From contig CACZUD010000008.1 of assembly GCA_902784345.1 (NCBI GenBank), forward strand, positions 1 through 39,804: 39,804 nt of DNA, in the 5' to 3' direction. The notes below the pieces were generated by a model. It did not search any database. It worked only from the letters and a program-made list of their open reading frames with translations, and was not told the origin of the DNA. The number at the start of each line of letters is the position of its first letter. Position 1 is the stretch's first letter. The translations under genes were made by a program, and so were the position numbers. Positions 1-39,804 of the stretch are shown one piece after another. The stretch is from an uncultured Pseudomonadota bacterium. GTDB taxonomy: Bacteria; Pseudomonadota; Alphaproteobacteria; Rs-D84.

Positions 1-44
1 ACAATCATTACTATGTCTGTGATGATACCACATGTCCACAGTAA

Positions 45-240
45 AAAGTTCTCCTCCTGTGGAGGAGTACCCGCAGGGGGAGGTGGTCTTTAAAAGGATT
101 CCAGATATTTCAAAATCTTGGAAAAGACCACCCCGTCACTTCGTGCCACCCCTCCGCAGGAGGGGAACTTCGCGTCGGTACTCCCCCCAAGGGGAGAACA
201 ACCCCGCCCCATGTGGGAGGAATTTGGACCGCGACGGTGG
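45..240. repeat. GC-rich palindromic repeat patch
   Basis: This patch of short GC-rich palindromes stands out in AT-rich surroundings. It includes a cctcc-gc-aggagg type hairpin near 150 and the cccccaaggggag motif near 183-196, which recurs at 15061, 34805 and 35337. A longer inverted pair, ggtggtcttt at 82-91 and aaagaccacc at 123-132, could fold the middle of the patch. A 98-codon frame runs through it but follows the repeats and is not protein-like. No gene is seen in 1-391. Confidence 0.6.
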
Positions 241-251
241 ACGAAAACAAG

Positions 252-362
252 TTGCATATCCCAAGGGTGATTATGATACCCGTAACCTATCCTTAAATAA
301 ATCATGTCACCCTTGGGATATGCAATAAAAAAAAATAAATCATGTCACCCTTGGGATATGCA
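252..362. repeat. Inverted repeat with a duplicated right arm
   Basis: The 19-bp arm at 252-270 (gcatatcccaaggg core) is perfectly complementary to 306-324 and again to 344-362. The two right arms lie in a direct repeat of 38 bp period starting at 301 and 339. One left arm can therefore pair with either right arm. Looks like a MITE/REP-type palindrome with a tandem duplication of one end. Confidence 0.7.
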
Positions 363-364
363 AT

Positions 365-390
365 AAAAAACCGCCCAAACGGGCGGTGTT
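365..390 (-). terminator. Intrinsic terminator of the zapA operon
   Basis: The hairpin ccgccc-aaac-gggcgg at 371-386 is followed on the minus strand by six U (365-370). It lies immediately after the zapA stop codon. The same hairpin sequence is used at 17975-17990. Confidence 0.85.
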
Positions 391-391
391 T

Positions 392-670
392 TTATGAAAT
401 CTTGTGTTTGATTTCGCGGATTCGTGCCAATATTTCACGCAAATCTTCATCAGATACCGTTGGTGTTTGGTTTTTATTCTGAATTTCATCAACCAAAACT
501 ATACAAAGTGTCGCCAACAAGGCATTTTCTTGCAATGGCCCTATTTTATCCAAAATTTGACGGGCGCGCGCGTCGACAATGCGTCCCAATTCAATAAGGC
601 GCCCTTCTTGGCCATCTTCACAGCCCATCGGATAATTGCGGTTAACAATAGGTATTGAAACAACACTCAT
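392..670 (-). CDS. zapA: Cell division protein ZapA
   Basis: This 92-residue protein fits ZapA, the Z-ring-associated protein that binds and bundles FtsZ in the cytoplasm. The N-terminal half carries the family signature: an NR-Y motif at residues 11-13, then MGCEDGQE at about 15-22 and a RLIELG stretch. The C-terminal half is a predicted helix that would form the dimer coiled coil. The length is usual for the family. Its ATG overlaps the stop of the upstream coiled-coil gene by 4 nt (ATGA), so the two should be translationally coupled. An intrinsic terminator follows at once. Confidence 0.9.
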   Translation of the reverse strand: MSVVSIPIVNRNYPMGCEDGQEGRLIELGRIVDARARQILDKIGPLQENALLATLCIVLVDEIQNKNQTPTVSDEDLREILARIREIKHKIS

Positions 671-879
671 TTCTTTAATTTCTCTAAGATTGAAACAGAT
701 TTTTCAATTAATTGTTTCGCAGATTCGTTCCTTTCGCGCAAGGTTTTGACCTGTTTAGTCAAAATTGCCACCTCTAAATCTGTCTGTTTGCTGGCAGATG
801 CGGCATCAGCGCGCAAATGCACCGTTAAAGTTTCCAAAGAATCCAATTCTTGAAAAATTTGTTCTTTTATGTTCGCCAT
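667..879 (-). CDS. Small coiled-coil protein upstream of zapA
   Basis: This 70-residue protein is nearly all predicted helix, with heptad-like spacing of Leu, Val and Ile (LETLTVHLR, VAILTKQVKTLRER, KSVSILEKLKK). It has no signal peptide or membrane segment. Small coiled-coil proteins next to zapA are common in alphaproteobacteria, and by position it could work with ZapA at the septum much as ZapB does elsewhere. That role is inferred from position only. The ATG lies 6 nt after a good -10 box and has no Shine-Dalgarno, so the mRNA is probably leaderless. Confidence 0.75.
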   Translation of the reverse strand: MANIKEQIFQELDSLETLTVHLRADAASASKQTDLEVAILTKQVKTLRERNESAKQLIEKSVSILEKLKK

Positions 880-885
880 ATTTGC

Positions 886-914
886 ATTTTAAGACATTTT
901 TTATATGCGTTCAA
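886..914 (-). promoter_or_regulatory. Sigma70 promoter of the zapA operon
   Basis: Minus strand: -35 TTGAAC (909-914), 17-bp spacer, -10 TAAAAT (886-891). The -10 ends 6 nt before the ATG at 879, so transcription should start at or next to the A of the start codon. Confidence 0.7.
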
Positions 915-924
915 CCTTAAAATG

Positions 925-933
925 TGGTATAAT
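925..933 (+). promoter_or_regulatory. Extended -10 promoter for the acidic protein gene
   Basis: TGG followed by TATAAT (928-933) forms an extended -10 element. No good -35 is visible at the usual distance. A Shine-Dalgarno (ggggag, 948-953) and ATG (962) follow. Confidence 0.5.
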
Positions 934-961
934 ATCCCTGTCAAACTGGGGAGTGTGTTTT

Positions 962-1888
962 ATGAAAACCAAAATTGTTTATATTTCCGGAAATGAAATT
1001 TTTGATATGGCTGATATTCGCGCCGCTTTTGAAGAAGTTCGCTGCGCGTTGAATCTTGATAAAGAAACTGTGTTATTTGGTGTGCCGGTTGATGCAGATG
1101 ATGCAGGGTTGGCAACAAACGAACCTGAAAAAGCCGAAGAAATTGCACCTGTTATCACAGATGCAGAACCTGAAATCGAAAAAGTTCCAGAAGAAATCGT
1201 ATCCCCAATTCAAGATGAAATTGTCGCGGAACCTGTTGTTGAAGAGCAACCTAAAAAACGTTCTCGCAAAGCAAAAAAAGAAGAGACAGAACCTGAAACA
1301 ACAGAAAATCAGCAAGAATCAGAAGAAAAAATTGTTCCAATAATGTCTATTCTTTCTGTGAAATCTGAAGAAGAAGTGGCAGAACCAGAAACCGAAGTTG
1401 TTACACAAGAAATCGAAATAGTTCAAGAAATATCTGAACCAGAAACAACAGAAGAATCTGTGGAAGAAGAAATCCCAGAAGAAACTGTCGAAGATATAGA
1501 CGAACAAGAAATCACAGATGAAGAAGCAGACGACGAAGCCGATTTGGAAAAACTGTTGTCTGCTATGACACCGTTGCAAGAAGATGTTGTGGAAGATAAA
1601 AAAGAAGAAGAAACGCCAACCGAACCAGATTATAACGATGATATTTCTGTTGACGCTACATTGGAACAACTGGCAACAGAATTCGCAGAAACACAAGATA
1701 AAATCGCATCTGCAAATAAATCTTCCGCGCGCAGCAAGATTGGAAAATTACGCAACATTTTACCGTTCAAACAATCTAAACACAAAGACCAAGGATTGGG
1801 CGATTTATTTGGCTGGGCCGGTGTTGCCGCTAATGATGAAGATTTTTCTGTCCCAGGATTCTTTACAAATGCCGCATCTAAAAAATAA
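962..1888 (+). CDS. Large acidic Glu-rich protein of unknown function
   Basis: I do not recognise this 308-residue protein. The first 45 residues look globular. Residues about 55-240 are low-complexity and dominated by Glu, Val, Pro and Thr, broken only by a basic patch (KKRSRKAKK) near residue 105. The last 60 residues are basic and then aromatic (GLGDLFGWAG). There is no signal peptide or membrane segment. I chose the ATG at 962 because a ggggag Shine-Dalgarno sits 9 nt upstream; a longer frame starting at 905 would begin inside the promoter. The membrane protein gene that follows starts 2 nt after the stop, so the two form an operon. Function could be scaffold or linker-like, but nothing proves it. 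Confidence 0.8.
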   Translation: MKTKIVYISGNEIFDMADIRAAFEEVRCALNLDKETVLFGVPVDADDAGLATNEPEKAEEIAPVITDAEPEIEKVPEEIVSPIQDEIVAEPVVEEQPKKRSRKAKKEETEPETTENQQESEEKIVPIMSILSVKSEEEVAEPETEVVTQEIEIVQEISEPETTEESVEEEIPEETVEDIDEQEITDEEADDEADLEKLLSAMTPLQEDVVEDKKEEETPTEPDYNDDISVDATLEQLATEFAETQDKIASANKSSARSKIGKLRNILPFKQSKHKDQGLGDLFGWAGVAANDEDFSVPGFFTNAASKK

Positions 1889-1890
1889 AA

Positions 1891-2367
1891 ATGGAACAAG
1901 AAACCATATATAATTTACTTACAAATTCTGGATTTGAAAAAGTCCTGGTGGATTCTGATTTTGTTTATTTCCAAGATCCGTCTTGTATTTTTCCTGCGTT
2001 TGACACTCTGTTGGAATACGCATGGATTGCAATAATGGTTTTATTGGCAATTATGCTGTTTGGTTGGGGTGTTCTTTACATCAAAAACGGTGTGAAAATA
2101 GATACCCTGTTTAACAATGCGAAAACAATTATTCTTGTTCTGGGAATTTTGGCCATTGTAAAACCAATCGTAAATATAATTTATGGCGATAATTTATTTG
2201 GACAACAATGCGAAATTAAACAAGTATCAATGGCTGCTGTGAATGAATTACTGGAAATACGCAACAAAAAACTTGGGAAATCAGACGAAAATTTACTGTA
2301 CGAAAATTTTAACGTGATTGATTCTGGTCCTGTTTATAACGAAGAAAATTTTAAAACGGAAAAATAA
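1891..2367 (+). CDS. Two-span membrane protein of unknown function
   Basis: This 158-residue protein has two strong hydrophobic segments, about residues 40-67 (AWIAIMVLLAIMLFGWGVLY) and 78-100, and a charged C-terminal tail. Cysteines at about 33 and 109 lie outside the spans. The ATG follows the upstream stop by 2 nt with no obvious Shine-Dalgarno, which suggests coupled translation. The arrangement vaguely recalls small inner-membrane parts of secretion systems, but I cannot assign a family. It converges with radC; the two stop codons are only 2 nt apart, with no terminator hairpin between them. Confidence 0.75.
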   Translation: MEQETIYNLLTNSGFEKVLVDSDFVYFQDPSCIFPAFDTLLEYAWIAIMVLLAIMLFGWGVLYIKNGVKIDTLFNNAKTIILVLGILAIVKPIVNIIYGDNLFGQQCEIKQVSMAAVNELLEIRNKKLGKSDENLLYENFNVIDSGPVYNEENFKTEK

Positions 2368-2369
2368 AA

Positions 2370-3068
2370 TTATTTTAAACTTTTATCCAGCAAATGCATG
2401 TTGCGTGCAGAATAAAGAATATCCCCGGAAACAAGCAAATGGTCGTATAAACTTATACCGAGTTTCTGTAACGCGTTTTCTAATTCTATCGTGATTGAAA
2501 TATCTTGTTCTGAAAAACAAGTGTATCCACTTGGATGATTATGCAACATAACAAGACTGTGCGCATTTAAATCCAGCGCCCGTTTAACTATTTCACGAAC
2601 ATACACTGCCGCCCAATCGATTGTTCCACTGCTGTGCATTTCATCTTTGATTAACTTATATTGACTGTCCAGATAAAGTACGTGAAATTCTTCGACCGAT
2701 TTACCAGTTAATAATGTTCTGCAATAATTTTCCAATTTTTCATAATTATGAAATATAGGCGAAGTATCCAATACCGATTTATATTCCAATTCCATCAGTT
2801 TGTGTAACACTTTGAAAAATGTTGCAGTGTTTTCTTTAACTCCTTGGTTTTCTGTCAAAGATTCCATTGGCGCAGACAGCAAATTTGGTATTGTTCCGTA
2901 TTTCTTATAAAGTTGTCTTGATAATGCACGAACATCCCTGCGTGGAATCGCATAAGTTAACAACAATTCCAATATTTCATATTCTGTTAATTGCCCGTCA
3001 AGAAACTTTTGGCGCAAACGCGCACGATGTCCGGTCTGTAAAGATTGCGAATCTTCCGTTTTAATCAT
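2370..3068 (-). CDS. radC: RadC family JAB-domain protein
   Basis: This 232-residue protein matches the RadC (UPF0758) family: an N-terminal helix-hairpin-helix-like region and a C-terminal JAB/MPN-type metalloprotease fold. The metal motif H-x-H-x7-S-x2-D is intact (HNHPSG...SEQD, around residues 176-189). The loop after HNHPSG reads YTCF instead of the common DPTP, so it is somewhat divergent. The biological role of RadC is unsettled; a DNA repair role is no longer firmly supported. It overlaps map by 8 nt and is the last gene of the lptE-holA-map-radC operon. Confidence 0.88.
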   Translation of the reverse strand: MIKTEDSQSLQTGHRARLRQKFLDGQLTEYEILELLLTYAIPRRDVRALSRQLYKKYGTIPNLLSAPMESLTENQGVKENTATFFKVLHKLMELEYKSVLDTSPIFHNYEKLENYCRTLLTGKSVEEFHVLYLDSQYKLIKDEMHSSGTIDWAAVYVREIVKRALDLNAHSLVMLHNHPSGYTCFSEQDISITIELENALQKLGISLYDHLLVSGDILYSARNMHLLDKSLK

Positions 3069-3831
3069 GCGTCATTTTTTCTGTGAATATAATCACACCG
3101 TCTTCTGTTATTCCCAAGGTATGTTCCCATTGCGCAGACAAACCACCGTCTTCTGTGCGAACAGTCCAACCGTCTTGTTCGTCAGTTTTACATTTATATG
3201 TGCCAGTATTTATCATTGGTTCAATAGTGAATACAAAACCAGGTTGCATAATCAATTTATCGTATGCTTTGTCATAAAAATGCAAAATATTTGGGTTGTC
3301 ATGCATAACCTTGCCAATACCGTGTCCGCAATAATCACGAACAATAGAAAAACCATGTGGTTTAACAACGTCTTCTATGGTTTTACCAATTTCAGAAAGT
3401 GGAACCCCCGGTGCACAAATTGAAATCGCTGCATTCAATGCGTCTTGGCAGGTTTGAACCAATTCGCGCGCTTTGTTGGAAACATTACCAATCATAAACA
3501 TACGTGAAGCATCGCCATGAAATCCATGATATTCAGCTGTTAAATCAACATTTATTATATCGCCATCTTTTAATATAACATTATCATTTGGGATACCATG
3601 ACACACAACATCATTTATAGAAGTGCAAATACTTTTCGGATACCCCATATAACCCAAATCAGACGAACGTGCACCATTCGCTTTCAAGAATTCAGCAACC
3701 AATCTGTCAATTTCACCAGTCGAAACGCCCGCAACAATATGTGGCGTAATATAATCGAAACAACGTGCGACCAAATCACCAGAGGCACGCAATCTTTTAA
3801 AATCTTTTGGTGCATATACAGACGACAACAT
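3061..3831 (-). CDS. map: Type I methionine aminopeptidase
   Basis: This 256-residue cytoplasmic enzyme removes the initiator Met from new proteins. The five metal ligands are visible: two Asp in VDLTAEYHGFHGD, His in the GHGIG motif, Glu in TIEPMIN, and Glu in the WEHT motif near the C-terminus. The substrate-pocket CHGIP motif is also present. Length is typical of bacterial type I enzymes. The stop overlaps the radC start by 8 nt, and the start lies 2 nt after the holA stop. Confidence 0.96.
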   Translation of the reverse strand: MLSSVYAPKDFKRLRASGDLVARCFDYITPHIVAGVSTGEIDRLVAEFLKANGARSSDLGYMGYPKSICTSINDVVCHGIPNDNVILKDGDIINVDLTAEYHGFHGDASRMFMIGNVSNKARELVQTCQDALNAAISICAPGVPLSEIGKTIEDVVKPHGFSIVRDYCGHGIGKVMHDNPNILHFYDKAYDKLIMQPGFVFTIEPMINTGTYKCKTDEQDGWTVRTEDGGLSAQWEHTLGITEDGVIIFTEKMTHD

Positions 3832-3833
3832 TT

Positions 3834-4820
3834 TTATTTCCTTCGTTTTAAAGCCAACTTTGCGGCACGAACAGATAATTTTAATGAAAAATCACGTATT
3901 AAAATTTCTGGGTTCATACCACTGGTTCTGCACATTTTTTCCAAATCATTTAATTTAGACAAAACATTTACAATTTCGTTTTCTGGCCAAATTTTCACAG
4001 CCATATTAAATTTATCTGCAACTTTCCAAAACAGTTTTGGTAACTGCCCATCAACAACAGCAATCAATAATCTTGTAAAATGATTATACAACATACGAAC
4101 CAGCATATTTGCATCTGCGCCCGCATACAATAATCTATCCAGCGCAACCATAGTTTGATTTATATGTCCGGCAGTCAACGAATACATATAATCGTCAGCA
4201 CTGCTTGCCGAAGTATCAGGCAAACATTTTTCTACATCTTCCAAATCTACAACATGTTTATCAGAAACATAAATTGCGATTTTTTGTAAAAAACTGCGCG
4301 TGATTCCCCTGTCACCGCCCAAGTGAGACAACATATAAGACATCGCATCGGGGGTTATCTGATGAATGCCAGACGCCGCCGACAATTCTTTACGAATAAG
4401 AGTTTCCAATGTTTTGGTATCGTCAGAATAACATGCAATTGCGGCAATATTTGCACCGTCTTCGAATAGTTTTCTGAGTGATGCGGGACGCAAATCACCC
4501 GCTGTTACAATGACTGTTGCACAAAGAGAAGAAGATGTTACCAAATCGGCGATTATTTTGCTGTCGCCATCACCAGCCCCAGATATTATAACCGCCTTGC
4601 GACCACCGAACATAGACGGACTGCAACTTTCTGCGAATACAGCATCTTGTTTATCGCGCAATTCGTTTGCATCCAAAACCAACAAATTATCTTTTTCGAT
4701 TTCCAGTTTTTCGATTGCTTTATCGCACAATTCATCAACCAGACCAGCATCTGGACCGTATATCAACACAGCGTTAATTTTATCAATTCCAGAGTTAAAA
4801 TCTGATTCTTTCCACTTCAT
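3834..4820 (-). CDS. holA: DNA polymerase III subunit delta
   Basis: This 328-residue protein fits the delta subunit of the clamp loader, which opens the beta sliding clamp. It has the usual arrangement of a RecA-like domain I (residues about 1-140), a lid domain and a C-terminal helical collar. Sequence identity in this family is low, so the call leans on the YGPDAGLVDELC start, the SPSMFGGRK motif and the position after lptE, an order common in alphaproteobacteria. Its first base overlaps the last base of lptE. Confidence 0.9.
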   Translation of the reverse strand: MKWKESDFNSGIDKINAVLIYGPDAGLVDELCDKAIEKLEIEKDNLLVLDANELRDKQDAVFAESCSPSMFGGRKAVIISGAGDGDSKIIADLVTSSSLCATVIVTAGDLRPASLRKLFEDGANIAAIACYSDDTKTLETLIRKELSAASGIHQITPDAMSYMLSHLGGDRGITRSFLQKIAIYVSDKHVVDLEDVEKCLPDTSASSADDYMYSLTAGHINQTMVALDRLLYAGADANMLVRMLYNHFTRLLIAVVDGQLPKLFWKVADKFNMAVKIWPENEIVNVLSKLNDLEKMCRTSGMNPEILIRDFSLKLSVRAAKLALKRRK

Positions 4821-5278
4821 TATTTATTTTCTTGTTTTTGAACTTCGGTTATTACACGCATACTAATTTTTTCAGACAACTGATGAATAGTATTCATAAC
4901 AGCATTATTATACGAAGCATTTGATGCAACCAAATAACGCACAAAAGTATAACTTTCTGCAGCAGATTCTGTTGACGATGCAATTTCTTTATCGCCCTGC
5001 TTTAATGTATAAGATGCGTTCAATTTAACTTCTTGCCACACTGCATCACCTGCGCGTTCAAACGCTTTGTATTGAGTCACAGGTTCGCTTAAATTTACAA
5101 TCAGAGTATATTTAGCATTTTGTTCGTGAATGCCGCCAAATTGAGCATTCAAAGAATTACGCAATTCAATACCGTTAATACCACTGATTGGCGCGACATA
5201 AACGTCTGTTTTATCACCTGAAAAAACAGGTTTAAAACTGCATGCGGCCACCATTAAAAGCAAAATCAATTTTTTCAT
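4820..5278 (-). CDS. lptE: LPS-assembly lipoprotein LptE-like
   Basis: This 152-residue protein has a short lipoprotein signal peptide with lipobox VAAC, so Cys13 would be acylated. The mature part has the length and beta-rich look of LptE (YVAPISGINGIELRNSL, then TLIVNLSEP), the outer-membrane partner that plugs the LptD barrel and helps deliver LPS. The position directly before holA is the classic alphaproteobacterial arrangement and gives much of the confidence, because sequence conservation is weak. The Shine-Dalgarno AGGAA lies just upstream. Confidence 0.85.
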   Translation of the reverse strand: MKKLILLLMVAACSFKPVFSGDKTDVYVAPISGINGIELRNSLNAQFGGIHEQNAKYTLIVNLSEPVTQYKAFERAGDAVWQEVKLNASYTLKQGDKEIASSTESAAESYTFVRYLVASNASYNNAVMNTIHQLSEKISMRVITEVQKQENK

Positions 5279-5290
5279 GTCTTTTTCCTG

Positions 5291-5319
5291 TTGAACTTTA
5301 CCATAATATTAGCTACAAT
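5291..5319 (+). promoter_or_regulatory. Promoter of the Cys-rich secreted protein gene
   Basis: Plus strand: -35 TTGAAC (5291-5296), 17-bp spacer, -10 TACAAT (5314-5319). Its -10 is separated from the opposing -10 by only 2 bp. Confidence 0.75.
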
Positions 5320-5334
5320 TTTAATAAATCGCAA
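5306..5334 (-). promoter_or_regulatory. Promoter of the lptE-holA-map-radC operon
   Basis: Minus strand: -35 TTGCGA (5329-5334), 17-bp spacer, -10 TAATAT (5306-5311). It interleaves with the plus-strand promoter at 5291-5319, so both cannot be occupied at once. Confidence 0.75.
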
Positions 5335-5343
5335 GGGGGGATC

Positions 5344-6585
5344 TTGAATATTTTTTTAATTCTTTTGTCCGTAATAATTATGGCTGGGTATTATGTTATA
5401 TCGTCCCCATCCCAGCGAATAATCGAACACGAAACCGAATATGCTATAAAAAAGGCGGATTTGCGATCAATTGCCGAATGTGTTGTAGCAACCCAAAATT
5501 CATCAATGTATGGCGAAAAATTTTTCGATCCTTGTGTGGAAAGATATGAAATCACCAGCCAATATATTTGTATGAACGATAAATACAATATTGTTTCTTG
5601 CGATGCGGAAAATTCAAAAGCACCTGCATTTAATTTTATTATAACTACGTCCTATGTTTTGCCAGAATCAGAATACAACAATATGTTAGAGATATTGGAA
5701 AAACACTATCCAGACGCAGGAACGTTTGGTGTATTTGTTAATCCTGATTTAATGACCGCAGGATCTGTGTCCAATCGCCCCATTCCGAAAAAAATCATTG
5801 AAGCGGCAGATTTACAAACAGGTCAGCTGATGTATTTAATGCAATATACAATACCAGATAAAACCATAGATTATCCTTTGGTTGACGGGTCAAATATTAT
5901 TTGTCCAGAAGGAACGATGAAAACTTTCAGATTTGGTCGTTGGCAGTGTATTGCATATAATTATAAAATATCTTGCACGGGCGACACGATTTGGGACGCT
6001 GATTTAATGGATTGCGTTGCAGACGAAAGTCGTAAGCCATTATGTGCAAATAATCAAACCGCTGTCATGGTTGAAGATATATGGGAATGTGTGGATCCTT
6101 TTTCAGACCAAACGTGCCCTGATAATATGGTTGCACGCTTAAATTACGCAACATTAACATGGGAATGCGTGGAAGATCCGAACGCCACAAAAAACGTCAA
6201 GAAATGCGACCACATTGCCAAGATGCCAAAAACACGCGGTGCGATTGGCACAACATTGCGCGTCCGTTCTGTATCGTGTACAGATTGCGAAACCGCTGTC
6301 ATAGACGAAGATACGTGCAAAACTTTTTGTATCCCAGATGTAAACAAATTAACCGACCCCAGATGTTACGATGGGAATATTTCAGAATGCAGTGGCCCAA
6401 ATCGTGGCTTGTATTTCGGTTTTTCATCAAAATCACGCATAGATGGAATATCTGCATTAGAAAACGAAACAATCATACTGGACCGCAATCACAGTCAAAA
6501 CAGAATGTTTAACTGTATGGATTGTGGCGAAGGCGTAATAGATACAGAAAATTCAATTTCCCCATACACTGCGATTTGTAAATAA
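5344..6585 (+). CDS. Membrane-anchored Cys-rich modular protein
   Basis: I chose a TTG start at 5344 because a strong aaggggggat Shine-Dalgarno (5333-5342) precedes it and both overlapping promoters lie upstream; an in-frame ATG at 5242 would start inside lptE. The 413-residue product begins with an uncleaved-looking membrane anchor (residues 2-19) followed by an exported domain. Residues about 190-275 hold four tandem modules of the form C-x(10-16)-W/L-x-C, and more Cys pairs follow to the end (SCTDCE, NCMDCG). Disulfide-stabilised surface or periplasmic modules are likely. I do not recognise the family. Its last 33 nt overlap the 3' end of the converging endolysin gene. Confidence 0.8.
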   Translation: MNIFLILLSVIIMAGYYVISSPSQRIIEHETEYAIKKADLRSIAECVVATQNSSMYGEKFFDPCVERYEITSQYICMNDKYNIVSCDAENSKAPAFNFIITTSYVLPESEYNNMLEILEKHYPDAGTFGVFVNPDLMTAGSVSNRPIPKKIIEAADLQTGQLMYLMQYTIPDKTIDYPLVDGSNIICPEGTMKTFRFGRWQCIAYNYKISCTGDTIWDADLMDCVADESRKPLCANNQTAVMVEDIWECVDPFSDQTCPDNMVARLNYATLTWECVEDPNATKNVKKCDHIAKMPKTRGAIGTTLRVRSVSCTDCETAVIDEDTCKTFCIPDVNKLTDPRCYDGNISECSGPNRGLYFGFSSKSRIDGISALENETIILDRNHSQNRMFNCMDCGEGVIDTENSISPYTAICK

Positions 6586-7065
6586 TTCATATTCCACTTT
6601 TCTGCGTTTTGTTAAACCAGGCATTTCACGTCCGCACGATTTGTTCCATGCCATCCATGCAGATTCTAATGTTGGATAGCGCCTATTTTGAAAATTACGA
6701 TTGTTTACATACTTTACAACTGTTGAATCAGTAAAATTTTTTATTCCAATATTATAAGCAAACATAACCAACGCATCATACTGATTTTGCGTCAGTGCCG
6801 AAGCGATACCATTTTGAACAGCACATTCCGCCACCGCAATATCCGCACGCAATAATTCGGTTGCTTGTGATTCAGAAATTCCGCTTCTAAAATCTTCGCC
6901 AGCTTTTATCAAATGCCCATAACCAATTGTTGCACCACGCGGCAAAGCTTCTTTCGGTTTTACTGGTTTACCCGTTTGGTCGTCATAGATAATATGTTTA
7001 TCGCCAATTTTTACACAACCTTCCAGTTGTTTCAGCAGGTTTATACCTTTATCACTTATTTTCAT
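6553..7065 (-). CDS. Phage-type lysozyme (GH24 endolysin)
   Basis: This 170-residue protein is a glycoside hydrolase family 24 muramidase, the T4/P22 lysozyme type that cuts peptidoglycan glycan strands. The catalytic triad is present: Glu15 in LEG, Asp28 in YDD, and Thr46 in ATIGYGH. The C-terminal half carries family helices (QYDALVMFAYNIG, then GLTKRRKVEYELF). There is no signal peptide, as in phage endolysins that need a holin, and no holin gene is seen nearby. It starts behind a strong aagggggg Shine-Dalgarno. The leader holds two intrinsic terminators downstream of a good promoter, which suggests gated expression. Probably phage-derived. Confidence 0.9.
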   Translation of the reverse strand: MKISDKGINLLKQLEGCVKIGDKHIIYDDQTGKPVKPKEALPRGATIGYGHLIKAGEDFRSGISESQATELLRADIAVAECAVQNGIASALTQNQYDALVMFAYNIGIKNFTDSTVVKYVNNRNFQNRRYPTLESAWMAWNKSCGREMPGLTKRRKVEYELFTNRSVWGN

Positions 7066-7082
7066 GAATATCCCCCCTTTAT

Positions 7083-7130
7083 AAAAAAAAACCGCAAATG
7101 CGGAATAAAAAAAGACGGCAAAATGCCGTC
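7083..7130 (-). terminator. Tandem intrinsic terminators in front of the endolysin gene
   Basis: Minus strand, in order of transcription: hairpin gacggca-ttt-tgccgtc (7130-7114) with a U-rich tail (7113-7104), then hairpin ccgca-tt-tgcgg (7103-7092) with nine U (7091-7083). Both lie between the promoter at 7146-7174 and the endolysin start at 7065. They may also end transcripts of the GT8 gene upstream. Confidence 0.8.
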
Positions 7131-7145
7131 AATCAAAGTGTTTGT

Positions 7146-7174
7146 ATTATATCATAAAATCGTAAAAAAATCAA
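7146..7174 (-). promoter_or_regulatory. Sigma70 promoter upstream of the gated endolysin leader
   Basis: Minus strand: -35 TTGATT (7169-7174), 17-bp spacer, consensus -10 TATAAT (7146-7151) in an extended TGA-TATAAT context. The start point would be near 7139, giving a leader of about 74 nt that contains both terminator hairpins. Confidence 0.65.
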
Positions 7175-7189
7175 TAAAATCAGGTATCT

Positions 7190-8098
7190 TTAGTAATTGT
7201 TTTTTACAGTGTTATAAAATTTGCGATACATATCAAATGTAAGGAATCTTTTTATTTTTGGGTCCCAAGGCTTTATATGTTCTGCATAATGCAACATCAC
7301 GGGACGACGCAATTCACGATACATTTTAGCATCCATTGTTTTTAAAAAACTGTATCCTGCGGCAACAATCACGTTAAATTTGCGCGACATAGGTTTTATA
7401 CGACCACGACATACATTGTTTAACATATCTTGATCTGGCAGGCCACTATCGTTATTTTCAGCCCAACTTACCATTTCTGAATATTTATTTTCTTTGCGCA
7501 TTTGTGCGATGTTCATCACCAGAAATCCACTGTTAATATACGCCGGACTGTCAAAACATCCTGCAAGTAAATCTGTCCCCATTTTTAATTCATTTGCTTC
7601 ACGCAAATCACGAACAAACAACACATCTACGTCGGCATATATAATACGTTCCACAGTGTCCGGTAATAATTTTGGCAACATACAACGCCACCATATCGCA
7701 TTTGGCCACCAACTGGAACGTGCATGATCATAATCTTTATTTGGTTTCAAGAATATGATTTTGCCATTAGAATAACGTCCATAAATATATTCCAATATTT
7801 TTGTCTGGGATTTTTTTGTTATGTCTGACACACAATAGATATCGTATTTACACCCAGGCGAATTTTCCAGCAAAGAAGAAATAGCAATCAAAGCAAACGA
7901 AATATAACCTTCGTTAAAACAGAAAGCTACATTTATTGTTTTGTTGTATTTTGATGTATCCAGTTTTACATTGAACCTTGGGAATGTTGCCCACGACACA
8001 AAATTTCTTTTGGCGACATTCGATGGAATTAGCAATTCGGCAACATGCAAAAATACACGTTTCACATGTTTAAAATATACAGCTGACAATTTTTCCAT
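7190..8098 (-). CDS. Family 8 glycosyltransferase
   Basis: This 302-residue enzyme matches GT8 (LgtC/WaaJ-like) glycosyltransferases, which add a hexose from a nucleotide sugar to LPS or other surface glycans with retention. The metal-binding D-x-D is visible as YADVDVLF near residue 155. Family motifs follow: YINSGFLVMN, then DQDMLN, and a C-terminal HYAEHIKPW with the metal-coordinating His. It lies near a second GT8 fused to a GT4, so both may build the same surface polymer. It has its own promoter and an aagga Shine-Dalgarno. Confidence 0.9.
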   Translation of the reverse strand: MEKLSAVYFKHVKRVFLHVAELLIPSNVAKRNFVSWATFPRFNVKLDTSKYNKTINVAFCFNEGYISFALIAISSLLENSPGCKYDIYCVSDITKKSQTKILEYIYGRYSNGKIIFLKPNKDYDHARSSWWPNAIWWRCMLPKLLPDTVERIIYADVDVLFVRDLREANELKMGTDLLAGCFDSPAYINSGFLVMNIAQMRKENKYSEMVSWAENNDSGLPDQDMLNNVCRGRIKPMSRKFNVIVAAGYSFLKTMDAKMYRELRRPVMLHYAEHIKPWDPKIKRFLTFDMYRKFYNTVKNNY

Positions 8099-8125
8099 AA
8101 AAAATTCCTTTTTGATTTAACATTC

Positions 8126-8154
8126 AGTATAAAATATCGAACATGAAATGTAAA
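8126..8154 (-). promoter_or_regulatory. Promoter of the GT8 gene
   Basis: Minus strand: -35 TTTACA (8149-8154), 17-bp spacer, -10 TATACT (8126-8131). Confidence 0.7.
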
Positions 8155-8195
8155 TACCAATATATGTAAGCAAGCAAAAAAGTAAAATATTATTA

Positions 8196-8224
8196 TTGAA
8201 ATAATGCATGATTTGTGATATAAT
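8196..8224 (+). promoter_or_regulatory. Strong sigma70 promoter upstream of the tail-fibre-like gene
   Basis: Plus strand: -35 TTGAAA (8196-8201), 17-bp spacer, -10 TATAAT (8219-8224) with an extended TGA just before it. Transcription would start near 8231, directly in front of two terminators. Confidence 0.8.
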
Positions 8225-8234
8225 GTCAACATTC

Positions 8235-8292
8235 AGCGGACAATATTTGTCTGCTATTTTTTTGGTCTCTGCATTTTGCAGGGGCCTTTTTT
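8235..8292 (+). terminator. Tandem intrinsic terminators in the tail-fibre leader
   Basis: The first hairpin at 8235-8255 has a 9-bp stem with one G-U pair and loop TAT, followed by seven U (8257-8263). The second has a 10-bp stem, 8264-8273 with 8277-8286, followed by six U. Both are downstream of the promoter and upstream of the start codon. Confidence 0.8.
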
Positions 8293-8303
8293 GTTATAAC
8301 AAT

Positions 8304-8336
8304 CCCACTTCGCCAAGGCTTCGTGGGACAAGGAGG
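8304..8336 (+). promoter_or_regulatory. Leader hairpin and Shine-Dalgarno of the tail-fibre-like gene
   Basis: A hairpin at 8304-8327 (cccac...gtggg, with an inner gcc-aa-ggc) ends 2 nt before a perfect aaggagg at 8330-8336, which fixes the start at 8344. The hairpin shares the cttcgccaaggcttcg motif with the clpB leader repeat at 22626-22680. Confidence 0.65.
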
Positions 8337-8343
8337 ACAAATA

Positions 8344-9270
8344 ATGAACAAATATACATTTATGGGAAACGGGCGCAATAAGGATTTTTATTTCACCTTT
8401 TCCTTTTTCTCTAAGGGCGACATAGTCGTTAAAATAAACGACGTAATCGCGACAGGATATGGTGTTTTCTGTATCCCTGGTTCTGGCAACAACGATTTTC
8501 CATTTACAGGCGGACATATACACTTTGCCACAGCACCAAAATCGACAGATATTGTAACCATAGAACGCAAATTACAACTAAACCGCATTATTGACTATCA
8601 ACCAACAGCATCACTGACCCCTACCACTGTTAACCAAGATATGAATTATTTCTTTGAATTGTTGAAAGATATAAGAAACGATTTACAGGGGTTCCAAGAA
8701 ACTTATGCCGAATTCACAGACACAGAAAGCGCGCAAACCTTGCTTGAACGTATAAACGCTGCGATGGAAGAAATCGACACAGTTTCCGGACAAATCGAGG
8801 CCATGGGCGATATAACAACAATTCGCACAAGCCTTACAAACCTTGGAACATCTGTAACTAATTTAACAGAATCTTTAAATACACTTTCAAGCACTGTCGG
8901 CGGTCATACAACAACAATAGGTGATCACACAACCAGTATTGGAAACATTCAAACTTCTTTAAGCGGCATAAAAATTAGCCCGGATTATGCAAACGGCGAA
9001 AGCAAAGCATGGAACACAGAATACACAGCAACAAAACCAGGTTTATTAGTGTTTTGCGCATGGTGCAATGGCAACGGCAGTGGTGTATACGCAATTGTAA
9101 ATGGCGCAACTTTATATATTTCCGCAGATAATAAACCTATGGGGCCAGGATGGACAGGTGGGGACCACCAAGCATATTTTGGTGGCAACTTACCGATTGG
9201 TGCCGGCGATACTTATAAACTCTGCGGTGGCAGCGGATATCAAAAATTGACATTTTTTCCATACAAATAA
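8344..9270 (+). CDS. T7-type phage tail-fibre-like protein
   Basis: The ATG at 8344 follows a perfect Shine-Dalgarno. The 308-residue protein resembles the N-terminal region of T7 gp17-type tail fibres, which dock fibres to the virion. It has an aromatic start (FYFTFSFF), a compact beta-rich stretch, then the VTIERKLQLNRIIDYQ and LTPTTVNQDMNYF motifs near residues 75-105. Residues about 105-205 are a predicted coiled coil with Thr/Ser/Ile repeats (TTTIGDHTTSIGNIQTSL). Residues 210-308 are Gly-rich and beta-like, as in receptor-binding tips. No other virion genes are nearby, so this may be a domesticated or stranded phage gene, possibly a surface adhesin. Expression appears gated by two terminators. 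Confidence 0.75.
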   Translation: MNKYTFMGNGRNKDFYFTFSFFSKGDIVVKINDVIATGYGVFCIPGSGNNDFPFTGGHIHFATAPKSTDIVTIERKLQLNRIIDYQPTASLTPTTVNQDMNYFFELLKDIRNDLQGFQETYAEFTDTESAQTLLERINAAMEEIDTVSGQIEAMGDITTIRTSLTNLGTSVTNLTESLNTLSSTVGGHTTTIGDHTTSIGNIQTSLSGIKISPDYANGESKAWNTEYTATKPGLLVFCAWCNGNGSGVYAIVNGATLYISADNKPMGPGWTGGDHQAYFGGNLPIGAGDTYKLCGGSGYQKLTFFPYK

Positions 9271-9271
9271 G

Positions 9272-9296
9272 AAACGGGCATTGCCCGTTTTTTATT
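9272..9296. terminator. Bidirectional terminator between convergent genes
   Basis: The hairpin aaacgggca/ttgcccgttt at 9272-9290 has a U-run on the plus strand, serving the tail-fibre-like gene. On the minus strand it follows the stop of the glycosyltransferase fusion, with a weaker U-tract. Confidence 0.85.
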
Positions 9297-11220
9297 TTTT
9301 TGTTTCTTGCCATATCACATTTCTTAAATCGTTTACAAACCGTGGAATATTGTGCGTTTCACGAATATATTTGATTGCTGATTCTGCTTTTTGTTTATAC
9401 AACTTGTCATTTTCCATCAATTCACGAATTGCCGGTATAAAATTATCCACGCCGTCAAAACCATCACCTGGATTATCACCTGTGAACAAACCAAATTTTT
9501 CAACCAAGCCTTCGCGTTCCAAATCTGATACCAGCACAGTTCCATATGACAAGCATTCCAGCCAAGATATTGGTATCCCTTCCCAGATTGCAGTGCTACA
9601 TAATATACGTGCAGATTTTATAAGTTCTGCTTTTTCTTTGCCATCAACATGGCCTACAAAATGCAAATTTGGTATATCGTTTTTCATATAAGGTGCCAAC
9701 ATACGTTCGTTATCTTTGCGGTGTCTGAAAAATTGTCCAAGGACATAAAAATCGTATTCAGGCATACGCTTTGCTATTTCACAAAATACCCAAGCACGTT
9801 TTTGTGCTTCCAATCGACCAAGGAATATTACACTCTTTTCTTTTTTCTTGATATCAAACTTGAAATCCATGTCTAATTCAATCGGGTTAGGCAAATATTG
9901 TATAGATGTGTTTTCTGGCAAATAATACAATTCCTTTGCCAAAGGATTTAAACTGTAACCTTGTGATATGAATTTTACGCGTTTTTCGTCATTCAATTCA
10001 TGCACTGTGTCGTATATATTTTGATGATAGAAACAAGGATCTTTTATTGACTTCATTGTGTCAATAACATTATCCCATGCTGATTTTGGTCTTGGGTCTT
10101 GCACCCACAAAATCAATTTTTTATTTTTATTTGTTTCGTGTTTTAATACAAAATCATCTGTTAATTCTATCGACAAATACACATCATAATTCTTGCGTTT
10201 CAAAAACCATTTTGACGCCCAATGTCTTCGTGGCAAACGATAAAGTTTTACGCCATCTTCGCGATATACGCGTTCTGTGAATCTGTGACCGCCAGAACCC
10301 AACAACACATCAACACGGATATCTTCATTTGGTATATATTTAGCGATAAACTTTCGTGCCAAGAACCCATATCCACCAAAAGCGGTTCCTGCGCCACCAA
10401 AAAATTTATCAATTAATAATCCAACACGGATTTTTCTTTTAGTCATTATTTTTTCAGTTTTTTCATAATATTTTTTCCAAATCTTTTTCAATTCGTGTTT
10501 GCTGTCAACAAGCCAAGGTTTGTTTGCACCGTTATAGTGTATTATTCTTGCTTTTTTTGTTTTACGTGGTTCGTTATGCATATTTGCCGATGTAAAATTA
10601 TATATACTATCTATTTCCAGTACTTTATTTTTACAAACGATATTCATAACATCTTGATCGTTAAATTTGATTTTTCCAGATAATTTTTCGGTTTCTTTTA
10701 TTAATTTAGCCCCCATTTTTTCTTTGCGCATAATATTCAGATTCATTAATAATATACCGGCATTTACATATAAATCATCATCTGCAAAACCTATTTCTGG
10801 CAAATAATTTATATCACGAATATACAAGTCACGAACACCCGCAATTATGCAATTTTTCATATCAGTATCATATAATTTGCTAATATTGCCGTTTACAATT
10901 ATATCGGCATCCATATACAAAATTTTATCAACATCTGGCAATAAATCTGCTATTAAATATCTGTAATAAGTTTCATTTGAAATGTATTTTATCGTTGAAT
11001 TTAAATGAGCAGTTTTGTTTGTATCCACTTTGATGAATTTCACAGACGCGTTACGAAAATATGAAAACAGTTTATTTACACGGACTTTTGATTCGTCAGT
11101 TATATCAGATGAAAAAATATAAACATTCAATTCGTGTTTTTTATTATTTAAAGCCAAAGAAGTTAAAACAACCAATAATTGTTCTATATATTTATCGTTT
11201 ACACAAAAAGCAATATTCAT
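9292..11220 (-). CDS. GT8-GT4 glycosyltransferase fusion
   Basis: This 642-residue protein is two glycosyltransferases in one chain. Residues 1 to about 255 are GT8, with MDADIIV as the D-x-D motif, NAGILLMNLN, DQDVMN and HYNGANKPW. From Met259 (MTKRKIRVGLLIDKFFGG) the chain looks like the start of a GT4 enzyme and continues with VIFLGRLEAQKR, then IWEGIPISWLECLSYG, the nucleotide-sugar EX7E region. The junction is in frame and the second half begins like a native start, so this probably arose by loss of a stop between neighbouring genes. The start at 11220 is backed by GGAG 6 nt upstream. It likely adds two successive sugars to a surface glycan; substrates cannot be read from sequence. Confidence 0.88.
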   Translation of the reverse strand: MNIAFCVNDKYIEQLLVVLTSLALNNKKHELNVYIFSSDITDESKVRVNKLFSYFRNASVKFIKVDTNKTAHLNSTIKYISNETYYRYLIADLLPDVDKILYMDADIIVNGNISKLYDTDMKNCIIAGVRDLYIRDINYLPEIGFADDDLYVNAGILLMNLNIMRKEKMGAKLIKETEKLSGKIKFNDQDVMNIVCKNKVLEIDSIYNFTSANMHNEPRKTKKARIIHYNGANKPWLVDSKHELKKIWKKYYEKTEKIMTKRKIRVGLLIDKFFGGAGTAFGGYGFLARKFIAKYIPNEDIRVDVLLGSGGHRFTERVYREDGVKLYRLPRRHWASKWFLKRKNYDVYLSIELTDDFVLKHETNKNKKLILWVQDPRPKSAWDNVIDTMKSIKDPCFYHQNIYDTVHELNDEKRVKFISQGYSLNPLAKELYYLPENTSIQYLPNPIELDMDFKFDIKKKEKSVIFLGRLEAQKRAWVFCEIAKRMPEYDFYVLGQFFRHRKDNERMLAPYMKNDIPNLHFVGHVDGKEKAELIKSARILCSTAIWEGIPISWLECLSYGTVLVSDLEREGLVEKFGLFTGDNPGDGFDGVDNFIPAIRELMENDKLYKQKAESAIKYIRETHNIPRFVNDLRNVIWQETKK

Positions 11221-11306
11221 TTTTTCTCCATTTACAAACTGGTGATACATAACTTAAAACAAGAATAAACACCTATTGACCCATATTCACTTAAGTGTAA
11301 AAATGA

Positions 11307-11409
11307 TTATTTGGTGTTTAAAGTTTGTTTAACAGCACCATACAAAAATCTTTCTTTAAAATCAAGTTTTTCCGGTGTTTTCGTTTGTTGTTCAAATCTA
11401 TGTATTTAT
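11307..11409 (-). pseudogene. Possible remnant of a coding sequence (C-terminal end)
   Basis: Upstream of the glycosyltransferase fusion, about 33 codons on the minus strand read as a plausible protein tail (IHRFEQQTKTPEKLDF, then KERFLYGAV, KQTLNTK and a stop). They have no start and are preceded by stops. A short open frame in AT-rich DNA can arise by chance, so this is a weak call. Confidence 0.25.
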
Positions 11410-11482
11410 TATTTGGCAAAGATACAAAAATATGTTTTGCAAAATTCGTAATATAATTTACCCTAGAAAAAAAGGATAAGTA

Positions 11483-12262
11483 ATGATAACAGATACTTTT
11501 GATAACGATACTCCTGCTATTATAAACCCAAAAGAAAACCCTGATGCTTTTGCGGTTGACGCTTGTATTGTCGCTTTCTCGTATAAAATAGAAGAATTTG
11601 TGTTATCTCGTTTTAATCCGATAAAAATTGGTGAAATTCATTTTTCAACAGGTATCACGCCAATATGGTTAATTGAATATAATGGGAAAAAGTTTGCTTT
11701 TTTCAAAACTTATGTTGGGGCCCCTGCTTGTGTTGGTTCTATTGAAGATTCCTTGGCGGAAATCAACACTAAAAAATATATTCTTTTCGGCAGCGCAGGT
11801 TGCTTAAACAAAGAAATTGCGCGCGGCAAAGTAATGGTTCCAAATGCCGCTTGGCGCGACGAAGGGACTTCTTACCATTATATGTCGGCAAGCGATTGGG
11901 TTGACATTCCTAATAGTGAAAAAGTATGCGAATTTATGACACAAAGTAAATTACCATTTGTGTGCGGAAAAACTTGGACAACAGATTCTTTTTATCGTGA
12001 AACACGCGGCAACTTTGAAAAACGTAAAGCCGATGGTTGCATTTGTGTTGAAATGGAATGTGCAGCTGTTCAAGCAATGTGCAATTTTCGTGGACTTGAA
12101 TTTTATACATTTTTTATAAGCAGTGATTTGCTTGATGCACCAGAATGGGACGAACGTCATGCCCTGAATGGAACAGACACGGGCAGTCAGCACGATGCAC
12201 AATATTTTGAAATCGCACTGGAATTTGCAGATTTTATTTGTTGCGATTCAGGCAAGATGTAA
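11483..12262 (+). CDS. Nucleoside phosphorylase family protein
   Basis: This 259-residue protein fits the purine/uridine phosphorylase superfamily, which cleaves nucleosides with phosphate in salvage. Visible signs are the phosphate-loop-like FGSAGCLN near residue 97, a KVMVPNAAWRDEGTSYHY segment, and the ribose/base-binding VEMECAAVQAM near residue 192, where the Glu-Met-Glu core is typical. The C-terminal region is the usual alpha/beta end. Whether the substrate is uridine or a purine nucleoside is not clear. Start supported by aagga 7 nt upstream. Neighbours do not suggest a pathway. Confidence 0.85.
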   Translation: MITDTFDNDTPAIINPKENPDAFAVDACIVAFSYKIEEFVLSRFNPIKIGEIHFSTGITPIWLIEYNGKKFAFFKTYVGAPACVGSIEDSLAEINTKKYILFGSAGCLNKEIARGKVMVPNAAWRDEGTSYHYMSASDWVDIPNSEKVCEFMTQSKLPFVCGKTWTTDSFYRETRGNFEKRKADGCICVEMECAAVQAMCNFRGLEFYTFFISSDLLDAPEWDERHALNGTDTGSQHDAQYFEIALEFADFICCDSGKM

Positions 12263-12283
12263 AAATTCGAAACGGTTATACTT

Positions 12284-12421
12284 TTATCTGCTTTTTACTT
12301 TTCTTTGTTGGGCTAATTCTGCTCTTCTTTGTTTACATGCCAGAACGAAATTTTGATAGTCTTCGTTATTTAAGGAATATTCTTCTTGCTTTCTTTTTTC
12401 AAATTCAGCTTGGCTTAACAT
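12284..12421 (-). CDS. Small highly charged protein (45 aa)
   Basis: A 45-codon frame on the minus strand starts at 12421 with aagga 5 nt before the ATG. It encodes a helical, charged peptide (MLSQAEFEKRKQEEYSLN, then LACKQRRAELAQQRK). The composition is protein-like and it converges on the nucleoside phosphorylase gene without overlap. I do not recognise a family. The longer plus-strand frame over this area runs through it with poor composition. Confidence 0.55.
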   Translation of the reverse strand: MLSQAEFEKRKQEEYSLNNEDYQNFVLACKQRRAELAQQRKVKSR

Positions 12422-12550
12422 ATATGTCCTTTTTATTTGTTTGCCAAGGCATGGCTACTAGATTTTTGCGGAATGTAAAGATTTTTTACGATTACAACTT
12501 GCAAAAACAAACATTTCGTGTACAGTGTACTATGCGAAAAGGCAAAAAAA

Positions 12551-12811
12551 ATGAAACACGAACCAGAACGAAAACCGATAAATATACGCAATTTTCTTGT
12601 TGTTGTTTTTGTTGTATATGGAATTACTTATATGATATTCAGCATTACACTTCCAGAAGCACAAAAACGAAAACACGAACAAGACAGACAGGACATCATA
12701 GAAAACAAAGTAAAACAACACGAAAAAACTTTGCCACATTACAAAGAATATTTGCAGACCAAACAACAAATCGCACATTATCGCGACAGTTTACAACGAG
12801 CAATGAGATAA
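12551..12811 (+). CDS. Small single-span membrane protein
   Basis: The ATG at 12551 has aaagg upstream. The 86-residue product has a basic N-terminus, one membrane span at about residues 17-37 (FLVVVFVVYGITYMIFSI), and a highly charged helical C-terminal half (KRKHEQDRQDIIENKVKQH). The topology, with a short cytoplasmic end and a coiled-coil-prone outer part, resembles FtsL/FtsB-type proteins, but no signature allows that name. An intrinsic terminator follows directly. Confidence 0.65.
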   Translation: MKHEPERKPINIRNFLVVVFVVYGITYMIFSITLPEAQKRKHEQDRQDIIENKVKQHEKTLPHYKEYLQTKQQIAHYRDSLQRAMR

Positions 12812-12812
12812 A

Positions 12813-12836
12813 AAACACCCGTTTGGGTGTTTTTTG
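12813..12836. terminator. Intrinsic terminator
   Basis: The hairpin aacaccc-gttt-gggtgtt is flanked by A- and T-runs on both sides and ends the small membrane protein gene. On the minus strand it lies just after a degraded copy of the tRNA-Glu 3' end. Confidence 0.85.
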
Positions 12837-12837
12837 A

Positions 12838-12858
12838 TTCTTGGCAGGGCCACTTAAG
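12838..12858 (-). repeat. Degenerate copy of the tRNA-Glu 3' end
   Basis: On the plus strand, ttcttggcagggccactt matches the tRNA-Glu fragment at 13855-13875 at about 15 of 21 positions. As there, a terminator hairpin follows it on the minus strand. It could be the outer boundary of an old insertion that carries the SGNH hydrolase gene. Confidence 0.35.
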
Positions 12859-12930
12859 CAATTCACGAGCTGAGTTTATGCGTGATTTGTTGTTATTCGG
12901 GAAAGAAATTAAGGTGTTTTTGAATACACA

Positions 12931-13641
12931 TTACTTTGTTTCAGGGTGATATTGTAAATATGTATTTTCAAAAACACTCTCTACAACCGCTTGCCCTTGT
13001 TCATTTAGATGTATTCCATCTTCACAAATGTAATCACTTAATTTATGAATGTCTAATAAGGTTTCACGAACAGGCACCACAGGAATATTGTTATCTATGG
13101 CAATTTGTTTAAATGCAACTGCATATAATTCTTGATGTCTGTATATAAAATTCACATCCCCCAAGAATTGCAAAATATTTGCGGCACGTTGCTTATCACC
13201 CTTGGAAATCCATTTAAAATATTTATTTGCATCAATTGGTGGCAAAGACATTATAGCAATACGTTTTCCTAATTTGCGTAATTTATCAATGATAGTTTGA
13301 GTATTTACCTTAAACTGTTCTAATGAAACACTTGGTTTAATATCTTTGTTGGTCGGATTTTCTGCAACAATATCCCAATTAAAATCGCAATCGTTTCCAC
13401 CAAATTCAACCAAAAACAAATCGTTTTCTAATCCGTTATTAAATACACCATCTGCTATTTTTACAGCTTTATCTGTTGTACAACCAAATCTGGAATAATT
13501 TTTTACAGAAACAGGCATATTACGACTAAACACATCTACGGCATTGTTATCTGATATTTTATATTTTTTAGAGTCATCATCTAAAACAATTCCTTTTGAC
13601 AAAGAATCACCAAACACATTGATATTATCTATGATTTTCAT
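12931..13641 (-). CDS. SGNH/GDSL hydrolase family protein
   Basis: This 236-residue protein fits the SGNH (GDSL-like) esterase/lipase fold. Block I is FGDSLSKG with the nucleophile Ser near residue 13, block III is GGND near residue 77, and block V is DGIHLNEQG with catalytic Asp and His near 212-215. It has no signal peptide. Related enzymes remove acyl groups from glycans or lipids. The gene lies between two fragments of the tRNA-Glu 3' end, so it may be cargo of an inserted element. Its leader contains an extended hairpin and a terminator-like hairpin. Confidence 0.85.
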   Translation of the reverse strand: MKIIDNINVFGDSLSKGIVLDDDSKKYKISDNNAVDVFSRNMPVSVKNYSRFGCTTDKAVKIADGVFNNGLENDLFLVEFGGNDCDFNWDIVAENPTNKDIKPSVSLEQFKVNTQTIIDKLRKLGKRIAIMSLPPIDANKYFKWISKGDKQRAANILQFLGDVNFIYRHQELYAVAFKQIAIDNNIPVVPVRETLLDIHKLSDYICEDGIHLNEQGQAVVESVFENTYLQYHPETK

Positions 13642-13720
13642 TAAATATCCCCTTTTTCAACAAACAAAATATTGAAATAAAAACCAGAAAAATTCAAGCA
13701 CAAAACAATACATACAAAAA

Positions 13721-13804
13721 AAGGTTAGATTTCTAACCTTTTCTTTTTAAAAGTTCGTAAATGTGTAAAATAGGTATAGATTTTACCGCCCAACTTACGA
13801 ACTT
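13721..13804 (-). terminator. Two hairpins upstream of the SGNH hydrolase gene
   Basis: In order of minus-strand transcription: a nested hairpin with outer 10-bp arms (13795-13804 with 13751-13760) and an inner 7-bp stem (13780-13786 with 13765-13771), then a 9-bp hairpin aaggttaga-tt-tctaacctt (13740-13721) followed by seven U. The second looks like a real terminator. No clear promoter was found in front of them. Confidence 0.6.
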
Positions 13805-13830
13805 GTGAAAGTATTGGAAATCTAATAAAA

Positions 13831-13852
13831 AACCGACCCAAAAGGTCGGTTT
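13831..13852 (-). terminator. Terminator after the tRNA-Glu 3' fragment
   Basis: Hairpin aaccgacc/ggtcggtt with a U-run on the minus strand, placed directly downstream of the truncated tRNA-Glu copy. Confidence 0.75.
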
Positions 13853-13856
13853 GAAT

Positions 13857-13874
13857 TTTTGGCAGCCCCACTCG
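13857..13874 (-). repeat. Truncated copy of the tRNA-Glu 3' end
   Basis: These 18 bp are identical to 14092-14109, which covers the CCA end, acceptor strand and start of the T stem of tRNA-Glu. The copy lies about 235 bp downstream of the tRNA and could be an att-type scar. Confidence 0.75.
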
Positions 13875-13977
13875 TGCTTGATAAACAATAACCAAACCTA
13901 AACGCAAAAACTCTATTAAATATATCCGTTTTTGCAGGTTTGCTAATTGTTCATCTGCGAATTGGTCATGCACACCT

Positions 13978-14056
13978 TGGGCTTTGCCCACAAAAACTTC
14001 GTTTTTGAACGACACTACGTGCCGTTGGTGCTCTGACCTAATCCTTCGTGGAGAGC
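13978..14056 (-). ncRNA. Four abutting hairpins downstream of tRNA-Glu
   Basis: Consecutive stem-loops lie end to end: tgggc-ttt-gccca (13978-13990), caaaaac-ttc-gtttttg (13991-14007), aacgacac-tac-gtgccgtt with one internal mismatch (14008-14026), and a gctct...agagc stem (14030-14056). They sit between the tRNA-Glu terminator and its truncated copy. They may be a structured RNA or a folded DNA element; a 115-codon frame also crosses this stretch but is unconvincing. The rest of 13642-14094 holds only the terminators and repeats listed separately. Confidence 0.4.
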
Positions 14057-14066
14057 AAAATAAAAC

Positions 14067-14090
14067 GACCACCTAAATGGTGGTCTTTTT
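14067..14090 (-). terminator. Terminator of the tRNA-Asp/tRNA-Glu transcript
   Basis: Hairpin gaccacc/ggtggtc (14067-14085), 9 nt after the encoded CCA of tRNA-Glu. The minus-strand tail is U-rich but broken. Confidence 0.65.
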
Positions 14091-14094
14091 ATTT

Positions 14095-14169
14095 TGGCAG
14101 CCCCACTCGGATTTGAACCGGGATTCTCGCCTTGAAAGGGCGGTGTCCTAACCATTAGACGATGGGGCC
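14095..14169 (-). tRNA. tRNA-Glu (anticodon TTC)
   Basis: A full cloverleaf can be drawn. Acceptor GGCCCCA pairs with TGGGGCT, the anticodon loop contains TTC, the T loop is GTTCAAA, and CCA is encoded at 14097-14095. It is transcribed with tRNA-Asp from the promoter at 14302-14330. Confidence 0.96.
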
Positions 14170-14212
14170 ATGGACTCTTAGTAAACCGCCGTTTTACCGG
14201 CGGTAAAATCTC

Positions 14213-14290
14213 TGGCGGGATGTAAGGGGCTCGAACCCTCGACCTTCTGCGTGACAGGCAGACGCTCTAAACCAGCTGAGCTAACACCCC
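14213..14290 (-). tRNA. tRNA-Asp (anticodon GTC)
   Basis: Acceptor GGGGTGT pairs with ACATCCC, the anticodon loop CTGTCAC gives GTC, the T loop is normal, and CCA is encoded at 14215-14213. A hairpin (ccgccg...cggcgg, about 14187-14203) separates it from tRNA-Glu and may guide processing. Confidence 0.96.
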
Positions 14291-14301
14291 AGAGCAGAGA
14301 T

Positions 14302-14330
14302 ATAATATAATGAACAAATCCAAAATGCAA
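14302..14330 (-). promoter_or_regulatory. Promoter of the tRNA-Asp/tRNA-Glu operon
   Basis: Minus strand: -35 TTGCAT (14325-14330), 17-bp spacer, -10 TATTAT (14302-14307), starting about 5 nt upstream of the mature tRNA-Asp. Confidence 0.7.
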
Positions 14331-14360
14331 GTATTTTTTTCGTTTTTTCTTTGCGATTTA

Positions 14361-14389
14361 TTGACAATGTTTACAAACAAACTTATAAT
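14361..14389 (+). promoter_or_regulatory. Perfect consensus sigma70 promoter of lptM and tRNA-Leu
   Basis: Plus strand: TTGACA (14361-14366), exactly 17 bp, TATAAT (14384-14389). The -10 ends 6 nt before the lptM ATG at 14396, so the transcript should be leaderless. The same transcript would continue into tRNA-Leu. Confidence 0.85.
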
Positions 14390-14395
14390 GCAATC

Positions 14396-14518
14396 ATGAA
14401 AAAGATAATATTTTTGATTTGTGTGGTTTTGTTATGCGCAGTGGTATTGGGTGGATGCGGTGTAAAGTCTGACTTAGCACACGAAAGCGATTACCCGCGC
14501 AATTATCCTGTGTATTAA
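14396..14518 (+). CDS. lptM: LptM-type small lipoprotein (YifL family)
   Basis: This 40-residue lipoprotein has a signal peptide ending in the lipobox LGGC, with lipidation expected at Cys21. The mature tail CGVKSDLA followed by DYPRNYP matches the CGxKxxL...DxPRxYP pattern of the YifL/LptM family, which helps the LptD-LptE translocon mature at the outer membrane. lptE at 4820-5278 would be a partner. There is no Shine-Dalgarno; the mRNA appears leaderless from a perfect consensus promoter. The tRNA-Leu gene starts 6 nt after the stop, so the mRNA and tRNA probably share a transcript. Confidence 0.8.
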   Translation: MKKIIFLICVVLLCAVVLGGCGVKSDLAHESDYPRNYPVY

Positions 14519-14524
14519 AACAAT

Positions 14525-14609
14525 GCGGGTATGGCGGAACTGGCAGACGCGCTGGATTTAGGTTCCAGTGGGGTAACCCGTAAGAGTTCAAGTCTCTTTA
14601 CCCGCACCA
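14525..14609 (+). tRNA. tRNA-Leu (anticodon TAG)
   Basis: A class II tRNA with a long variable arm. Acceptor GCGGGTA pairs with TACCCGC, the anticodon is TAG, the T loop is GTTCAAG, and CCA is encoded at 14607-14609. A fragment of its 3' end recurs at 14707. Confidence 0.96.
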
Positions 14610-14736
14610 AGAATGAATTTTATCTGTGTGAATCGCGTATCCTTGCTATTTCATCTATGACTCGTTGCTAATAACGCAACTCGTCAAGATTTCTTTACGC
14701 GCGGATTCTCTTTACCCGCACCAAGAATGAATTTTA
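14593..14736 (+). repeat. Direct repeat of the tRNA-Leu(TAG) 3' end
   Basis: A 30-bp sequence covering the tRNA 3' end plus 13 bp beyond it (14593-14622) recurs exactly at 14707-14736, 114 bp downstream. The 84 bp in between have no gene but hold an imperfect hairpin (gac..gttgc/gcaac..gtc). This looks like an att-site pair left by a deleted element or a tandem duplication. Confidence 0.85.
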
Positions 14737-14768
14737 CAAAGTAAAATTGTCCTTATTATAAAAAAAAC

Positions 14769-14797
14769 TTGATTTTCAATAAAATATAACATACAAT
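14769..14797 (+). promoter_or_regulatory. Promoter of rpmG
   Basis: TTGATT (14769-14774), 17 bp, TACAAT (14792-14797); aaagg lies 8 nt before the ATG. Confidence 0.75.
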
Positions 14798-14827
14798 GCC
14801 CGAAGTATTTAAACAAAGGTTATTAAA

Positions 14828-15007
14828 ATGGCATCTAAAAAAGGCAGCAAGGAAGTTGTAAAACTGGAAAACAAAGAAACCGGTTTCTATTACACAACTA
14901 CAAAAAATACAAAATCTGAAAACACTCAAGGCAAAATGAAATTCCGTAAATACGACCCAAAATTACGTAAACACGTTGTATTCACAGAAGCAAAAATGAG
15001 CCACTAA
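14828..15007 (+). CDS. rpmG: 50S ribosomal protein L33
   Basis: A 59-residue ribosomal protein bL33. It begins MASKKGSKEVVKLE and has the GFYYTTTKNTK and KMKFRKYDPKLRKHV blocks of the alphaproteobacterial form. The two CxxC zinc motifs of zinc-binding L33 are absent, so this is the zinc-independent form. It is monocistronic, with its own promoter and a strong terminator. Confidence 0.96.
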   Translation: MASKKGSKEVVKLENKETGFYYTTTKNTKSENTQGKMKFRKYDPKLRKHVVFTEAKMSH

Positions 15008-15031
15008 TTTTCAGGCTATATCAATTTGAAA

Positions 15032-15059
15032 AAACACCTGCAATCGCAGGTGTTTTTTT
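15032..15059 (+). terminator. Terminator of rpmG
   Basis: Hairpin aacacctgc-aatc-gcaggtgtt followed by a run of T. Confidence 0.9.
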
Positions 15060-15060
15060 A

Positions 15061-15104
15061 CCTCCCTCCCCGACTTCGTCGGCACTCCCCCTAAGGGGAG
15101 AATT
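15061..15104. repeat. Single copy of the GC-rich hairpin repeat
   Basis: Reads ccctccccgac-ttc-gtcggcactccccc and then taaggggag. This is one unit of the family seen in tandem at 34805 and 35337, here with a gac/gtc stem. It lies between rpmG and the parC stop. Confidence 0.75.
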
Positions 15105-15106
15105 TT

Positions 15107-17344
15107 TTATTTTCCAAATTTGCCACTGCGTGGAAAACCAACTGGAATTGTATGTCCCTGAGATGCGCGTTTTGCCAGCCATGGTTTGATATCATCCAAT
15201 TTGGTTGTGCCACGTCCAGTTGTCCATCCAAATCCGTCCGCCATATTAAAGAACATCGCATCGATAGTGTAAGTTCTTTCCGCGTTGTATTTCTGCAAGA
15301 TTACACCTTTGCCACGCGTCATTTCTGGAATCTGTTCTGTTTCAAATATCAACAATTTATCATTAGACCCAGACAGTGCAACCATATCACCATCAACACG
15401 TACACACAAAACCGCCGGATTATGTTCATCAACATTCATAATCTGCTTTCCGTTCTTGGTCTGTGCAATGCAATTTTCCCCTGCAACAATAAAGCCTGTA
15501 CCATGACGGCCAACAACCAGATATTTCGCATTTGTATCCAATACAAAGGCTTTAACTATATTTTCTTCTGCGCCAATGTCCGCCATCATACGCACTGATT
15601 CACCAAAACCGCGTGCGGACGGCAAATCATTCCCCGACAATGTGAACATTTTTCCGCCCGATGCGAACAAATTGATTTTATCTGTCGTTTGCGCATGAAA
15701 AGCAAACTGTAATTCATCGCCTTCTTTGAATTTCATATCAAGGTTATTTAAATCAAGATGTCCTTTGGCTGCGCGTATCCAGCCCATAGACGACAAAATA
15801 ACCGTGATTGGTTCTTTTTCAATAAATTCATCAGCGTTAACAACAATTTCTTCGCCCGCCACTTCCCATTGGGTACGACGACGACCCAGTGCAGTATTTT
15901 TCGCATATTGCTTTTTAATATCATCAAACCATGCATGTAATTGTGCGTTTTGAATTTCTTCGCTATCCAGCAACGCTTGCAATTTTTCTTTTTCTGCACG
16001 CAGTTCTTTATCTTCGCGTTTGATTTCCATTTCTTCCAATTTACGAAGTGAACGCAGGCGCGTATTCAATATCGATTCAACCTGAATTTCTGTTAATTGA
16101 AATTCTGCCATCAAGACGGCTTTTGGATCGTCTTCATTACGGATGATTTCAATTACCCTGTCCAGATTCAGATAAACTATTAACAATCCACCAAGGATTT
16201 CCAATCTGCGTTCTATGTTACCCAAACGCCAATGAGTGCGACGCAACAAAACATTTTTCTGGTGCGCAATAAATTCACGCAACACATCACCAATCGGCAT
16301 TACACGCGGTGCACCGTTTGAATCTACCACATTGAAATTCATGTTGAACTTGTATTCCAAATCAGTCATCGCAAATAAATGCGCCATCATTTTATCAATT
16401 GGAATATTGCGATTCTTTGGTGTGATAACAATACGAACATCTGTTGTAGATTCATCAACAATATCTTCGACCAGTGGCAGTTTTTTAGAATCTATCATAT
16501 CGGCAATCTGTTCAACCAATTTAGATTTAACTATGCCGTATGGAATTTCGGTTATAACAACCTGCTCTGCCCCGCGGTCAAGCTTTTCAATTTCCCACTT
16601 TGCACGAATGCGAAACGCACCACGACCTGTATCATAGTTTTTACAAATCGTTGCAAAATCATCAATTAAAACGCCGCCTGTTGGAAAATCAGGACCAACA
16701 AGTTTTTTCATTATCTGTTCGGTTGTCGCCTGTGGTTTATCAACAACCAAATTCAATGCATCCATGATTTCAGACACATTATGTGTTGGAATATTAGTCG
16801 CCATACCCACAGCAATTCCCATACCACCATTTGCCAGCAAATTTGGAAACGCGCCCGGCATAACAGTTGGTTCAACTGTTGTTCCGTCAAAATTCGGCAT
16901 CATATCAACACTGTCTTCGTCAATGCCTTCCATAATCAGCATTGCCGCCTGTGTCATTTTTGATTCTGTATAACGATATGCCGCCTGAGGATCGCCGTCA
17001 ATATTACCAAAGTTTCCTTGACCATCTATCAATGGATAACGCACAGAAAAGTCCTGAGCCAATCTTACCATTGCATCATAAACCGAAGAATCACCATGCG
17101 GATGATAATGACCCAACACATCCCCAACAACCGTTGCACATTTACGAAAAGCAGCGTTTGGTGACAATTTCTGACGCAACATAGAATACAAAATACGACG
17201 GTGCACAGGCTTTAAACCGTCCCTTACATCAGGCAATGCACGTGCAACAATGGTGCTGACCGCGTAAGACAGATACCGTTCAGACAGCGCATCTGATAAT
17301 TGTTGCCCAGATATATTTTCAACTGTATTTTCAGATTTCCTCAT
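15107..17344 (-). CDS. parC: DNA topoisomerase IV subunit A
   Basis: This 745-residue protein is the breakage-reunion subunit of topoisomerase IV, which decatenates daughter chromosomes with ParE. The N-terminal catalytic domain is clear: [20 protein letters not shown], the [19 protein letters not shown] helix (the quinolone-determining region, with Ser and Asp at the usual positions), and the catalytic Tyr in AAYRYTE near residue 127. A coiled-coil tower and a shortened beta-propeller C-terminal domain follow. The length fits ParC rather than GyrA and no full GyrA box was seen. The Shine-Dalgarno is ggaaag. Confidence 0.95.
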
Positions 17345-17370
17345 ATTATCTTTCCGTTTTTATCACGCAA

Positions 17371-17399
17371 AGAATAAAACATTTACAAAAATAAAACAA
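17371..17399 (-). promoter_or_regulatory. Promoter of parC
   Basis: Minus strand: TTGTTT (17394-17399), 17 bp, TATTCT (17371-17376). Confidence 0.6.
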
Positions 17400-17436
17400 G
17401 AACAAACCGTTCAAAAAACTTTTTTTGATAAAAATA

Positions 17437-17464
17437 TTGACAAAATAAAATATTGTGCTATACA
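17437..17464 (+). promoter_or_regulatory. Promoter of the 158-aa hypothetical gene
   Basis: TTGACA (17437-17442), 16 bp, TATACA (17459-17464); the Shine-Dalgarno aagaggt precedes the ATG at 17491. Confidence 0.75.
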
Positions 17465-17490
17465 TAGAATAACAAACCAAGAGGTCAACT

Positions 17491-17967
17491 ATGTACAAAA
17501 CACCATCTTACGAAATTCACGCATCTTTTTTGGTGCCCGCATATAATTTGCCAGAAGGCGTGCTTTCACACCATGTAACAACTGTGAACGAACAACTTTC
17601 CATGGGCACTATAACAACAGATATTTGGTTGATAAATGCGAAAAAAGAAGATCCAAAAAAATCTATGATTGCATCATTACGCAAAGAAAAAATCAACTTT
17701 CAAGCTGCTGCGGTAAAAGAATTAACCGAAGAAAAACCTGCAAACAATAAAGAAACGTCATCTAGAATACATCAATTAGAGAAAGATAAAGATTTGTTTA
17801 CAGAATTAATCATACTAGCACAAGATCCTGTCAAGCACAAACAACCAGATGTCGAATTCTTGAAAATTGCAAACATCAAATTTGCTAGTTCAGGGTTTTC
17901 TTCCTGTCAGCCAGATTTAAACAATTATTTGTATTTGGCAGGATTATCAAGATACAAAGAAAGATAA
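17491..17967 (+). CDS. Hypothetical soluble protein
   Basis: I do not recognise this 158-residue protein. It has no signal peptide or membrane span. The first 65 residues look beta-rich (YEIHASFLVPAYNLPEG, then TTVNEQLSMG), the middle is charged and helical, and the last 50 residues are compact with a Cys near 139. It has its own promoter and a strong terminator shared with the converging rpsU gene, so it is expressed alone. Confidence 0.75.
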   Translation: MYKTPSYEIHASFLVPAYNLPEGVLSHHVTTVNEQLSMGTITTDIWLINAKKEDPKKSMIASLRKEKINFQAAAVKELTEEKPANNKETSSRIHQLEKDKDLFTELIILAQDPVKHKQPDVEFLKIANIKFASSGFSSCQPDLNNYLYLAGLSRYKER

Positions 17968-17968
17968 A

Positions 17969-17997
17969 AAAACACCGCCCAAACGGGCGGTTTTTTA
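17969..17997. terminator. Bidirectional terminator between the hypothetical gene and rpsU
   Basis: The hairpin ccgccc-aaac-gggcgg (17975-17990) is flanked by A-runs and T-runs, so it works on both strands. It is identical in sequence to the zapA terminator at 371-386. Confidence 0.9.
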
Positions 17998-18204
17998 TTA
18001 GAATCCGAAAACCATACGTTGTTTCGATTGACGTTTCTTTTCGTTACGAACTGCTTCTTCTTTTAAGCGTTTACGTTTAGTCGTTGGTTTTTCGTAACGT
18101 TGACGTTCTTTCATTTCACGGTACAGACCTTCTTTTTGTGATTTGCGTTTTGCAACACGCAAAGCCTGTTCAACGTTGTTATCACGAACCAAAACTTTAA
18201 CCAT
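17998..18204 (-). CDS. rpsU: 30S ribosomal protein S21
   Basis: A 68-residue basic protein bS21 with the typical start [19 protein letters not shown] and a Lys/Arg-rich helix. It needs to bind 16S rRNA near the anti-Shine-Dalgarno end. The start is fixed by a gggggtga Shine-Dalgarno. Confidence 0.96.
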
Positions 18205-18295
18205 TATGTATTCACCCCCTTTGGCGAATTTGTATTGAATTTGTTAATGTTGCTGGCAATTTTATAACATAAAAAATAAAAACACAAGAAAAATC

Positions 18296-18324
18296 TTGAC
18301 TTTTATGTTACAAAAGAATAAAAT
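18296..18324 (+). promoter_or_regulatory. Promoter of tRNA-Ala
   Basis: TTGACT (18296-18301), 17 bp, TAAAAT (18319-18324), about 33 nt upstream of the mature tRNA. Confidence 0.75.
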
Positions 18325-18357
18325 GTGTGGGCTTTCAAAGGAAAGTCGCAAAGTTCT

Positions 18358-18433
18358 GGGGTTGTAGCTCAGTTGGTAGAGCACCTGCTTTGCAAGCAGG
18401 GGGTCGTCAGTTCGAGCCTGATCAGCTCCACCA
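18358..18433 (+). tRNA. tRNA-Ala (anticodon TGC)
   Basis: A full cloverleaf with acceptor GGGGTTG paired to CAGCTCC, including the G3-U70 alanine identity pair. The anticodon is TGC and CCA is encoded at 18431-18433. Its 3' half is duplicated just downstream. Confidence 0.97.
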
Positions 18434-18591
18434 GAATTAAGATACGGTATCAAAAGATACCGTTTTTTTATGCGAGAGACACCTGCCCCCGTAACCATCA
18501 CCGTCTCGTCAGTTCGAGCCTGATCAGCTCCACCAGAAATTAAAGCCGTCTGTTTGGGCGGTCTTTTTTTATGCGAGAGACACCTGCCCCC
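18404..18591 (+). repeat. Tandem duplication of the tRNA-Ala 3' end with terminator
   Basis: The 33 bp at 18404-18436 (T arm, acceptor, CCA) recur exactly at 18506-18538. A 28-bp segment at 18463-18490 (seven T, then atgcgagagacacctgc) recurs exactly at 18564-18591. Offsets are 102 and 101 bp. Between the conserved blocks, each copy has a hairpin of different sequence (acggtatc/gataccgt versus gccgtc/ggcggt) followed by seven T, so both units keep a terminator. Confidence 0.9.
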
Positions 18592-18616
18592 AAACAAAAA
18601 CATTTTACAAAAAATA

Positions 18617-18644
18617 TTGACATAAAAAATTTTTTGTCTATAAT
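18617..18644 (+). promoter_or_regulatory. Promoter of the alpha/beta hydrolase gene
   Basis: TTGACA (18617-18622), 16 bp, TATAAT (18639-18644); aagga precedes the ATG at 18665. Confidence 0.8.
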
Positions 18645-18664
18645 AATACCAACAAGGAACAAAA

Positions 18665-19597
18665 ATGAATACATTTAAACAGTTTGGCGTACCAAACGAT
18701 TTTACCGATCGCTTGCCTGATTTAAAGGCAAAAACCCTTAAATGGGAAACAGTTTGTTATTCTGGGACAAAAATTAACCTGTCAGCAAAAATATCATATT
18801 ATGCAGCATTATCGCCTGCACCTTATGGTGATATTATCTTAAGCCCTGGATTAGGAACAAACACGGATATAGACCCATTGATGAAAACCATTACTTTTTG
18901 GGCGCTAACACACAGGCATAATGTTATAACATTTAATACTTTTCTTGGTGATTTTGAATATCAGCCTTCTTTTGAAACTGCCCTGCGCAACACATACCCT
19001 GAATTTGTAACATTGTTGGAAAATTGTATAAAATTTATAAAACCATATTCCATAGAAAACAAAAATATTTTGGTTGGACATTCCGCAGGCGCAACAGGCA
19101 TTATTGACGCGTTAAATAACATTGTAAAAAAAGACGAAAAAACAAACATACATTCAGTTATGCTGTTTGCACCATGGGCAACAACAGAATGGCATGAAAC
19201 TTTTAAAAACATGACTTATCAACGTTGCCAATCTAATGGTTTTGAAAATCCGCACAAAATTTTACCTGTTGTAAACATATTCGACGAAAAACGAATCCAT
19301 GCTGTCAGATATTTGTCGATTATGCCTAAATTTTTTAGTGAAATGGATGCATACCCTTTCAGACCAGATTTAATGAACAAATGGAATTCTTATATAACAA
19401 TTGTTGCCGGTGAAAATGACAGGAAAGCACCCAAAGATGCTTTACAACAACGTTTCGAAGAATTAATCAAGCAACCTAATCGTAACCGTTTTCAATTCAT
19501 TGTTTTGCCAGATGCAAAACACAGTTTTTTGAAAATATATGATAACAATCAATCTGTTATCAGTTTGATAAAATCTCAAAGAAAAAAAATAAGATAA
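18665..19597 (+). CDS. Alpha/beta hydrolase
   Basis: This 310-residue cytoplasmic protein has the alpha/beta hydrolase catalytic set. The nucleophile Ser sits in the elbow VGHSAGATG (near residue 141), the likely acid Asp is in VAGENDRKAP (near 259), and the His is in DAKHSF (near 282). No signal peptide. The substrate cannot be told; esterase or thioesterase activity is the general expectation. The gene stands alone, with its own promoter and a terminator shared with mscS. Confidence 0.85.
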   Translation: MNTFKQFGVPNDFTDRLPDLKAKTLKWETVCYSGTKINLSAKISYYAALSPAPYGDIILSPGLGTNTDIDPLMKTITFWALTHRHNVITFNTFLGDFEYQPSFETALRNTYPEFVTLLENCIKFIKPYSIENKNILVGHSAGATGIIDALNNIVKKDEKTNIHSVMLFAPWATTEWHETFKNMTYQRCQSNGFENPHKILPVVNIFDEKRIHAVRYLSIMPKFFSEMDAYPFRPDLMNKWNSYITIVAGENDRKAPKDALQQRFEELIKQPNRNRFQFIVLPDAKHSFLKIYDNNQSVISLIKSQRKKIR

Positions 19598-19598
19598 A

Positions 19599-19622
19599 AA
19601 ACGCCTGTTCAGGCGTTTTTTT
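19599..19622. terminator. Bidirectional terminator
   Basis: The hairpin aacgcctg-tt-caggcgtt lies between the converging hydrolase and mscS genes, with A- and T-runs on both sides. Confidence 0.9.
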
Positions 19623-20445
19623 AATTCTTTTTTACATGCACATCCATTTGTGGGAATGGGAAATTTAATTTGTTCTTTGGGAATTCTTTATAGATTGTTT
19701 CCAAAACATCTGCCTGAGTTGGATACAAATCATCAAACGAAGTCCAATAACGAATTGTCAATGTAACCGCACTGTCGTCCAACGAAGACAACAAAACAAC
19801 AGGTGCAGGATCTTTTAAGATGCGTTCTTCTTTTTCTAATATTTTCAATACTAATTTGCGTGCTTTTTCTACATCATCACCATAAGAAACACCAACAGTT
19901 AAATCTGTTCTGCGTTTTTTACCCATGGATAAATTTGTTATAACACCGTTTGCCAGCGTGCCATTTGGCAAAAACAAAACCTGATTATCAAAAGTATTCA
20001 TTTGTGTTGTGAATAACATTATCTTTTTTACTATACCAGATTTACCATCACTTGTGATAATTGCATCACCAACACGAAAAGGTTTAAACAATAATATAAT
20101 CATGCCACCCGCAACATTTTGCAGTGTTCCAGACAACGCCATACCAACAGCCAACGATGCAGCACCAAGCACTGCGACTATTGATGTCATTTGAACACCC
20201 AATGTTGTTAAAATTATAACGACAACTATAATTTTAAAAGTTATGCTTAAAAAAGATGTCAAGAACGAAGCCAACGATGGATCGACTTTACGTCTTTGCA
20301 TACCAAAGCTTATGGAAGCAACTAATTTTTTTACAATCCAAAAACCGATAATCCATACTAAAAGCGCGGCGAACAATCGCCCGCCAAAATCTGCGACCAT
20401 TTGGCCCAATGTTCTTACCAAAGAATCAAGTGTCATATTTTGCAT
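19621..20445 (-). CDS. mscS: Small-conductance mechanosensitive channel MscS
   Basis: A 274-residue inner-membrane channel of the MscS family, which releases solutes upon hypo-osmotic shock. Three membrane spans lie at about residues 20-42, 62-83 and 86-110. The third carries the pore-lining Gly/Ala pattern (AVLGAASLAVGMALSGTLQN). The PFRVGDAI motif and the beta domain follow, then the alpha/beta cytoplasmic domain. Length and order are close to the E. coli protein. The Shine-Dalgarno aggaag precedes the start; a weak TTGCAA-18-TAAATT promoter lies upstream. Confidence 0.94.
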   Translation of the reverse strand: MQNMTLDSLVRTLGQMVADFGGRLFAALLVWIIGFWIVKKLVASISFGMQRRKVDPSLASFLTSFLSITFKIIVVVIILTTLGVQMTSIVAVLGAASLAVGMALSGTLQNVAGGMIILLFKPFRVGDAIITSDGKSGIVKKIMLFTTQMNTFDNQVLFLPNGTLANGVITNLSMGKKRRTDLTVGVSYGDDVEKARKLVLKILEKEERILKDPAPVVLLSSLDDSAVTLTIRYWTSFDDLYPTQADVLETIYKEFPKNKLNFPFPQMDVHVKKN

Positions 20446-20506
20446 TTTTACTTCCTTTTTTTACCGAAGAAAATTTAGCAAAAAACACTATGTTTTTGCA
20501 AGAAAA

Positions 20507-20534
20507 AAACACCACCAAAAATGGCGGTGTTTTT
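20507..20534 (-). terminator. Terminator of clpB
   Basis: The hairpin aacaccgcc/ggtggtgtt (20508-20532) is followed by U on the minus strand, 15 nt after the clpB stop. Confidence 0.85.
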
Positions 20535-20548
20535 TGTTTGTTTTTGAA

Positions 20549-22606
20549 TTATTGAATTAATAATTCTTTACCATGTACATCAACATTGACTGTTGAACCT
20601 TCGCCCACAGAACCAGATAAAATAAGGTCTGCAATTTTATCTTCGACTGCGGTTGTGATAAGGCGTTTCAATGGTCGCGCACCGAACACTGCATCATACC
20701 CGTTATCACCCAACCATTTGATTGCTTTATCTGTTACACGCATTGATATTTGACGTTCGCTTAAACGCTTTTCAAGAATCTTTAATTGAATCTTTACTAT
20801 ATCGCCCATCACATCTTTGCCCAATGGATTAAAGAATACAATTTCATCAATACGATTTATAAATTCAGGTCTGAATTGTTTCTTTACTGCATCCATACTT
20901 GGCAAATTACTTGTCATGATAATGATAGTATTTGTAAAGTTCACAATGCGTCCCTGCCCGTCTGTCAAACGACCATCGTCCAATATCTGCAAAAAGACAT
21001 TAAAGACATCTGGATTTGCTTTTTCAATTTCATCGAAAAGCAAAACTTGATAGGGTCTGCGACGAACAGATTCTGTTAATTCGCCACCTTGTTCATACCC
21101 CACATATCCCGGAGGTGCGCCAATTAAACGCGCAACAGAATGTGGTTCCATATATTCACTCATATCTATTCTTGTCATCGCGGTATCATCATTAAACAGA
21201 TATTCTGCCAATGCTTTTGCGACTTCTGTTTTACCCACCCCTGTTGGACCAAGGAACATAAATGAACCAGACGGTCTGCGCGGGTCAGAAAGCCCCGCAC
21301 GCGAACGACGTATCGCACGCGCAACAACACTTAATGCATGGTCTTGACCGACAACACGTTTACGCAATTCATCTTCGATATTTAATAATTTTGATTGTTC
21401 TTCAACCGATAATCTATCCGCTGGAACGCCAGTCCATTTTGAAACAACTGCCGCGATATGTTCTGGCAATACAGTTTTATATTCTTTCGATTCGTTGTTT
21501 TGTTTTTTGATTTCTTCTTCCAATTCTGGAATCTTTCCATACTGCAGTGCAGATGCTTTTTCATAATCACCATTACGCATCGCAATTGCAACTTCTGCAC
21601 GCGCGGAATCCAGCGCAGCCATGGCATCAGACAAACCCTTCATTTTCTTTTGTTCATCCATCCATGCCGCAGTCATTTCTTTTGATTCTGCCGACATCTT
21701 TTCAATCAAAGATTCCAAATCTTTTAAACGTTTTTTAGATTCTTCATCTTTTTCTTTTTTCAACGCTTGCTGTTCGATTTTCAGTTGCATTAAATGTCTG
21801 TCTAATTCATCAAGTTTTTCAGGTTTAGATGCAATTTCAATACGAACACGCGCAGCCGCTTCATCGATTAAATCGATTGCTTTATCTGGTAAAAATCTGT
21901 CTGTGATATAACGGTTAGAAAGTTTTACAGCCGCCACCAATGCCGCGTCTGCAATACGCACACCATGGTGTCCTTCGTATTTATCTTTAAGACCGCGCAA
22001 GATTGAAATCGTATCATCGACCGTTGGTTCATCTACATAGACCGGTTGAAAACGACGCGCAAGTGCAGGATCTTTTTCAATATACTGACGATATTCATCC
22101 AGTGTAGTTGCACCAACACAATGCAATTCGCCACGCGCCAACATAGGCTTTAATAAATTGCCAGCATCCATAGAACCTTCGCCTTTGCCGGCACCAACCA
22201 TAGTATGCAATTCATCAATAAATAAAATTATTTCACCATTTGATTCTTTGACGGCCTTTAAGATTGCTTTAAGACGTCCTTCGAATTGACCGCGGAACAT
22301 AGCACCCGCCATCAACGCCCCCATATCAAGTGATAATAATTTTTTATTCAATAAATTTTCAGGCATATCACCCGACACAATTCTTTGTGCCAAACCTTCA
22401 ACAATAGCGGTTTTACCAACCCCAGGGTTTCCAATCAACACAGGGTTATTTTTCGTTCTGCGCGACAAGACCTGAATAGTTCTGCGAACTTCTTCTTCGC
22501 GCCCTATCACAGGGTCTAATTTGCCTTCACTTGCCAATTTTGTAAAATCGGTTGTGTATTTTTCAATCGCCTGTTGTGGTGTTTCTTGAATATCATCTGG
22601 ATTCAT
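20549..22606 (-). CDS. clpB: ClpB disaggregase lacking the N-terminal domain
   Basis: A 685-residue Hsp100 AAA+ chaperone that, with DnaK, pulls proteins out of aggregates. AAA-1 has Walker [10 protein letters not shown] near residue 60 and Walker B LFIDELH. The middle domain coiled coil (about 265-390) is what separates ClpB from ClpA and binds DnaK. AAA-2 has GPTGVGKTE and LLFDEIEKA. The usual N-terminal substrate domain of about 145 residues is missing, and the upstream DNA is repeat rather than coding. A short loop after TSNL is also reduced compared with E. coli. A heat-shock-like promoter lies at 22701-22728. Confidence 0.94.
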
Positions 22607-22625
22607 CGAATTACCTCTTTGCTTG

Positions 22626-22680
22626 TCCCCCGAAGCCTTTTATCCACCGAAGCCTTGGCGAAGGCGGACGGCGAAGGGGG
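22626..22680 (-). repeat. Hairpin repeat in the clpB leader
   Basis: This GC-rich stretch has repeated cgaagcc and cttcgccaaggcttcg motifs that can fold into hairpins. It lies between the promoter and the clpB start. The same core appears in the leader of the tail-fibre-like gene at 8304-8327. Confidence 0.65.
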
Positions 22681-22700
22681 ATTTTCTTATTTCACTGTTT

Positions 22701-22728
22701 ATATAGTCGCACTTTTTCAAAATTCAAG
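22701..22728 (-). promoter_or_regulatory. Possible heat-shock (RpoH-type) promoter of clpB
   Basis: Minus strand: CTTGAA (22723-22728) and CTATAT (22701-22706) separated by 16 bp. The CTTG -35 core is typical of RpoH promoters, and a housekeeping reading of the same site is also possible. ClpB is a classic RpoH target. Confidence 0.5.
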
Positions 22729-22770
22729 ATACTGGATGATATACCTATGAAAACAAAATAAAGATATTGC

Positions 22771-22799
22771 TTGACTTTTATTAAATTATACTGTAAATT
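22771..22799 (+). promoter_or_regulatory. Promoter of rpmB and tRNA-Leu(CAA)
   Basis: TTGACT (22771-22776), 17 bp, TAAATT (22794-22799); aaagga lies before the ATG at 22826. Confidence 0.65.
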
Positions 22800-22825
22800 A
22801 TTGCCCAGTAATTAAAGGATTTAAA

Positions 22826-23164
22826 ATGCCACGTGTATGTAAAGTAACTGGAAAAAAGACAATGGTAGGAATGAATGTATCGCATTCTATGCGATTATCG
22901 TTCCACAGTGATATTTTGGGACGTGATTTCAGCCTTCGTATTTCGACTGCTGGATTGCGTACATTGACCAAACACGGTGGATTGGACGCCTATGTAATGG
23001 CGAAACCTGTATCCCGTTTGACACCTGATATGGCCGCAATCAAAAAAGCCATTGAAAAGAAAAACGGTAAAGCCGAAGCGCCTGCGAAAAAGCCTGTACA
23101 CAAGCCAACACGCAGTGCAAGATTGGTAAAAAAGGTTGAATCCAAAAAGGCAGCTGCTAAATAA
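22826..23164 (+). CDS. rpmB: 50S ribosomal protein L28
   Basis: A 112-residue ribosomal protein bL28. It starts PRVCKVTGKKTMVGMNVSHS in place of the usual R-x-C-x-x-TGK start and contains the LRISTAGLRTLTKHGGLDAY block. Like other alphaproteobacterial L28 proteins it has a C-terminal extension, here Lys/Ala/Pro-rich. It is followed after 21 nt by tRNA-Leu(CAA), probably in one transcript. Confidence 0.96.
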   Translation: MPRVCKVTGKKTMVGMNVSHSMRLSFHSDILGRDFSLRISTAGLRTLTKHGGLDAYVMAKPVSRLTPDMAAIKKAIEKKNGKAEAPAKKPVHKPTRSARLVKKVESKKAAAK

Positions 23165-23185
23165 CAAGGCAGTTGCAACAGTTCT

Positions 23186-23270
23186 GGCTCTGTGGTGGAA
23201 CTGGTAGACGCGCTTGACTCAAAATCAAGTTCCGAAAGGAGTGTCGGTTCGATTCCGACCAGAGCCACCA
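23186..23270 (+). tRNA. tRNA-Leu (anticodon CAA)
   Basis: A class II tRNA. Acceptor GGCTCTG pairs with CAGAGCC, the anticodon stem is CTTGA/TCAAG with anticodon CAA, there is a long variable arm, and CCA is encoded at 23268-23270. No duplicated 3' fragment was seen downstream. Confidence 0.96.
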
Positions 23271-23278
23271 GAATAAAA

Positions 23279-23305
23279 AAATCGTCCCTTGCGGACGATT
23301 TTTTA
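23279..23305 (+). terminator. Terminator after tRNA-Leu(CAA)
   Basis: Hairpin atcgtcc-cttgc-ggacgat with T-run. The same stem sequence is used in the terminator at 25171-25189. Confidence 0.88.
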
Positions 23306-23409
23306 TTTCTGCGTGTGCTATCTGTGCAATTCGCGACCCGATTTGATACAAATTGAACAAGAGATTAACGAAGTAAAAGATAGCTTAGATTTAATAAACT
23401 GATAAAAAT

Positions 23410-24207
23410 TTAATGATATTCAGCATCTATTTTTTTCATTTCTGAAATATAAGATGATAAAATTTTCTGCTCTTCTTTTAACATGTCATATAACATGAAA
23501 TAAGGCATAATACCATTTGCTTTTAGTTCGTTCTTTTTATATTCGTCATACTTTTCATAAATATCATCCCCTTTTAACATATTGACAAATGTTTCTGAAA
23601 AAGTCTTTATGTTCACATTGTCTAAAATAACAGCTCTTGCATAGAATTTTGTAGACACATGAATAAAATCTTGGATTATTTTGGATAAATCAGGATAAAA
23701 CTCAAAATTAATCGTGTTAAGCATATTAATAAAAGCTTGTTTTACTTCTTGTTCATATTGAAAAAAATATTCAATTGATGTTTGTCGAAAAGATTCAGTG
23801 ACTAACAATGTTGGTGTATATAAATACTGCAAATCCTGTAAAGAAAACGGTGTTTCCAATTTTATTTCACCTTGAAATTTTTTCTCCATAGGGGTTGTTA
23901 TACTATGCAAATGGTACATATATTGTTTTATATAGAAAAAAGCAAGATTATGCATTCTCGCTATTTTTTCAGATTCTTCTCGTTTTGCTTTGATTTTATC
24001 ATACCTGTTAAACAATTTATCCACAAAAACTATCGTAAAAGTTATTCCTAAAAGTTCCGTTGCAATATTACAAATAAAATCAGACCAAGGAAAAGGTTCT
24101 ATTTTACGAAAATGAAAAAAAACAAGTATAAATATTATAAAAATTGATACTATTGCACTCCACCAAGTTGCACCTATCTTGTTGAAAAGCTGTTTTATCA
24201 ATCTCAA
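23410..24207 (-). CDS. Membrane-anchored ORFan protein
   Basis: I do not recognise this 265-residue protein. Two hydrophobic spans near the N-terminus (about residues 15-33 and 43-62) are followed by a charged helix (FNRYDKIKAKREESEKIARM) and a long cytoplasmic domain rich in Phe, Tyr and Glu. It lies 25 nt downstream of a small secreted protein and belongs to the same minus-strand group. Upstream of its stop, 23308-23400 has no gene; the last 25 codons before 23402 on the plus strand look vaguely like a protein tail but have no start. Confidence 0.75.
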   Translation of the reverse strand: MRLIKQLFNKIGATWWSAIVSIFIIFILVFFHFRKIEPFPWSDFICNIATELLGITFTIVFVDKLFNRYDKIKAKREESEKIARMHNLAFFYIKQYMYHLHSITTPMEKKFQGEIKLETPFSLQDLQYLYTPTLLVTESFRQTSIEYFFQYEQEVKQAFINMLNTINFEFYPDLSKIIQDFIHVSTKFYARAVILDNVNIKTFSETFVNMLKGDDIYEKYDEYKKNELKANGIMPYFMLYDMLKEEQKILSSYISEMKKIDAEYH

Positions 24208-24232
24208 TTATTCAACCCTTTTGCAAAGTGTT

Positions 24233-24643
24233 TTACATAAAAAATTTATAAGATAAAGATTCTATTAAGCGGATATTGTTTCCCATACAACGATAAATAA
24301 GGGTTTTTGTGTCGCCAGGTCTTCTTGATGCAATATTTGTGTCTAAATATTCTTTAATATCATCTTTTAAAAAATCTGTAGTGTCAGTTGACGAAACAAT
24401 GTTATTTATGCTTAATGATGTATATTCCGGTATAAGAAATGCATTAACTAGATAATCTTCGGTTGTAGCACGAATAATTTCACCTATATCACTTGTAACA
24501 CCTGCTTCGACTTTACGTTTAAATGCCAATTGCGTATCTGTCTGCTTTGACATAATGTCATTATATTCTCGAATAACGTCTTTGCTGGCGATACATGGGT
24601 ACGCATAAAACAATAACAATAAAGACAAAATAAGTTTATTCAT
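24233..24643 (-). CDS. Small secreted ORFan protein
   Basis: The start at 24643 is supported by aaggtg 6 nt upstream; a longer frame to 24697 overlaps the neighbouring gene. The 136-residue product has a clear Sec signal peptide (MNKLILSLLLLFYAYPCIAS, cleavage after about residue 20) and a mature domain with one Cys near 117. No family recognised. It is the second of three co-oriented genes. Confidence 0.75.
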   Translation of the reverse strand: MNKLILSLLLLFYAYPCIASKDVIREYNDIMSKQTDTQLAFKRKVEAGVTSDIGEIIRATTEDYLVNAFLIPEYTSLSINNIVSSTDTTDFLKDDIKEYLDTNIASRRPGDTKTLIYRCMGNNIRLIESLSYKFFM

Positions 24644-24653
24644 AATGTACACC

Positions 24654-24989
24654 TTATTTTTTGGTTTTATTTTTTTTGGTTGGTACATTTTCACCATGTT
24701 TCACCAACTCAATAACACCAAGTATCACCGATATTATGTACAAAACTATACCAAATGGTAAAAAAGACATAACATCTAGGACGATAATTAACGCTTTGTA
24801 TTTTGTGTCGCTGTATAATGCTAATAATATTGGAATAGCTATCATAATCATTGAAAAAAGCAGGCAAATTATTAATGCAAATAATGTACCAGTTCCAGAA
24901 AGATTAAGTTTATAAGTTAAAGCACCACTTGTATATAAAGCCATAAATAGTGTAAGTGGAATCGGGTATAATAAAGCCTTTTTAAACAT
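24654..24989 (-). CDS. Small multi-span membrane ORFan protein
   Basis: The ATG at 24989 has aagggg 7 nt upstream; a TTG two codons earlier is less likely. The 111-residue protein has three to four hydrophobic segments (about residues 6-22, 31-58, 67-90) and a basic tail. No family recognised. It starts the three-gene group, and the next gene begins 10 nt after its stop. Confidence 0.75.
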   Translation of the reverse strand: MFKKALLYPIPLTLFMALYTSGALTYKLNLSGTGTLFALIICLLFSMIMIAIPILLALYSDTKYKALIIVLDVMSFLPFGIVLYIISVILGVIELVKHGENVPTKKNKTKK

Positions 24990-25026
24990 GAACAAACCCC
25001 TTATATTCAGTTAACGACTTAAAAAT

Positions 25027-25055
25027 ATTGTAGTATAAAAAGCAAACGCTTTCAA
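25027..25055 (-). promoter_or_regulatory. Promoter of the three-gene ORFan group
   Basis: Minus strand: TTGAAA (25050-25055), 17 bp, TACAAT (25027-25032). Confidence 0.7.
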
Positions 25056-25167
25056 TTATAAAAGTTCAAATATGCCGAAAACTTGCCTTTTTTTCAAAGA
25101 CCAACTTTCGAATTCGCTAGAAACATTAGAAAACCAAACAAAAACCGCTCTGGAATCTGTGCAACAA

Positions 25168-25195
25168 AAAATCGTCCTAAAGGGACGATTTTTTA
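25168..25195 (-). terminator. Terminator of the nrd operon
   Basis: The hairpin atcgtcc/ggacgat (25171-25189) overlaps the end of nrdG and is followed by U on the minus strand. Confidence 0.85.
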
Positions 25196-25897
25196 ATTAT
25201 TTCTCCACACAACGCTTTCAAATAAACTTTCTATTTTTTGTTTTAATTCATCATCATTAAAAAACTGTTCGCGTTGTGCAGGGGTTGTTTGACGTGCCTC
25301 TTCTTCATGATAAGGCGTATATTTTTGCACTGCGAAATTCTTAACACCCAAATCAGATGCAATTTTCGCAATTTCCAACAAATCTTCTTTGCTAACAAAG
25401 CGCGGGTCGCATGTTGTACGCACTTCCAATCCATGTCCGGTAGAAACCCAAAATTTCAATGATTCAATCATACGGTCATACGCAATATCTATTTTTGTTA
25501 AATCTTTGTAGTGTTCTTTTGTCGCTTTGAAATCAAGACCAACCCAATCAACAATATCGACAACTTTCTTTAATAAATCCGGATAAAAACCGTTAGTGTG
25601 CAAACCAATTGAAAAACCAAGTTCACGAACACGTTTCATATAATCAATCGTTGCGTCTGCCTGCATCAGCGCTTCGCCACCGGAAAAGACGATACCTTCC
25701 AGCTTGCCTTTGCGCGCGGCAATCCAATTAAATACTTTTTCGGGGTCGTATTCGCCCTGCTCTACCGCTATCAGATGCGAATTTGAACAATATTCGCAAT
25801 TCAGTGGACAGCCTTTTAAAAATAATACAGCGGCCAATTTCCCAGGATAATCTATCGTTGTAAAGGAAACCAGGCCGCCGATTTGTAATTCTTTCAT
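25193..25897 (-). CDS. nrdG: Anaerobic RNR activating protein NrdG
   Basis: A 234-residue radical-SAM enzyme that uses a 4Fe-4S cluster and S-adenosylmethionine to make the glycyl radical on NrdD. The cluster motif is CPLNCEYC (Cx3Cx2C, near residues 30-37), followed by FSGGEALMQ and the DWVGLDFKA segment. It is longer than the E. coli type and closer to the form common in Firmicutes and some alphaproteobacteria. It is the last gene of the nrd operon, after the small glycyl-radical gene. Confidence 0.92.
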   Translation of the reverse strand: MKELQIGGLVSFTTIDYPGKLAAVLFLKGCPLNCEYCSNSHLIAVEQGEYDPEKVFNWIAARKGKLEGIVFSGGEALMQADATIDYMKRVRELGFSIGLHTNGFYPDLLKKVVDIVDWVGLDFKATKEHYKDLTKIDIAYDRMIESLKFWVSTGHGLEVRTTCDPRFVSKEDLLEIAKIASDLGVKNFAVQKYTPYHEEEARQTTPAQREQFFNDDELKQKIESLFESVVWRNN

Positions 25898-25913
25898 AAA
25901 TCATAAACCCTGA

Positions 25914-26099
25914 TTATGCAGCCATCTTTAACAATTCAGCATGACGTGCACCCGCGGTCAAAGAATTTGCTTCTGTAAAGGTTTTTCTTTCACAGAATTC
26001 AGCATATTTACCAATGTTAAAGTTTTTCACTGGTCTGATATAACCCATGGAACGTGAAAAAGTTTCGCATTTTGTTCTTTGTTGTGTTTGTGGGTTCAT
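25914..26099 (-). CDS. Detached glycyl-radical domain of NrdD
   Basis: This 61-residue protein starts at 26099 behind a very strong aaaggagg Shine-Dalgarno. Its core KCETFSRSMGYIRPVKNFN aligns with the C-terminal glycyl-radical segment of class III reductases, where a V/C/T-G-Y motif follows Arg; here the radical Gly would be in RSMGYIRPV. The large NrdD just upstream ends before this segment, so the two proteins together make one enzyme. Small proteins of this type are annotated as NrdD-like in some proteobacteria. The 59-nt gap and separate Shine-Dalgarno argue against a simple frameshift. Confidence 0.8.
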   Translation of the reverse strand: MNPQTQQRTKCETFSRSMGYIRPVKNFNIGKYAEFCERKTFTEANSLTAGARHAELLKMAA

Positions 26100-26158
26100 G
26101 GTTTCCTCCTTTCCTTTTTTGTTTTTTCTTGTTCCCCATAGCATTTGCGACGGGGAAT

Positions 26159-28213
26159 TTATTCGTGATCGCCACATTTACATTGACAATCGTTATTGTT
26201 TGCCGCGATTTCTGCATCACATTTTGGACAGAAATCGTGCCGTCCTGGCAAATAGCCGTGTTTCGGACAAATTGAAAATGTAGGTGTCAATGTCATATAT
26301 GGCACTTTGTAATTTTCAAAAATTGTACGAACAATTTTTTCAGCCGCTTCGCCAGATGAAACTGGTTCGCCCATATAAAGGTGCAACATTGTGCCGCCTG
26401 TATATTTGCGTTGCAATTCTTCTTGGTGTTCAAGGGCGACAAATGGGTCGTCTGTGAAATACACTGGTAATTGAGTTGAATTTGTATAATAAGGCGCATC
26501 TTCTGTTCCCGCAGTTAAAATATCAGGGAAATTCTTTTTATCTGTTTTTGCGAAACGATACGCACAACCTTCTGCTGGGGTTGCCTCTAAATTATACAGA
26601 TTGCCTGTTGTTTCTTGGTAATCAGCCAGGTTAGTTCTGATGAAATCCATCACTTCCAAAACCAAGTTTTTACCGAATACTGTTGCGATGTTGTCTGTGC
26701 CGTTTGTGAAATTCATAACCATTTCATTTGCACCGTTAACACCGATTGTTGAAAAGTGATGATTCCAATTACCCAGATAGCGTTTTGTAAATGGATAGAG
26801 GCCTCTTTCCATATTCTTAGAAATAATTTTACGTTTGATTTCCAAAGAATCACGCGCCAGATCCAATAATCTTTTCAATTCACGCAACAATCCTTCGCGA
26901 TCGCCCTTGTGAGTGTATCCAAGACGCGCCAAGTTAATTGTTACAACACCGATAGAACCTGTTTTTTCAGCAGAACCAAACAATCCACCACCACGCTTTA
27001 ACAATTCACGCACATCAAGACGCAATCTGCAGCACATAGAACGCACATCTGTTGGGTTCAAATCGCTGTTCAAGAAATTCTGGAAATTAGGTATTCCATA
27101 TTTCGCAGCCAAATCAAACAAAGGTTTTACATTTGGATGTTCCCATGGAAAATCGTCTGTGATGTTGTATGTTGGAATTGGGAAAGTAAACGGACGTCCC
27201 ATTGCATCGCCTTCGGTCATGACTTCGATAAACGCTTTGTTAATCATGTCCATTTCGGCCTGTAAATCACCGTATGTGAAATCAACCATCTTTTTACCAA
27301 CAAACGGACGTTGTTCGCGCAAATCCTTTGGACAAGTCCAATCGAAAGTAAAGTTAATAAATGGTGTCTGTGTTCCCCAACGACAAGGTACAGAACAATT
27401 AAATACCAATGTCTGCATTGCATTCTTTACATCTGCATAAGACAATTTATCTATGCGAACATAAGGCGCCAAATATGTATCAACCGACGAGAACGCCTGG
27501 GCCCCTGCAAATTCGTTTTGCAAAGTTCCCAAGAAATTCACCATATGTGAAATCGCAGTTGCCATGTGTTTTGCAGGTTCGCACTGTAAATAGCCCGGAA
27601 CCCCATTGAATCCTTCGTACAACAATTCACGCAAAGACCAGCCTGCACAATAACCGGTCAACCAACCCAAATCATGAATATGGAAAGCCGCAGTTTTATG
27701 TGCTTCTGCAATTTCTTTTGGATATATGCTTAACCAATATTCAGCGGTCATACGTTCAGAAGAACGCAAAATCAAACCACCAATGGAATAACCAATATTC
27801 GCATTTTCTTTAACGCGCCAATCTGCTTCGGAAACATAGCCATCGATAACTTCTACTGCATCAACCAACGAATCACGAATTTCAGCACGTTTTTGACGAT
27901 ATATTATATAAGATTCTGCTGTTTTATAAGCGTGCGAATCCATCAAAGTTTGAACAACTGTATCTTGAATATCTTCGACATTTGGTGTTTGGCCGGCATA
28001 TTTTTTATCCAATCTTTTCAAAACATCTTGTGTAATCTTGACAATATCAGCATCCGAAACTTCGCGGGTAACCGCCACCGCAGATTTAATTGCTTCAAAA
28101 ATCTTTTTTGCATCAAAAGGCACTGTTTCACCAGAACGTTTCTTTATCGAATCCAATTCGCAAGTCAACGTTGATACAACTTGAATTTTTGTTTCGTTTT
28201 TATCCCCGGCCAT
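26159..28213 (-). CDS. nrdD: Anaerobic ribonucleoside-triphosphate reductase, large part
   Basis: A 684-residue class III ribonucleotide reductase that makes dNTPs without oxygen. Residues about 20-115 form an ATP-cone allosteric domain (VPFDAKKIFEAI). The catalytic barrel follows, with NCSVPCRWGTQTPF around residues 260-272. The C-terminus holds a zinc site (CPKHGYL, then CPKCD, plus CQCKCG) but ends at GDHE without the glycyl-radical motif, which is supplied by the small gene at 25914-26099. The Shine-Dalgarno is aagggg. Two NrdR boxes overlap its promoter region. Confidence 0.93.
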   Translation of the reverse strand: MAGDKNETKIQVVSTLTCELDSIKKRSGETVPFDAKKIFEAIKSAVAVTREVSDADIVKITQDVLKRLDKKYAGQTPNVEDIQDTVVQTLMDSHAYKTAESYIIYRQKRAEIRDSLVDAVEVIDGYVSEADWRVKENANIGYSIGGLILRSSERMTAEYWLSIYPKEIAEAHKTAAFHIHDLGWLTGYCAGWSLRELLYEGFNGVPGYLQCEPAKHMATAISHMVNFLGTLQNEFAGAQAFSSVDTYLAPYVRIDKLSYADVKNAMQTLVFNCSVPCRWGTQTPFINFTFDWTCPKDLREQRPFVGKKMVDFTYGDLQAEMDMINKAFIEVMTEGDAMGRPFTFPIPTYNITDDFPWEHPNVKPLFDLAAKYGIPNFQNFLNSDLNPTDVRSMCCRLRLDVRELLKRGGGLFGSAEKTGSIGVVTINLARLGYTHKGDREGLLRELKRLLDLARDSLEIKRKIISKNMERGLYPFTKRYLGNWNHHFSTIGVNGANEMVMNFTNGTDNIATVFGKNLVLEVMDFIRTNLADYQETTGNLYNLEATPAEGCAYRFAKTDKKNFPDILTAGTEDAPYYTNSTQLPVYFTDDPFVALEHQEELQRKYTGGTMLHLYMGEPVSSGEAAEKIVRTIFENYKVPYMTLTPTFSICPKHGYLPGRHDFCPKCDAEIAANNNDCQCKCGDHE

Positions 28214-28237
28214 TTTTTACCCCTTATCTTGACAAAA

Positions 28238-28286
28238 ATACTATATATAGTGTCTTTTTCGTTCCTTAAGACACAATATACAGTAT
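28238..28286 (-). promoter_or_regulatory. Tandem NrdR boxes upstream of nrdD
   Basis: Two near-palindromic 16-mers, at 28238-28253 (atactatatatagtgt) and 28271-28286 (acacaatatacagtat), match the NrdR consensus ACACWATATATWGTGT at about 15 and 14 of 16 positions. They are 33 bp apart, close to three helical turns, as in known NrdR operators. NrdR represses RNR genes when nucleotides are plentiful. nrdR itself is not in the window. Confidence 0.85.
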
Positions 28287-28313
28287 TTAAGTTGAATTCT
28301 CATTATAAAAAAT

Positions 28314-28433
28314 TTAACTTTTTTTTATTTTTCTGCTTGCTTTTTTGTGTTGCCCATCAACCGCGGCTTTGAAGCTTTTTTTATCAGACCGATTCGGGGC
28401 ATTTTTATATACTAAATACCGTTTTGTGTCCAT
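28314..28433 (-). CDS. Possible small basic protein (39 aa) upstream of nrdD
   Basis: A 39-codon frame starting at 28433, with ggtga just upstream, encodes a very basic peptide (MDTKRYLVYKNAPNRSDKKS, ending RKIKKS). The stretch is more GC-rich and codon-like than the surrounding intergenic DNA. No family recognised. It could be a leader-encoded small protein of the nrd region or a chance frame. Confidence 0.4.
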   Translation of the reverse strand: MDTKRYLVYKNAPNRSDKKSFKAAVDGQHKKASRKIKKS

Positions 28434-28637
28434 TTTCACCAAAAAATTTATAAAAAAACGATTCGAAAACATAAAAAAATCAAAATATAGATAAAATTTT
28501 GCCGATTCGAATCAAGATATTGATTTTTATATTATATCATGTTGATAAAAGGCACTTTTATCGAATCGATATGAAAAATATTATAAAAAAAAGAAAATGG
28601 GATGATGGGACGACCCAAACAAAAAAGAATAGATTCG
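28390..28637. promoter_or_regulatory. Cluster of five GATTCG motifs
   Basis: The hexamer GATTCG (either strand) occurs at 28391, 28460, 28504, 28562 and 28632, often as CGATTCGaa. The copy at 28502-28515 reads TTGATTCGAATCGG on the minus strand, near an FNR-type TTGAT-N4-ATCAA site. About 0.1 copies would be expected by chance in 250 bp. Possible operator array for the anaerobic nrd operon. Confidence 0.4.
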
Positions 28638-28690
28638 TTGCGAAAGCCACCATCCCATTGATATTCTCTCTCTTCTCTGCTTTCGCATAA
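28584..28690 (-). ncRNA. Candidate structured small RNA with interleaved stems
   Basis: Minus strand, after a promoter at 28695-28722: stem 1 gcgaaagc (28686-28679) pairs with gctttcgc (28647-28640), and stem 2 aatgggatg (28659-28651) pairs with catcccatt (28604-28596). The arms alternate (1, 2, 1', 2'), so they form either a pseudoknot or two competing folds. Stem 2 is followed by a long U-rich run (28595-28584), as in a terminator. The predicted RNA is about 105 nt. I do not recognise a known family. Confidence 0.5.
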
Positions 28691-28694
28691 TGTA

Positions 28695-28722
28695 ATTTTA
28701 TCATAAAAAATTATTTTTGCAA
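28695..28722 (-). promoter_or_regulatory. Promoter of the candidate small RNA
   Basis: Minus strand: TTGCAA (28717-28722), 16 bp, TAAAAT (28695-28700). It is downstream of the DUF378 gene terminator, so it starts a new transcript. Confidence 0.55.
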
Positions 28723-28728
28723 AAAAAA

Positions 28729-28750
28729 AGAATGCCGCGTGGGCATTCTT
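28729..28750 (-). terminator. Terminator of the DUF378 gene
   Basis: Hairpin aagaatgcc/ggcattctt followed by a long U-run on the minus strand. Confidence 0.88.
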
Positions 28751-28776
28751 GTCCAAGAAACAAGGTCAAAAAATTT

Positions 28777-29007
28777 TTAATTACGATGTCTGTTTTCGTA
28801 TTCGCACGTTGGTTTGTCGCCAAAAACCCATATAAACAGCCATATCAACGCCGCTAAACCGATAATCGCATAAACAAAACGTGACAATATTGTCATTGGG
28901 CCAAAAAGCCAAGCCACTAAATCGAATTTGAAAAATCCGACCAGCCCCCAGTTCAAAGCCCCGATCAAAGACAAAGGTTTTAAAACATAATGTGTAAATG
29001 CACCCAT
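28777..29007 (-). CDS. DUF378 family membrane protein
   Basis: A 76-residue membrane protein with the DUF378 signature: LKPLSLIGALNWGLVGFF, then FDLVAWLFG, then SRFVYAIIGLAALIWL. Two membrane spans are expected, at about residues 8-27 and 42-62. Function unknown. Start supported by aggaga upstream; an extended -10 (GCGA-TATAAT, near 29053) may drive it. Confidence 0.88.
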   Translation of the reverse strand: MGAFTHYVLKPLSLIGALNWGLVGFFKFDLVAWLFGPMTILSRFVYAIIGLAALIWLFIWVFGDKPTCEYENRHRN

Positions 29008-29099
29008 TTTTTTCTCCTGTGGTTAAAGTGTTAGTCATTTAAGACAAAACGATTATATCGCAATCAAACATATAATTCCGCAGGAACGGTTTCACACAA

Positions 29100-29133
29100 A
29101 AAAACACCCCACTGTCGCAGGGCGTTTTTTGTG
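29100..29133 (-). terminator. Terminator of ppdK
   Basis: Hairpin aacgccctgcg/cagtggggtgtt with mismatches, followed by U on the minus strand just after the ppdK stop. Confidence 0.75.
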
Positions 29134-29145
29134 TTTACGCAAAAT

Positions 29146-31806
29146 TTATTTTTTGCGTGGGAATTTAACCGCTGCTTGTGCAGCCGCAAGGCGCGCAATA
29201 GGCACGCGGAATGGTGAACAAGATACAGAATTAAATCCAACCTTGTGGAAGAATTCTACTGATTCAGGATCGCCACCATGTTCGCCACATACACCCAAGT
29301 GGATATTTTCACCCTTGGTGCTGCGTGCTTTTGCAACAGCGTCTTTAATCAACAGACCAACACCCAATTGATCAACGGATGCAAATGGATCTGCGACGTA
29401 AACGCCACGTGCACGGTATTCATCCAAGATTTTACCAGTATCGTCACGCGACATTCCCAATGTTGTTTGTGTCAAATCGTTTGTTCCAAATTCAAAGAAT
29501 TCACAACTTTCTGCGATTTCGTTAGCCAACAATGCTGCACGTGGCAATTCAATCATTGAACCAACATGATATTCAACACTGTCGCCTGTTTCTGCGAATA
29601 ATGCAGATGCTGTTGCGTCGATAACAGATTTAACGATATCCACTTCCTTTTTAGAACCGACAAGTGGAACTTCGATTTCTGGATGTACGCGAACGCCAGC
29701 TTTCTTGCATTCGATAGCAGCAGACAAAATCGCGCGTGTTTGCATTTCGCAAATTTCAGGATATGTAATCGCCAAGCGGCAACCACGATGTCCCAACATT
29801 GGATTTTGTTCTTTCAATGCTTCACTGCGTGCCTTTACGAATTCAACAGATTTGCCAATGTGTTTTGCCAATTCTGCCATGTCTTCTTCGGTGTGTGGCA
29901 AGAATTCATGTAAAGGCGGGTCAATCAAACGAATTGTCACTGGCAGACCGTCCATAATTTTGAACAATTCAACAAAGTCTGCACGTTGATATGGCAACAA
30001 TTTGTCCAGCGCAGCACGACGTCCCGCTTCATCGTCAGCCAAAATCATTTCACGCATATCTTGGATACGGCTTGGGTCAAAGAACATGTGTTCTGTACGT
30101 GCCAGACCGATACCTTCGGCGCCAAAATCACGCGCTTGTTTTGCATCTTTTGGTGTTTCTGCGTTTGCTTTAACTGTCAAAGATTTGATTTCATCAACCC
30201 ATTTCATCAATGTGCCAAAATTACCAGTCAATTCAACAGATACTGTTGGAACTGCGCCTTCGATAATTTCACCTTTGGCACCATCAATGGAAACCCAATC
30301 ACCTTCGTGGATAACCGCGCCAGATGTTGTTTTCATTGTTTTTGTGTCATAGTCAATTTTGATGTCTGGGGAACCAGATACGCATGGTGTTCCCATACCA
30401 CGTGCAACCACAGCTGCGTGTGAAGTCATACCACCACGTGCAGTAATAACACCTTGGGCTGCATTCATGCCCGCAATATCTTCTGGTGAAGTTTCAACGC
30501 GGATAAGCATAACTTTTTTGCCTTCTTTTTTCCAGGCTTCCGCATCTTCTGCGTTAAATACAGCCTGACCAACTGCGGCACCTGGGGACGCAGGCAAACC
30601 AGTCGCGATAACTTTTTTGTCTGCTTTTGGATCCAACATTGGATGCAACAAGTGATTCAATTGATCTGCACCAACGCGCAAGATTGCTTCTTCTTTGGTC
30701 AGCAAGCCCTCTTCAACCATTTCTACTGCCATACGGACAGCAGCTGCGGCTGTTCTTTTACCATTACGGCATTGCAACATCCACAATTTTTTGTGTTCAA
30801 TTGTGAATTCCATATCTTGCATATCTTTGTAGTGTTGTTCCAATTTATCACGAACATCAACCAATTGTGCATATACTTCTGGCATTGCTTCTTCCAAAGA
30901 TGTACGGCCAGAATTATCTTTTGCCATTGGCTGTGGTGTACGGATACCAGCCACAACGTCTTCACCTTGGGCGTTAATCAGATATTCACCATAGAATTTG
31001 TTTTCACCAGTTGCAGGGTCACGGCTGAAACATACGCCGGTCGCACTGTCATCGCCAGAATTTCCGAATACCATCGCCTGAACGTTAACAGCGGTTCCCC
31101 AATCGCCTGGGATATTATTCAATTTACGATATGTGATTGCTTTCTTGGACATCCAAGAACCAAACACAGCGCCAATACCCAATTTCAACTGTTCCCATGG
31201 ATCTTGTGGAAAAACTTTACCGATTTTAACACCGATTTCTTTGAATTTTTCAACCAATTCTTTCAAATCGTCGGCTGTCAATTCTGTATCGACTTTATAG
31301 CCTTTGTCTTCTTTCATGCGTTCCAAAGTGTGTTCAAACAAGTCAATATCTGCACCCAACACAACGTCCGAAAACATCATGATAAAACGACGATACGAAT
31401 CGTATGCAAATCTTTCGTTATTTGCAGCCTTTGCCAACGCTTTCACTGTTTCATCGTTCAAACCCAAATTCAAAACTGTATCCATCATTCCAGGCATAGA
31501 AACACGTGCACCTGAACGAACAGATACCAACAATGGATTTTCGTTATCTGCGAATTTTTTGCCCATAATAGATTCAATATGTGCAACACCGGCCTTTACC
31601 TGATCCATCAAATCAGACGGATATGTTTGACCGTTTTCATAATAATATGTACAAACATCAGTTGTAACGGTAAAACCCGCAGGCACTGGCAATCCAACCA
31701 AATTCATTTCTGCCAAGTTAGCACCCTTTCCGCCCAGCAGATTTCGCATATCTGCACGACCTTCGGCGGCACCATTTCCAAATGTATAAACCCATTTATT
31801 TGCCAT
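29146..31806 (-). CDS. ppdK: Pyruvate, phosphate dikinase
   Basis: An 886-residue enzyme converting PEP, AMP and PPi to pyruvate, ATP and Pi, and back; it supports glycolysis or gluconeogenesis in anaerobes. The N-terminal ATP-grasp domain opens with FGNGAAEG and LLGGKGANLAEM. The phosphohistidine domain carries GGMTSHAAVVARGMG with the catalytic His near residue 455. The C-terminal barrel has LGVCGEHGGDP with the catalytic Cys near residue 833. The start at 31806 has an aaggaga Shine-Dalgarno; a longer frame upstream lacks one. Confidence 0.97.
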   Translation of the reverse strand: MANKWVYTFGNGAAEGRADMRNLLGGKGANLAEMNLVGLPVPAGFTVTTDVCTYYYENGQTYPSDLMDQVKAGVAHIESIMGKKFADNENPLLVSVRSGARVSMPGMMDTVLNLGLNDETVKALAKAANNERFAYDSYRRFIMMFSDVVLGADIDLFEHTLERMKEDKGYKVDTELTADDLKELVEKFKEIGVKIGKVFPQDPWEQLKLGIGAVFGSWMSKKAITYRKLNNIPGDWGTAVNVQAMVFGNSGDDSATGVCFSRDPATGENKFYGEYLINAQGEDVVAGIRTPQPMAKDNSGRTSLEEAMPEVYAQLVDVRDKLEQHYKDMQDMEFTIEHKKLWMLQCRNGKRTAAAAVRMAVEMVEEGLLTKEEAILRVGADQLNHLLHPMLDPKADKKVIATGLPASPGAAVGQAVFNAEDAEAWKKEGKKVMLIRVETSPEDIAGMNAAQGVITARGGMTSHAAVVARGMGTPCVSGSPDIKIDYDTKTMKTTSGAVIHEGDWVSIDGAKGEIIEGAVPTVSVELTGNFGTLMKWVDEIKSLTVKANAETPKDAKQARDFGAEGIGLARTEHMFFDPSRIQDMREMILADDEAGRRAALDKLLPYQRADFVELFKIMDGLPVTIRLIDPPLHEFLPHTEEDMAELAKHIGKSVEFVKARSEALKEQNPMLGHRGCRLAITYPEICEMQTRAILSAAIECKKAGVRVHPEIEVPLVGSKKEVDIVKSVIDATASALFAETGDSVEYHVGSMIELPRAALLANEIAESCEFFEFGTNDLTQTTLGMSRDDTGKILDEYRARGVYVADPFASVDQLGVGLLIKDAVAKARSTKGENIHLGVCGEHGGDPESVEFFHKVGFNSVSCSPFRVPIARLAAAQAAVKFPRKK

Positions 31807-31917
31807 GGTATCTCCTTTATAATTAAGTTTATGTAAGACCGGCGTATTTTGAAAAAAAACAATCATAAATGCAAGGACAAAATCATAAATTTTTGTTTTT
31901 CATAAAAAATACAAATA

Positions 31918-31946
31918 TTGACAAATGCTGATAAATTGGGTAATCT
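31918..31946 (+). promoter_or_regulatory. Promoter of the ABC exporter
   Basis: TTGACA (31918-31923), 17 bp, TAATCT (31941-31946). Confidence 0.75.
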
Positions 31947-31976
31947 TTCCGTAGTTGAGTCTAAGGTTAAGAAAAA

Positions 31977-33743
31977 ATGAAAGCAATAACAGAAAATATG
32001 TTCATTAAAAACTATAAACGCATGTGGCCGTACATCAAGCCTTTTTGGGTACGCGCAGCGTTAACAGTTATACTGGCGATTCCGGTAGGTATGTTGGATG
32101 CGGTAATTGCATGGGCTATAAAGCCATTCACAGATGGGATTATGACTGAAAACCCGATATTTCCAGCATGGTTATTACCTATTGTAATTGTAAGTTTTAC
32201 TACTATCCAGGGCGCATTGACATACATTGTCGGCTATTTAAACTCTTGGGTAGGTGGCAAAATTACGAATTTATTAAAAGCAGATTTGTTTAAAAAATTG
32301 CTTACATTTGAAACAGAATTTTTCACATCTAAAAACTCTGGTGATATTTTGGTTAAATTCAGTGGTAACGCAGACACTGCATGTGCTGGATTATTAAGCA
32401 ACGTAAAATCATTTGTTCAAAAGTTTTTTACTTCGATTTCTTTGATATTCGTGTTGTTTTATAACTCGTGGCAACTTGCGTTGGTATGTGTGACAATATT
32501 GTTGTGCGCGTTTTTGCCTATGATATCCTTGAAAAAGCGCATCACACCAGTATTGAACGAATCCATGAAAGTTGGTGCTTATTTAACAACAAAATATACC
32601 GAAACGTATGCAGGGAACAAGACTATTATTTCGTACAATCTTGAACAATACCAGAACCACAGATATTTAACTGTATTACACGAAACCTTTGATTTGGGTA
32701 TGAAGTTATTCAAAAGAACACAATGGTTGACACCTGTTATTCACATAGTTTTATCTTTTGGAATCGCGTTGGCTTTATGGTTTGGGTCATATTTGATTTC
32801 ACACGGTCAGTTGACTACTGGTGGATTTGTGTCTTTCTTGACATCATTAATCTTGCTGTACACGCCAATTAAAGCGTTAAGTGGTGATTATAATTCGATG
32901 ATGCGTTCTTTCTGGGCGATTGAACAAGTATTTGATGTATTAGATTCAGAACCAACAATCAAAGATTCACCAAATGCGATAGAAATGCCAAAAACACACA
33001 AGCAAATTAAATTCAACGATGTATCGTTTAATTATCTGCCTGACGTTCCAGTGTTAAAAGACGTAAATTTGACGGTTAACAAGGGCGAAACAATCGCGAT
33101 AGTTGGTAATTCTGGTGGTGGGAAAACAACATTGGTAAACCTGTTGCCACGTTTCTATGATGTATCAGGCGGTTCGATTACAGTTGATGGCACAGACATT
33201 CGTGATTTCACACTGTATTCTTTGCGTCAAAACATTGCTGTTGTGTTCCAAGACAATTTCTTGTTCGAAGGAACAATTCGTGAAAACATTATGCTGGGCA
33301 ACGAAGACGCAACCGAAGAAGAAGTTAAACGCGCAACCAAGTTGGCTTATCTTGATGAATTCTTGAAAACATTGAAACACGGTCTTGATACCAAGATTGG
33401 CGAACGTGGAATAATGTTATCTGGTGGACAACGTCAACGTGTTGCGATTGCGCGTGCATTTTTAAAGAATGCGCCAATATTGGTTTTGGACGAAGCAACA
33501 TCTGCATTGGACAATAAATCAGAAGCTGTGGTACAAAAAGCGATTGAAAACCTGATGCACGACAAGACAGTGTTTGTTATCGCGCACAGATTGTCCACAA
33601 TTCGCAACGCGACCAAGATTATAGTTGTGAACGACGGACAAATTGTAGAATCTGGATCACACGAAGAATTGTTGAAATTGGAATGCGGCGCGTATAAAAC
33701 ATTGTACGAAATGCAATTCAAAACCAAAGAAGAAAAAAAATAA
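31977..33743 (+). CDS. MsbA-like ABC exporter
   Basis: A 588-residue half transporter. Six membrane spans occupy residues about 20-310, and the nucleotide-binding domain follows. Its motifs are complete: Walker A GNSGGGKTT (near 379), Q-loop VFQDN, signature LSGGQRQR (near 482), Walker B ILVLDEATSALD (near 502) and H-loop IAHRLST (near 536). The order and length fit MsbA, which flips lipid A-core, but many lipid and peptide exporters look the same. The gene stands alone with its own promoter and terminator. Confidence 0.9.
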   Translation: MKAITENMFIKNYKRMWPYIKPFWVRAALTVILAIPVGMLDAVIAWAIKPFTDGIMTENPIFPAWLLPIVIVSFTTIQGALTYIVGYLNSWVGGKITNLLKADLFKKLLTFETEFFTSKNSGDILVKFSGNADTACAGLLSNVKSFVQKFFTSISLIFVLFYNSWQLALVCVTILLCAFLPMISLKKRITPVLNESMKVGAYLTTKYTETYAGNKTIISYNLEQYQNHRYLTVLHETFDLGMKLFKRTQWLTPVIHIVLSFGIALALWFGSYLISHGQLTTGGFVSFLTSLILLYTPIKALSGDYNSMMRSFWAIEQVFDVLDSEPTIKDSPNAIEMPKTHKQIKFNDVSFNYLPDVPVLKDVNLTVNKGETIAIVGNSGGGKTTLVNLLPRFYDVSGGSITVDGTDIRDFTLYSLRQNIAVVFQDNFLFEGTIRENIMLGNEDATEEEVKRATKLAYLDEFLKTLKHGLDTKIGERGIMLSGGQRQRVAIARAFLKNAPILVLDEATSALDNKSEAVVQKAIENLMHDKTVFVIAHRLSTIRNATKIIVVNDGQIVESGSHEELLKLECGAYKTLYEMQFKTKEEKK

Positions 33744-33744
33744 A

Positions 33745-33768
33745 AAAGGTCGCATTTGCGACCTTTTA
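33745..33768. terminator. Bidirectional terminator
   Basis: Hairpin aaaggtcgca-tt-tgcgaccttt between the converging ABC exporter and TM2 genes. Confidence 0.9.
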
Positions 33769-33770
33769 AA

Positions 33771-34076
33771 TTATTTCTTTGCGAAAATATTTTCAGGTGT
33801 ATTTATATTGCACACACCGATAATAAAATCAATCAACGCCCATATCGCAGTAATCCACAACCCGATTATAGTGCAAGTTATTAAAAACATAGCGATTCCT
33901 GAACCTGTTTTGCCTGCATAGAAACGATGGGCCCCAAAAATGCCCAAGAACCAGTTTAACAACAAATACACGCCGATAGATTTAGAAAAATCATATTGTG
34001 CATATCCGCATTTTGGGCATGCTTTTGCTTTATCAGAATGTCTTGCGCCGCATTCACGACAGTAAATCATAGCCAT
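33771..34076 (-). CDS. TM2 domain protein with zinc ribbon
   Basis: A 101-residue protein. Residues 6-24 form a zinc ribbon (CRECG, then CPKCG). From about residue 33 the TM2 domain follows: VYLLLNWFLGIFGAHRFYAGKTGSG and a second span with the ALIDFIIG end. The GAHRFY motif is diagnostic. Function unknown. Start supported by aagga; transcribed from a promoter overlapping that of the divergent HD gene. Confidence 0.88.
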   Translation of the reverse strand: MAMIYCRECGARHSDKAKACPKCGYAQYDFSKSIGVYLLLNWFLGIFGAHRFYAGKTGSGIAMFLITCTIIGLWITAIWALIDFIIGVCNINTPENIFAKK

Positions 34077-34121
34077 AATTTTTTCCTTTTGTTATCCCAG
34101 GATTTTTTTCACAACACAATG

Positions 34122-34167
34122 ATTATATCACAATACACTTGTTTTTTGCAAAAAAATGTTCTAATCT
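34122..34167. promoter_or_regulatory. Divergent overlapping promoters of the TM2 and HD genes
   Basis: Minus: TTGCAA (34146-34151), 18 bp, TATAAT (34122-34127), extended by TGA. Plus: TTGTTT (34139-34144), 17 bp, TAATCT (34162-34167). The -35 box of one lies in the spacer of the other. Confidence 0.65.
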
Positions 34168-34198
34168 GGCAATTAACCCTTTTTACAAGGACAGAATA

Positions 34199-34804
34199 AT
34201 GATAAGACCGATACCGATATTGATTGAAAAAAAAGAAACGAATCTTCGCAAAGATTCAAGCAACCCAAATTCATTAGAAATAGAAAAAGCATTTAACTTT
34301 TACCTTAAAAATTTGAAACCGCTGGTTGCAAAGACAGGTTCACAGCAAAAAACTGGTATGCATGGGCTTGATACACACACAAACGCTGTTGTTTTTCGCG
34401 GCATAGACTATTCATTGCACATGGGATATGATCCGATACCTGTTATTTTTGCATGTGCATTTCATGATATGGCGCGCACAGAAGACGAAGGCGACACAGA
34501 TCATGGCAAAAGGGCTGTTCCTATGGCGATAAAGATTATGAAACAATTCCCATATTTGCTGGACCCAGAAACACGTTTATCGGTTTTATCTGCGGTTTTG
34601 AATCATACAAACGGACGAACTGCGCAAGATTACATTTCTGCATGTCTTTGGGATGCAGATCGTACACGTATGGCATGGTATTACGGTTACGATGACAAGT
34701 TTTTCAACACCAGTCGTGGCAAATACGTTGCACAACATTGGAAAAAATACATTGAATTCCAAAGATTTTGCTTTCCGAAATTGACCTGGTCAAAGCAATA
34801 TTAA
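34199..34804 (+). CDS. HD-domain-like hydrolase
   Basis: The ATG at 34199 follows aaggacag. The 201-residue protein looks like an HD-superfamily metal-dependent phosphohydrolase: HGLDTHTNAVV near residue 54, CAFHDMART with the HD pair near residue 88, then DEGDTDHGKRAV and a late Asp in WDADRTRM. There is no signal peptide. The substrate (nucleotide or other phosphoester) is unknown. The gene ends just before a pair of hairpin repeats. Confidence 0.75.
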   Translation: MIRPIPILIEKKETNLRKDSSNPNSLEIEKAFNFYLKNLKPLVAKTGSQQKTGMHGLDTHTNAVVFRGIDYSLHMGYDPIPVIFACAFHDMARTEDEGDTDHGKRAVPMAIKIMKQFPYLLDPETRLSVLSAVLNHTNGRTAQDYISACLWDADRTRMAWYYGYDDKFFNTSRGKYVAQHWKKYIEFQRFCFPKLTWSKQY

Positions 34805-34892
34805 TTCTCCCCTTGGGGGGAGTACGGTCGAAGACCGGGAGGGAGGTGTTCTCCCCTTGGGGGGAGTACGGTCGAAGACCGGGAGGGAGGGT
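34805..34892. repeat. Two tandem 44-bp hairpin repeats upstream of DUF559
   Basis: Units start at 34805 and 34849. Each has the palindrome ctcccc-ttgg-ggggag, then a second hairpin ggtc-gaa-gacc, then gggagggagg. The two units are near identical. Confidence 0.92.
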
Positions 34893-34902
34893 TAAAAAGT
34901 TA

Positions 34903-34931
34903 TTGCTTTTTTTTCCTGTATTTCTTATTTT
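34903..34931 (+). promoter_or_regulatory. Possible promoter of the DUF559 gene
   Basis: TTGCTT (34903-34908), 17 bp, TATTTT (34926-34931). The -10 ends 6 nt before the ATG at 34938, and no Shine-Dalgarno is present, which suggests a leaderless mRNA. Confidence 0.45.
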
Positions 34932-34937
34932 TCATTT

Positions 34938-35285
34938 ATGCATGATTATAATAAACAACTTAAAAATTTTGCCAGGATAAATCGAAAAGCAGGGAACCTT
35001 TCCGAAGCATTACTTTGGAACGAATTAAAACAACGAAAAATGGGTGTGCAATTTAAACGACAACGTCCAATAGGAAACTATATTGCTGATTTTTATTGTT
35101 GTGAAAAGAAACTGGTTATAGAAATAGATGGTTGGTCGCATGATAATAAGTATGAACAAGATAAATCGCGCGATGAATATATGGAATCTTTGGGAATACA
35201 TGTATTAAGAATATCTGATAAAGATGTAAAACAAGATATGTCAAATATTCTGATATGGATAAAACATAATATTGATAATTTGTGA
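34938..35285 (+). CDS. DUF559 endonuclease-like protein
   Basis: A 115-residue protein of the DUF559 family, related to Vsr/PD-(D/E)xK nucleases. The family pattern is clear: NRKAGNLSEALLWNELK, then FKRQRPIGNYIADFYC, then KLVIEIDGWSHD with the acidic active-site pair, and a C-terminal GIHVLRISDKDV. The role of the family is not established. This copy lies between tandem hairpin repeats on both sides, which suggests the gene and the repeats move or are maintained together. It has no Shine-Dalgarno. Confidence 0.88.
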   Translation: MHDYNKQLKNFARINRKAGNLSEALLWNELKQRKMGVQFKRQRPIGNYIADFYCCEKKLVIEIDGWSHDNKYEQDKSRDEYMESLGIHVLRISDKDVKQDMSNILIWIKHNIDNL

Positions 35286-35286
35286 A

Positions 35287-35450
35287 CCCTCCCCCGTCAC
35301 CTTCGGTGCCACCCCCTGCCAAAGGGGGAATAAAAATTCTCCCCTTGGGGGGAGTACGTCCGCAAGGACGGGAGGGAGGTGTTCTCCCCTCGGGGGGAGT
35401 ACGTCCGCAAGGACGGGAGGGAGGTGTTCTCCCCTTTGGCAGTGGGGGCA
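35287..35450. repeat. Hairpin repeats downstream of DUF559
   Basis: Begins with a ccctcccccgtcac...ggtgccaccccctgcc block, followed by two 45-bp units at 35337 and 35382 and a partial third at 35427. Each full unit has ctcccc...ggggag and then a cgtcc-gcaa-ggacg hairpin. The stem differs from that of the upstream units (ggtc/gacc) but remains paired. Confidence 0.92.
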
Positions 35451-35455
35451 AAAAA

Positions 35456-35474
35456 AAGGTGGCGATGCCACCAG
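35456..35474 (-). terminator. Terminator of the 106-aa secreted protein gene
   Basis: Hairpin ggtggc-gat-gccacc (35458-35472) followed by eight U on the minus strand. Confidence 0.88.
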
Positions 35475-35495
35475 AATAATAAATAACTGAAAAAC

Positions 35496-35816
35496 TTATT
35501 CAACCCAAATATCCGCACGCACAGAAGAATTTGCTGGGTTTTCTGGATCAACAGGAATAGTAGCCACCATATCAGCAACCTTGTTAACCGCCTTAAGTGC
35601 CGCATTATACGCACCCTTTACATAACCAGCAGACGCTGTATAACTATCTGTAACACCCGCCGATTGTGCCAATGCATATTTCGGTTCAACACTTGTTGTA
35701 ACATTTGCATTTGCCGCCGCTGCGCCCGGTTCCGTATTCAAAGGGTAAAGAACCGGATCCGCAAACACCGGTGAAACTATTGTAAAAATTGATAAAATAC
35801 AAAATACTTTTTTCAT
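35496..35816 (-). CDS. Small secreted protein with SAGYVKGAY motif
   Basis: A 106-residue protein with a Sec signal peptide (cleavage after VFA, about residue 19). The mature part has NANVTTSVEPKYAL and SAGYVKGAYNAALKAVNKV, both shared nearly word for word with the next protein, and it ends IWVE. It looks like a shortened paralogue of that protein, with the repeat region missing. Likely surface-exposed; function unknown. Confidence 0.8.
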   Translation of the reverse strand: MKKVFCILSIFTIVSPVFADPVLYPLNTEPGAAAANANVTTSVEPKYALAQSAGVTDSYTASAGYVKGAYNAALKAVNKVADMVATIPVDPENPANSSVRADIWVE

Positions 35817-35863
35817 GGTTCAAACAAAATATTTTTTATTATATTAATCTTTTCCCGTTGGCT

Positions 35864-35893
35864 GAATGATTGCACAAAATTGTGCAATCATTC
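35864..35893 (-). terminator. Long perfect hairpin after the repeat-protein gene
   Basis: A 30-bp palindrome with 13-bp arms (gaatgattgcaca/tgtgcaatcattc). It lies 13 nt after the stop. It is not followed by a clear U-run, so it may stabilise the 3' end rather than terminate by itself. Confidence 0.6.
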
Positions 35894-35905
35894 AAACGGT
35901 TTCTA

Positions 35906-36811
35906 TTATTCTTGACCTTCATATTGAGATGCAGCAGAATTAGGATAATAACCACCAACAGAAACAGCTGTAGAAGAAACGGAAGTTGAACCCCATTCTT
36001 GCATAATTTTGACTGATGCGTTATTGATAGTTGCAACAGTACCTTCTTTTGTTGCGTAATTACCCATACCTAAATCGTCAATTGCATCATATACTGCCTT
36101 TGCTGTTGCAAGTTCTGTATTTGTTGACGCAGAAGAGATACTTGATGAAACTGCATCTGAACTTATTTTTCCAAATGTAACTGCTTTATCTGCGATTTTA
36201 GCTGTTGTTACGTTGCTGTCTAAGATCTTAGCCGTTGTGACTGCGTCATCCGCGATTTTAGCTGTTGTTACGTTGCTGTCTAAGATCTTAGCCGTTGTGA
36301 CTGCGTTAGCTGCGATTTCATCTGAACCAACTGCACCTGTTGCGATTGCTGCTGATGTAACTGCGTCATTTGCGATTTTTGCTGATGTAACTGCGCTTGT
36401 TGCCAATTGAGCTGTATCAACACCGCCATCTTTGATCTGAACGCCACTATCACCAATAGAGATTGTAGAATCATCAACAACAACGTTGATTTTATTATCA
36501 TTGTCGATATCGATAGCAGAGCCTTCAGTTAAAGTCGCAGAGGTAATTTTAGTATCCAAACTATCATAAACTTTGTTAACTGCTTTGATGGCTGCATTAT
36601 AAGCACCCTTTACGTAACCAGCAGATGCTGAATAACCATCTGTCGCGGTGTCTGCCGCCTGCAAAGCAAATTTTGGGCTAACATTAGTTGTGACATTTGC
36701 ATTTTCTTCTGCTGCAGATGGATCTTTGTTAACATCACCTGCGGCTGCGTTTGCCATCATTGGGGACACTGCAAAAAGTGCAACCAATGAAATTCCAAGT
36801 ATTTTTTTCAT
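35906..36811 (-). CDS. Secreted repeat protein, tail-fibre/adhesin-like
   Basis: A 301-residue protein with a Sec signal peptide (cleavage after ANA, about residue 22). The SAGYVKGAYNAAIKAVNKV motif sits at about residues 62-80. From about 130 to 215 there are about ten 10-residue repeats of the type AVTTAKIxDxx, the kind seen in beta-helical or trimeric phage fibre stalks. The C-terminal part has ATAKAVYDAID and an EWGSTS end. Probably a fibrous surface protein. The DNA holds a recent 60-bp tandem duplication. The Shine-Dalgarno is ggaagga. Confidence 0.82.
   Translation of the reverse strand: MKKILGISLVALFAVSPMMANAAAGDVNKDPSAAEENANVTTNVSPKFALQAADTATDGYSASAGYVKGAYNAAIKAVNKVYDSLDTKITSATLTEGSAIDIDNDNKINVVVDDSTISIGDSGVQIKDGGVDTAQLATSAVTSAKIANDAVTSAAIATGAVGSDEIAANAVTTAKILDSNVTTAKIADDAVTTAKILDSNVTTAKIADKAVTFGKISSDAVSSSISSASTNTELATAKAVYDAIDDLGMGNYATKEGTVATINNASVKIMQEWGSTSVSSTAVSVGGYYPNSAASQYEGQE
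36192..36306 (-). repeat. 60-bp tandem repeat inside the repeat-protein gene
   Basis: 55 bp at 36192-36246 recur exactly 60 bp later at 36252-36306. They encode two successive 20-residue blocks (ILDSNVTTAKIADDAVTTAK type). Because 60 is a multiple of 3, gains or losses would keep the frame. Confidence 0.95.
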
Positions 36812-36920
36812 GTTTTCCTTCCTTTTTTTGGGTTAGTTTAGTTTGTTTTGTTTGTTTAATGAAACAAGAAATATTTCACGAATAAAACATTTCTCATTTC
36901 ATCAAACCTTTTTCGGGGTT

Positions 36921-36940
36921 GGTTGCGCTTTCGCGCAACC
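36921..36940 (-). terminator. Hairpin after the 264-aa secreted protein gene
   Basis: A perfect palindrome ggttgcgc-tttc-gcgcaacc-like, with further pairing outside it (ggggtt/aacccc). A short U-rich stretch follows on the minus strand. It probably ends the secreted protein transcript. Confidence 0.65.
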
Positions 36941-36963
36941 CCCCAAATGGGTTTTGATTACGA

Positions 36964-37758
36964 TTATTCCGCAGGGGCATTCTCTAACGAAACCAATGCG
37001 GATGTTGCTGCACCCCATTCTGTGAATACTCTTACACGTTTATTACCGGCTGCTGCGCTTGCTGCATTTTGTGCTGCTGTTACAACAGCTTTTTCTGTTA
37101 CCAAAGCTGTATCGGACGCGCCGTTGATTGTTGAACTGATATTTTCAGCTTGAACAACAGCTGAGCTAATTTCAGAATCACCCGCCAACAATTGATCTTG
37201 TTTTGCATTGATAGCACCAACTATTGTTGTTTGACCTGCGGCAGAACCATCCAAATCATCTGTATCACCAATCAACGTATCGACACCGTTGCCAACACCA
37301 CTTACAGCGGAATTGATTGCTGTCAAAACTGCTTTTTCAGTTACCAATGAAGAATCAGAAGCTGTAGCATAAGAAGACACTGCGCTTATGGCATTTGTAC
37401 CGGTTGCTGTTTTAACAGCTGTCTGGATGTTTGAGTCACCAGCAGTCAATTGATCTTGTTTTGTATCAAACTCTGTATCCAATGCTTTCAAGTTTTCAGA
37501 AACAGTGTTTCCCGCAACAATCGCGTTATAGGAACCTGACGCAAGCGCATTAACTGCTGTATCATCAATCAATTTATCGATTTGGTCTGCAGCAGATTTA
37601 TATGCACCCTTAACATAAGATACAGATGCAATACCTGTGTCTTCTGTCACAGCTTGACCATTATTATAGTTAATCTTGCTCACCGTACGAGCAGCCTCTG
37701 CCATCATAGGTGTAGCAGCCAAAAGAGCTACCAATGATACCATAGAGATTTTTTTCAT
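36964..37758 (-). CDS. Secreted tail-fibre/adhesin-like protein
   Basis: A 264-residue protein with a Sec signal peptide (cleavage after AEA, about residue 22). IASVSYVKGAYKSAADQIDKL at about 43-63 corresponds to the shared YVKGAY motif. The body is Ala/Ser/Thr-rich with phage-fibre-like phrases: FDTKQDQLTAGDSNIQTAV and NAKQDQLLAGDSEISSAV repeat, and LVTEKAV occurs twice. The C-terminus has the RVFTEWGA motif parallel to the neighbour. Probably a surface fibre; function unproven. Confidence 0.82.
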   Translation of the reverse strand: MKKISMVSLVALLAATPMMAEAARTVSKINYNNGQAVTEDTGIASVSYVKGAYKSAADQIDKLIDDTAVNALASGSYNAIVAGNTVSENLKALDTEFDTKQDQLTAGDSNIQTAVKTATGTNAISAVSSYATASDSSLVTEKAVLTAINSAVSGVGNGVDTLIGDTDDLDGSAAGQTTIVGAINAKQDQLLAGDSEISSAVVQAENISSTINGASDTALVTEKAVVTAAQNAASAAAGNKRVRVFTEWGAATSALVSLENAPAE

Positions 37759-37827
37759 TTTTCCTTCCTTTTTTTTTGTGTTGTTTTGTTTTTTGGTTTT
37801 TTTCCAATTTCCTTTTTTTCAGCTCTT

Positions 37828-37856
37828 ATTATATCACAAATCAAACATCACTCCAA
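37828..37856 (-). promoter_or_regulatory. Promoter of the 264-aa secreted protein gene
   Basis: Minus strand: TTGGAG (37851-37856), 17 bp, TATAAT (37828-37833) with extended TGA. It gives an A-rich leader of about 65 nt. Confidence 0.65.
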
Positions 37857-37882
37857 ATGTTTTTTTTGTTATTCCAAGAACC

Positions 37883-38263
37883 TTATTCCCAAGACGTTTT
37901 CAGTTCCATTCCATCCCACACGGCAACCCCGTTCTTTTTGGTAAAGACATAGATTTTGCCGTTTTCAGGTGTAACATTCAAACCGATTTCGTTGTTATTG
38001 TTAATTATTATGCCGTTTATGCCGCTGTACGATGGAACATCTATGGCGTTAACCGCGGATTGCAAATCTGCAACATCTTTGATCAAACCAGACGAAGAAT
38101 CACCAATAGCGGTTGCGTTTTTCTGGACATCTGTATAAACATAACTTAACCCAGTATCGACATAGTTCTTGGTCGCCAACGATGTTGGTTCATTCGCAGC
38201 CGATGCCACATCTGTAACCATCAACATTATCGTCATTAAACTAAGAAACTTTATCTTGCTCAT
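37883..38263 (-). CDS. Small secreted protein with tail-fibre-type ATKNYVD motif
   Basis: A 126-residue protein with a signal peptide (cleavage after ASA, about residue 22). SLATKNYVDTGL directly after it is a phrase common in phage tail fibres. The C-terminal half (IIINNNNEIGLNVTPENGK, then VAVWDGMELKTSWE) ends with the Trp-Glu seen in the other members. It lies 16 nt downstream of the next gene, so the two are probably cotranscribed. Confidence 0.78.
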   Translation of the reverse strand: MSKIKFLSLMTIMLMVTDVASAANEPTSLATKNYVDTGLSYVYTDVQKNATAIGDSSSGLIKDVADLQSAVNAIDVPSYSGINGIIINNNNEIGLNVTPENGKIYVFTKKNGVAVWDGMELKTSWE

Positions 38264-38279
38264 CTCTTACTTCCCGTTT

Positions 38280-38762
38280 TTAGTCATTATTTCCTGCTGC
38301 TGCCTTGATTGCATTAAAGTCATTTGATGTGAAATCGTTAACAATCTCTACATTTACACGTTTTTGTGTTCCGTTGTCGTACACAGTGTCAACGTCTTGC
38401 TTTAATTCGTTAATAGCACCAAAAGCATTCTGGGCAGTAGTGTTCAATGTTACCGCAGAATTTTCAGTACCATCATTACCATCAACCTTTGTCAATAATT
38501 CATTAATCCCATCAAAAGCGTTTTGTCCGTCGGTATGTAATGGATTTTTTACCCCTCGAAATGTCGGGCTGTTCTTGTCCGTATCAAAAGTGTATAATTG
38601 ATCACGCACCTGCGCCATAGACTGGCTAAGGCTTTGTCCTTGAAGTTTTCTAAACGCATAACTCTGAACCCAGTCTTGTGTTGCTGTCGTATCAGCAACA
38701 GAAGGACAAACCGCAAGCACAGCACAAAAAGATGCAATAAAGAATTTTGTTTTGTTTATCAT
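38280..38762 (-). CDS. Secreted protein of the same cluster
   Basis: A 160-residue protein with a signal peptide (cleavage after VADT region, about residue 24). TATQDWVQSYAFRKL occupies the position of the YVKGAY/ATKNYV motif in its neighbours. The middle repeats a phrase: DGQNAFDGINELLTKVD and TAQNAFGAINELKQDVD. No catalytic motif. The Shine-Dalgarno is a weak gagaga. It starts the pair with the 126-residue protein gene. Confidence 0.75.
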   Translation of the reverse strand: MINKTKFFIASFCAVLAVCPSVADTTATQDWVQSYAFRKLQGQSLSQSMAQVRDQLYTFDTDKNSPTFRGVKNPLHTDGQNAFDGINELLTKVDGNDGTENSAVTLNTTAQNAFGAINELKQDVDTVYDNGTQKRVNVEIVNDFTSNDFNAIKAAAGNND

Positions 38763-38812
38763 TGTTCTCTCTGTCTATTTTTATACTTTTTCCTTACTAA
38801 AAACCTTTGGTA

Positions 38813-39154
38813 TTAATCACATGGTATACATGCCCACTCTAATCCAGGACAGGACAGATCGCATTCTACATAATTGCCACCGCCCGAGCTAGATCCACCG
38901 CCAGATAAATTGATTGCAGGTTCCCACGAATAACTTAAAGCATTGTTATCATCAATAACGAAAGAATGATAGACGCCACGCTGTGCCATAATAGCCTGTG
39001 CTGTAGCACTCAGCAGACGCCAGAAGTTCTCCTTGCTCATCGATGGACAATGCCAGACGTTCAACTCGCTGGAAGCCTCCATGTATTTACTCCGCTGGTT
39101 CTCAATAGCGTTGTTAACCATACGGTCAATATATTCCTGATCAGTAGTCGCCAT
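38813..39154 (-). CDS. Mosaic ORF at a probable sequence junction
   Basis: The frame encodes 113 residues that look like two unrelated halves. Residues 1-71 (QEYIDRMVNNAIENQRSKYM, then FWRLLSATAQAIMAQRGVYH) recall the N-terminus of ATP-binding replication proteins on Bacteroidetes mobile elements. Residues 72-113 (ALSYSWEPAINLSGGGSSSGG, then Cys-rich to the end) resemble the Trp-containing C-termini of the secreted proteins next door. The switch is near 38940. It is either an assembly chimera or the edge of an insertion that cut a sixth secreted gene. As a real single protein it is doubtful. Confidence 0.4.
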   Translation of the reverse strand: MATTDQEYIDRMVNNAIENQRSKYMEASSELNVWHCPSMSKENFWRLLSATAQAIMAQRGVYHSFVIDDNNALSYSWEPAINLSGGGSSSGGGNYVECDLSCPGLEWACIPCD

Positions 39155-39632
39155 CCCCTCGTCCTCCAGCTATTGATGGTTGTTCATAGTTCTTTGTAGT
39201 CACCTTAAAGAAACGCGGATAGCCGCCCGCCATCGCAAACTGCAGATATTCAATAGCCGTCTCTTCCTTATTTTCGGCCAGGTTCTTCAGATGAATAAGA
39301 GCTGCATACTCCATCCGGCTCTTCATCCGCTTGTTATGCTGCTCCAAAAGATATTCCTTCCATCGTTGCCAGGCCTCTTTGAAAGACTCTGATTTCCATG
39401 GTGTTTCCACTTCAATAGGTTCAATACTTTGGTCGGCCTGCTGTTCTATCTGGTCGCATAGCTTTTCAGCCTTATCCTTCATGTGGTCCCATTTACGGAC
39501 GAAATCCTTAAACCTCTTTTCGGTAGCGGGAGGCAGTCCGCCGTTGATGAAAGCATTCAGTTCGTCGTTAGCATCAGATAACGCTTGCCAGAATGGGTTC
39601 ATCAGTGTCTGTAAGTTGTTTTCTTGTTTCAT
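39141..39632 (-). CDS. Hypothetical protein, Bacteroidetes mobile-element-like
   Basis: I chose the ATG at 39632 because it is the first after the TAnnTTTG promoter motif; there is no Shine-Dalgarno, as is usual in Bacteroidetes. The 163-residue product is soluble, helical and charged (RKWDHMKDKAEKLCDQIEQ, then EAWQRWKEYLLEQHNKRM). Base composition and codon choice (CTG, AAG, CGG used freely) differ from the AT-rich genes before 38800. It overlaps the next frame by 14 nt, as in phage or plasmid operons. Function unknown. Confidence 0.6.
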   Translation of the reverse strand: MKQENNLQTLMNPFWQALSDANDELNAFINGGLPPATEKRFKDFVRKWDHMKDKAEKLCDQIEQQADQSIEPIEVETPWKSESFKEAWQRWKEYLLEQHNKRMKSRMEYAALIHLKNLAENKEETAIEYLQFAMAGGYPRFFKVTTKNYEQPSIAGGRGDGDY

Positions 39633-39654
39633 AATCTCTATAATTTTACTGCTG

Positions 39655-39662
39655 CAAAGGTA
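39655..39662 (-). promoter_or_regulatory. Bacteroidetes-type -7 promoter element
   Basis: On the minus strand this reads TACCTTTG, matching the Bacteroidetes -7 consensus TAnnTTTG, with the typical GCAG after it. It lies 22 nt upstream of the 39632 start. No such element was noticed elsewhere in the window, where sigma70-like TTGACA/TATAAT promoters prevail. Confidence 0.6.
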
Positions 39663-39680
39663 GCTAGTCACGTTAAACGC

Positions 39681-39804
39681 CTAAAAGACTGCCTTTTCCA
39701 CCTTCAGGTCAGTCCATGCAGGTTGCAGGCAGTCTTCAGTTCTTTGCATCCAATTAAGCAGCAGCTTCTTGGTTTTATAATAAGAGCGGGGAGCAGAGAC
39801 AGCC
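39681..39804 (-). CDS. Partial gene running off the window end
   Basis: An open frame enters from the right edge and stops at 39681. The 40 visible C-terminal residues (SYYKTKKLLLNWMQRTEDCL, ending VEKAVF) look protein-like. Its composition fits the Bacteroidetes-like segment. Function unknown. Confidence 0.5.
   Translation of the reverse strand, partial: AVSAPRSYYKTKKLLLNWMQRTEDCLQPAWTDLKVEKAVF

Follow-up and report, generated by a model that had tools for sequence, protein, structure and literature searches.

A promoter followed by tandem terminators before dispersed phage-derived genes in Enterousia-type alphaproteobacteria: a proposed antitermination-controlled GTA-like regulon

Introduction

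In lambdoid phages, the late genes for lysis and structural proteins lie behind a strong promoter, pR', and the tR' terminators that follow it, and this arrangement is opened by Q. The gene transfer agent (GTA) of Caulobacter employs an antiterminator, GafZ, which binds between the -35 and -10 elements and lets the polymerase pass terminators (PMC11150451). AlpA of Pseudomonas aeruginosa, as cited in that paper, is a chromosomal antiterminator that has a binding element in the promoter region and controls a cell-death pathway. Podovirus-type GTA-like clusters are near-ubiquitous in the gut genus Faecalibacterium (FpGTA; PMC12946183).

Here, we analyzed a stretch of 39,804 nucleotides (the window), which is contig 8 of a 785-kb assembly that is 84% complete. 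Among named records, the closest are MAGs of gut alphaproteobacteria, including Candidatus Enterousia merdequi and Ca. E. intestinigallinarum, from which we infer that the bacterium belongs to Enterousia, a genus with reduced genomes that is placed in the uncultured order Rs-D84 (PMC12306168). The locus of interest, which holds a tail-fibre-like gene, is bacterial chromosome and not phage.

Results

A strong predicted promoter is followed by two predicted terminators

An earlier note on this DNA had read a TTGAAA-17-TATAAT promoter with an RNA start near 8231, followed by two complete terminators, and direct reading together with a scan bears out both elements (Table 1). Within positions 1-20000 of the window, the promoter has 11/12 matches and ranks third among 77 promoter-like sites; the same stretch holds 36 terminator-like sites, hairpins 1 and 2 among them, compared with 15.9 +/- 4.9 in shuffles. 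Relatives have a terminator at the position that corresponds to each of terminators 1 and 2. A second promoter at GTTATAAC, past terminator 2, was considered and rejected, as it has no consistent -35 element (a variable stem occupies that position) and is absent from the operon and endolysin leaders described below.

Table 1. Features of the fibre locus and of the second leader copy (window coordinates unless another locus is named)
Feature	Position	Strand	Details
Endolysin (phage lysozyme), 170 aa	6553..7065	-	Phage_lysozyme 3e-28; downstream of second leader
Second leader copy	7083..7174	-	-35 TTGATT 7174-7169; -10 TGATATAAT 7154-7146
Second leader, predicted terminators		-	stem of terminator 1, 7130-7114; stem of terminator 2, 7103-7092, just 4 bp, with T9
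Predicted fibre promoter	8196..8224	+	-35 TTGAAA 8196-8201, 17-nt spacer, TG-extended -10 TGATATAAT 8216-8224; predicted transcription start ~8231
Predicted intrinsic terminator 1	8235..8263	+	stem 8235-8255, 9 bp, 4 GC; T7 8257-8263
Predicted intrinsic terminator 2	8264..8292	+	stem 8264-8286, 10 bp, 6 GC; T6 8287-8292
Conserved TTTTTTGTTATAACAA	8287..8302	+	split here by inserted repeat
Hairpin 3, inserted dispersed palindromic repeat	8303..8328	+	outside conserved leader
Shine-Dalgarno AAGGAGG	8330..8336	+	sequence reading
Tail-fibre-like gene, 308 aa	8344..9270	+	podophage-type N-terminal attachment domain, coiled coil, variable C-terminus
Predicted terminator at fibre gene end	9265..9301	+	stem 9265-9297 plus T-rich tail
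Dispersed palindromic repeat, TTCGCCAAGGCTTCG core	8303-8328, 22648-22662; L002 1501-1536; L003

The third hairpin that the earlier note had placed beside the Shine-Dalgarno is present, but it is foreign to the conserved leader and proves to be a copy of the repeat TTCGCCAAGGCTTCG, which is found unaltered at three sites of the window's genome, with a diverged copy in front of a thrS-like gene. The insertion breaks up the conserved TTTTTTGTTATAACAAAAGGAG; most relatives' leaders lack hairpin 3, and inserted copies of the repeat are found in either orientation and at other positions in the leaders of three relatives (L044, L082 and L042). Hairpin 3 is dispensable for the mechanism proposed below. 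In most relatives, TTTTTTGTTATAACAA continues as AAGGAG, and a weak AU hairpin over the Shine-Dalgarno is possible. Relatives' leaders (e.g., L031 and L053) have a terminator 2 T-tract that can pair with an A-rich stretch before the Shine-Dalgarno, and such a weak hairpin may provide additional translational control following read-through.

The form of the leader is conserved before fibre genes

Residues 6-106 of the fibre protein match phage tail families (phrog_30017, 7e-10; phrog_1640 'tail protein', 6e-8), which backs the call of a phage tail-fibre-like gene; the C-terminus, preceded by the coiled coil, differs among relatives. Homologues, or a short paralogue with the same N-terminal domain, occur in 137 of 156 genus genomes. 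Searches of viral contigs with the fibre protein and of phage records with the window DNA returned no match, and the fibre and its leader hence do not derive from a catalogued phage. On the minus strand, family 8 glycosyltransferases lie on either side of the fibre gene (7190-8098 and 9292-11250), the second being fused to a group 1 domain.

Fibre homologues of about 60 species are preceded by this leader. In 62 full-length fibre genes, its order is TTGATTTTT...TTTATGATATAAT, a hairpin with a T-tract, a second hairpin with a T-tract, TTTTTTGTTATAACAAAAGGAG and the ATG, where the promoter consensus is TTGATTTTT-N-TTTATGATATAAT. A first covariance model was sequence-only, since MAFFT misaligned the variable stems and RNAalifold yielded no pairs, and a per-sequence terminator detector with shuffles was therefore used instead. 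This detector found two terminators in 55 of the 62 leaders and one in the remaining 7; in dinucleotide shuffles of the same leaders, two were found in 2.1% and one in 20%. The combination of a promoter and two terminators is thus not due to chance, and the hairpins, whose loss from relatives that keep the gene was specifically looked for, are retained in dozens of species. An arm-exchange test was biased because the arms had been picked for pairing, and the shuffle test is the valid control. Among the 55 two-terminator leaders, the 5' arms of the two hairpins have 48 and 49 distinct sequences, which indicates that the terminator form is kept, and not the sequence. A T-tract (median, 6-7 T in 8 positions) comes directly after nearly every hairpin. 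A fibre paralogue of 178-182 aa carries no leader, as expected for a gene internal to an operon.

The same leader precedes other phage-derived units

A second copy of the leader lies in the window upstream of a predicted endolysin gene (Table 1). Elsewhere in the window's genome, the leader precedes the first gene of a podovirus-like head-tail operon on contig 5, and a version with one terminator precedes an Mtd_N fibre gene on contig 9. The phage-derived units are accordingly scattered: the head-tail cluster on contig 5, a fibre gene and the endolysin on contig 8, and a further fibre gene on contig 9. Operon leaders from 68 named relatives contain two terminators in 63 cases and one in 5, whereas 0.7% of shuffles have two. 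Of 30 endolysin loci scanned, 15 have a promoter that passes the filter, and under a stricter stem rule 10 of these have two terminators and 5 have one. Most of the remaining endolysin loci carry the leader by eye, with a weaker -35 element; a few lie inside other operons or have no leader. Across all units, some leaders hold only one terminator.

Specificity was evaluated in the window's genome, nearly all of which was read, and in the complete genome G003 (OX097180.1). Together they contain 67 extended -10 promoters within 260 nt of an ORF, with two terminators in between in 6 cases, one in 4 and none in 57; other promoters of comparable strength have no terminators. The six two-terminator pairs comprise the fibre gene and operon of the window's genome, and in G003 a fibre gene, the operon, a GH108 endolysin and a 216-aa gene, so that five are phage-derived and one is of unknown function. 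The Mtd_N fibre gene is one of the four one-terminator pairs. The window endolysin is absent from the 67 pairs, probably due to spurious overlapping ORFs that made its promoter look coding. The 216-aa gene of G003 lies some 2 kb from the GH108 endolysin and has the two-terminator leader in full (L287, promoter at 19800, minus strand; ~79.2 kb), which makes it a candidate for a further member of the regulon.

The head-tail cluster is widespread in the order and nearly always in single copy

Encoded in the contig-5 cluster are a T7-type scaffold and a Phage_capsid_2 coat, two tail proteins and a fibre N-domain, a head-tail connector/portal, and a T7-like terminase that is divided into two pieces; a further product weakly matches a cell-wall hydrolase. 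The gene order is: winged-helix protein, birA, leader, g1, scaffold, coat, tail A, tail B, 115-aa protein, (fibre N) and terminase N; then a 213-aa protein, XRE and dnaB on the opposite strand; then terminase C and portal. The large terminase is thereby split between its ATPase and nuclease parts by the opposite-strand genes (L078:10397-15175, contig 5). This order is kept in 80 named loci as far as each contig extends, with few exceptions. The embedded DnaB has the replicative-helicase equivalog PRK09165 as its best match, above the phage DnaB model. No phage replication or integration genes were found in the cluster, where the ORFs with matches are structural or packaging genes.

The coat gene is present in 144 of 156 genus genomes, 178 of 201 order genomes and 22 of 23 genera, nearly always as a single copy. 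For close pairs, dN/dS of coat and portal is ~0.04-0.07; tubA values of L165 and L166 were left out owing to indel misregistration. Absence of the GTA-like cluster from genomes G034 and G130 was rejected as a test of the regulators: both are also without the essential dnaB, and the absence most likely reflects a gap in assembly or binning. These features suggest that the head-tail cluster is a domesticated element and probably a gene transfer agent. We refer to it as GTA-like and not as a GTA, as the latter would package random host DNA in particles.

More distant coat relatives (~60% identity) occur in viral contigs with portal, scaffold, coat and tail genes and a contiguous terminase, and no two-terminator leader was detected in these. 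One viral contig (L430) has a coat 68% identical, the gene order of the Enterousia cluster and an uninterrupted terminase, and is possibly an intermediate that preceded the terminase split. IMG/VR contigs L383-L429 and MT838907.1 (L381), which have been catalogued as viruses, contain pieces of the chromosomal cluster or of relatives. Elsewhere in the window, the minus strand of 35496-38762 encodes several short secreted-looking proteins, of which 35906-36811 matches a phage tail-fibre profile (phrog_28766, 6e-20); its signal-peptide-like start suggests that the product is probably a surface protein.

Discussion

Proposed mechanism

That strong promoters run straight into terminators at several scattered units of one element points to termination as the control point, and we strongly infer that the leader acts as a terminator gate. 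We propose that the leader is an on-switch for one unit of a dispersed podovirus-like element in Enterousia-type alphaproteobacteria. A strong sigma-70-type promoter would fire, and the polymerase would reach one or two terminators within ~60 nt; with the gate closed, only a short RNA would normally be made, an RNA of ~60 nt being the expected by-product. Under inducing conditions, a trans-acting factor would load on the polymerase at or near the promoters and render it terminator-resistant, which would lead to joint expression of the head-tail operon, fibre genes and endolysin, and potentially to particles that transfer DNA. We consider it rather probable that these units form a dispersed GTA-like regulon with a promoter-proximal terminator gate and a trans-acting processive antiterminator, similar to Q and GafZ in operation. 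The wider proposal, that a podovirus-derived GTA spans Rs-D84 with its units shut by tandem terminators and opened together by a single antiterminator, which the host would encode and which would represent an undescribed family, stands in our judgment at even chances.

The earlier note had drawn an analogy to the pR'-tR' arrangement and antitermination, which is the best-supported reading now that the leader is seen to be common to phage-derived genes and to many species; the setting, however, is chromosomal, and the fibre gene would be one unit of a dispersed GTA-like regulon. The leaders have in common a TTGAYTTTT tract and a TTT-TG extended -10 element. The T-tract after the -35 element, which is partly present in other promoters of both genomes, is the sole shared candidate for a possible loading site. 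As to the factor itself, the proteins that neighbour the cluster showed no relation to known antiterminators, and no Q homologue was found among the proteins examined. The candidates are neighbours only: the OmpR-like winged-helix protein (139 aa) upstream of the operon, the XRE regulator (335 aa) and the 213-aa protein. Fold searches did not bear out two of these as antiterminators, as the winged-helix protein gave weak matches to a generic OmpR-like domain, and the 213-aa protein gave no fold matches. The one-terminator leaders, the 4-bp second stem at the window endolysin and the endolysin homologues devoid of a leader also weigh against the model.

Alternative explanations

First, the leader terminators may be leaky and expression mere read-through, so that the costly or lethal particle genes are trickled constitutively through tandem terminators with no dedicated antiterminator. 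The conservation of terminators in form and not in sequence fits this explanation, and so does the outcome of the search for a factor or a clear binding site among neighbour proteins and shared promoter tracts, where none was found. Related GTAs nevertheless have dedicated activators and an antiterminator (PMC11150451), and a burst is normally needed for particle and lysis genes; moreover, building a weak unit from a strong promoter and two terminators would be wasteful. We regard attenuated expression of this kind as unlikely.

Second, 5' stem-loops stabilize some bacterial and phage mRNAs, and the hairpins, instead of terminating, could stabilize the 5' ends of strongly expressed structural mRNAs or serve as sites for their processing. 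That the two-hairpin units are nearly all virion or lysis genes agrees with such a role, whereas the T-tract after nearly every hairpin would be unneeded for stabilization and hairpins in tandem would be redundant, which makes this explanation improbable.

Third, a stand-alone RNA of ~30-60 nt might be the actual product and have its own role, with the genes mostly expressed by other means. Although the predicted RNA is short, structured and terminator-ended, the hairpin sequences vary freely across species, the leaders show no conserved unpaired seed, and the unit remains linked to phage-derived genes; we therefore consider this still less probable than stabilization.

Ordinary prophages that re-enter genomes with a Q-type late promoter of phage are a very improbable source. 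In their favour, the genes are of podovirus descent, and the more distant coats in viral contigs lie in a phage-like order with no leader detected. The Enterousia cluster, however, is near-universal and almost always single copy; it is interleaved with birA and dnaB in an order that is fixed over the 80 named loci, its terminase is split, its coat and portal are under strong purifying selection, and the units are dispersed over the chromosome.

Finally, a cis-acting attenuator, in which opening of the terminators would fall to a riboswitch, a T-box or a leader peptide and which the earlier note had entertained as a ligand or ribosome event, would fit terminators located in a 5' leader but is the least credible explanation, since (i) once the two stems are disallowed, folding of the leaders is no more stable than that of shuffles (median z +0.37 and +0.29), which also speaks for a trans factor on the polymerase, (ii) tRNAs are the only Rfam families that match the window at the gathering threshold, (iii) the room before hairpin 1 is too small for an aptamer, and (iv) inspection of a number of leaders by eye revealed no leader ORF.

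Significance

The literature searched contained no paper naming both Rs-D84 and gene transfer agents. The Enterousia element would be a second podovirus-type GTA-like case, this one alphaproteobacterial, and its mode of control was not found reported. Caulobacter provides the one GTA that we found described under antitermination, with the terminator inside one operon, and in Enterousia the same logic is apparently multiplied across the genome. If the antitermination model is true, the regulon would be defined by antitermination and not by activators, and short RNAs ending at the T-tracts and a single factor that opens all units are predicted. A promoter with tandem terminators is a clear signature by which more GTA genes and regulons could be found. 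The presence of a GTA-like element in most sampled genomes of the order, despite sizes of ~0.5-1.1 Mb, means that the upkeep of a costly element needs explaining.

Comparison with known systems

The closest named phage coats are those of Pelagibacter phage EXVC031P Hodr (45% identity) and of Vibrio phages (~33%), which are free phages, unlike the chromosomal Enterousia cluster; in the part of Hodr that was examined, the detector did not find a leader of this type. FpGTA resembles the Enterousia element in having a structural operon with fibre and lysis genes at separate loci, but differs in its Gram-positive host and in that its particles have been seen by microscopy and proteomics; the text of that paper does not mention promoters, terminators or antitermination (PMC12946183).

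Regarding control, the lambdoid pR'-tR' unit has the same layout of promoter and then terminators and would operate alike, although lambdoid phages have one such promoter each, whereas Enterousia has many chromosomal units with their own tandem terminators at about +5 to +60. AlpA, insofar as it is described in the citing paper, is a chromosomal antiterminator with a promoter element, as the proposed factor would be, for other genes and in another host. The Caulobacter crescentus GTA with its GafY/GafZ system likewise comprises an alphaproteobacterial main cluster and dispersed accessory genes, and its antiterminator is loaded at the promoter and bypasses a terminator, as is proposed here; in Caulobacter, however, the first gene precedes the terminator, and the action of GafZ is confined to the main cluster (PMC11150451). 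GafZ is the best analogue of the proposed factor, with Q and AlpA alike in operation, and the Enterousia arrangement is set apart from that of Caulobacter by terminators between the promoter and first gene, by several dispersed units and by an element of podovirus type.
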